34,352 nt of DNA from Vicinamibacteraceae bacterium. GTDB lineage: Bacteria; Planctomycetota; Phycisphaerae; Phycisphaerales; UBA5793. Positions 1 to 34,352 of the stretch are shown one piece after another. Every line of letters begins with the position of its first letter. The stretch's first letter is position 1. The notes beneath the pieces were generated by a model that made no database searches, was not told where the DNA came from, and saw only the letters and a list, made by a program, of their open reading frames with translations. Position numbers and translations under genes: made by a program. Where the stretch lies: the NCBI GenBank assembly GCA_011525805.1, contig WYBR01000041.1, positions 1 through 34,352 of the forward strand, written 5' to 3'.

Positions 1-2
1 AC

Positions 3-665
3 CGCGTCATGTTCGCTTACAACGCCCAGGGGCAGGTGATCTGGCAGAAAGACCAGTCCGCCAACATCATCGAGACCAACTTCGACACCGCGGGGCGCGA
101 GACGCACCGCCGGGCCACGACGGTGGCGGGGGGCTTCGACGACGCCGTCGAGCGCATCAGCACGGTCTATGACACGCTGGGCCGGGTGAGCACGATCACC
201 CAGTATGACGACCCGGCCGTGGGCAGCGGCAACGTCGTGGACCAGGTGCAGTACGCGTATGACGGGTGGAGCAACCTCACCCAGTTCGCCATGGACCGCA
301 ACTCGGCAATCTCCGGGGGCACGGACGCCTCGGACGGGTATTACGACGTGGACTACACTTGGGCGAAGGCGACGGCGGGTCGCAACACGATCCGCAAGAC
401 CACGATGGTCATGCCCGAGGGTTCGACGTTGACGTATGAGTATCTGTCAACGAACAGTCTTCACGACGCCGACGCGAGCCGGGTGACGCGCGTCAAGGTG
501 GGCGCCACGGCCGTGGCGGCCTACGCCTACAACGGCGTCGGCCAACTCGTCGGCACGAGCCTCCCCCAGCCGGACGTCTTCATGACCCTGTACGATCCCG
601 CCGACCTCGACGACTACGACCGCATCGACCGCTTCGGCCGCGTGACGCAGCCGCGCCGCCACTAG
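3..665 (+). CDS. RHS/YD-repeat protein, C-terminal part, 5' end outside window, probably truncated
   Basis: The frame is open to the left edge, so this is the 3' part of a longer gene. The translation carries degenerate YD-type repeats: YDTLGRVSTITQYDD, YAYDGWSNLTQF, YAYNGVGQLVG and finally YDRIDRFGRVT. Such repeats build the beta-barrel shell of RHS and wall-associated or secreted toxin-delivery proteins. In this family the DRFGRVT motif is normally followed by more repeats or an RHS core. Here the frame changes to QPRRH and stops, so the gene looks cut rather than naturally ended. No toxin domain is visible. The neighbour downstream is the integration module of a mobile element, so insertion into this gene is the simplest explanation (inference). 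It is probably a host gene fragment and not part of the element. Confidence 0.75.
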   Translation, partial: RVMFAYNAQGQVIWQKDQSANIIETNFDTAGRETHRRATTVAGGFDDAVERISTVYDTLGRVSTITQYDDPAVGSGNVVDQVQYAYDGWSNLTQFAMDRNSAISGGTDASDGYYDVDYTWAKATAGRNTIRKTTMVMPEGSTLTYEYLSTNSLHDADASRVTRVKVGATAVAAYAYNGVGQLVGTSLPQPDVFMTLYDPADLDDYDRIDRFGRVTQPRRH

Positions 666-850
666 CATCAACGCCGACTGCCCATCGGGGAAGGCGCTCA
701 CCACCCCCGCACCAACCGGCGATTTGCAACTTCGAAAGCCGCCGCCTGGCGCGCGTGTCTCTCTTTCCCTCCGGTCCCGTTGCGAACACTGTCGCGCCCG
801 CTCTATTGCCCGGGTCGTCCAGAAACTGGGCGACCCACCCGTTAGAAGTG

Positions 851-878
851 AACGCCCCGACCGCAAGGCCGGGGCGTT
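851..878 (+). terminator. Probable Rho-independent terminator
   Basis: AACGCCCCG and CGGGGCGTT form a perfect 9-bp GC-rich stem around a short loop, followed by TTTGCGTTT. The shape fits an intrinsic terminator for transcription arriving from the YD-repeat gene. It may work in both directions. The T-run is interrupted, so strength is uncertain. Confidence 0.55.
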
Positions 879-930
879 TGCGTTTCCGGGCCGCGTTTTG
901 CCGAGTCTCTCGACATGCCCCACCGCGGGA

Positions 931-957
931 AGTCTCACCGACTTGCGCGGTGAGACT
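931..957. repeat. Perfect inverted repeat, 9-bp arms
   Basis: AGTCTCACC and GGTGAGACT are exact reverse complements separated by nine bases (940-948). Related AGTCTC/GTCTCAC half-sites recur nearby at about 903, 1009 and 1020. An operator or part of a recombinase attachment region are both possible. Nothing in the sequence decides between them. Confidence 0.5.
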
Positions 958-1228
958 CACGGGGCGCGGCATCTGGCCTGTGAGGACGCTTCCAAACCCA
1001 AAAAGTCTCAGAGTCTCTGCGTCTCACCCGGCACGCCGTTATAGCCGTGACTCGACATCTCGTGGGTCGGCAACACGTGGCGGGCCCAGCAGGGGCGACG
1101 GCGATTTCGAACGCAAACTCGATCCGTGTGATGCCAACGCATCGACGCGCTTCGCGTGAGCGCTGCAGCGAAGGTGGTGGCGATCCCACCTCGCAACTCG
1201 AATCAGATCGATCCCTCGCATGCCCAGT

Positions 1229-1268
1229 GCGGACAGCCCGCCTCCGCGTGGCGTATGTAGCCGGGGAG
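1229..1268 (+). promoter_or_regulatory. Copy A of the conserved phage promoter-like element
   Basis: GCGGACAGC (1229-1237), 12 variable bases, then GGCGTATGTAGCCGGGGAG (1250-1268). The same two blocks with the same 12-base spacing recur at 17698 and 31239. Read as GGACA-N16-CGTATG it has the architecture of ECF-sigma promoters. This copy sits upstream of the integration module. Confidence 0.6.
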
Positions 1269-1336
1269 AAGACATGCCTTGCCTTCTCGCCCCCACGCCA
1301 CCTCAATCGTCCGACGACGAGCCGGGAGCACCGCCG

Positions 1337-1576
1337 ATGGTTGCCAATGACGATGACGCCAATCTGTCCGCCGACCAGCGCCGCCGCGAGGTGATCGCCA
1401 TCCTCGCGACGGGCGCGATGCGATGGCACCGCCGCGCCAAGGCTACGGGCCTTGTTGTTAACGCGGTTGCAGCGACCCCCGACGCCCCGAAGTCGGAGCA
1501 TCAAGAAGAAGCGGACATCGAACTTGAACTGGGCGAGGAAGCCGGCCTCAGTGTGTCTGACCGTACCGCGCGTTAG
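1337..1576 (+). CDS. Small hypothetical protein upstream of DUF2924 gene
   Basis: This 79-residue protein contains the segment RRREVIAILATGAMRWHRR followed by an acidic tail. I recall small proteins with a similar RRRExxxILA-G motif next to DUF2924 and serine recombinase genes, but the function is not known. The ATG at 1337 is preceded by GGGAG at a suitable distance. An in-frame ATG at 1274 would add 21 residues but gives an unconvincing Pro-rich leader. The stop is 26 bases before the DUF2924 start, consistent with one transcript that begins at the promoter-like element at 1229. Confidence 0.6.
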   Translation: MVANDDDANLSADQRRREVIAILATGAMRWHRRAKATGLVVNAVAATPDAPKSEHQEEADIELELGEEAGLSVSDRTAR

Positions 1577-1602
1577 CGGTGCGGGCATCTGGAGACTTGC
1601 CC

Positions 1603-2091
1603 ATGACGACAACCGTTTCGAAGGACCTCGCGGCGCTGGAAAAGATGACGATCGGCGAACTGCACGATCGCTACGCCGAGCTCTTCGGCGAGCGGATTCA
1701 GAGCCGCCATCGCATATACCTCGTCCGCCGCATCGCGTGGCGCATCCAGGCCAACGCCGAAGGTGGCTTGTCCGAACGAGCCCGTGTCCGAGCGGCCCAA
1801 CTCGCCAACCCAACCGACGTGCGGCGTACGCCGCCCAAGTGGGCCACGCTCGGGGAGGCCCCCAAGGACGCCAAGAAGGTCGCCCTCGCCGCCACGGCGG
1901 ACCCACGGCTACCACCCGCGGGAGCGGCGATCGTCCGGGACTACCGGGGCCGGACGGTGCGGGTCGTGGTGCTGGCGGACGGGTTCGAGTTCGAGGGTGA
2001 GCGCTACCGCTCCCTGTCGGCGATCGCCAAGGCGGTCACTGGCTCGCACGTCAACGGATTCCGGTTCTTCAACCTGGAGGGCCGTCGATGA
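1603..2091 (+). CDS. DUF2924 domain protein
   Basis: The 162-residue product matches the DUF2924 pattern: an N-terminal helical part (LEKMTIGELHDRYAELFGE, then HRIYLVRRIAWRIQ) and a C-terminal compact domain with RDYRGRTVRVVVLADGFEFEG and a YRSLSAIAKAVTGSHVNGFRFF segment. The latter resembles the small DNA-associated modules that accompany recombinases. The family is typically found directly upstream of large serine recombinases in prophages and genomic islands, possibly as an accessory or directionality factor; that role is inferred. The ATG at 1603 has GGAG about nine bases upstream. The stop overlaps the recombinase start by ATGA, so the two are translationally coupled. Confidence 0.85.
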   Translation: MTTTVSKDLAALEKMTIGELHDRYAELFGERIQSRHRIYLVRRIAWRIQANAEGGLSERARVRAAQLANPTDVRRTPPKWATLGEAPKDAKKVALAATADPRLPPAGAAIVRDYRGRTVRVVVLADGFEFEGERYRSLSAIAKAVTGSHVNGFRFFNLEGRR

Positions 2092-3677
2092 GCAGAGGCA
2101 CCCAGAACGGAAAGCACGCCGCCACTCCGCCTCCGCAATGTCGCTGCGCGATCTACACCCGAAAGTCGAGCGAGGAGGGGCTCAAGCAGGAGTTCAACTC
2201 CCTCGACGCCCAGCGTGAGGCGGCGGAGGCGTACGTCGCCAGCCAGCGGAACGAGGGATGGTCAGCGCTTCCTGATCGATACGACGACGGCGGATTCTCC
2301 GGCGGCAACGTCGATCGGCCCGGCCTCAAGAGCCTGATGGCCGACATCGAGGCGGGCAAAATCGACTGCGTGGTGGTCTACAAGGTGGACCGTCTGTCCC
2401 GGTCGCTGATGGACTTCGCGCGCCTCATGGAGGTCTTTGATCGCCACAAGGTCTCGTTCGTCTCGGTTACCCAGCACTTCAACACGACCCATTCGATGGG
2501 CCGGCTCACGCTCAACATCCTCCTGTCGTTCGCCCAGTTCGAGCGTGAGATCATCGGCGAGCGCATCCGGGACAAGATCGCGGCGGCGAAGAAGCGGGGC
2601 AAATGGGGCGGCGGTCCGCCGCCGTTCGGGTACGACGTCGACCGCTCGAACGGAAGCCCACGCCTCGTCGTCAACCCGGCTGAGGCGTCGCGGGTTCGCC
2701 ACATCTTTGAGCGGTACCTCGAACTCGGGTCGTTGCTGTCGGTCGGTGAAGATCTCTGCAAACGCGGCTGGAAGACCAAATCGTGGCGAACGAAGGCGGG
2801 CGTGGTTCGCGGAGGCGTGGAATGGGACCGGCACTCGGTGTACTGCACGCTGACGAATCCGATCTACATGGGCAAGGTGGTCCACAAGGGCGAGACGTAC
2901 CAGGGGCAGCACGAGGCCATAGTTGAGGAGGAGACGTTCCGGCGTGCTCACGTGCTGATGCAGAAGAATTCACGGACCCGCGGCAACGAACTGCGGAACC
3001 AGTTCGGGGCGCTCCTGCGCAAACTGCTGTACTGCAAGGGGTGCGGCAGCGCGATGGTCCACACCTTTACCCGGCGTGGGAACAAGGCGTATCGGTACTA
3101 CGTCTGCTGCAACGCCATCAAGAAGGGCCGCGCTCGTTGCCAGAGTGGTTCGCTGCCCGCCCTTGAGATCGAGAAGGCGGTCGTCGAACAGATCCGGTGC
3201 GTCGGCCAGGACCAGAGCGTTCTGGAGGAGACGCTCTCGGCATCGCGGGCTCAAGCAGCCGCGGCCATCGAGCAGTTGGACGCCGAGCTGCGCATCGTCA
3301 ACCGTGGTCTGGGGCGCAATCACGCCGAGATCCGCCGCCTGGCAACCACCGAGCCAACGTCCTCCGCGTCCGCGGGCCGCATCACCGACCTCAACGACCA
3401 GATCCGCGAGGCGGAGCGGCGGGCCAGCGAGATTGGGGCCGCCTTAGAACGCCATCGAGCGGAAGTGCTCTCAGCCGAAGACCTCCACGCGGCGTTTGCC
3501 GACTTCGACAACGTCTGGACCGCGCTCGCGCCCCGAGAGCAGGTCAGGATGCTCCAGTTGCTGATCAACAAGGTCGTCTTCGACGCCCTCGACAGCAGCA
3601 TCGAGGTGTCGTTCTACCCGTCGGGCGTGAAAGCGCTAGCAGGTGGGACAGTGGAAGGACCGGAGGCCCAGGCATGA
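2088..3677 (+). CDS. Large serine recombinase (site-specific integrase)
   Basis: This 529-residue protein has the full large-serine-recombinase layout. The N-terminal resolvase domain begins AIYTRKSSEEG, with the nucleophilic serine in the YTRKS motif, and includes VVYKVDRLSRSLMDFARL and the FAQFEREIIGERIRDKI end helix. The recombinase domain follows from about residue 170 to 290. A zinc ribbon (YCKGCGSAMVHT ... CC ... C) is next, then a coiled-coil-rich region from about 370 to 470. It should catalyse attP x attB integration, and excision with a partner. The start is set by the 4-base overlap with the DUF2924 gene. It ends with another ATGA overlap, so three genes form one unit. It is probably the integrase of the whole element. 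Confidence 0.95.
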   Translation: MSRGTQNGKHAATPPPQCRCAIYTRKSSEEGLKQEFNSLDAQREAAEAYVASQRNEGWSALPDRYDDGGFSGGNVDRPGLKSLMADIEAGKIDCVVVYKVDRLSRSLMDFARLMEVFDRHKVSFVSVTQHFNTTHSMGRLTLNILLSFAQFEREIIGERIRDKIAAAKKRGKWGGGPPPFGYDVDRSNGSPRLVVNPAEASRVRHIFERYLELGSLLSVGEDLCKRGWKTKSWRTKAGVVRGGVEWDRHSVYCTLTNPIYMGKVVHKGETYQGQHEAIVEEETFRRAHVLMQKNSRTRGNELRNQFGALLRKLLYCKGCGSAMVHTFTRRGNKAYRYYVCCNAIKKGRARCQSGSLPALEIEKAVVEQIRCVGQDQSVLEETLSASRAQAAAAIEQLDAELRIVNRGLGRNHAEIRRLATTEPTSSASAGRITDLNDQIREAERRASEIGAALERHRAEVLSAEDLHAAFADFDNVWTALAPREQVRMLQLLINKVVFDALDSSIEVSFYPSGVKALAGGTVEGPEAQA

Positions 3678-4069
3678 TCACCGTCAAGACGAAGGTCTTC
3701 TTCAACCGCGCCGCACACGGGCGCAAGACGATCGACACCAAGCCCGCCGCGAGCGTGGCCGTGGACCCCGGCCGCGTGCCGCGGATCTCCCGCCTGATGG
3801 CGCTGGCCATCCACTTCGACGAGATGATCCGCGCCGGCAAGGTCGCCAACATCTCCGAGATCGCCCGCCTGACGCACGTCACCCAGCCTCGGATCACGCA
3901 GCTGATGAATCTCTGCCACCTCGCGCCGGATATTCAGGAGGAGATTCTGTTCCTGCCGCTGGTGATGAGCGGGCGCGATCCCGTCCACGAGCACATGCTG
4001 CGCGACGTGGCCTGCGTGATGGACTGGATGGAGCAACGGCGGCGATGGGGATCGCTGCCGCGCCGCTGA
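3674..4069 (+). CDS. ParB/KorB-like helix-turn-helix protein
   Basis: The 131-residue product has a central helix-turn-helix: MALAIHFDEMIRAGKVANIS then EIARLTHVTQPRITQLMNLC, followed by LAPDIQEEILFLPLV. That is the pattern of the KorB/ParB DNA-binding domain, without the N-terminal ParB CTPase domain. It starts in an ATGA overlap with the recombinase stop and belongs to the integration module. A role in regulating or assisting recombination is likely but inferred. The frame is open far upstream inside the recombinase gene, but only the 3674 start gives sensible protein. Confidence 0.8.
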   Translation: MITVKTKVFFNRAAHGRKTIDTKPAASVAVDPGRVPRISRLMALAIHFDEMIRAGKVANISEIARLTHVTQPRITQLMNLCHLAPDIQEEILFLPLVMSGRDPVHEHMLRDVACVMDWMEQRRRWGSLPRR

Positions 4070-4072
4070 CAA

Positions 4073-4231
4073 CTACTTCTTCTTGTTGTCGTAGCGACCC
4101 GTGTCGCCGTTCCCCTTCTTGGGCATGACCTCGACTGACGACCCTCGGGGGTTGGCCTTGGCCTGTTCGACAGACTTCAGGCGGCCCGTCTCATTGTCCC
4201 GACCGATCTTGAATCCCTTGGACTTCGACAT
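4073..4231 (-). CDS. Small basic hypothetical protein, 52 residues
   Basis: The product begins MSKSKGFKIGRDNETGRLKS and ends in a Lys-rich tail. Small proteins with a similar FxIGRDxxTGR core are, as far as I recall, frequent beside restriction-modification and phage genes; no function is known. The start at 4231 is supported by GGAG eight bases upstream. It is transcribed away from hsdM, so the 110-bp gap (4232-4341) is a divergent control region containing the operator-like palindrome. Its 3' end nearly meets that of the HTH gene (3 bases apart), so the two converge. Confidence 0.65.
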   Translation of the reverse strand: MSKSKGFKIGRDNETGRLKSVEQAKANPRGSSVEVMPKKGNGDTGRYDNKKK

Positions 4232-4308
4232 GGCGTTTACTCCATTTTGACGCGGGCTGTCGGATCTACCCTGATCCGCTGGCTTTGACCCGCTGGTTAT
4301 GATACCCT

Positions 4309-4331
4309 GTCCACGTTCACTGAACATGGAC
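4309..4331 (+). promoter_or_regulatory. Operator-like palindrome upstream of hsdM, with nearby -10 box
   Basis: This 23-bp inverted repeat has arms GTCCA/TGGAC and GTTCA/TGAAC, with one mismatched pair and a single central base. A TATGAT hexamer at 4298-4303 would place the transcript start around 4310, inside the palindrome, ideal for repression. The right part (GTTCAC ... ACATGGAC) recurs before the gene at 14780. The XRE protein encoded at the end of this operon is the obvious candidate ligand (inference). Confidence 0.6.
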
Positions 4332-4341
4332 GGAGTACAAA

Positions 4342-6090
4342 ATGGCCAAGCGGACCGCGAAGAAGCCCAAGGACGAAGCCCCGCAGAACGGGACGGCACA
4401 GCTCATGAAGGAGCTGTGGCAGGCCGCCGTGAACCTGCGCGGCTCGATCGAGCCCGCCGACTATAAGCGGTACGTCTTGCCCATCATCTTTCTCCGGTTC
4501 CTCTCGCTGCGCTATGAGCGCCGCCGCGAAGAACTCGAGGGGTTGCTCGCGGACCCGAAGAGCGATTACTTCACCAAGGACGCGAAGGCCCGCGCCCGCA
4601 TCCTGACCGACGCGGACGAGTACCGCGCTGCGGGTGCTTTCATCGTCCCCGAGAAGTCGCGCTGGTCGTACATCCTCCAGCACGCCCAGGCGGACACGAT
4701 CAAGAGCATCCTCGACGACGCACTCGAACTCCTGGAGAAGACCTACCCCGACAAGCTCCGCGGCCTGCTGCCCCGCATCTACGCCGGCTCGAACCTTGAC
4801 CGCGAGGGGGTCACCGGGCTCATCAATCTGTTCTCGAAGGACATCTTCAAGCAGGACCACGGCGGCGAGGATCTGGTCGGCCGCGTCTACGAGTACTTCA
4901 TCGGCGAGTTCGCCAACAGCGAGGGCAAGCGCGGCGGCGAGTACTTCACGCCCGTCTCCATCGTCCGCACGCTCGTCGCCATGCTGGAGCCCACCGACGG
5001 CGTCGTGTACGACCCCTGCTGTGGCGCTGGCGGCATGTTCGTGCAGTCGGACGTGTTTACGAAGCACTCCGGCCGCCTGTCATTCATCGGTCAGGAAAGC
5101 AAGGACTTCACGTACCGGCTGTGCCGGATGAACCTCTTCATCCACGGCATCGACGGCAACATCCAACTCGGCAGTTCGTACTTCAATGATCTGCACGCCG
5201 ACACGAAGGCCGACTACGTCATCGCCAATCCCCCCTTCAACGACGGCGCGAAGGGCGAGGACGGCTGGGGCGCTCACCGCATCACGAGCAAGGACCCACG
5301 GTTGGACTTCGCCAAGCGTGCTGGCGCGAACGGCCAGGGCCAGCCCATGCCTCTCTCGCCGCGCAACGCCAACACAATGTGGATGATGCACTTCCTGCAT
5401 CACCTCCGTGACCCGGATGGCAAGAAGCACTCCGGAGGCACTGCCGGATTCGTAATGGCGACCGGCGAACTCTCCAACAGCGAAGTCGCTCGGCTCGAAG
5501 TCCGTAAGGCGCTGGTAGAGCACGGGTACGTGGACTGCATCGTGCAGCTCACGGGCCAACTCTTCGCCAACACGCAGATCCCGTGCTGCCTCTGGTTCCT
5601 GTCGAAGAACCGAGGCGGTGGCGGGGGCTTCCGTGCCCGGAAGAACGAGATCCTCTTCATCGACGGCCGCAAGCTCGGCACGCTCATCCCCGGCTCGCGG
5701 AAGCAGAAGCAGTTGTCTGCGGAAGAGGTCGAGAAGATCGCAGCCGTGTATCGTGAGTTCAAGCGAAAGGGCACGCCCGCGGAAGTCGCGGGCTTCTGCA
5801 AGGCCGCGACGCTCGACGAGATCCGCGAGCACAACTACGCCCTGACGCCGGGCCGCTACGTCGGCGCGGCCGAGAGCGATGATCCGGATGAGCCGTTCGA
5901 GGACCGCTTCCCGCACCTGTGCGCGACCCTGGATGAACAGTTCAAGCAGTCGGCGGCGCTGGAGAAGCAGATTCGGGCGTCGCTGGCCGAGGTGGCCCGT
6001 GCGGCGGGCTTGGACGGCGTGCGAGTGGAGACCAAGAACAACGGCGCGCTCGCGCCGGCGGCGAAGTTGGCCGGGGGGGCGAGGCGATGA
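4342..6090 (+). CDS. hsdM: Type I restriction-modification methyltransferase subunit HsdM
   Basis: The 582-residue protein is the M subunit that, with HsdS, methylates adenine in a bipartite target. The N-terminal helical HsdM domain (LMKELWQAAVNLRG ... YVLPIIFLRFLSLRYERR) is followed by the N6-adenine methyltransferase domain. SAM-binding motif I is YDPCCGAGGMF (from residue 223) and the catalytic motif IV is NPPF (296-299). Length is usual for the family. The ATG at 4342 follows a CGGAG ribosome site and lies ten bases after the palindrome at 4309-4331. The stop overlaps an ATG at 6087, but the true hsdS start is 460 bases further on because of a repeat array, which is unusual for this operon type. 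Confidence 0.96.
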   Translation: MAKRTAKKPKDEAPQNGTAQLMKELWQAAVNLRGSIEPADYKRYVLPIIFLRFLSLRYERRREELEGLLADPKSDYFTKDAKARARILTDADEYRAAGAFIVPEKSRWSYILQHAQADTIKSILDDALELLEKTYPDKLRGLLPRIYAGSNLDREGVTGLINLFSKDIFKQDHGGEDLVGRVYEYFIGEFANSEGKRGGEYFTPVSIVRTLVAMLEPTDGVVYDPCCGAGGMFVQSDVFTKHSGRLSFIGQESKDFTYRLCRMNLFIHGIDGNIQLGSSYFNDLHADTKADYVIANPPFNDGAKGEDGWGAHRITSKDPRLDFAKRAGANGQGQPMPLSPRNANTMWMMHFLHHLRDPDGKKHSGGTAGFVMATGELSNSEVARLEVRKALVEHGYVDCIVQLTGQLFANTQIPCCLWFLSKNRGGGGGFRARKNEILFIDGRKLGTLIPGSRKQKQLSAEEVEKIAAVYREFKRKGTPAEVAGFCKAATLDEIREHNYALTPGRYVGAAESDDPDEPFEDRFPHLCATLDEQFKQSAALEKQIRASLAEVARAAGLDGVRVETKNNGALAPAAKLAGGARR

Positions 6091-6563
6091 TCGACTTCGC
6101 AGCGCACATTCTGCCTAATAGGCGTCGTCCCCGCCACGCGACGGATCACTTGGCGGACGCGACGGATGAGTCGTCGCGTTCTCCGGATCACCTGGAGACC
6201 GCGACGGACGGCCCGGAGCGTTCTCCGCACGAGCTGGAGAACGCGACAGGTCATCTGTCGCGTCTTCCGGGCCGGCTGTCGCGTCATCTGCGTGAGTTGG
6301 AGAACGCTCCGACTCGTCCGGAGCGTGTTCCAAGCGACGTGGAGGGAAGCGGCGCAGCGCGCCGCCGGGGAATCGTGGCACGCCGGGAGGGAGTCGACCG
6401 TGCCCGGAGACCCCGCGCAGATGCCCGCGAGTGCGGAAGTCGCGCCCTGGACCGTGCGGGCGATCTTCGTGCCTTCAGCGGGGAGGTGCCGGAGGGGCGG
6501 CACGCCCCTCTGGCGTCAGCGCACCCGCTGTCGGGCGGATCGGGGGTGCGGCGTGGCGATTGA
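6087..6563 (+). CDS. Possible 158-residue repeat-containing ORF between hsdM and hsdS
   Basis: An ATG in a 4-base overlap with the hsdM stop opens a frame through the repeat array and on to a stop overlapping the hsdS start. The product shows seven-residue units such as DHLADAT, DESSRSP, DHLETAT, DGPERSP and HELENAT, then an Arg/Ala-rich tail without recognisable domain. Coupling at both ends favours translation. The low-complexity content and the fact that other frames of the array are also open argue that it may only keep ribosomes moving from hsdM to hsdS. An 8-bp perfect hairpin with a three-base loop lies inside it at 6492-6510. Confidence 0.3.
   Translation: MIDFAAHILPNRRRPRHATDHLADATDESSRSPDHLETATDGPERSPHELENATGHLSRLPGRLSRHLRELENAPTRPERVPSDVEGSGAARRRGIVARREGVDRARRPRADARECGSRALDRAGDLRAFSGEVPEGRHAPLASAHPLSGGSGVRRGD
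6122..6352. repeat. Array of eleven 21-bp units with covarying hairpin cores
   Basis: Units begin at 6122, 6143, 6164, 6185, 6206, 6227, 6248, 6269, 6290, 6311 and 6332. The first seven to nine bases of each unit vary freely. The remaining 12-bp core is built from hexamers of the types GGAGAA, GGAGCG and GTCGCG or their reverse complements (GGAGAACGCGAC in one unit, GTCGCGTTCTCC in another). The right hexamer of one unit often pairs with the left hexamer of the next across the nine-base spacer. This gives hairpins at 6158-6180, 6180-6199, 6219-6243, 6240-6263 and 6296-6335. The period is a multiple of three, so unit gain or loss would not shift any frame. Confidence 0.85.
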
Positions 6564-7839
6564 GGATTCTCCACTCGGCGATCTTCCGCGAGGCTGGACG
6601 CTGCCGCGCCTCGACGCGATCACGTTGCGCATCGGATCGGGAGCAACGCCGCGCGGAGGCAGCGCCGTGTATCTGCCGTACCGAGAACGGGTCGCGCTCG
6701 TGCGCAGCCAGAACGTATTCGATCGCCGTTTCGACGATGACGGGCTCGCATTCATCTCGGATGCCGCCGCCGAAGAACTCGCGGGTGTGGCGCTCGAAGC
6801 GGACGATCTCCTGTTGAACATCACGGGAGACGGTGTCACGTTTGGCCGAGCCTGCATGGTGCCGCCATCCGTCTTGCCCGCCTGCGTCAACCAGCACGTC
6901 GTGCGTATCCGGTGCGATCGGAAGAAGTGCGAACCCGCGTATCTTCTCGCGTACCTCACGCACCCGATGGTCAAGCACTACATCGAGGGTTTCAACGCGG
7001 GTGGGAGCAGACGCGCGATTACGAAGGGACACATCGAGTCCTTCGTTGTTCCCCTCCCCCCACTCCCCGAGCAACGCGCCATCGCACGGGTGCTTGGCGG
7101 GCTGGATGACAAGATCGAACTGAACCGGCGGATGAACCAGACGTTGGAGGACATGGCTCGCGCTCTGTTCAACGACTGGCTTGAACGCATGGAGGGCGAG
7201 CTTGAGACGGTGACGACACAATCGCTGACCGACTCGGGCGTGCTCGTCATTGGTGACGGATACCGCGCCAAGCGCAGCGAACTGCGACCGACCGGTCTCC
7301 CGTTCGCGCGAGCGGGCAACATTGACGGCGGCTTTCAGTTCACAGACTGCGAGTACATGGGCGTTGATGGAGTTCAGGCCGCGGGCGACAAGGTGTCCCG
7401 GCCACTCGACTCGGTGTTCACGTCCAAGGGCACAGTTGGGCGGCTTGCGCTAGTTTCGAAGAGCACGCCGACATTCGTATATGCGCCACAACTCTGCTTC
7501 TGGCGTGCTGCCGATCCTTCACGTCTCAACCCGTTCGTCCTGCACCAATGGATGCACGGCGACGAGTTCGGCGAGCAGGTGGACATGACCAAGGGCCAGA
7601 CCGATATGGCGGACTATGTCAGTCTGACCGATCAGCGTCGCATGCGGATCACACTGCCCTCACCGAAGCGACAGGCCGAGGTAGGGCGGCACCTGGAGCG
7701 TCTCTACGGCATGATGGATCAGAACACCACGCAGATCGGCACGCTTGCGGCGCTCCGCGATTCGCTACTGCCCGTTCTCTTATCAGGCGAACTCCGCCTG
7801 CATCACGTGTCGGCGGCCGTTAAGGAGGTCGTCGCATGA
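6553..7839 (+). CDS. hsdS: Type I restriction-modification specificity subunit HsdS
   Basis: From the GTG at 6553 the product has 428 residues and the HsdS plan. A first target recognition domain opens with LGDLPRGWTLPRLDAI. The central conserved region is PPLPEQRAIARVLGGLDDKI followed by a long helix ending MARALFNDW. A second recognition domain (about residues 220-390) and a C-terminal conserved region (QTDMADYVSLT ... LAALRDSLLPVLLSGEL) follow. It sets the DNA target of the methylase and nuclease. The frame stays open upstream through the array to an ATG at 6166, so a 557-residue form is possible; ATG 6421 is another option. I prefer 6553 because the family motif begins nine residues later. 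The stop overlaps the next gene by ATGA. Confidence 0.92.
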   Translation: MAIEDSPLGDLPRGWTLPRLDAITLRIGSGATPRGGSAVYLPYRERVALVRSQNVFDRRFDDDGLAFISDAAAEELAGVALEADDLLLNITGDGVTFGRACMVPPSVLPACVNQHVVRIRCDRKKCEPAYLLAYLTHPMVKHYIEGFNAGGSRRAITKGHIESFVVPLPPLPEQRAIARVLGGLDDKIELNRRMNQTLEDMARALFNDWLERMEGELETVTTQSLTDSGVLVIGDGYRAKRSELRPTGLPFARAGNIDGGFQFTDCEYMGVDGVQAAGDKVSRPLDSVFTSKGTVGRLALVSKSTPTFVYAPQLCFWRAADPSRLNPFVLHQWMHGDEFGEQVDMTKGQTDMADYVSLTDQRRMRITLPSPKRQAEVGRHLERLYGMMDQNTTQIGTLAALRDSLLPVLLSGELRLHHVSAAVKEVVA

Positions 7840-8819
7840 GCAGATTCGACGATTTTCCGAAGCAGATAAACGTACCGATCCCCACGGATGACACCGGCAT
7901 GGTCGGGCGTGAGTGCCCCAATGCTGAATGCGAGGGGTACTTCAAACTCCAGCCTGGAACGGGCCTGACGGGCGAAGATCTCGACTGTGTATGTCCGTAT
8001 TGCGGCCATCGGGGCAAGCCGGATCAGTTCTGGACAAAGGAGCAGATCGAGTACGCGAAGTCATACGCGTTCCGAGCCATCGGGGACATCGTGACCCGCG
8101 AGTTGAAGAAGCTCGCGTTCAATCACCCGCCGCGCGGTGCGTTCGGTATTGGCATCAGCATGACACTGAAGGAAGGGCCACGCGCCCCCCTTCGGCACTA
8201 CCGAGAGAAGGCACTCGAAACCGAGGTCGTGTGCGACCAGTGCACCCTTCGGTACAGCGTGTTCGGTGTCTTTGGGTTCTGCCCAGATTGCGGATGTCAC
8301 AACTCCCGTCAGATCTTGGAGAAGAACCTGGACCTTGCGATGAAGGTGATTGAGTTCTCTCAAGCCGCGCCTACGCCCGAGATCACTGAGAATCTGGTTC
8401 AGAACGCGCTTGAAGACGTGGTTTCGTCGTTTGACGGATTTGGTCGCGAACTGCTGAGTGCCCACGCCGCGCGAGCAAATGATCCGAAGAAGGCGTCCAG
8501 CGTGTCGTTTCAAAGCTTGACTGGTGCGGACAAGTCGTTGCAGGCCTTGTTTGGGACGTCCCTTCAGACGCTGACGACGCCAGAAGAGTGGAAGCTCATG
8601 GTCCGCTGCTTCCACAAGCGTCATGTGATCGCCCACAAAGGCGGGGTAATCGACGAGAAGTACATCGAGCAATCAGGCGACGACACCGCAATCGAAAGGC
8701 GAAAGGTGCGTGTCTCAGCGGATGAGGTGCGGATGCTCGTGGCTGCCGTTCGGTCGCTAGGAGATGGGTTGTGGCGGTACTTCACGCCGGCGGCCCGGTC
8801 GGTGGAGGTGCCCAAGTGA
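7836..8819 (+). CDS. Zn-ribbon and HEPN-type putative nuclease/defence protein
   Basis: This 327-residue protein has two cysteine clusters (C27/C32 with C51/C53/C56, and C133/C136 with C149/C152) and a C-terminal helical domain carrying RHVIAH (R262-H267). The RX4-6H motif is the catalytic signature of HEPN RNases found in toxins and anti-phage proteins. The N-terminal ribbons may sense nucleic acid or contact a partner. It begins in an ATGA overlap with hsdS and ends in a GTGA overlap with the TIR gene, so it is produced with the restriction system. HEPN assignment rests on the motif and helical context, not on an alignment; a non-catalytic HEPN-like role is possible. Confidence 0.65.
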   Translation: MSRFDDFPKQINVPIPTDDTGMVGRECPNAECEGYFKLQPGTGLTGEDLDCVCPYCGHRGKPDQFWTKEQIEYAKSYAFRAIGDIVTRELKKLAFNHPPRGAFGIGISMTLKEGPRAPLRHYREKALETEVVCDQCTLRYSVFGVFGFCPDCGCHNSRQILEKNLDLAMKVIEFSQAAPTPEITENLVQNALEDVVSSFDGFGRELLSAHAARANDPKKASSVSFQSLTGADKSLQALFGTSLQTLTTPEEWKLMVRCFHKRHVIAHKGGVIDEKYIEQSGDDTAIERRKVRVSADEVRMLVAAVRSLGDGLWRYFTPAARSVEVPK

Positions 8820-9286
8820 ACGTGTTCATCTCCTACAGCGTGGCAGACGTTGACCTATTGCGCAGGGTGGCTCAGGTGATCGCGGCGGGTGGGGATAAGC
8901 CTCTGTGCTGGGACACCAGCAAGACGCCTGGCCACGAAGTCTGGCCCAGCATCTTCGGATGGATCGACGCGAGCGACCTGGTCATCGTCATCATCACAGA
9001 TCAAACCGTGGCGCGGGCAATGTCCGTCGGGCAGGAAGTTGGGCATGCACGAGCCAAGGGAAAGCCGATCGTGCCGCTTGTCGCCGCTGGGGTCAGGCCA
9101 GAGGACCTCGGGTGTCTGAACGGGGTGATCTATCAACCCATCAGTCGAGAGAACACAAGTGATGCGCTCGCCGCTGTTCAGCGGGTTCTCGACGGGATGA
9201 AGATGCAGAAGGCCGAGGCGCAGCGCCAGTTGCTAGTGGTCGGTGGGATCGTCGGCCTGCTGTGGCTGTTCGGCCAGAACGGGTAA
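8816..9286 (+). CDS. TIR-domain protein with C-terminal membrane helix
   Basis: The 156-residue product begins VNVFISYSVADVDLLRRVA, the strand-A/box-1 region of TIR domains. It continues with WIDASDLVIVIIT and SVGQEVGHARAKGKPIVPL, where E74 is at the position of the catalytic glutamate of NAD-consuming TIRs. A hydrophobic helix (about 139-152, LLVVGGIVGLLWLFG) ends the protein and could place it in the inner membrane. Bacterial TIR proteins commonly act as abortive-infection effectors by depleting NAD. The GTG at 8816 overlaps the preceding stop and follows a GGAGG. An upstream in-frame start at 8771 lies inside the previous gene and is less likely. Confidence 0.82.
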   Translation: MNVFISYSVADVDLLRRVAQVIAAGGDKPLCWDTSKTPGHEVWPSIFGWIDASDLVIVIITDQTVARAMSVGQEVGHARAKGKPIVPLVAAGVRPEDLGCLNGVIYQPISRENTSDALAAVQRVLDGMKMQKAEAQRQLLVVGGIVGLLWLFGQNG

Positions 9287-9317
9287 TCGAAGAAGTTCCG
9301 CGATTCAAGAGGTTTAT

Positions 9318-10496
9318 GTGATTCCCAAGACGTTGGACAAGATCGAGGCCGCTGACATCCAGTCCCTCGTCACCAATGGTGACGAGGAACGCCGGACGTT
9401 GGACTTCAAGCGCGACCTGCCGGGCAACACCGACAAGGACAAGAACGAACTCCGCGCAGATGTCACCTCCTTCGCCAACGCCGGCGGCGGCGACCTGATC
9501 TTCGGCGTGGATGAGGCGGGCGGCGTGGCTACGGCCGTGCCGGGTTTGCCCGGAGTCGATGCCGACGCGGAGATCCGCCGCATCGAGGCCGTCATTCAGA
9601 CCAGCATCGACCCGCGCGTGCCCGGGTTTGAGTCACGGGCTATCGCGATCCCGGGCAAGGGTCCGGTGATCGTCGTCCGTGTGCCCAAGAGCTGGCGCGG
9701 CCCGCATCTGGTCAAGATCAACGACACGTTTCGGATGTTCGGGCGCAACAGCAAGGGCAAGTACATCTTCGATGCCACGGAGATCCGTTCGGCGTTCGCG
9801 CTGTCGGAGCAGTTGCCGGAGCGCATCCGGCGCTGGCGGGATGATCGGTTGGCTCGAATTATCGGGGAAGAGGCTCCCCTGCCGCTCGCGGCCGGCGCAA
9901 GGCTAGTCGTTCATGTTGTTCCCCTGGCCTCGTTCGCCGCAGGGAGGGAAGTCTCCGCCGAGGCCATGAAGAAGGCAAGCCAGGCCTTTCAACCACTCTG
10001 CACGGGCGGCAGCGACTCCCGCATCAACATCGACGGGCTCCTGAAGTTCACCGGGGGCCGTGCGGGTGCGCCCGGCGCGACCGCGTACTGCCAGGTGTTC
10101 CGCTCCGGAATCGTTGAAGGCGTGACGACCGAGGTCGTTCAAACTCGTGAGCCGCGCCCGTACATCGCCAGCCAGTGGCTTGCCCAGGAGGTCGTCTCGA
10201 GCGTCAAGCAGTATCGGGCTGGTCTGATCGCGTGCGATGTCCTGCCGCCTTACCTCGTGCTGGCCACGTTGGCGGGAGCGAAGGGCGCGACGCTGGCAGT
10301 CAGCAATCGCTTCATGGTCTGGGAGCACTACCCGGTTGACCGTGACTTGGTGGTCCTCCCCGACGTGCTCATCGAGTCCAGGGACAGTGATCTGCTGACA
10401 GACCTCCGGTCGCTGTTCGACGGCGTCTGGAACGCCTGCGGCTGGGTGCGGTGTTTCGATTACAACGAACAGGGCAAGTGGGCACCTCCCGCCTGA
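9318..10496 (+). CDS. Schlafen AlbA_2-domain putative DNA/RNA-binding protein
   Basis: From the GTG at 9318 the protein has 392 residues. Residues 1-150 match the AlbA_2 (Schlafen AAA_4-like) domain: EERRTLDFKRDLP, then SFANAGGGDLIFGVDEAGG, then IVVRVPKSWRGPHLV and a glycine-rich loop FRMFGRNSKGKY. Such domains bind nucleic acids and are frequent in defence loci. The C-terminal 220 residues are not recognised. The start follows AGAGG and is 31 bases after the TIR stop; an earlier GTG at 9243 would overlap the TIR gene in another frame. The gene lies directly before hsdR, so it is part of the same operon. Confidence 0.8.
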   Translation: MIPKTLDKIEAADIQSLVTNGDEERRTLDFKRDLPGNTDKDKNELRADVTSFANAGGGDLIFGVDEAGGVATAVPGLPGVDADAEIRRIEAVIQTSIDPRVPGFESRAIAIPGKGPVIVVRVPKSWRGPHLVKINDTFRMFGRNSKGKYIFDATEIRSAFALSEQLPERIRRWRDDRLARIIGEEAPLPLAAGARLVVHVVPLASFAAGREVSAEAMKKASQAFQPLCTGGSDSRINIDGLLKFTGGRAGAPGATAYCQVFRSGIVEGVTTEVVQTREPRPYIASQWLAQEVVSSVKQYRAGLIACDVLPPYLVLATLAGAKGATLAVSNRFMVWEHYPVDRDLVVLPDVLIESRDSDLLTDLRSLFDGVWNACGWVRCFDYNEQGKWAPPA

Positions 10497-10520
10497 GCAC
10501 CAACGAAAGGACGTTTCGGC

Positions 10521-13500
10521 ATGACGTGGCACGGCTCTGAATCCCAGTTTGAGTGGACGACCATTGAGCGGCTCAAGTCGCTCGGGTATGTCTATGTCCA
10601 CGGGTCGGAGTTGGGCGCTGCTGCGAGGCCCGATGACTCAGAGGTCGTGCTCAAGGACCGGCTTCGGGTGTTCCTCATCGCCCGCTACGGGCGGACAGTC
10701 ACTCGACCCGATGGGCTGCCGGATGCGGCGATCGATGCAGCCGTCGCCAAGTTCGCACGGCCCGAGGGAGTGGACACGCTCCGCCGCAACGCGGCGCTGC
10801 ACGCCATGCTTCGCGGTGGCGTGGAGATTGCGGTCGAAGAACCGGCGGCAGACGGGAAGCCCGCGGGTAAACGCATCGCGCACGTCTATGCCGTGGACTG
10901 GGAACGACCCGAGCACAACGAGTTTCTGGTCGTGAACCAGCTGCCCGTCCACGGGCCAAGTGGGAACGATCGTCGCCCCGACGTCATCGTGTACGTGAAC
11001 GGGCTGCCGCTGGTCCTGTTCGAGCTCAAGAACCCGTACGACGACCAGCCCACGGTGGCGGATGCCATCAACCAGATCGGCCACTACCGCCACGAGATCC
11101 CGCAACTATTCGACCACAACGCGCTCTGCATCGCCTCCGACGGCGTGACCACGCTGCACGGCATGTGGACCGCCAGCGCGGAGTGGTACGCGCCGTGGAA
11201 GAGCATTGACGGCCTGACAGTCGAGCGCGGCACCACCGGGAGCATGAAGACGCTGGTCGAGGGGCTGCTGCCCAAGGACCGGCTCTTGGCGTACATCCGC
11301 GACTTCATCGTGTTCGAGACGATCGGAGCGGCTGGAGGCAAGATTGTTAAGAAGGGAGGAAAATACCACCAGTTCTTTGCGGTGCGGATCGGGGCGAGGA
11401 AGATCCTGGAATCGGTAAAGGCGGGGACGGCAGACAAACGGCTGGGCGTCATTTGGCACACCACCGGCTCGGGGAAGTCGCTGTCTATGTGCTTCCTGGT
11501 CGGGATGCTGCGGCGGGAGGCCGTGCTGAACAACCCGACCTTCGTGATTCAGGTCGATCGGACGGACCTGGACCAGCAACTGCACGACCAGTTCGTTTCG
11601 GCCCGCTCGCTGGTGGGCGACGTCAAGCACGCCAAGAGCGTCGAAGATCTTCGCGGCCTGCTCCAGACGCAGGGCGGTGAGGTGATCTTCACCACGATCG
11701 AGAAGTTCGCGCTGCGTGAGGGCGAGGCCGAGCATCCGGTGCTCTCGACGCGAGACAATGTGATCGTGATCGCCGATGAGGCGCACCGGAGCCAATACGG
11801 ATTCACCAAGGGCTTTGCACGCTGGCTCGGGGCGGCGCTGCCCAATTCGCGGCGGCTGGGGTTCACCGGCACGCCTGTCTCCTTCAGCGGGGCCGACACC
11901 GTCGAGGTCTTCGGTGACCTGGTCCACGTCTACGACATCCGCCAGAGCCAGGATGACAAGGCGACGGTGCCGATCTTCTACGAGCCACGGCAGATCAAGC
12001 TTCGTTTGAACAAGACGGACGTGGATGGGGCACTGGCGGAGATTGTCGAAGATGCGCCGATCGACGAGTTGGAGAGAAAGAAGGGCCAATGGGCTGCGCT
12101 GGCCAAGGCGGCGGGCGCGAAGGAGCGGATAGAACTGCTCGCGGCCGACCTGCTCGCACACTTCAAGGACCGGACGGCCACGCTCAAGGGCAAGGCGATG
12201 GTCGTCTGCATGATCCGCGAGAACTGCGTGAGACTGTACGATGCGCTGAAGGCGCTGCCGGGGTGCCCCGAGATCAAGGTGGTGATGACCGGCGACCTGG
12301 GCAAGGACCCCGAGGCGTGGAGCAAGGCCGGGCACCTGACGACCAAACAGCAGCGCGAAGCGATCAAGAAGCGGATGATCGACGCGGACGATCCGCTGTC
12401 AATGGTGATCGTCTGCGATATGTGGCTCACGGGCACGGACATCCCTTGCCTGCACACGCTGTATGTGGACAAGCCCATGAAGGGCCACACGATGATCCAG
12501 GCGATCTCGCGTGTGAACCGCGTGTTCAGCGACAAGCCGCACGGACTGATCGTGGACTACATCGGCATTGGCGATGAGCTGCGGGCAGCGACCGCGAAGT
12601 ACTCAGCGGGTGGAGAAGATCACGGGAAGCCCGCGGGCGGGCTGGATGAAGACGCCCGGCCGCTGTTCGTGGCGGCGCTGGCCGAGGTGCGGTCGTTCCT
12701 CCCCGAAGGCGTGAATTACGGCGACTGGCGGCGGCTCTCGCCGATCGCGCTGGAGGACCGCTACGCGGCGGTTTATGGGCATCTGACCAGCGACGATGAC
12801 CTGCGGGACCACTTCTTGGACGCCGAGCTGCGGCTGACGAGCGCATTCCTGCTCGTCAAACACCTGGATGACTGCCGCGCCAGCGCCGACGAGGTGATCT
12901 TCTGTCAGCGGGTGCGTAAGCAGCTCCTCAAGACGATCCGCGGGCGTGGACCTACCAGAGACATCGAGAAGGCGGTGCGGGACCTGGTGGATGACACCGT
13001 CGAGAGCGAGGGCGTCGTTGACATCTTCAAGGCCGCGGGGATCACGCGGGCCGACATCTCGATCCTCGACGACAACTTCCTTCAGACGTTTAAGGATCGG
13101 CCGCTGCCGGACCTTCGGCTCAAGTTGCTCGAGAAACTGCTCGCCGACGAGATCCACATGCGGGCGAAGAAGAACTTGGCCAAGGCGAAGACGTTCCGTG
13201 AACTACTGGAAGCGACGCTCCAGAAGTACCACAACCGGCTTATCGACGCGGCGGCCGTGATCCGCGCCATGATCGAGATCAAGAAGGACATGGAGGCATC
13301 GGATCAGCGGGCCGGGCAGTTGGGCTTGGCGGAGGATGAGCTTGCCTTCTATGACGCCGTCGCCATCAACTACGAGAACGTCTACGGCGTGGACTTCCTG
13401 AAGGGCCTGATCCACGACGTTGTGCAGAGCATCAAGCGAAACCTGAAGGTGGATTGGACCGAGCCGCACCGGGAGGACGTGAAGGCCGCAGTGAGAGCGG

Positions 13501-13616
13501 CGGTGCGGCGTGTTCTGACGAAGCAGGGCGTGAAGGCTGAGGACTTTGATCGGCTGATGCCCGTGCTGATGGCACAGGCGGAGGCGTTGTACGCGGAGTG
13601 GCCGATCGCGGCCTGA
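10521..13616 (+). CDS. hsdR: Type I restriction endonuclease subunit HsdR
   Basis: The 1031-residue R subunit cleaves unmodified DNA after ATP-driven translocation. The N-terminal nuclease has the PD-(D/E)xK residues D154 in RRPDVIVYV and E168/K170 in FELK. The helicase core has Walker A TTGSGKS (314-320), the DEAH box DEAHRSQYG (419-422) and LGFTGTP, and the second RecA domain includes TGTDIPCLHTLYVDKPMKGH and QAISRVNR. The C-terminal helical region contacts HsdM. Length is normal and all catalytic residues are present, so it looks active. The ATG follows AAGGA and lies 24 bases after the preceding gene. Confidence 0.97.
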   Translation: MTWHGSESQFEWTTIERLKSLGYVYVHGSELGAAARPDDSEVVLKDRLRVFLIARYGRTVTRPDGLPDAAIDAAVAKFARPEGVDTLRRNAALHAMLRGGVEIAVEEPAADGKPAGKRIAHVYAVDWERPEHNEFLVVNQLPVHGPSGNDRRPDVIVYVNGLPLVLFELKNPYDDQPTVADAINQIGHYRHEIPQLFDHNALCIASDGVTTLHGMWTASAEWYAPWKSIDGLTVERGTTGSMKTLVEGLLPKDRLLAYIRDFIVFETIGAAGGKIVKKGGKYHQFFAVRIGARKILESVKAGTADKRLGVIWHTTGSGKSLSMCFLVGMLRREAVLNNPTFVIQVDRTDLDQQLHDQFVSARSLVGDVKHAKSVEDLRGLLQTQGGEVIFTTIEKFALREGEAEHPVLSTRDNVIVIADEAHRSQYGFTKGFARWLGAALPNSRRLGFTGTPVSFSGADTVEVFGDLVHVYDIRQSQDDKATVPIFYEPRQIKLRLNKTDVDGALAEIVEDAPIDELERKKGQWAALAKAAGAKERIELLAADLLAHFKDRTATLKGKAMVVCMIRENCVRLYDALKALPGCPEIKVVMTGDLGKDPEAWSKAGHLTTKQQREAIKKRMIDADDPLSMVIVCDMWLTGTDIPCLHTLYVDKPMKGHTMIQAISRVNRVFSDKPHGLIVDYIGIGDELRAATAKYSAGGEDHGKPAGGLDEDARPLFVAALAEVRSFLPEGVNYGDWRRLSPIALEDRYAAVYGHLTSDDDLRDHFLDAELRLTSAFLLVKHLDDCRASADEVIFCQRVRKQLLKTIRGRGPTRDIEKAVRDLVDDTVESEGVVDIFKAAGITRADISILDDNFLQTFKDRPLPDLRLKLLEKLLADEIHMRAKKNLAKAKTFRELLEATLQKYHNRLIDAAAVIRAMIEIKKDMEASDQRAGQLGLAEDELAFYDAVAINYENVYGVDFLKGLIHDVVQSIKRNLKVDWTEPHREDVKAAVRAAVRRVLTKQGVKAEDFDRLMPVLMAQAEALYAEWPIAA

Positions 13617-13643
13617 GGAGTGATTTGTGAACGGACGCCAGAC

Positions 13644-14006
13644 ATGAGCAAGAAACAACCAGCCTTTGGCGAGCTCATCCGCGAGAAGCGGCTCGCGAAG
13701 GGTCACAGCCTGCGGAAGTTCGCGGAGCTCATCGACGTGAGCCCAACCTATCTCTCGCTCGTCGAGCAGGGAAAGGTGGAGAGCCCTCCGACCGCCGAGC
13801 GGGTGCGTCGGATGGCGGAGGTCCTCGGAGAGAACCCAGATGAGCTGATGTCATTGGCCGGCCGGATGCCGGAGGATCTTCGCGGAATCATCCAGAGCGA
13901 GCCGGAAGAGATGCCTCAGTTGTTGCGGGCGGCGAAGGGTTTGACGGCAGACCAGTTGAAGGCACTGTCGGCGCAGGCCAAGAAGATGCAGAGAGAGGAG
14001 CAATGA
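13644..14006 (+). CDS. XRE-family transcriptional regulator
   Basis: The 120-residue protein has an N-terminal HTH_3 domain (about residues 8-64): GELIREKRLAKGHSLRKFAE, then DVSPTYLSLVEQGKVESPP. It is probably the repressor of this operon and, through related operators, of the downstream two-gene unit. It overlaps the ImmA-like gene by ATGA; XRE-ImmA pairs are classic repressor plus anti-repressor-protease switches in mobile elements (as in ICEBs1 ImmR/ImmA). The ATG at 13644 removes an implausible eight-residue leader. Confidence 0.88.
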   Translation: MSKKQPAFGELIREKRLAKGHSLRKFAELIDVSPTYLSLVEQGKVESPPTAERVRRMAEVLGENPDELMSLAGRMPEDLRGIIQSEPEEMPQLLRAAKGLTADQLKALSAQAKKMQREEQ

Positions 14007-14713
14007 TGGGGCGACCGCCTGCCAAGACCGAACGTGTGCCGTGGCTGCGCGATGAGAACATCGAGGCCGAAGCCGAGACGCTCTTTGAGCTGTGGCAGAA
14101 GGCTCACGGCGAGGTCTCCGAACCCCCGGTTCCCGTCGATGAAATGATCGAGCTGCAGCTCAACCTGCGGTATGAAATAGATGACCTGCAGAAGCGATTC
14201 CGTCACGGCGATGTGCTGGGAGCGATCTGGTTCAAGGAGCAGCTTATCCGAGTCGACCGGAGCCTTGATCCCGTCGAGCATCCGCGCATGCTGGGACGCT
14301 ACCGCTTCACGCTCGCCCATGAGATCGGCCACTGGCAGCTTCACCGGAAGGTCTTTCTCCGCGACGAGACACAGATGTCTCTGACATCCGCAGCGGATGC
14401 GCCCGCGTTCGTGTGCCGCTCGACCGATCAAGCGCGTGAAGAGGTGCAGGCGAACATGTTCGCGGCGTTCCTGCTCATGCCGCGTGACCTGATTCGCCGG
14501 GCGTGGATCAAGTGGAGGGGCACCGATGACGTTGTGTGTGTGCTTGACCTCGCCGCGCCAACCTTATCCCGAAGTGTGAAGGCACAGCAGGACGCTGCGA
14601 TGCAACGCTTCTCGAAGCCTTTCGCTGAGCAGTTCCATGTGTCTGCCGAGGCCATGAGCTACCGCTTGGAGGCGCTTGGGCTCCTTACTCGTGATCGATC
14701 CCTGTTTGGTTGA
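14003..14713 (+). CDS. ImmA/IrrE-family metallo-endopeptidase
   Basis: The 236-residue product carries the zinc-binding motif HEIGH (106-110) in FTLAHEIGHWQLHRKVF, with a downstream helix REEVQANMFAAFLLMP that supplies the third ligand in this family. ImmA/IrrE proteases cleave a partner XRE repressor upon damage or infection signals. The ATGA overlap with the XRE gene makes that partnership very likely here. The expected effect would be release of the operators at 4309 and perhaps 14741, switching on the restriction/defence genes (inference). Confidence 0.9.
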   Translation: MMGRPPAKTERVPWLRDENIEAEAETLFELWQKAHGEVSEPPVPVDEMIELQLNLRYEIDDLQKRFRHGDVLGAIWFKEQLIRVDRSLDPVEHPRMLGRYRFTLAHEIGHWQLHRKVFLRDETQMSLTSAADAPAFVCRSTDQAREEVQANMFAAFLLMPRDLIRRAWIKWRGTDDVVCVLDLAAPTLSRSVKAQQDAAMQRFSKPFAEQFHVSAEAMSYRLEALGLLTRDRSLFG

Positions 14714-14740
14714 ACCCCCAGTGTTCTTGTGCGCAGTGCG

Positions 14741-14763
14741 TTTACTGTTCACGGGACATGGAC
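14741..14763 (+). promoter_or_regulatory. Second operator-like site, related to the one before hsdM
   Basis: Aligned without gaps to 4309-4331, 16 of 23 bases match, concentrated in GTTCAC and ACATGGAC. The left arm has diverged. It lies 16 bases before the ATG at 14780, also in a leader position. The two downstream genes both begin ATGGCCAA. Confidence 0.5.
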
Positions 14764-14779
14764 ATTTGGAGGCCCTGAA

Positions 14780-15955
14780 ATGGCCAAAGACTTTGATCCG
14801 CGTCGCATCCTCCGAAAGATCTCCAACTCGCTCACCCGCGTGTGCTTCGAACGCGCCGGCGTGGTCGAAGGCATCCCTTGGGATGACCTGGGCGAGACCC
14901 AGGTCGAGCCCATCTTCACCGCGTGGCAGAAGATGCCCGACGACAAGCGCCGGCTCATCCAGCTCGTGCTCCAGGACATCAACGAACTGGCGGACGAGCG
15001 CGGCGTGAAGGTGCTGGTTGAGGAGATCCAGCGCATCGCGCCCGATCGCCTCGCCGAGTTCGACGCGATTGTCGGCCAGGCCGACCGCGCGATGTGGACG
15101 TACCTCAACGTCAAGATGGCGTTCGTGGTCGCCGCCTATTTCGCACGGGCGGAGGCCCTCTCCACGGGCCGCTACTGGATCACGCGGAACAGCCTGCCGA
15201 AGGAGGCGATCGCGGTGGATGATTCCCACAAGGCGGCGCTGAAGGCGGCGCTGGCGGAGTTCTACTGGGATCGCCAGCTGCGCGGCAAGATCTGCGAGAT
15301 CGAGCACTACACGAGGATCGGCGGCAGCGAGTACTTCTTTGCCTATCTCGATGACTACCCCGATGACCCGGTGGTCTTCGACGACACCGGGCATCTCGTG
15401 CGGAGCAAAGAGCGGCGCGTGTTCGACAACGTCTTCGTGTTCAACCCCAGCGATGGGACGCTCGATGTGTACGCCAAGGGCGGGAAGAAGGTGTACGAGC
15501 CCCTCCAGCAGAGGTTCTGCAAGGCCGTGCTTGGCGTTGACATCGGACCCGCGGACCCGAAGCGCCCCGCATACGCGCTTGATCACCTGCTCAAGCCGGA
15601 CCGGAGGCTGCCGACCGATCCCAAGGATCGCATCGTTGCAGTCACCATCACCCGTGTGCGGGTGGAGCCGATCGACCGGCCGGGCGAGTACATCGAGCTC
15701 GGGCTCAACCCGGAGCGAGGCATTCACCGGATCGACCAGGCGATTGCCGAGTACTTAAACACGCAGCGGCTGACGCCCGACCGGCTGCGCGTGAAGCAGA
15801 TGTCGTTCGAGTTGCGCTTCTCAACGGATGCACGCCCGCGCCCGCTGAGGTTTAGCGTCAGCTGCCCCAACTCCTGCGACCTCAAGAGCAAGCCGGACGA
15901 GCTGCGCGCGATCGGCGAGCGGTGCCTGCGGCTGTGGGAGGTGACCCATGGGTGA
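14780..15955 (+). CDS. Hypothetical protein X, first gene of unknown two-gene module
   Basis: I do not recognise this 391-residue protein. It is soluble and without signal or membrane segment. The N-terminal 100 residues are helical (ILRKISNSLTRVCFERAG, IQLVLQDINELADERG). The middle contains a beta-rich stretch with VFDDTGHLV, RRVFDNVFVFNPSDGTLDVYA and GKKVYEPLQQRFCKAVLG. The C-terminal part resembles strand-rich sensor or binding domains. The ATG at 14780 has TGGAGG upstream and avoids a 17-residue leader. The next gene overlaps by eight bases. Its operator-like leader shared with hsdM suggests joint control with the RM island; a role in defence is inference only. Confidence 0.75.
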   Translation: MAKDFDPRRILRKISNSLTRVCFERAGVVEGIPWDDLGETQVEPIFTAWQKMPDDKRRLIQLVLQDINELADERGVKVLVEEIQRIAPDRLAEFDAIVGQADRAMWTYLNVKMAFVVAAYFARAEALSTGRYWITRNSLPKEAIAVDDSHKAALKAALAEFYWDRQLRGKICEIEHYTRIGGSEYFFAYLDDYPDDPVVFDDTGHLVRSKERRVFDNVFVFNPSDGTLDVYAKGGKKVYEPLQQRFCKAVLGVDIGPADPKRPAYALDHLLKPDRRLPTDPKDRIVAVTITRVRVEPIDRPGEYIELGLNPERGIHRIDQAIAEYLNTQRLTPDRLRVKQMSFELRFSTDARPRPLRFSVSCPNSCDLKSKPDELRAIGERCLRLWEVTHG

Positions 15956-16898
15956 TTTCCTCTCCCGCCTGTGGGCGTGTTTCGACAGCAGGGAGCCTCT
16001 CTTTTCCGCCCGTGAGGTGGCATCATGGCCGGATGGGCAAGCCCAGTGGCTCCAGGAGCGTGGGGTGCTCTGCGCCACGACGTCCGCCTCGCGCGTGGGC
16101 TGTTCGTGCTGCCCTTCGGGGCATGTCGAGGATGTGCTCGAGGTTCCCGACGCCGACCCGCCTCGGTTCTTCATTGCGTGCCCGGAGTCGGTCACGGTTG
16201 AGGTTGATTCTGAAGCCCTGCGGCAATGGACGATCGACGGTGACGCCGTCGCGTCGCTCATCGCGGCGGCGCTTGGTATTCAGGGACGCCCCACTCCGAT
16301 CGAGTCTGGCCGTGTGTGGCGGCTCGGCACAACCCGATGGCAGCAGACTTCCCGTGAGGTGTTGCTGGCCCGGGGGCTCGGTGCCGAGGATGCCGCCCGC
16401 ATCGCAGCCCACGCGGGTCAGGCAGGTCGGCCCATTGTGCTGGTCAGCGGCCTGGAACCCCTGACCCACATCTGGCCGGGGCGGCCACCGGCCTGTGTCG
16501 CACTGTCGCGTGTGATGTCGCAGGATGCGACAGGGCTGCAGGCGGATGGCGTACTGCTTCACGACCTGGTTCAGAAGGCCGACGAGCTTCAGGCGCAGGT
16601 GGAACTCTTGCCGCTGGACCCCGCCGGCAAGAGGCGTGTACTGCGCCGGCATGCCCAGGCTGCTGCATCATCAAACCAAGAGGACGAGGTGTTGGTCGGT
16701 GCGTACCAGGCATGCCACTCGTACCGCGAGGCGGCCAAGGTGCTCTCGGCACGCCTGAAGACCAAGATCACCAAGGACAAGGTCAAGCGTGCCGTGGACC
16801 GCGCCGGCGGTGCCTCTGCCGTCATCAACGGAGCCAACAGCAACTCGGTGGTGCGGACTGTCGCGTCGCACCGACGCGACAAAGGCGGGAGATTCTGA
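15948..16898 (+). CDS. Hypothetical protein Y, Cys-rich N-terminus, C-terminal HTH
   Basis: This 316-residue protein, unrecognised as a family, overlaps gene X by eight bases. A CSCCPSGH cluster (C52, C54, C55, H59) lies near the N-terminus and might bind zinc or act in redox. The middle (about 100-220) is Ala/Leu-rich. The C-terminal 70 residues look like a helix-turn-helix: VGAYQACHSYREAAKVLS then KITKDKVKRAVDRAGG, ending in a basic tail. DNA binding is plausible. It is the last gene of the cargo region before the phage sigma-factor region. Confidence 0.7.
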   Translation: MGDFLSRLWACFDSREPLFSAREVASWPDGQAQWLQERGVLCATTSASRVGCSCCPSGHVEDVLEVPDADPPRFFIACPESVTVEVDSEALRQWTIDGDAVASLIAAALGIQGRPTPIESGRVWRLGTTRWQQTSREVLLARGLGAEDAARIAAHAGQAGRPIVLVSGLEPLTHIWPGRPPACVALSRVMSQDATGLQADGVLLHDLVQKADELQAQVELLPLDPAGKRRVLRRHAQAAASSNQEDEVLVGAYQACHSYREAAKVLSARLKTKITKDKVKRAVDRAGGASAVINGANSNSVVRTVASHRRDKGGRF

Positions 16899-17113
16899 AA
16901 ATCGTGCAGGTGCCGTGAACACAGGCCTCTGCGCGTTGTTCGACATCGATGGCGTGCGTCGCGGGGCGTTCAGAACCGCGACACCGGCCGGTGGGTCCGA
17001 GGGCCACGAGGGCCATAACCCGCCGGTCGCTACAAGCTCGTGAATGTCTGCGGCGTGCGCCGCGACGCGAGATTGGCACGGACGGGTGATGGCTCCGGCC
17101 CCGGAGGTCACCC
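16899..17113. other. Short intergenic region before the phage sigma gene
   Basis: This 215-bp stretch has no recognised gene. A 42-codon frame from a GTG at 16915 to 17043, with a His/Gly-rich centre, is open but has no family resemblance, so it is only a weak candidate. The right end contains the long hairpin that covers the sigma-gene ribosome site. Confidence 0.5.
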
Positions 17114-17115
17114 GT
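17082..17115 (+). promoter_or_regulatory. Hairpin covering ribosome site and start of the sigma gene
   Basis: ACGGGTGA (17082-17089) pairs with TCACCCGT (17108-17115), and inside it CTCCGG (17093-17098) pairs with CCGGAG (17101-17106). The Shine-Dalgarno-like GGAGG (17103-17107) and the first two bases of the GTG start (17114) lie in the 3' arm. In RNA this would hide the start region, so translation may be conditional. Confidence 0.5.
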
Positions 17116-17692
17116 GACCAACGGCGCATCACTGAACGACCAATACATCCGCACACTCATCCTGATCAAGGCCCGCAGCCTGATGAAGTCCCCGGCCTTC
17201 CGGGGCGTCGAACGCGACGACGTTCTGCGGGACCTGACGCTCATCCTCGCCAAGCGGCTCGGCCAGTTCGATCCCGAGCGGGCCCAGCTTCGCACGTTCG
17301 TTTCCCGCGTTCTGGACTCAGCCGCGATCACCCTGCTTCGGGCTCGCCAGCGTGAGAAGCGGTCCGGCGATCACGGCATGGCCTCTATCGAGAGGCTCCG
17401 GGAGAGCCAGACCACGGATCCGGTCACTGGCTCGGCAGCGGTCGGGGAGGCCGATGCGGCTCGCCGCCTTGGGCGTGAGGTCCGCTCCCCCATCGATGAG
17501 TTCCATCTCAATGACTCGATCCGCGAAATCGTGGCGGCGCTGCCCCCCGATCTCGCCGACTTGTGCCGTGCGCTCCAGGAAGACTCCGCAGTGTCGACCG
17601 CTCGCGGCCTGGGCATTTCCCGTCGCCAGCTACGTAATCGCATCGCCGAGCTTCGTGTGCGATTTGCCGCCGCGGGCTTCGAGACGTTTTGA
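17114..17692 (+). CDS. Phage-encoded sigma-70/ECF-like RNA polymerase sigma factor
   Basis: The 192-residue protein has a sigma region-2-like segment (about 10-84: ERDDVLRDLTLILAKRLGQF, then FVSRVLDSAAITLLRARQRE) and a region-4-like C-terminus (LPPDLADLCRALQ ... STARGLGISRRQLRNRIAEL) separated by a variable linker. There is no region 1 or 3, which is the ECF plan. The GTG at 17114 is preceded by GGAGG within a hairpin. Six bases after its stop lies copy B of the GGACA-N16-CGTATG element, one of three in the window. It is the natural candidate for recognising these promoters and driving phage gene expression. Confidence 0.78.
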   Translation: MTNGASLNDQYIRTLILIKARSLMKSPAFRGVERDDVLRDLTLILAKRLGQFDPERAQLRTFVSRVLDSAAITLLRARQREKRSGDHGMASIERLRESQTTDPVTGSAAVGEADAARRLGREVRSPIDEFHLNDSIREIVAALPPDLADLCRALQEDSAVSTARGLGISRRQLRNRIAELRVRFAAAGFETF

Positions 17693-17697
17693 CCAAA

Positions 17698-17737
17698 GCG
17701 GACAGCGGCTCTGCGGACGGCGTATGTAGCCGGGGAG
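17698..17737 (+). promoter_or_regulatory. Copy B of the conserved phage promoter-like element
   Basis: GCGGACAGC (17698-17706), 12 bases, then GGCGTATGTAGCCGGGGAG (17719-17737). It lies between the sigma gene and the replication operon, 31 bases before the ATG at 17769. It shares an upstream CAAA with copy C (bases just before the first block). Confidence 0.65.
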
Positions 17738-17768
17738 CAGCACTCCAGTGTGCCGCGAGGAGTTCACC

Positions 17769-18071
17769 ATGACCACCGGCGTGTACCGCTTCACCTTCGA
17801 CAAGGACATCGCTCTCACCGACGCGGAAGCAACGCTGCACCTGGCGATGATCGCCGCCGAGGGGCTCTTCGGCAATGCCATCGTCCGAATGGACGTCAGC
17901 TTCGCGGCGGACCAGGCGGGTCGAAGCCTGAGCGTCGACGGCACAACGCCGGTGGGCGCAGCGGTCGTCCGAATGTTCACCTCGCTGATGCTCCGCGAGT
18001 TCGGCGATGACGCCTTCACCGTCCGGCGCGTGAAGGCGTCCTCGGCCGAGCCCACGGCGGCTGCCGCGTGA
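17769..18071 (+). CDS. Small hypothetical phage protein, 100 residues
   Basis: This protein begins MTTGVYRFTFDKDIALTDAE and is rich in alternating hydrophobic residues (ATLHLAMIAAEGLFGNAIVR). It ends in an Ala-rich tail. No family is recognised. The ATG at 17769 has a GAGGAG ribosome site. It is the first gene of the presumed early operon started at copy B, and its stop overlaps a possible GTG (18068) of the next frame. Confidence 0.65.
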   Translation: MTTGVYRFTFDKDIALTDAEATLHLAMIAAEGLFGNAIVRMDVSFAADQAGRSLSVDGTTPVGAAVVRMFTSLMLREFGDDAFTVRRVKASSAEPTAAAA

Positions 18072-18169
18072 TCACACCACTTCCGCTCGTCCGCCTCGGC
18101 CAAGGCGCATTCACCCGCGACATCTGGCCTGAGGACATCGATCCCACTTTCTGCCATCACGGAGATTCC

Positions 18170-18994
18170 ATGCCCACAACCGCAACCGCAACCCCCCACA
18201 CCCTCATGAACCAGATCAGCAAGGGCCGCAAGGCCCGTCCCCGCCGCGTGATGCTGTATGGCACGCACGGCATCGGCAAGAGCACCTTCGGCGCGATGGC
18301 CGAGAAGCCCATCTTCGTCCCCACCGAGGACGGCCTGGCCGACATCGACTGCGAGTCGTTCCCGCTGGCCCGCAGCCTCGGCGAGGTGATGGCGGCGCTC
18401 GAGTCCCTGTACTCGAGCGACCACGACTACCGCACCGTCGTCATCGACAGCCTGGACTGGCTTGAGCGCCTGATCTGGGCCGAGGTGTGCGCCGACGAGA
18501 ACGTCGAGAACATCGAGAAGATCGGCTACGCGAAGGGATTCTCGTTCGCCATCGACAAGTGGCGATCGGTGCTCGGTGCCCTCGATGCGCTCCGCAGCGA
18601 TCGCGGCATGATGGTGGTCCTCATCGCGCACGCCAAGATCGAGAAGTTCGAGAACCCCGAGACCGTGCCGTACGACCGCTACTCGCCGCGCCTGCACAAG
18701 CTCGCGTCGGCGCTCGTTCAGGAGTGGGCCGACGAGGTGCTCTTCGCCACGTACAAGGTCCACACCATCAAGGTGGACGAGGGATTCAACAAGGCCAAGC
18801 ACAACGGCATTTCCACCGGCGAGCGGATCATCCGCACCGTCGAGCGGCCGGCGCACGTCGCCAAGAACCGCTTGGGCCTGCCCGAGGAGATTCCGCTCGA
18901 CTACCGCGTCTACGGCGCGTTTGCCCGGGGCGAAAACCCGTTCGCCGAGGCGTCTGCACCTGCCACCACATCCGACACCACCGGCGCGGCCTGA
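18170..18994 (+). CDS. Phage RecA-like AAA ATPase
   Basis: From the ATG at 18170 the protein has 274 residues. It has a P-loop VMLYGTHGIGKSTFG, a Walker-B-like TVVIDSLDWLERLIW and a MMVVLIAHAKIEKF strand. This is the pattern of the phage nucleotide-binding ATPases (AAA_24/Sak4-like) that replace RecA functions near single-strand-binding and resolvase genes. The C-terminus (about 250-274) is Ala/Thr-rich. GGAG lies six bases before this ATG; an in-frame GTG at 18068, overlapping the previous stop, would add 34 residues. The neighbours DUF669, RusA and helicase fit a recombination/replication module. Confidence 0.85.
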   Translation: MPTTATATPHTLMNQISKGRKARPRRVMLYGTHGIGKSTFGAMAEKPIFVPTEDGLADIDCESFPLARSLGEVMAALESLYSSDHDYRTVVIDSLDWLERLIWAEVCADENVENIEKIGYAKGFSFAIDKWRSVLGALDALRSDRGMMVVLIAHAKIEKFENPETVPYDRYSPRLHKLASALVQEWADEVLFATYKVHTIKVDEGFNKAKHNGISTGERIIRTVERPAHVAKNRLGLPEEIPLDYRVYGAFARGENPFAEASAPATTSDTTGAA

Positions 18995-19053
18995 GCGCCG
19001 TCGTCGTTGTCCATCCCTCATCCGTCCATCACCAATCGCAAAGGAACTGACTC

Positions 19054-19524
19054 ATGGCCACGCTGAACAACTTTGATGCCAACCAGGTTGACCCGTCCGT
19101 CGCGCTCGATCCGCTCCCCGCGGGCAAGTACCTCGCCGTCGTCTCCGAGTCGGAGCTCAAGCCGACCAAGACCGGCGGCGGCAAGTACCTGCAGCTGACC
19201 TTCCAGATCATCGACGGCGAGTTCAAGGGCCGCCTGGTCTGGGCCCGCCTCAACCTTGAGAACAAGAGTGAGATGACTGTCAAGATCGCCCGCGGTGAAC
19301 TCTCCGCCATCTGCCGCGCGATCGGCGTCATGCAGCCCAAGGACTCGGTCGAGCTCCACAACGTTCCCCTGGAGATCAACGTCGGGCTGAAGAAGCGCGA
19401 CGACAACGGCGAGTTCACGAACGTCATCAAGGGCTACGCCAAGAAGGGCGGTGGCGGCGCGCCAATGAGCGCTCGCGCTCCCGTCGGCGTCGGCCCGGGG
19501 AGCACGCCGCCCTGGAAACGCTGA
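19054..19524 (+). CDS. DUF669 phage protein (putative ssDNA-binding partner)
   Basis: The 156-residue product matches DUF669: PLPAGKYLAVVSESELKPTK, GGGKYLQLTFQIIDGEFKGR, LNLENKSEMTVKIARGELS and a GVMQPKDSVELHNVPLEI stretch, then a Gly/Ala/Pro tail ending PPWKR. DUF669 proteins are small beta-rich phage proteins encoded beside Sak4-like ATPases, as here, and are thought to act in single-strand binding or annealing. An AAGGA ribosome site precedes the ATG. The stop TGA is part of a CTGA overlap with the RusA gene. Confidence 0.9.
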   Translation: MATLNNFDANQVDPSVALDPLPAGKYLAVVSESELKPTKTGGGKYLQLTFQIIDGEFKGRLVWARLNLENKSEMTVKIARGELSAICRAIGVMQPKDSVELHNVPLEINVGLKKRDDNGEFTNVIKGYAKKGGGGAPMSARAPVGVGPGSTPPWKR

Positions 19525-19883
19525 GTCCATCTGGTCGCGTCCTCGAGCTCCCGTACCCGCCCAGTGTGAACCACATCTGGCGACGGATGGGCTCAAGGAC
19601 CGTGCTGAGCCGCGAGGGGCGGCGCTACCGCGCAAGCGTGTGCGATGCCCTCGCGGTGATGCGTGTGGTGCGGATGAATGGTCGGCTGGAGGTGCGTGTC
19701 ACCGTCTGCCCGCCCGACAACCGCCGCCGCGACCTGGACAACGTGCAGAAGGCCCTGCTCGATGCGCTCGCCAAGGGCGGGGCGTACCGAGACGACTCGC
19801 AGATCGATCGGCTGGTTATTGAACGCGGCCCGGTGACGCCGGGCGGCAAAGTGCTGGTGGAACTCACAGAGATCAAGTCATGA
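19521..19883 (+). CDS. rusA: RusA-family Holliday-junction resolvase, probable CTG start
   Basis: The protein has the RusA core: LELPYPPSVNHIWRR near the N-terminus and CPPDNRRRDLDNVQKALLDA with the acidic pair in RRDLDN, then AYRDDSQIDRL. The only ATG/GTG/TTG start in frame is the GTG at 19566, which would remove the conserved LPYPPS segment. Starting at CTG 19521, in a CTGA overlap with the DUF669 stop, gives 120 residues and puts the aspartates at 71, 73 and 91 and the lysine at 77. That is almost the numbering I recall for E. coli RusA (70, 72, 91, 76; 120 residues). It should resolve branched intermediates during phage recombination or packaging. Confidence 0.88.
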   Translation: MSPSGRVLELPYPPSVNHIWRRMGSRTVLSREGRRYRASVCDALAVMRVVRMNGRLEVRVTVCPPDNRRRDLDNVQKALLDALAKGGAYRDDSQIDRLVIERGPVTPGGKVLVELTEIKS

Positions 19884-20158
19884 CCGTTCCGTGTCCACAA
19901 TGCGGCAGTACGACTCGACGCTTCGGCTTCTGCTGCGAGCCATGCCATGCACGCTATATGGCGGAGCAACGAAAGAAGTGGAACGCGCCGGCAACAGGCG
20001 TGAATCAGCCCGAGCGGGTTGGATACTTCTCGCCGAGCACCGAGGCTCGTGCCTGGTCATTGTCTCGGCCGGGACGCCCCGATCCATGCTGGGATACCGA
20101 TGAGCAGGTTGGATTGTGGTCGGTCTGCGTGCGAGCGATCGAGGAGGCGGCGTGCTGA
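19880..20158 (+). CDS. Small cysteine-containing phage protein, possible zinc finger
   Basis: The 92-residue product starts MTVPCPQCGSTTRRFGFCCE and contains two CxxC-type pairs (C5/C8 and C19/C22, with C18 adjacent), suggesting a zinc ribbon. The rest is polar with several Trp residues and no recognised fold. The start is an ATGA overlap with rusA, and its stop shares one base with the helicase start. It is coupled on both sides, so it is probably a real gene of the replication module. Confidence 0.7.
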   Translation: MTVPCPQCGSTTRRFGFCCEPCHARYMAEQRKKWNAPATGVNQPERVGYFSPSTEARAWSLSRPGRPDPCWDTDEQVGLWSVCVRAIEEAAC

Positions 20159-21849
20159 TGGAGCTCCGTCCCTACCAATCCGAAGCCATCGCCGCGGTGT
20201 ACGAGCACCTGCGGACCCGCGACGACAATCCGTGCGTCGTCATTCCGACCGGCGGTGGCAAGACGCCGGTGATCGCGACGATCTGCCGCGACGCCGTCGG
20301 CCACTGGGGCGGACGCGTCGTGCTGCTGGCGCACGTGAAGGAACTCCTCGAGCAGGCGGCCGACAAACTCCGCGTCATCGCGCCCGACGTGCCGATGGGC
20401 ATCTACTCGGCTGGCCTCAAGCGCAAGGACCTCGGCTACGCCGTCACGGTCGCGGGCATCCAGAGCATCTGGAAGAAGGCGTGCGACCTCGGCCCCGTCG
20501 ATCTGATCATCGTCGACGAAGCGCACATGGTCCCCGCCGAGGACGACGGGATGTACCGGCAGTTCATCGCCGACGCCAAGGTGGTGAACCCCAACGTCCG
20601 CATCATCGGGCTGACCGCCACGCCGTATCGCATGAAGTCCGGCTCGATCTGCGCCCCCGAGAACATCCTCAACCACGTCTGCTACGAGGTCGGTGTCCGC
20701 GAGCTCATCGTGCAGGGATTCCTCTCGCCACTCAAGACCAAGGCGGGGTTGCAGAAGATCAGCACCGACGACCTGCACGTCCGCGCCGGCGAGTTCGTCG
20801 CCAGCGAGGTCGAGGACCTCATGGACAAAGAGGGTCTGGTCGAGGGCGCGTGCGCGGAGATCGCGCAGCACACCAACGACCGCAGCGCCACGCTGATCTT
20901 CTCCTCGGGCATCCGCCACGGGCAGCACATCGTCGATGTGCTCAAGACCAAGCACCGCATCGAGTGCGGCTTCGTCACCGGCGACACCCCCGACGGCGTG
21001 CGTGCGGCGATCCTCGGCCGCTTCCGTTCGGGCGAGCTCAAGTACCTGTGCAACGTGAACGTGCTGACGACCGGCTTCGATGCACCGCACATTGACTGCG
21101 TGGCGCTCGTGCGCCCGACCATGTCGCCGGGTCTGTATTACCAGATGGTGGGCCGGGGCTTCCGCCTCCACCCTGGCAAGTCCGACTGCCTCGTGCTGGA
21201 TTTCGGCGGCAACGTGCTCCGCCACGGCCCGGTCGACGCGATCCGCATCGCCACCGACGATCGCGGCGACGGCGAAGCGCCAGCGAAGGAGTGTCCGAAC
21301 TGCCAGGCCCTGATTGCGGCGGGCTACCAGACCTGCCCGCAGTGCGGCCACCAGTTCCCCGAGCCCAACCGCCAACAGCATGAGGCGAAGGCCAGCACCG
21401 AGGGCATCCTCAGCGGCCAGACCACTCGCGAAGAACACCGCGTCAGTGAGACGACGTACCACGTGCACTACAAGCGCAGCGACCCGTCCGCGCCGCTGAC
21501 CATGCGCGTCGAGTACCGCGTCGGATTCAACCGCTTCTTCCGCGAGTGGGTCTGCTTCGACCACACCGGATACGCGCGCACGAAGGCGGAGGCCTGGTGG
21601 CGGGCTCGCTCGGTCGAGCCGGTGCCCGGCGGGACGGAGGAGGCGGTCGAGATGGCCAAGGCCGGGGCGCTCGCCCCGACGCTCTCGATCACCGTCGAGA
21701 AGAAGGCCGGCGACCAGTTCGAGCGCGTCACGCAGCACGTGCTCGGCGATAAGCCCCCGCGCCTTGACAGCGACGAAGGCCTGCCGGACCGGCCGCCGGA
21801 GCCCGCGGGCATGACGTACGGCATCCCCGAAGACGAAATCCCCTTCTGA
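20158..21849 (+). CDS. DEAD/DEAH-box superfamily 2 helicase with zinc ribbon
   Basis: The 563-residue protein starts MELRPYQSEAIAAVYEHL (Q-motif-like region). It has Walker A PTGGGKT (30-36), DEAH (120-123), motif III TATPYR and, in the second RecA domain, TTGFDAPHID and QMVGRGFRLHPGKSDCLVLD. A C-terminal CPNC/CPQC zinc ribbon (C379, C382, C393, C396) is followed by about 165 residues with a W-rich domain. The pattern is that of phage DNA repair/replication helicases resembling the RadD (YejH) group. The ATG at 20158 overlaps the previous stop by one base; a GTG at 20116 would overlap that gene more. Confidence 0.92.
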   Translation: MELRPYQSEAIAAVYEHLRTRDDNPCVVIPTGGGKTPVIATICRDAVGHWGGRVVLLAHVKELLEQAADKLRVIAPDVPMGIYSAGLKRKDLGYAVTVAGIQSIWKKACDLGPVDLIIVDEAHMVPAEDDGMYRQFIADAKVVNPNVRIIGLTATPYRMKSGSICAPENILNHVCYEVGVRELIVQGFLSPLKTKAGLQKISTDDLHVRAGEFVASEVEDLMDKEGLVEGACAEIAQHTNDRSATLIFSSGIRHGQHIVDVLKTKHRIECGFVTGDTPDGVRAAILGRFRSGELKYLCNVNVLTTGFDAPHIDCVALVRPTMSPGLYYQMVGRGFRLHPGKSDCLVLDFGGNVLRHGPVDAIRIATDDRGDGEAPAKECPNCQALIAAGYQTCPQCGHQFPEPNRQQHEAKASTEGILSGQTTREEHRVSETTYHVHYKRSDPSAPLTMRVEYRVGFNRFFREWVCFDHTGYARTKAEAWWRARSVEPVPGGTEEAVEMAKAGALAPTLSITVEKKAGDQFERVTQHVLGDKPPRLDSDEGLPDRPPEPAGMTYGIPEDEIPF

Positions 21850-21863
21850 ACAAGGAGTACCGC

Positions 21864-22256
21864 ATGATCACGATCACGATCGAAGAGACCGACAAGGACG
21901 GGCAGTTGCTCGGATGCCACGTGGCCTCCGCGCCCATCGACAAGAACGACACCAAGGGCATCGGCTCGCTGCTGGCGAGGAGCGTCGGCGGGCTAATGTA
22001 CCACACCGAGGCCCGCGCTGAGATCCCGCTGCTGATCGCGGCCGCGGGCACGCACCGGGCCAGTTCGTGCACGCGGGCGATCGGCCACGCGGCGGGCCTG
22101 GCCACTGGGACGTACGGCTTCGACCTGGCGATCAAGCCCGTCATCGAGATCGACCGCCTGCTGGACTACCGCGCCAGCAAGCGCGATCGCGAGACCGCAG
22201 CGCAGACGCTCAAGATCATGGGCGCCACCATCCGCCGCCGCGAGGACAACGAATAA
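21864..22256 (+). CDS. Hypothetical phage protein, 130 residues
   Basis: The protein begins MITITIEETDKDGQLLGCHV and has an Ala/Gly-rich centre and a basic C-terminus (YRASKRDRETAAQTLKIMGA). It has no recognised family, signal or membrane segment. The ribosome site AAGGAG is strong. It sits between the helicase and the primase with gaps of 14 and 3 bases, hence co-transcribed, and probably works in replication. Confidence 0.7.
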   Translation: MITITIEETDKDGQLLGCHVASAPIDKNDTKGIGSLLARSVGGLMYHTEARAEIPLLIAAAGTHRASSCTRAIGHAAGLATGTYGFDLAIKPVIEIDRLLDYRASKRDRETAAQTLKIMGATIRRREDNE

Positions 22257-22259
22257 GCG

Positions 22260-24446
22260 ATGAGCGATGGCCCCTCCATTCTGCTCGAGTCGGCACGCAC
22301 GTACCTCGCTCGCGGGTACGCGGTCATCCCTCTGCCGGCGCGGAAGAAGATCCCCGTGCTCAAGGGGTGGACGGACCTGCGCCTTTCCGAGAGCGACCTG
22401 CCGGCGCACTTCAACGGCACAGGCAACATCGGCGTGCTGCTGGGCGAACCGAGCGGGTGGCTGGTGGATGTGGACCTCGACTGCGAGGAGGCGGTGGCGC
22501 TCGCGCCCAAGTTCCTGCCGCCGACGGGCGCGATGTCCGGGCGGCCGGGCAAGCCCGCGTCGCACTGGTGGTACGTGTGCGAGGGGATGAAGACCCGAAA
22601 GCACCAGGACCCGGTGTCGAAGAAGATGATCGTGGAACTGCGGAGCACCGGGGCTCAGACGGTTGTCGGCCCGAGCATCCATCCCAGCGGGGAGCCCTAC
22701 GACCCGCTTGACGGCGAACCCGCCGTGGTCGACGCGGGGGAACTGGCCGCCGCCGTCGCGGCGCTGGCCGAGGCCGTGACCGAGGCCAGGCACGGGCGCA
22801 AAGAAGCGATCGTTTCACAACCGCCGTCACTACGAAGCGATCGCTTCCCAGCAGGCGACGCTGTGCTCCGCCGCGCCGCGGCATACCTGGACCGCATCCC
22901 ACCAGCGATCTCCGGCTCGGGCGGGCACAGTCAGACCTACACGGCCGCGACGGCGATGGTGCACGGGTTCGCCCTCGATCCCGAGGCGGCGTTCTCGCTG
23001 CTGTGGAATCGGTACAACCCGCGGTGCGATCCACCGTGGAGTGAGAAAGAACTGCGGCACAAGGTGACCGACGCTGCCAGCAAGCCCCACGACAGACCGC
23101 TGGGTTGGCTCCGCGATGCTCAGAAGGCCGAGGATCTCGGCGGCGTGGACCTGTCGGGCTTCATGGCAGCGCCGGCGAAGGCGAGCGACGACACGGCAGC
23201 CCCGGACGAGGACGCGCCGGTCGATCCCGGCCCGCTTCCCGAGCGGTACCTAGCGGTGCCGGGCTTCATATCCGAGGTCATGGCGTTCAACAGGGAGACG
23301 GCCCACCGGTGGCAGCCGATGCTCGCGCTCGCCGGCGCGATGTGCCTGCAGGCCGTGCTCGCAGGCCGCAAGGTCCGCGATGAGCGCGGCAACCGCACGA
23401 ACCTCTACGTCGTGTGCCTCGCGGGGTCCGGCTCGGGCAAAGACAACGCGAGGCTCATCAACAAAGCGGTGCTCTTCAAGGCCGGTCTCAACGGGCTCGA
23501 GGGCAACGAGGATCTCGCCAGCGACGCCGGGCTGGTCACCGCCGTCGAAACCGAACCCGCGATCCTGTTTCAGATCGACGAGTTCGGGCGTTGGCTCCGC
23601 ACCATCGGCGACCCGAAGAAGGCCCCGCACCTGTTCAACGTCATCTCGACGCTGATGAAGATGTACTCGTCGGCGCGGAGCGTCTTCAAGGGCAAGGCCT
23701 ACGCCGACGCGAAGCGGAACAAGGTCATCGATCAGCCGTGCGTGTCCCTCCTCGCGACAACCGCGCCCGAGCACTTCAAGCACGCGCTCACGCCCGACGC
23801 CATGAGCGACGGGTTCATGGCCCGGCTCATCGTGTTCGAGACCGGCGAGATGCCGCCACGCGTGTGGCAGCCCGAGAAGGACCCACCGCAGGCGATCGTG
23901 GACGCGGCAGCTTGGTGGGGCGCGTTCAACCCCGGTGGCAACCTCAGCCGCGAGCACCCCAAGCCGACGGTCGTTCCCACGACCGACGACGCCCGCGCCG
24001 TGTTCAACCGCCTCGCAGCGCTCGCCGACACCGAGATGGAGCGCCCGCGCGAGGACCTGCGGTCGATCTGGGCTCGCGTTGAGGAGAAGGCGTGCCGCTT
24101 GGCTCTGATCTACGCCTGCTCCCAGAACCGCGAGAAGCCGGTCATCGATGCCGACGCAGCGGAATGGGCGTGCGGCCTGTCCGAGCACCTGACCCGGCGC
24201 GTCCTGTACCTCGCCCACGAGTATGTGTCGCAGGGCGAGTTCGACGCCAAGCAGAAGGCCGTGCTCCGCGCGATGCGAACGGCGGGCGGACGCATGACCC
24301 GGTCGCAGATGTGCCGCGTGACCCAGCACCTGACCCAGCGGGAGCGGGACGAGGTGCTTGAGAACCTCAAAGAGACCGGCCGCTTGAAAGAAGGGGTCGA
24401 GCCGACCGCCGGGCGGTCAAGGAGGGTGTATGAACTCCTGCCGTAG
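22260..24446 (+). CDS. Bifunctional primase-polymerase with ATPase domain
   Basis: This 728-residue protein has three parts. Residues 1-170 are the prim-pol fold: RGYAVIPLPARKKIPVLKGW, then VDVDLDC with the metal-binding D70/D72. Residues about 220-280 are PriCT-like (YNPRCDPPWSEKELRHKVTD). From about 320 a DUF3987-type helicase/ATPase follows with P-loop GSGSGKD (389-395) and LFQIDEFGRWL as the Walker B region. The C-terminus has a winged-helix-like end (GGRMTRSQMCRVTQ). It would prime and perhaps extend phage DNA synthesis. The ATG is three bases after the preceding gene. Confidence 0.9.
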   Translation: MSDGPSILLESARTYLARGYAVIPLPARKKIPVLKGWTDLRLSESDLPAHFNGTGNIGVLLGEPSGWLVDVDLDCEEAVALAPKFLPPTGAMSGRPGKPASHWWYVCEGMKTRKHQDPVSKKMIVELRSTGAQTVVGPSIHPSGEPYDPLDGEPAVVDAGELAAAVAALAEAVTEARHGRKEAIVSQPPSLRSDRFPAGDAVLRRAAAYLDRIPPAISGSGGHSQTYTAATAMVHGFALDPEAAFSLLWNRYNPRCDPPWSEKELRHKVTDAASKPHDRPLGWLRDAQKAEDLGGVDLSGFMAAPAKASDDTAAPDEDAPVDPGPLPERYLAVPGFISEVMAFNRETAHRWQPMLALAGAMCLQAVLAGRKVRDERGNRTNLYVVCLAGSGSGKDNARLINKAVLFKAGLNGLEGNEDLASDAGLVTAVETEPAILFQIDEFGRWLRTIGDPKKAPHLFNVISTLMKMYSSARSVFKGKAYADAKRNKVIDQPCVSLLATTAPEHFKHALTPDAMSDGFMARLIVFETGEMPPRVWQPEKDPPQAIVDAAAWWGAFNPGGNLSREHPKPTVVPTTDDARAVFNRLAALADTEMERPREDLRSIWARVEEKACRLALIYACSQNREKPVIDADAAEWACGLSEHLTRRVLYLAHEYVSQGEFDAKQKAVLRAMRTAGGRMTRSQMCRVTQHLTQRERDEVLENLKETGRLKEGVEPTAGRSRRVYELLP

Positions 24447-25047
24447 CAGGTCAGAAACGAGGGTCGGACGTGGTCGGACCCTTCTTTCACATTCTTCACG
24501 CGCGATCTCTCGGGCGGGCGGGAAGGGAGCAGAGAAGGAGGGGTTGAAGAAAGTGAAAGAAGGTATCTCTCTCATTTCTATACCTTCCCCCACCCCTCCC
24601 CCGGCCCCCCGCCTCCCCACCGCAGCGCCCATGCAGGTCGTGTGCCAGGCAGCGCCTAGCGGGAGCCTTACAGCCGGAAGCCTTACGGGAAGGGAGGCGG
24701 ATGGCGTTAGGTACTTCCCGGGCCCGATCGCGTGGCTTGGCCCGCGGGAACAGCCGCGCTTGGCGACAGAGTTTGTTTCGCCCGTCCGAGCGCGGGGCGG
24801 CCCCGTGGCGGGGTTGGTACGCCTCGCCGCCAATGACGCGACGTGGGCCAACGTGGGCGGACCCGTGGCCAACGGGCGCGGCCCGTAGCGCGGGGGAATC
24901 GGGGCGCTAAGCGCTCCCGGACGGGCCCGTCGCCCGAGCGATCCAGCCAACCAGCGATCCACCGATCCCCGGACCTGCCGCATGTGCGGCGGGCCACCAC
25001 GACGTTTTGCGCTGGCGTTCCCCGCCGCGCTTCCGACGGAGATCGCT
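24447..25047. other. 601-bp non-coding region between primase and methyltransferase genes
   Basis: No convincing gene is seen here. From about 24510 to 24563 the top strand is very purine-rich, then from 24567 to about 24625 pyrimidine-rich with C-runs. At the turn GAAGGTAT (24559-24566) and ATACCTTC (24580-24587) form a perfect 8-bp stem with a 13-base loop, which could end transcription of the primase operon. Further on come two GCCTTAC repeats 15 bases apart (about 24665 and 24680) and a tight GCCGCA/TGCGGC palindrome at 24977-24990. A replication origin or control region of the phage is possible. Confidence 0.6.
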
Positions 25048-26418
25048 ATGAACATCGAGACGCTGCCCATCGACGCGGTCAAGGAATACGACCGCAATCC
25101 CCGCACCATCAACGACGCCGCCATCGACGCGGTGGCCAAGAGCATCGAGGCGTTCGGCTTCAAGGTGCCGATCCTGATCGACGCCGATGGCGTGATCATC
25201 GCCGGGCACACGCGACTCCGCGCGGCGCGGAAGCTCGGGCTGAAGGAGGTGCCGACGATCCGCGCCACCGATCTGACGCCCGAGCAGGTCAAGGCACTGC
25301 GCATCGCCGACAACAAGGTCGCCACGCTGACTTCGTGGGACATGGAGCTCCTGCCGCTGGAGCTGGCCGACCTCAAGGGCGTGGACTTCGATCTCGCGCT
25401 GCTCGGCTTCAGCGCCGAGGATCTCAGCGCCATCATGGCTCCCGCGGGCAGCGAGGGTTTGACCGATCCCGACGACGTGCCGGGCGCACCGGACGCAGCG
25501 ACGACGGTGCCCGGCGACATCTGGGTGCTCGGCAACCACCGGCTGATGTGCGGCGACTCGTCCAAGCCCGAGGACCTGGACCGTCTGCTTGATGGCCAGC
25601 CGATTCATCTCGTGAACACGGACCCGCCGTACAACGTGAAGGTCGAGCCACGCTCGAACAACGCGATCGTCGCCGGCCTGAGCTCGTTCGCGCTGCCGGG
25701 CAAGGCAGACCAGCATGACCAGCAGAGCGCCGACCTCAACCGCTACCCCGAGAAGAGTCGTGCCACGCACAAGAAGCTCCGTGCCAAGGACCGGCCGCTC
25801 GCCAACGACTTCGTGTCGGACGACGAGTTCGACCGGTTGCTCGCGGCGTGGTTCGGGAATATCACCCGCGTGCTGATCCCCGGCGGCACGTTCTACATCT
25901 GGGGCGGCTACGCCAACTGCGGCAACTACCCGCCCGTGCTCAAGCGCTGCGAGCTCTATTTCGCCCAGGCGATCATCTGGATCAAGGAGCACCCGGTCCT
26001 GACCCGCAAGGACTTCATGGGCAATCACGAGTGGTGCTTCTACGGCTGGAAGGAAGGCGCGGCACACCGCTTCTTCGGCCCCGCGAATGTGCCTGATACT
26101 TGGTCGATCAAGAAGGTCAACCCGCAGAGCATGGTTCATCTGACCGAGAAGCCGGTCGAGCTCGCGCGGCGGGCCATCGAGTTCTCATCGCGACCCGGCG
26201 AGAACGTGCTCGACCTCTTCGGCGGCAGCGGCTCCACGCTCATCGGCGCGGAGATGACCGGGCGGCACGCATTCCTCATGGAGCTCGACGCGCTCTACTG
26301 CGATGTCATCGTGCAGCGCTGGGAGAAGTTCACGGGCCGCAAGGCGGAGCGACTGCCTGCGAAGGGTGCGGCCGAAGAGAAAGCCGCGACGAGCGTCGCG
26401 GCTGGGAGCAAGGCGTGA
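25048..26418 (+). CDS. ParB-like N-terminal domain fused to DNA adenine/cytosine N-methyltransferase
   Basis: The 456-residue protein starts with a ParB/Srx-like domain (1-110: DRNPRTINDAAIDAVAKSIE, FKVPILIDADGVIIAGHTRL). A class-beta amino-methyltransferase follows, with catalytic DPPY (192-195) and SAM-binding FGGSGST (391-397). Such ParB-MTase fusions are common in phages, where they methylate phage DNA, usually without a cognate nuclease, as protection against host restriction. The ATG at 25048 has GGAG seven bases upstream; the 24982 start is inside a palindrome and less likely. Target specificity cannot be read from the sequence. Confidence 0.93.
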   Translation: MNIETLPIDAVKEYDRNPRTINDAAIDAVAKSIEAFGFKVPILIDADGVIIAGHTRLRAARKLGLKEVPTIRATDLTPEQVKALRIADNKVATLTSWDMELLPLELADLKGVDFDLALLGFSAEDLSAIMAPAGSEGLTDPDDVPGAPDAATTVPGDIWVLGNHRLMCGDSSKPEDLDRLLDGQPIHLVNTDPPYNVKVEPRSNNAIVAGLSSFALPGKADQHDQQSADLNRYPEKSRATHKKLRAKDRPLANDFVSDDEFDRLLAAWFGNITRVLIPGGTFYIWGGYANCGNYPPVLKRCELYFAQAIIWIKEHPVLTRKDFMGNHEWCFYGWKEGAAHRFFGPANVPDTWSIKKVNPQSMVHLTEKPVELARRAIEFSSRPGENVLDLFGGSGSTLIGAEMTGRHAFLMELDALYCDVIVQRWEKFTGRKAERLPAKGAAEEKAATSVAAGSKA

Positions 26419-26426
26419 TGAACGCC

Positions 26427-26696
26427 TCACTCGTCGTCGAGCGTGGGCAGAGCCCCGTCGGTCGCTTCGTCCCAATCAAGGGCGTAGCGCTCGGCGATGT
26501 CCTCGAGGTCGTGCTCGGTCAGGTAGTCGGCCGTCTTGCGCTCTTGGCAGGCCGCGACGGCTCGGGCGAGGTCCGTCCACTCCTCGATCGTGACCATCCG
26601 GTCCTGCCGCGCTCCGAGCAGGTAGAGCGCGGCCTGCAGCACGGCATCGAGTTGGGCTTGGGTCGGCGCGGGCTGCGGGGCTGGAGTGGCGCTCAT
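26427..26696 (-). CDS. Hypothetical protein, 89 residues
   Basis: The product begins MSATPAPQPAPTQAQLDAVL and continues with a helical acidic region (QERKTADYLTEHDLEDIAER). No family is recognised. It ends nine bases from the convergent methyltransferase stop and starts four bases after the next gene's stop, so it is the last gene of a five-gene leftward unit. Composition is protein-like (few Arg/Ser runs), unlike the forward frame over the same DNA. Confidence 0.65.
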   Translation of the reverse strand: MSATPAPQPAPTQAQLDAVLQAALYLLGARQDRMVTIEEWTDLARAVAACQERKTADYLTEHDLEDIAERYALDWDEATDGALPTLDDE

Positions 26697-26699
26697 GGC

Positions 26700-27236
26700 T
26701 CAGGCTCCCTTCCCCGCGACGAAGACGCCGCGTTCGTGCTTCTTGAAGCGGGCGGCGGTGCCCTTGGCGGCGATCTCCCGGACGATGGCGGCGTAGAGCG
26801 TGGCCTCGGGGGTCTTGCCGCCGGGGCTCGTCCAGAGTTTCTTGGCCTCCATCGCCGCGATCATCTCCTTGGCCCGCATCGGAACCTCGCTTGCGGCGAG
26901 CACCTGCGCAGCCGCGTCGAGGGCGCTGACGCGCATGGGCTTCGGCTCCTTTGCGGGCTTCGGGGCCCTCGGCGTCTTGGGGGCCTTCTCGCCCTTGGCC
27001 CTCTTGCCCTTGATAGCCGCGCCAAGGCTCGCGTTGTTGGCGACCTCCTTGTCGCTGGGGACCTCGTGGTCCTGCTTCCCGCCCGCCCCCCCAACCAACC
27101 GGTCCTTGATCTCAGCGAGCGCCGCTTTGCGGAGGCGGTCCGTCTTGGCGGCTCCCTCGGCGCGGGCGGCGCTCTTGGACATCTTCGGGGTGCGGGGGGT
27201 GCGGGGCTTGGCGGGCTTCTTCGTCTTCGTACTCAT
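26700..27236 (-). CDS. HARE-HTH (winged-helix) domain protein
   Basis: The 178-residue protein has a Lys/Pro/Ala-rich basic N-terminal half ([20 protein letters not shown]) and a C-terminal HARE-HTH domain. The domain runs [20 protein letters not shown], then [12 protein letters not shown], then [17 protein letters not shown] and [18 protein letters not shown] occurs in bacterial RNA polymerase delta subunit, restriction enzymes and eukaryotic HB1/ASXL proteins, and is thought to read DNA or chromatin state. Here a histone-like tail plus HARE-HTH suggests a nucleoid or transcription modulator. GGAG six bases upstream favours the start at 27236 over an ATG two codons earlier. Confidence 0.82.
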
Positions 27237-27295
27237 GGTCATCTCCGAACTGGGGGTTGGAACTCCCGTCGCACATTGCGGCGGGGAAGCGTGGC

Positions 27296-27315
27296 CGTCG
27301 CGGTTCCCCGCGACG
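27296..27315 (-). terminator. Strong hairpin between leftward genes
   Basis: CGTCGCGG and CCGCGACG pair perfectly around a four-base loop. The hairpin lies between the stop of the 27330 gene and the start of the HARE-HTH gene and has no T-run. It is better seen as a processing or attenuation element than as a classic terminator. Confidence 0.4.
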
Positions 27316-27329
27316 CCGCGTGGGGCGGG

Positions 27330-27614
27330 TCAGCAGCCCGCGACGCGCTCCATCTCGTTGAGCACGTCATGGACCATCGATTTGGTGGCGGCGGCTTGGC
27401 CTCGGCGGTCGGTGCCGTAGACCACCTTGGCGACCTCTGTCGCCTTCGCGTAGCGACTCTCCCGGTTCTCGTCGCGGGCGATGTGCGCGATGCAGATGTC
27501 CTGCCTGCCCGATCGCCGGGTGTGCTGTTCGATGGTCACCTCCGCGCCGCGCTCAGTGCGGCGGATGCTGATGTCTTGGTCGATGCCCTCGATCACGATC
27601 GTCTTGATGGTCAT
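27330..27614 (-). CDS. Hypothetical protein, 94 residues
   Basis: The product starts MTIKTIVIEGIDQDISIRRT, with a beta-rich N-terminal half (AEVTIEQHTRR, QDICIAHIARD) and a helical end. No family is recognised. The leader CGCAAGGAGCAACGCC before the ATG is almost the same as that of the neighbouring 27645 gene, so both have strong ribosome sites. It belongs to the leftward unit. Confidence 0.65.
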   Translation of the reverse strand: MTIKTIVIEGIDQDISIRRTERGAEVTIEQHTRRSGRQDICIAHIARDENRESRYAKATEVAKVVYGTDRRGQAAATKSMVHDVLNEMERVAGC

Positions 27615-27644
27615 GGCGTTGCTCCTTGCGGTTGGTGGTTCTGG

Positions 27645-27908
27645 TCACTCGGCGTCGTTCAGAAAGGCCTCGACGTGCTCGGGGTCCATGTTGCTGAGGA
27701 ACCCGACCAGATCGATCAGGTCGCTGCGGACCTTCCCGAGGCTTCCCGCGAAGCCCCAGTTGCGTGGGTCGGCCCTGGCCCCCTCGTTGTGCTTGTCGAG
27801 TTCCATCTGCAGCACGTCCATCAGGCGGGCGATGTCGTTGCGGCGTGCGGCGTACGTCTCTGCGGCGGTCGGTTCGGGCTTGGTGGTCTTGGGGGTGCGC
27901 TTCGTCAT
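27645..27908 (-). CDS. Hypothetical protein, 87 residues
   Basis: After a Lys/Thr-rich start (MTKRTPKTTKPEPTAAETYA) the protein is helical and polar (RRNDIARLMDVLQMELDKHN) and ends in a hydrophobic helix IDLVGFLSNMDPEHVEAFL. No family is recognised. An AAGGAG ribosome site within the repeated CGCAAGGAGCA leader supports the start at 27908. It lies in the leftward unit downstream of the hairpin at 27948. Confidence 0.65.
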   Translation of the reverse strand: MTKRTPKTTKPEPTAAETYAARRNDIARLMDVLQMELDKHNEGARADPRNWGFAGSLGKVRSDLIDLVGFLSNMDPEHVEAFLNDAE

Positions 27909-27947
27909 GGTCGTGCTCCTTGCGGTTCGGGGTCTCTGGTAAACAGC

Positions 27948-27970
27948 GAAGCCCGCATTTCGCGGGCTTC
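27948..27970 (-). terminator. Terminator-like hairpin at the end of the 27969-28319 gene
   Basis: GAAGCCCGC and GCGGGCTTC form a perfect 9-bp stem with a five-base loop. On the leftward strand it immediately follows the stop codon, as intrinsic terminators do. The following tract (GCTGTTTACC) is weak in T, so partial read-through into the next genes is likely. Confidence 0.55.
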
Positions 27971-28319
27971 AGGTCGTCGGGTGGTTGTCGTTCTTGCGGT
28001 CCCAACTCGTCGTGTCTTTCGGCTGGCCAACCGCCCGGAGGTAGTCGACCAACTCGTCGGCGGTCCAGGTGTCGCCGTCGATGGCGTCGTGCTCGTTGGG
28101 GGTGTCGGTATCGCGGTCGATCTCGAACAGGCGGAAGCCGCCCAGCGCTCCGGGACGCGGTCCCCAGTGGCCGTCGAGGTGGCGGCCGCGTCCGGCGGGG
28201 ACCGTCGCGATGTTCCAGGTGCGGCCGTCGGGCGTGTGGATCTCAATCGCAGGGATGTGGAACCCGCTCTTGGCGAGGGTCTTGGCGAGGTCGAGCGTGG
28301 TCTTCGTGGTCGCGTTCAT
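27969..28319 (-). CDS. Hypothetical protein, 116 residues
   Basis: The protein starts MNATTKTTLDLAKTLAKSGF and contains a beta-rich WNIATVPAGRGRHLDGHWGP segment and an acidic DTWTADELVDYLRAVGQPKD end. It has no recognised family. The start at 28319 has GGAGA nine bases upstream; a longer frame to 28403 adds a His/Pro-rich leader that looks non-coding. It is the first gene of the leftward unit and is divergent from the small-terminase-like gene. Confidence 0.65.
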   Translation of the reverse strand: MNATTKTTLDLAKTLAKSGFHIPAIEIHTPDGRTWNIATVPAGRGRHLDGHWGPRPGALGGFRLFEIDRDTDTPNEHDAIDGDTWTADELVDYLRAVGQPKDTTSWDRKNDNHPTT

Positions 28320-28489
28320 GTTCGTGGTCTCCGTCGCGTGCGGGGGGTGCGTTGTTCCCGCTCGCGTTGGACACACATTGGCCGGCTGATGGGGAACAGG
28401 CAAGGCGTTAAACGCTCATTTCTCGATGATTCTGAGACATGTGGGCAACTGCGTCCGCGATGTGGGCAACCCTGCGCGGGAGGTCCGCG
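28320..28489. promoter_or_regulatory. Divergent control region with direct repeats before the packaging genes
   Basis: Two exact copies of ATGTGGGCAAC begin at 28438 and 28460, 22 bases apart (about two helical turns), and GTCCGCGATG follows both. GCGTTAAACGC, a perfect short palindrome, lies near 28405. The position directly before the terminase genes suits a packaging (cos/pac) or operator site; promoters for both directions should also be here but no clear -35/-10 pair stands out. Confidence 0.45.
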
Positions 28490-28738
28490 ATGACTCCCGA
28501 ACACGCGCCTAGTTCCCAGCCTGCGGGGAGCGGACAGGGAATGTCCCGGCTCAACCCGGCGGCGATGCCCGTGGCGGACGCCGCCCGCGTGCTCACCCGG
28601 CTTGGCGGCAAGCCCGTGACCGAAGCGATGCTCCGCGCCGACATCGATGCGGGCGCGCCGACCAACGCCGACGGCAGCGTCAACCTCGTGCACTACGCCG
28701 CGTGGCTCGTGAAGGAGATGTCCGCAGGTGGCGATTGA
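28490..28738 (+). CDS. Small terminase-like / DNA-binding protein, 82 residues
   Basis: The product begins MTPEHAPSSQPAGSGQGMSR. Residues 27-77 (VADAARVLTRLGGKPVTEAM ... GSVNLVHYAAWLVKEM) form a small helical DNA-binding-like domain. The same pattern, ending FRYVAWLV, occurs at the N-terminus of the large terminase encoded next. Position and size suit a small terminase subunit. The ATG at 28490 has GGAGG seven bases upstream. It overlaps the next gene by 11 bases. Confidence 0.65.
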   Translation: MTPEHAPSSQPAGSGQGMSRLNPAAMPVADAARVLTRLGGKPVTEAMLRADIDAGAPTNADGSVNLVHYAAWLVKEMSAGGD

Positions 28739-31013
28739 CTCGCGCAAACTCAAGCCCGGCGAACTCGCGCGGCTGCTCAACAGCACGACGCTGGGCGAGG
28801 TGATCAGCGAGCGGCAGCTCCACCGGCATCGCACGCGCGCCGGGTTTCGCGTCGCGGCCGACGGCGACGCGGGCAAGGTTGATCTGTTCCGATACGTGGC
28901 ATGGCTCGTGGCGACGCGGCATGAAGCGATCGCCGAGGCCGCGAGTGCTCCCGAGGGTTTGACGGGTTACGACGCGATGAAGGAGCGTGCCCGGCTCCGC
29001 AACGCGATGCTTTCGCTGTCGGGACGGGACATTGGTGACCTGCCTCCGGTCGCGGACGCAGCGAGGAGGCTGAAGGCGGCCCGCGACTTCCGGTTCTTCT
29101 GCGAGGCGTATTTCCCGCAGACGTTTCACCTCAAGTGGTCGAACGACCATCTCAAGGTCATCGCCAAGATTGAGCAGGCGGTACTCGATGGCGGGCTGTT
29201 TGCGATGGCGATGCCGCGCGGCTCGGGCAAGACCTCGCTCTGCGAGATCGCGTGTCTGTGGGCGTTGGTGTACGGGCACCGGGAGTTCGTGGCGCTTGTC
29301 GGCTCCGACGAAGAGCACGCGGCCGGGATGCTCGATTCGATCAAGGCGGAGCTGGAGAACAGCGAGATCCTCGGCGGCGACTTCCCAGAGGTCTGCCACC
29401 CGATCCGCTCGCTCGAAGGCATCCACCAGCGGGCTTCAGGGCAGCTCTACCAAGGCAAGCAGACCCACATCGGGTGGACCGCCCGAGAGATCGTGATGCC
29501 CACGGTCCCGGGCTCCGCGGCATCCGGCGCGATCATCCGTGTCGCGGGGATCACCGGCCGCATCCGTGGCATGAAGCACAAGCGTGTCGACGGTGTGAGC
29601 GTCCGCCCGTCGCTCGTACTGATCGACGACCCGCAGACCGACGAGAGTGCCCGTTCGCCGTCCCAGTGCGCCAACCGCGAGCGCATTCTCGCCGGTGCAA
29701 TCCTCGGCATGGCCGGACCTGGACGGAAGATCGCAGGCTTGATGACGCTGACCGTGGTCCGCCCTGACGATCTGGCGGACCGCATTCTCGACCGCGACAA
29801 GCACCCGCAATGGCAGGGCGAGCGGACCAAGATGGTCTATTCGTTCCCCAAGAACGAGAAGCTCTGGGCCGAGTACGCCCGCGTGCGGGCCGAGGGGCTT
29901 CGCGCCGATCGCGGGATAGCCGATGCCACGGCGTTCTACGGCAAGCACCGGACGGCGATGGACGAGGGAGCGGTCATCGCCTGGCCGGAGCGGTTCAACC
30001 ACGACGAGTTGTCGGCGGTGCAGCACGCCATGAACCTGCGGCTGCAGAACGAGTCCGCGTTCTTCGCGGAGTATCAGAACGAACCGCTGCCCGAGGTCGA
30101 GGTCGCGGACGACCTGCTCAGCGCCGACCAGATCGCGGCGAAAGTGAACGGGCACGCCCGCGGGCTTGTCCCGCTCGGGTGCTCGCACCTGACGATGTTC
30201 GTGGACGTTCAGGGCAAGGCGCTGTTCTACCTTGTCGCCGCATGGGAGGACGACTTTACCGGGCACATCATCGAATACGGCACCGAGCCGGATCAGAAGC
30301 TGGCGTACTTCACGCTTCGGGATGTGCGCCGAACGCTCGGAGCGGCGTCTCCCCGCGCCGGCGTAGAGGGTGCGATCTACGGCGGTCTGGAGCGGCTCAT
30401 CGAAGCGACGATCGCACGCGAGTGGCGGCGCGATGATGGTGCGATGGTGCGGATTGACCGATGCCTGATCGACGCCAACTGGGGTTCATCCACGGATGTG
30501 GTCTACCAGTTCTGTCGCCAGAGCCCGCACGCCAGCGTGCTTACGCCCAGCCACGGCAGGTATGTCGGCGCGAGCAGCCTCCCCTTCAGCGACTACAAGC
30601 GCAAACGCGGCGAGCGGGTCGGGCTGAACTGGCGTGTGCCGATCGTGACCGGGAAGCGAGCGGTGCGGCACGTCCTGTTCGACACGAACTACTGGAAGTC
30701 CTTTGTCCATGCGAGGCTGGCGGTGCCGATGGGCGATCCTGGAGGCCTCTCGTTGTTCGGCCAGAAGCCCGAGCCACACCGTCTGTTGTCGGAGCACCTC
30801 ACCAGCGAGTACCGCGTGCGGACGGAGGGCCGCGGCCGCACCGTGGACGAGTGGAAGCTTCGGGTCGAGGGGCTGGACAACCATTGGCTGGACGGCCTGG
30901 TGGGCTGCGCCGTCGGCGCGTCCATGCAGGGCGCGGTGCTGTTTGGCACTGATGCCCGAGTGCCAAACCGGCCACGCATTCGACTGTCGGCCATCCGAGG
31001 AGACCGTCGCTGA
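28728..31013 (+). CDS. Phage terminase large subunit with extra N-terminal domain
   Basis: The 761-residue motor protein packages phage DNA into proheads. Residues about 5-65 are the extra domain similar to the preceding small protein. The ATPase has Walker A PRGSGKTS (163-170) and Walker B LVLIDD (D300/D301). The C-terminal RNase-H-like nuclease shows MFVDVQGKALFYLVAAWE and RCLIDANWGSSTDVV with acidic residues at expected strand ends. It resembles the gpA-type large terminases found beside lambda-type portals. The GTG at 28728 overlaps the previous gene. Confidence 0.9.
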   Translation: MAIDSRKLKPGELARLLNSTTLGEVISERQLHRHRTRAGFRVAADGDAGKVDLFRYVAWLVATRHEAIAEAASAPEGLTGYDAMKERARLRNAMLSLSGRDIGDLPPVADAARRLKAARDFRFFCEAYFPQTFHLKWSNDHLKVIAKIEQAVLDGGLFAMAMPRGSGKTSLCEIACLWALVYGHREFVALVGSDEEHAAGMLDSIKAELENSEILGGDFPEVCHPIRSLEGIHQRASGQLYQGKQTHIGWTAREIVMPTVPGSAASGAIIRVAGITGRIRGMKHKRVDGVSVRPSLVLIDDPQTDESARSPSQCANRERILAGAILGMAGPGRKIAGLMTLTVVRPDDLADRILDRDKHPQWQGERTKMVYSFPKNEKLWAEYARVRAEGLRADRGIADATAFYGKHRTAMDEGAVIAWPERFNHDELSAVQHAMNLRLQNESAFFAEYQNEPLPEVEVADDLLSADQIAAKVNGHARGLVPLGCSHLTMFVDVQGKALFYLVAAWEDDFTGHIIEYGTEPDQKLAYFTLRDVRRTLGAASPRAGVEGAIYGGLERLIEATIAREWRRDDGAMVRIDRCLIDANWGSSTDVVYQFCRQSPHASVLTPSHGRYVGASSLPFSDYKRKRGERVGLNWRVPIVTGKRAVRHVLFDTNYWKSFVHARLAVPMGDPGGLSLFGQKPEPHRLLSEHLTSEYRVRTEGRGRTVDEWKLRVEGLDNHWLDGLVGCAVGASMQGAVLFGTDARVPNRPRIRLSAIRGDRR

Positions 31014-31195
31014 TGCCACGCGTGCGGCGAGTCGTCCCGACGGAGAAGGACCAGCCCCTCGGGCTGGTGTGTCGTGTCTGTGGATGTCAGCACTTCCGGG
31101 TGATCTACCTCAAGCGGATTGCCGGTGCGATTGTGCGCCGGCGGGAGTGCCGGCACTGCGGGCGGCGTGTCTCGACCAAGGAAGCTCAGACGTAG
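31013..31195 (+). CDS. Small zinc-ribbon protein (NrdR/Ogr-like), 60 residues
   Basis: The product carries C20/C23 and C46/C49 with the motif VRRRECRHCGRRVSTKE. This is very like the zinc ribbon of NrdR and of phage Ogr/Delta late-gene activators. The rest of NrdR is absent. It starts in a one-base overlap with the terminase stop. It could be a small transcription regulator or a packaging accessory; sequence alone cannot decide. Confidence 0.72.
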   Translation: MPRVRRVVPTEKDQPLGLVCRVCGCQHFRVIYLKRIAGAIVRRRECRHCGRRVSTKEAQT

Positions 31196-31238
31196 CCCGT
31201 TCGATCTATCGAATGACTTGACCCAGGCGCTCCGCAAA

Positions 31239-31277
31239 GCGGACAGCGGCTCCAGCGGCGGCGTATGTAGCCGGGAG
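31239..31277 (+). promoter_or_regulatory. Copy C of the conserved phage promoter-like element
   Basis: GCGGACAGC (31239-31247), 12 bases, then GGCGTATGTAGCCGGGAG (31260-31277), one G shorter than the other copies. It lies 32 bases before the GTG at 31310, close to the 31 bases in copy B. Between motif and gene is a CGTCTCG/CGAGACG hairpin (31279-31298). A short TTCGAT/ATCGAA palindrome (31200-31213) lies upstream. Confidence 0.65.
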
Positions 31278-31309
31278 ACGTCTCGTCGCTTCGAGACGAG
31301 GAGCCTGCT

Positions 31310-31522
31310 GTGCCAGACGCCCCACCATCCCCAGATCCCGACCAAGCTCTCCGCGACGCCGCGTCGCAGCCTGCCAAGGCGTCCGTGGATGGTCAGTCCG
31401 TTGAGCAGCACCCGCTGAAGGACCAGATCGAGGCCGACCGCTACCTCGCGTCCAAGGCCGCCGCGAGGAAGCCCGGCCTCGGCATCAAGTTCGCCAAGAT
31501 CGTCCCGCCCGGTTCTGTCTGA
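31310..31522 (+). CDS. Small phage head-region protein, 70 residues
   Basis: The start is a GTG with GAGGAG upstream. The protein has a Pro/Asp/Ala-rich first half and a helical basic end (DQIEADRYLASKAAARKPGL). It occupies the place where lambda-type phages encode the head-tail joining protein gpW, between terminase and portal, but I see no gpW signature. Its stop is eight bases before the portal start. Confidence 0.65.
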   Translation: MPDAPPSPDPDQALRDAASQPAKASVDGQSVEQHPLKDQIEADRYLASKAAARKPGLGIKFAKIVPPGSV

Positions 31523-31529
31523 CCCACTC

Positions 31530-33098
31530 ATGCTGAAAGCCCTCGCCAACATCATGAGCCGGATCGCTCCCCATCGCGGGACGTCCACCGTCTCTTCCTC
31601 CCCGGCGGCGTCGCATGCTCCGCACGGAAGTGGGGCACGCGGCGGCCGTCGTTTGGTTGTCGCCAAGTTCGACTCGGCCAAGACCACGCCGGAGAACCGC
31701 AAGCACTGGGCCAACGCCGACGGTCTGTCGCCCAACGCTGCCATCAACCCCGAGGTCCGGCGCGTCCTCCGCAACCGCGCCCGCTACGAGGTCGCCAACA
31801 ACTCCTACGCCAAGGGCATCGTCCTCACGCTCGCCAATGACACCATCGGCACCGGTCCCCGGCTGCAGATGCTCACTGATGACGCCGAGGCCAACGCCCG
31901 CATCGAGGATGCGTTCGAACAGTGGTCGCGGGCCGTTGACCTTCCCGGCAAGCTCCGCACCATGCGGCTGGCCCGGGCAGAGAGTGGCGAGGCGTTCGCG
32001 CTCCTGATCAACAACCCCGGCATCGCGTCGGCGGGCTCGCCCGTGTCGCTTGATCTCAAGCTCATCGAGGCCGACCAGGTCTGCACGCCCCTCCTCCGTC
32101 GCGGGCGCAACGACGAGATCGACGGCATCGCTTTGGATCAGTGGGGCAACCCCGCCGCCTACCGCGTACTCAAGCGCCACCCCGGTGACAGCGGCGTGTT
32201 CCGCACGCCGATCGACGACCTCACGGCCTACGACACGTTCCAGGCCGCTTCGGTCGTGCACTACTTCCGCCCGGACCGGCCTGGCCAACTCCGCGGCATC
32301 CCTGACATCACGCCGGCGCTCCCGCTGTTCGCGCAGCTCCGCCGGTACACATTGGCGACGATCGCGGCCGCCGAGACCGCCGCCAATTTCGCCGCCGTCA
32401 TCTACACCGACAGCCCCGCCAACGGCGAGGCCGATCCGCTTGAGCCGATGGACGAGGTCGAACTCGAGCAGCGTCTCGCCACCGTGCTTCCGGGCGGCTG
32501 GAAGCTCGGCCAGGTTCATGCCGAGCAGCCGACGACGACGTTTGGCGAGTTCAAGCGCGAGATCCTCAACGAGATCGCCCGCTGCCTAAACATGCCGTTC
32601 AACGTCGCGGCTGGCAACTCCTCCGGGTACAACTACGCCAGCGGTCGCCTCGACCACCAGGTGTACTACAAGAGCATCCGCGTCGAGCAGCACCACCTGC
32701 AGCTCGCCGTGCTCGATCGCATCCTGAAGGCGTGGCTCAACGAGGCCGTGCTTGTCGAGGGTTTGCTCCCGCAGTCCCTGCGGACCATCGCCGCAACACT
32801 CCCGGAGCACGCGTGGTTCTGGGATGGCGTCGAGCACGTGGATCCCGCCAAAGAGGCCAACGCCCAGGCCACCCGACTTGCCAACCACACGACCACGCTC
32901 GCCGCGGAGTTCGCCCGGCAAGGCCGCGACTGGGAGCAGGAGCTCCGCCAGCGTGCCAAAGAGCTCACGCTCATGAACGAACTCGGCCTAGCACCGGCAA
33001 CGGCGCAGACCGCTGCGCCCGCCGCGACTGCGCCCGCAGAGGACCCCGATCCCGCAGACCAAGTAGATGAGGAGACCGCCAGTGCCAGTCACCGCTGA
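31530..33098 (+). CDS. Phage portal protein, lambda family
   Basis: The 522-residue protein shows the lambda gpB-type pattern: RVLRNRARYEVANNSYAKGI, VLTLANDTIGTGPRLQM, LMRLARAESGEAF-type helix (here TMRLARAESGEAFALLI), ASVVHYFRPDRPGQLRGIPD and FKREILNEIARCLNMPFNVA followed by SSGYNYASGRLD. It forms the dodecameric DNA channel at the prohead vertex. The C-terminal 40 residues are Ala/Pro/Asp-rich. The protease-capsid gene begins inside its 3' end (17-base overlap). Confidence 0.92.
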   Translation: MLKALANIMSRIAPHRGTSTVSSSPAASHAPHGSGARGGRRLVVAKFDSAKTTPENRKHWANADGLSPNAAINPEVRRVLRNRARYEVANNSYAKGIVLTLANDTIGTGPRLQMLTDDAEANARIEDAFEQWSRAVDLPGKLRTMRLARAESGEAFALLINNPGIASAGSPVSLDLKLIEADQVCTPLLRRGRNDEIDGIALDQWGNPAAYRVLKRHPGDSGVFRTPIDDLTAYDTFQAASVVHYFRPDRPGQLRGIPDITPALPLFAQLRRYTLATIAAAETAANFAAVIYTDSPANGEADPLEPMDEVELEQRLATVLPGGWKLGQVHAEQPTTTFGEFKREILNEIARCLNMPFNVAAGNSSGYNYASGRLDHQVYYKSIRVEQHHLQLAVLDRILKAWLNEAVLVEGLLPQSLRTIAATLPEHAWFWDGVEHVDPAKEANAQATRLANHTTTLAAEFARQGRDWEQELRQRAKELTLMNELGLAPATAQTAAPAATAPAEDPDPADQVDEETASASHR

Positions 33099-34352
33099 CC
33101 CCAAGAAGGCCATTCCCGCTCTCACGCTCACCGCAACCGCCGACATCACCGTCGTTGCTGCGGCTGATGGGCAGGCTGCGCCTCTCCCTCGCTTCAAGAT
33201 GGTCGCGTACACCGGCGGCGCGATGCGTGTCGCGGGCTGGCGTCACCCGGTCGTGATCGACCTCGCGGGTCTGGCGGTTCCCTCGCAGGCACGCCCCATC
33301 CGCTTCGGGCACGACCCGCTGTCGGGCGTCGGCCACACCGATTCGATCCGCGTTGAGGCCGGGCAGCTCGTGGCGACGGGCGTGATCTCGCGTGACACCT
33401 CCGCCGCCAAGGAGGTCGTCGCATCCTCGCGGAACGGCTTTCCGTGGCAGGCCTCCGTCGGCGCGAGCGTCGAGGAGTTCGAGTTCATCAAGGACAACCA
33501 GAAGGCGACGGTCAACGGCCAGGAACTCACCGGCCCGGTCAACGTCGTTCGCAAGGCCACGCTCGGCGAGATCAGCTTCGTGGATCTCGGCGCAGACGGC
33601 CGCACCAGCGCGAGCATCGCCGCGCGTCAGAACAAGGAGCCCAGCGTCATGGCCGACGATCCCACGACTTCCAATCCCACCCCGTCCGCAATCATCGCCA
33701 CCGAGCAGACGCCCGAGCAGGTCCGCGCTGCAGCCCTTGCTGAAACGGCCCGCATCGTCGCCGTTCGCAAGGTCTGCGCCGGCAAGCACAGCGAGATCGA
33801 AGCCCAGGCCATCCGCGACAACTGGGATGCCACGCGGACGGAGCTCGAGGTTCTGCGTGCCAGCCGCCCCAAGGCCCCGGCCATCCACGCGCCCGACACC
33901 AGCGTCACCAGCGAGGTCCTCGAAGCCGCGTGCTTCCAGAGCGCCAAGCTCGAAGGCATCGAGAAGGTCTGCTCCACGCAGGCAATCGAGATCGCCGCCA
34001 AGCGGTTCCAGGGCGGGCTGGGCCTGCAGGAGCTTCTGTTCGAAGCCGCGATCGCCAACGGCTACACGGGCCGCACGTTCCGTGACAGCCGCCGCGTCCT
34101 CGAGGCCGCGTTCGGACGCGGCATCGAGGCGGGCATGACCACCATCGATGTGGGCGGCATCCTCTCCAACGTCGCCAACAAGTTCCTGCTCGAGGGCTTC
34201 TTCAGCGTCGAGCGCGTGTGGCGGAGCATCTGCGCCGTCCGCAACGTCAGCGACTTCAAGACCGTTACCAGCTACCGCCTGGTCGGCAAGGACCAGTACG
34301 AGCAGGTCGCCCCCGGCGGCGAGCTCAAGCAGGGCACGCTCGGCGAGGAGAC
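33082..34352 (+). CDS. Prohead protease fused to Mu-gpT-like major capsid protein, 3' end outside window
   Basis: From the GTG at 33082 the frame is open to the window end (at least 423 residues). Residues 30-185 are an S78-type prohead serine protease: MVAYTGGAMRVAGWRHPVVI, RFGHDPLSGVGHTD with H77, and GFPWQASVGASVEEF with S125. After a linker of about 100 residues comes a capsid part resembling Mu-like gpT (NKFLLEGFFSVERVWRSI, SDFKTVTSYRLVGKDQYEQV). An in-frame ATG at 33649 preceded by AAGGAG nine bases upstream could give a capsid-only product. The first residue is chosen from the overlap with the portal gene; no closer ATG precedes the protease core. Confidence 0.85.
   Translation, partial: MPVTADPKKAIPALTLTATADITVVAAADGQAAPLPRFKMVAYTGGAMRVAGWRHPVVIDLAGLAVPSQARPIRFGHDPLSGVGHTDSIRVEAGQLVATGVISRDTSAAKEVVASSRNGFPWQASVGASVEEFEFIKDNQKATVNGQELTGPVNVVRKATLGEISFVDLGADGRTSASIAARQNKEPSVMADDPTTSNPTPSAIIATEQTPEQVRAAALAETARIVAVRKVCAGKHSEIEAQAIRDNWDATRTELEVLRASRPKAPAIHAPDTSVTSEVLEAACFQSAKLEGIEKVCSTQAIEIAAKRFQGGLGLQELLFEAAIANGYTGRTFRDSRRVLEAAFGRGIEAGMTTIDVGGILSNVANKFLLEGFFSVERVWRSICAVRNVSDFKTVTSYRLVGKDQYEQVAPGGELKQGTLGEE

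Follow-up and report, generated by a model that had tools for sequence, protein, structure and literature searches.

Lambda C/Nu3 and Mu I/Z are nested genes in which one reading frame encodes a protease joined to an assembly domain, and an inner start yields the assembly domain alone. Heads of the HK97 type use an S78-type protease and a capsid protein with an N-terminal helical region, the delta domain; the two are encoded by separate genes, and the protease cutting step is established for these heads. In many tailed-phage genomes one 'protease and capsid fusion' protein is annotated, as though each head contained hundreds of protease domains.

Two curated families describe such fusions. The fusion reported here shares its architecture with phrog_4523 and with NF045541 (scaf_prot_MCP2, 'prohead protease/major capsid protein fusion protein'), whose family entry does not mention an inner start. 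NF045540 (scaf_prot_MCP1; Pseudomonas F10 and MD8) likewise fuses protease, scaffold and capsid, but its protease is ClpP-like and has another fold than S78. The protease, scaffold and capsid of MD8 are all encoded by one gene (PMC8508860, section 2.5). That section makes no mention of an inner start, and the terms 'internal' and 'start codon' occur 0 times in the main text of the article. The capsid described in PMC4936722 is not a fusion. No description of an inner start in protease-capsid fusions was found in the literature searched, a body that most subscription papers fall outside. The nested-start principle is known from protease-scaffold genes; no account that extends it to the capsid protein was found in the literature searched.

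The window, the whole 34,352-nucleotide stretch of DNA that was analysed, ends inside a gene of this kind (Table 1). The frame opens at GTG 33082 and runs to the end of contig C16 at 34352, leaving 423 codons visible. The initial annotation read an S78-type protease joined to a capsid, with an in-frame ATG at 33649 (residue 190) and AAGGAG at 33634-33639, nine bases upstream. These coordinates are exact, and sequence comparison backs the proposed domain order and candidate inner start. The suggested likeness to lambda C/Nu3 also stands as far as sequences can tell, since a conserved in-frame inner start with a putative ribosome binding site is found across relatives, as in genes of the C/Nu3 type. 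The locus differs from lambda C/Nu3 and Mu I/Z, where the capsid is a separate gene, in that the nested product here would comprise the capsid together with the scaffold region. It shares with HK97-type heads the S78-type protease and the helical region in front of the capsid, but one nested gene takes the place of two separate ones.

Table 1. Features of the window, in window coordinates.
Feature	Position	Strand	Evidence or remark
Fusion gene for prohead protease, scaffold and major capsid	33082..34352	+	Outer start GTG 33082; cut off by contig end
S78-like protease domain, residues 1 to about 179	33082..33618	+	PF04586 16.9 bits; phrog_3244 2.2e-17
Hypervariable disordered linker, residues 181-210	33622..33711	+	Column conservation; pLDDT <50 (L118 model)
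AAGGAG, Shine-Dalgarno-like, nine bases before ATG	33634..33639	+	SD energy -7.7; kept as nucleotides in relatives
Candidate inner start ATG, in frame, residue 190	33649..33651	+	Start codon in 93 of 107 near relatives (ATG 85, GTG 8)
Predicted nested product: short acidic linker, helical delta-like scaffold, start of capsid domain	33649..34352	+	Contig end cuts product; Phage_capsid_4 match from 33649 on
Portal protein gene, lambda family	31530..33098	+	PF05136 9.9e-61; overlaps outer start
60-aa zinc-ribbon frame between terminase and portal	31013-31195		NrdR-like N-terminal domain 28.5 bits vs 27.2; SD energy -8.9
Terminase large subunit gene	28728..31013	+	PF20454 3.1e-18; phrog_38
HsdM	4342-6090		
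HsdS	6166-7839		
Frame without match	7836-8819		
Schlafen AlbA_2 protein	9243-10496		
HsdR	10521-13616		

The N-terminal half of the window protein matches phrog_3244 and phrog_4523 ('major head and protease protein') clearly. TIGR01543 is matched weakly. PF04586 scores 14.6-16.9 bits in the window protein, under the 21-bit Pfam cut-off, and 20.4 in the relative L161, also below it; Microcystis yong2 (48.4) and RcKvothe (25.5) are above. H77, H85 and S125 are invariant in an alignment of 27 sequences and are candidates for the catalytic histidine and serine. Phage_capsid_4 (PF25209) reaches 26.5 bits in the truncated window protein against a cut-off of 27. L118, a complete homologue of 647 aa that is 98.6% identical to the window protein across the shared part, scores 153.9 bits. 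The Mu gpT family PF10124 is the weaker match in L118 (22.2 bits against a cut-off of 20.1). The NF045541 profile spans residues 82-423 of the window protein at 108.6 bits, short of the curated cut-off of 525, and covers positions 67-633 of 634 in L118 (E 5.1e-79, 266.5 bits, below 525); named relatives exceed the cut-off (e.g. RcKvothe 749.1, S1 621). Protease and capsid lie in a single open frame in the window and in the complete homologues alike, which are mostly about 650-745 aa from stop to stop. The protease-capsid fusion is therefore real and of a known kind (NF045541, phrog_4523), because L118 matches Phage_capsid_4 and nearly the whole of NF045541. By sequence score the window fusion is a distant branch of NF045541, since L118 reaches 266.5 bits against the cut-off of 525.

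An AlphaFold model of L118 (27 rows) has a mean pLDDT of 56.6 and a pTM of 0.30 and was used for rough borders only. This low-confidence model has a beta-rich part up to residue 179, disorder at 181-210, and helices at 211-343 up to the capsid. The inner ATG is placed by the model between the protease and the scaffold-like region because the beta-rich part ends at about 179 and the helices begin at 211. The relative L165, compared with the sequences of solved structures, gave no useful match.

The reading we consider highly probable on comparative grounds is a nested gene, in which the inner start supplies the scaffold and capsid subunits and the outer start supplies a protease fusion that is packaged with them. 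Initiation at GTG 33082 would give the full chain of S78-type protease, linker, helical scaffold and capsid domain, and initiation at ATG 33649 would give a protease-free chain of scaffold and capsid. The assembly region common to both chains would let the fusion join the short chains in the prohead and carry its protease inside, and after assembly the protease would cut away scaffold and linker. The sequence basis for this proposal consists of the fusion, the candidate inner start and its Shine-Dalgarno sequence (SD), an open RNA context, conservation at the nucleotide level and recurrence in other fusion families. Synthesis of both chains, an excess of the short one (the many capsid-only chains from few fusion chains proposed in the initial annotation) and the cutting step are inferred; the outer SD is not weaker than the inner, and relative output is unreadable from SD strength because the energies are -9.4 at GTG 33082 and -7.7 at ATG 33649. 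SD energies refer to the usual anti-SD sequence; the assembly is without a 16S gene. Of the window's 18 likely gene starts, with start codons as given by the frame finder, 9 have an SD energy of -6 or lower, and SD use in the window is therefore common and not universal.

The roughly equal strength of the two SDs in the window would also suit an inner start that is used mainly for a purpose other than stoichiometry, for instance to time capsid synthesis relative to the fusion or to make a regulator of the protease. This is unlikely, given that the nested product includes the whole capsid in complete homologues, and capsid protein is needed in hundreds of copies.

Relatives were collected from the window's own genus, IMG/VR and GTDB genomes (162 loci), with 30 more found through NF045541 in 294 genomes of the phylum. 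Ten loci that duplicated places already in the set and two that were too short (L035 and L158) were left out, and 173 frames were left after removal of repeats and identical frames. A phylum search with NF045540 was not used for counts, as ClpP matches occur in nearly every genome. SD energies of -6 or lower precede 69.5% of the 177 in-frame ATGs in the linkers of these frames, which are related to one another; the share is 4.9% for the 451 ATGs of the protease portion and 9.6% for the 1294 of the capsid portion. One row per 70% identity cluster gave 43 representatives from 167 rows (L086 was omitted), and 28 of the 43 have an ATG with an SD in the linker. Shuffling the linker codons gave a mean of 5.9 and a maximum of 13 in 300 draws, and drawing codons from the whole gene gave a mean of 5.0 and a maximum of 11 in 300. 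When any start codon was allowed, 34 linkers with start and SD were observed against a shuffled mean of 11.6 and maximum of 20.

The column of residue 190 holds ATG in 85 and GTG in 8 of the 107 near relatives outside the glycine-linker set described below, and the other linker columns, 182-211, are each at most 60% conserved. Valine in this column is encoded by GTG in 8 of 8 cases, compared with 36% of all valine codons in those genes; the rows concerned are related. Each of the six fusion genes that the window's genome contains carries the SD and inner ATG, five of them with the spelling CAGGAG. These six copies are distributed over contigs C16, C18, C44, C74, C83 and C138 of one 4.5 Mb assembly (G000), the other five being about 70% identical to that of the window. 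The host or bin contains several related prophages, because six fusion-gene copies occur in one assembly.

The initial annotation counted loss of AAGGAG in a conserved protein as evidence against the inner start. The exact letters are not conserved. The SD function is: in 51 of 58 representatives chosen at 88% identity, an in-frame ATG or GTG is preceded at a distance of 5-9 bases by AAGGAG, CAGGAG, GAGGAG, CCAGGAGAA, GCCGGAGAC or another spelling. A tree of these 58, built with the linker excluded and also omitting L164-L167, L169, L191 and L193, has 41 rows with ATG and SD, 10 with GTG and SD and 7 with neither. The start state changes at least five times on it; it is a quick tree with some long branches. 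In one clade the outcome is the refuting one, as its protein is kept and its start lost. This sister clade of 22 rows (79-82% identity) has a glycine-rich linker without ATG or SD (e.g. L137:4500-4600, L132 and L146). Its neighbours L073 and L133 keep the ATG and have no SD. For the column counts and the search for a replacement start, L092, which falls outside the clade on the tree, was added to the 22 to make a glycine set of 23. No common in-frame start with an SD was found in the linker as a replacement in the glycine-linker clade. An SD and ATG at column 1330 was rejected for this role, since it lies deep in the capsid, is common to 77 rows and is a by-product of conserved residues. The inner start can be lost, because the 22 rows have neither the start nor a replacement. 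All 22 have an outer ATG with a AAGAGGAC-like SD, and the window's clade has an outer GTG. Compensation at the outer start, with GTG where the inner start is present and ATG where it is absent, was considered and dropped as a near-clade trend that is no rule over the 58 representatives: the outer codon is ATG in 31 of the 41 whose inner codon is ATG, in 9 of the 10 where it is GTG and in 6 of the 7 that have no inner start. The glycine-linker clade is a natural contrast and predicts heads made of fusion chains alone, or another route.

The loss in one clade without evident harm would be in keeping with a relic, an inner start left over from a once separate capsid gene that fused behind a protease gene and is now unused, and such a fusion would leave an SD and ATG at the join. 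A relic would be expected to decay along with the linker. The SD and start instead persist, respelled and in a changed register, while the letters and lengths of the linker turn over (down to 34-45% identity), which makes this explanation very unlikely.

The way the SD is written bears on the protein sequence of the linker. The GG of the SD falls in all three codon registers, in 23, 10 and 5 of the 38 representatives with a start. The peptides at the SD are KE, QE, GD, GE, EE, EV, PE, GG and others, and the spacing is mostly 5-9. Sister rows spell the SD as GAAGGAGAACCCACGATG (EGEPTM), GAGGAGCAAGCAGCCATG (EEQAAM) and CAGGAGAACATCATG (QENIM). Nucleotides are thus kept and not a peptide, because the SD is written by different peptides in all three registers, and the variable spelling among sister rows argues against a cleavage motif. 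A conserved peptide KE(P/N)..M that serves in cleavage or folding, such as a site for self-release of the protease, would be well placed in a linker that is predicted to be disordered between protease and scaffold, where cutting would be useful. It is nevertheless extremely unlikely, as KE is exchanged for QE, EE, GE, GD and GG while GGAG-like bases are kept in another register, and among start-bearing rows the aligned methionine is exchanged only for GTG-coded valine.

Predicted folding of the mRNA at the inner start is weaker than in the flanks by 3.9 kcal/mol (n = 28, p 6e-4) and weaker than at other in-frame ATGs by 4.6 (n = 28, p 5e-5). Open RNA around the start is usual for true starts. 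Ribosome pausing at SD-like bases, which would give the protease time to fold before capsid synthesis and fits a site at a domain join, involves no initiation and is just as unlikely as the peptide motif, because it does not require a start codon, yet the start codon is the best-kept position of the linker, at initiation spacing and in open RNA.

A second feature at the inner methionine is a small domain. The motif M-xFExWLxxxGFD directly follows the inner Met in nine distant fusions. A motif search of 294 genomes of the planctomycete phylum gave 14 strong matches, all inside fusion frames, and the first residue of the motif is the ATG-coded inner Met in 14 of 14, with SD energies of -4.3 to -10.0. 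Five of the 14 loci (L265, L266, L267, L270 and L273) were absent from the search model. The loci with the motif in the form M-xFExWLxxxGFD..L are L162, L168, L170, L175, L177, L179, L183, L188, L192, L265-L267, L270 and L273. M-xFExWL was not found in named phages. Separately, L249:1348-2490 and L250:1362-2513 encode related capsids without protease and without scaffold helices, and no protease was recognised just upstream of either. They were dropped as a guide to the N-terminus of the nested product because the scaffold helices are missing.

The rest of the window carries other phage and cargo genes. The fusion gene, from its outer GTG on, overlaps the portal gene by 17 bases. A 797-aa frame at 26100-28493, which lies between the terminase and a ParB-methyltransferase fusion (24982-26418), matches nothing in Pfam at E values up to 1 and nothing in PHROGs up to 0.001. 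Within 2088-13616 a type I restriction system comes after a serine recombinase (2088-3677), accompanied by the Schlafen AlbA_2 protein and the frame without match of Table 1. This system may be prophage cargo, because it is located between the recombinase and phage replication genes.

Fusion genes of named phages were compared as a further set. Hand-picking from the listed rows of 163 records gave 25 regions, and exclusion of Blf4, which is not a fusion, left 24 genes. The initial annotation pointed to homologous fusions as the place to look for the same internal ribosome site, and an in-frame ATG with an SD energy of -6 or lower is present within residues 171-240 in 17 of the 24. Among the 19 that are neither enterobacterial nor F10-like, 12 have such a site, compared with a mean of 2.2 and a maximum of 8 in 500 shuffles. 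All 7 of the ClpP-capsid fusions, the NF045540 kind, have both an SD and an ATG in frame at the join (shuffles: mean 1.3, maximum 5 in 1000); Psul1 and Nostoc belong to both the set of 19 and the set of 7. The strongest site within residues 171-240 of F10 and LLS is inside the ClpP domain, and their join site passes the threshold too. Seven of the 24 miss the threshold of -6, three of them narrowly (RcKvothe, 1/44 and 1.049, at -5.6 to -5.7); W8red, Mano, FoX5 and phiHAP-1 are clearer misses within the tested stretch. Bordetella phage PBb002 and Stenotrophomonas phage S1 have the join ATG as the sole in-frame ATG in residues 140-330. Three Pfam make-ups occur: S78 with Phage_capsid_4, ClpP with Phage_capsid_4, and S78 with Phage_capsid (VP882, Persinger and ECOO78). 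In 14 of 23 annotated genes there is overlap between the outer start and the last bases of the preceding gene (portal, or unnamed in LPPA33), an arrangement that would couple the output of the fusion to that of a low-copy protein.

Sequence comparison thus gives good support to a nested start that behaves like a selected signal, kept at the nucleotide level, in fusions of several kinds. The odds look evenly balanced for a general rule, by which protease-capsid fusion arose more than once, each kind keeps or regains an in-frame start at the join, and a fusion is tolerated only if the capsid can also be made by itself, the glycine-linker clade being one of the rare escapes. If the nested start is conserved, it would explain how such phages make mostly plain capsid with a minority of protease-bearing chains, and the N-terminus now annotated for the major virion protein would need correction in hundreds of records.
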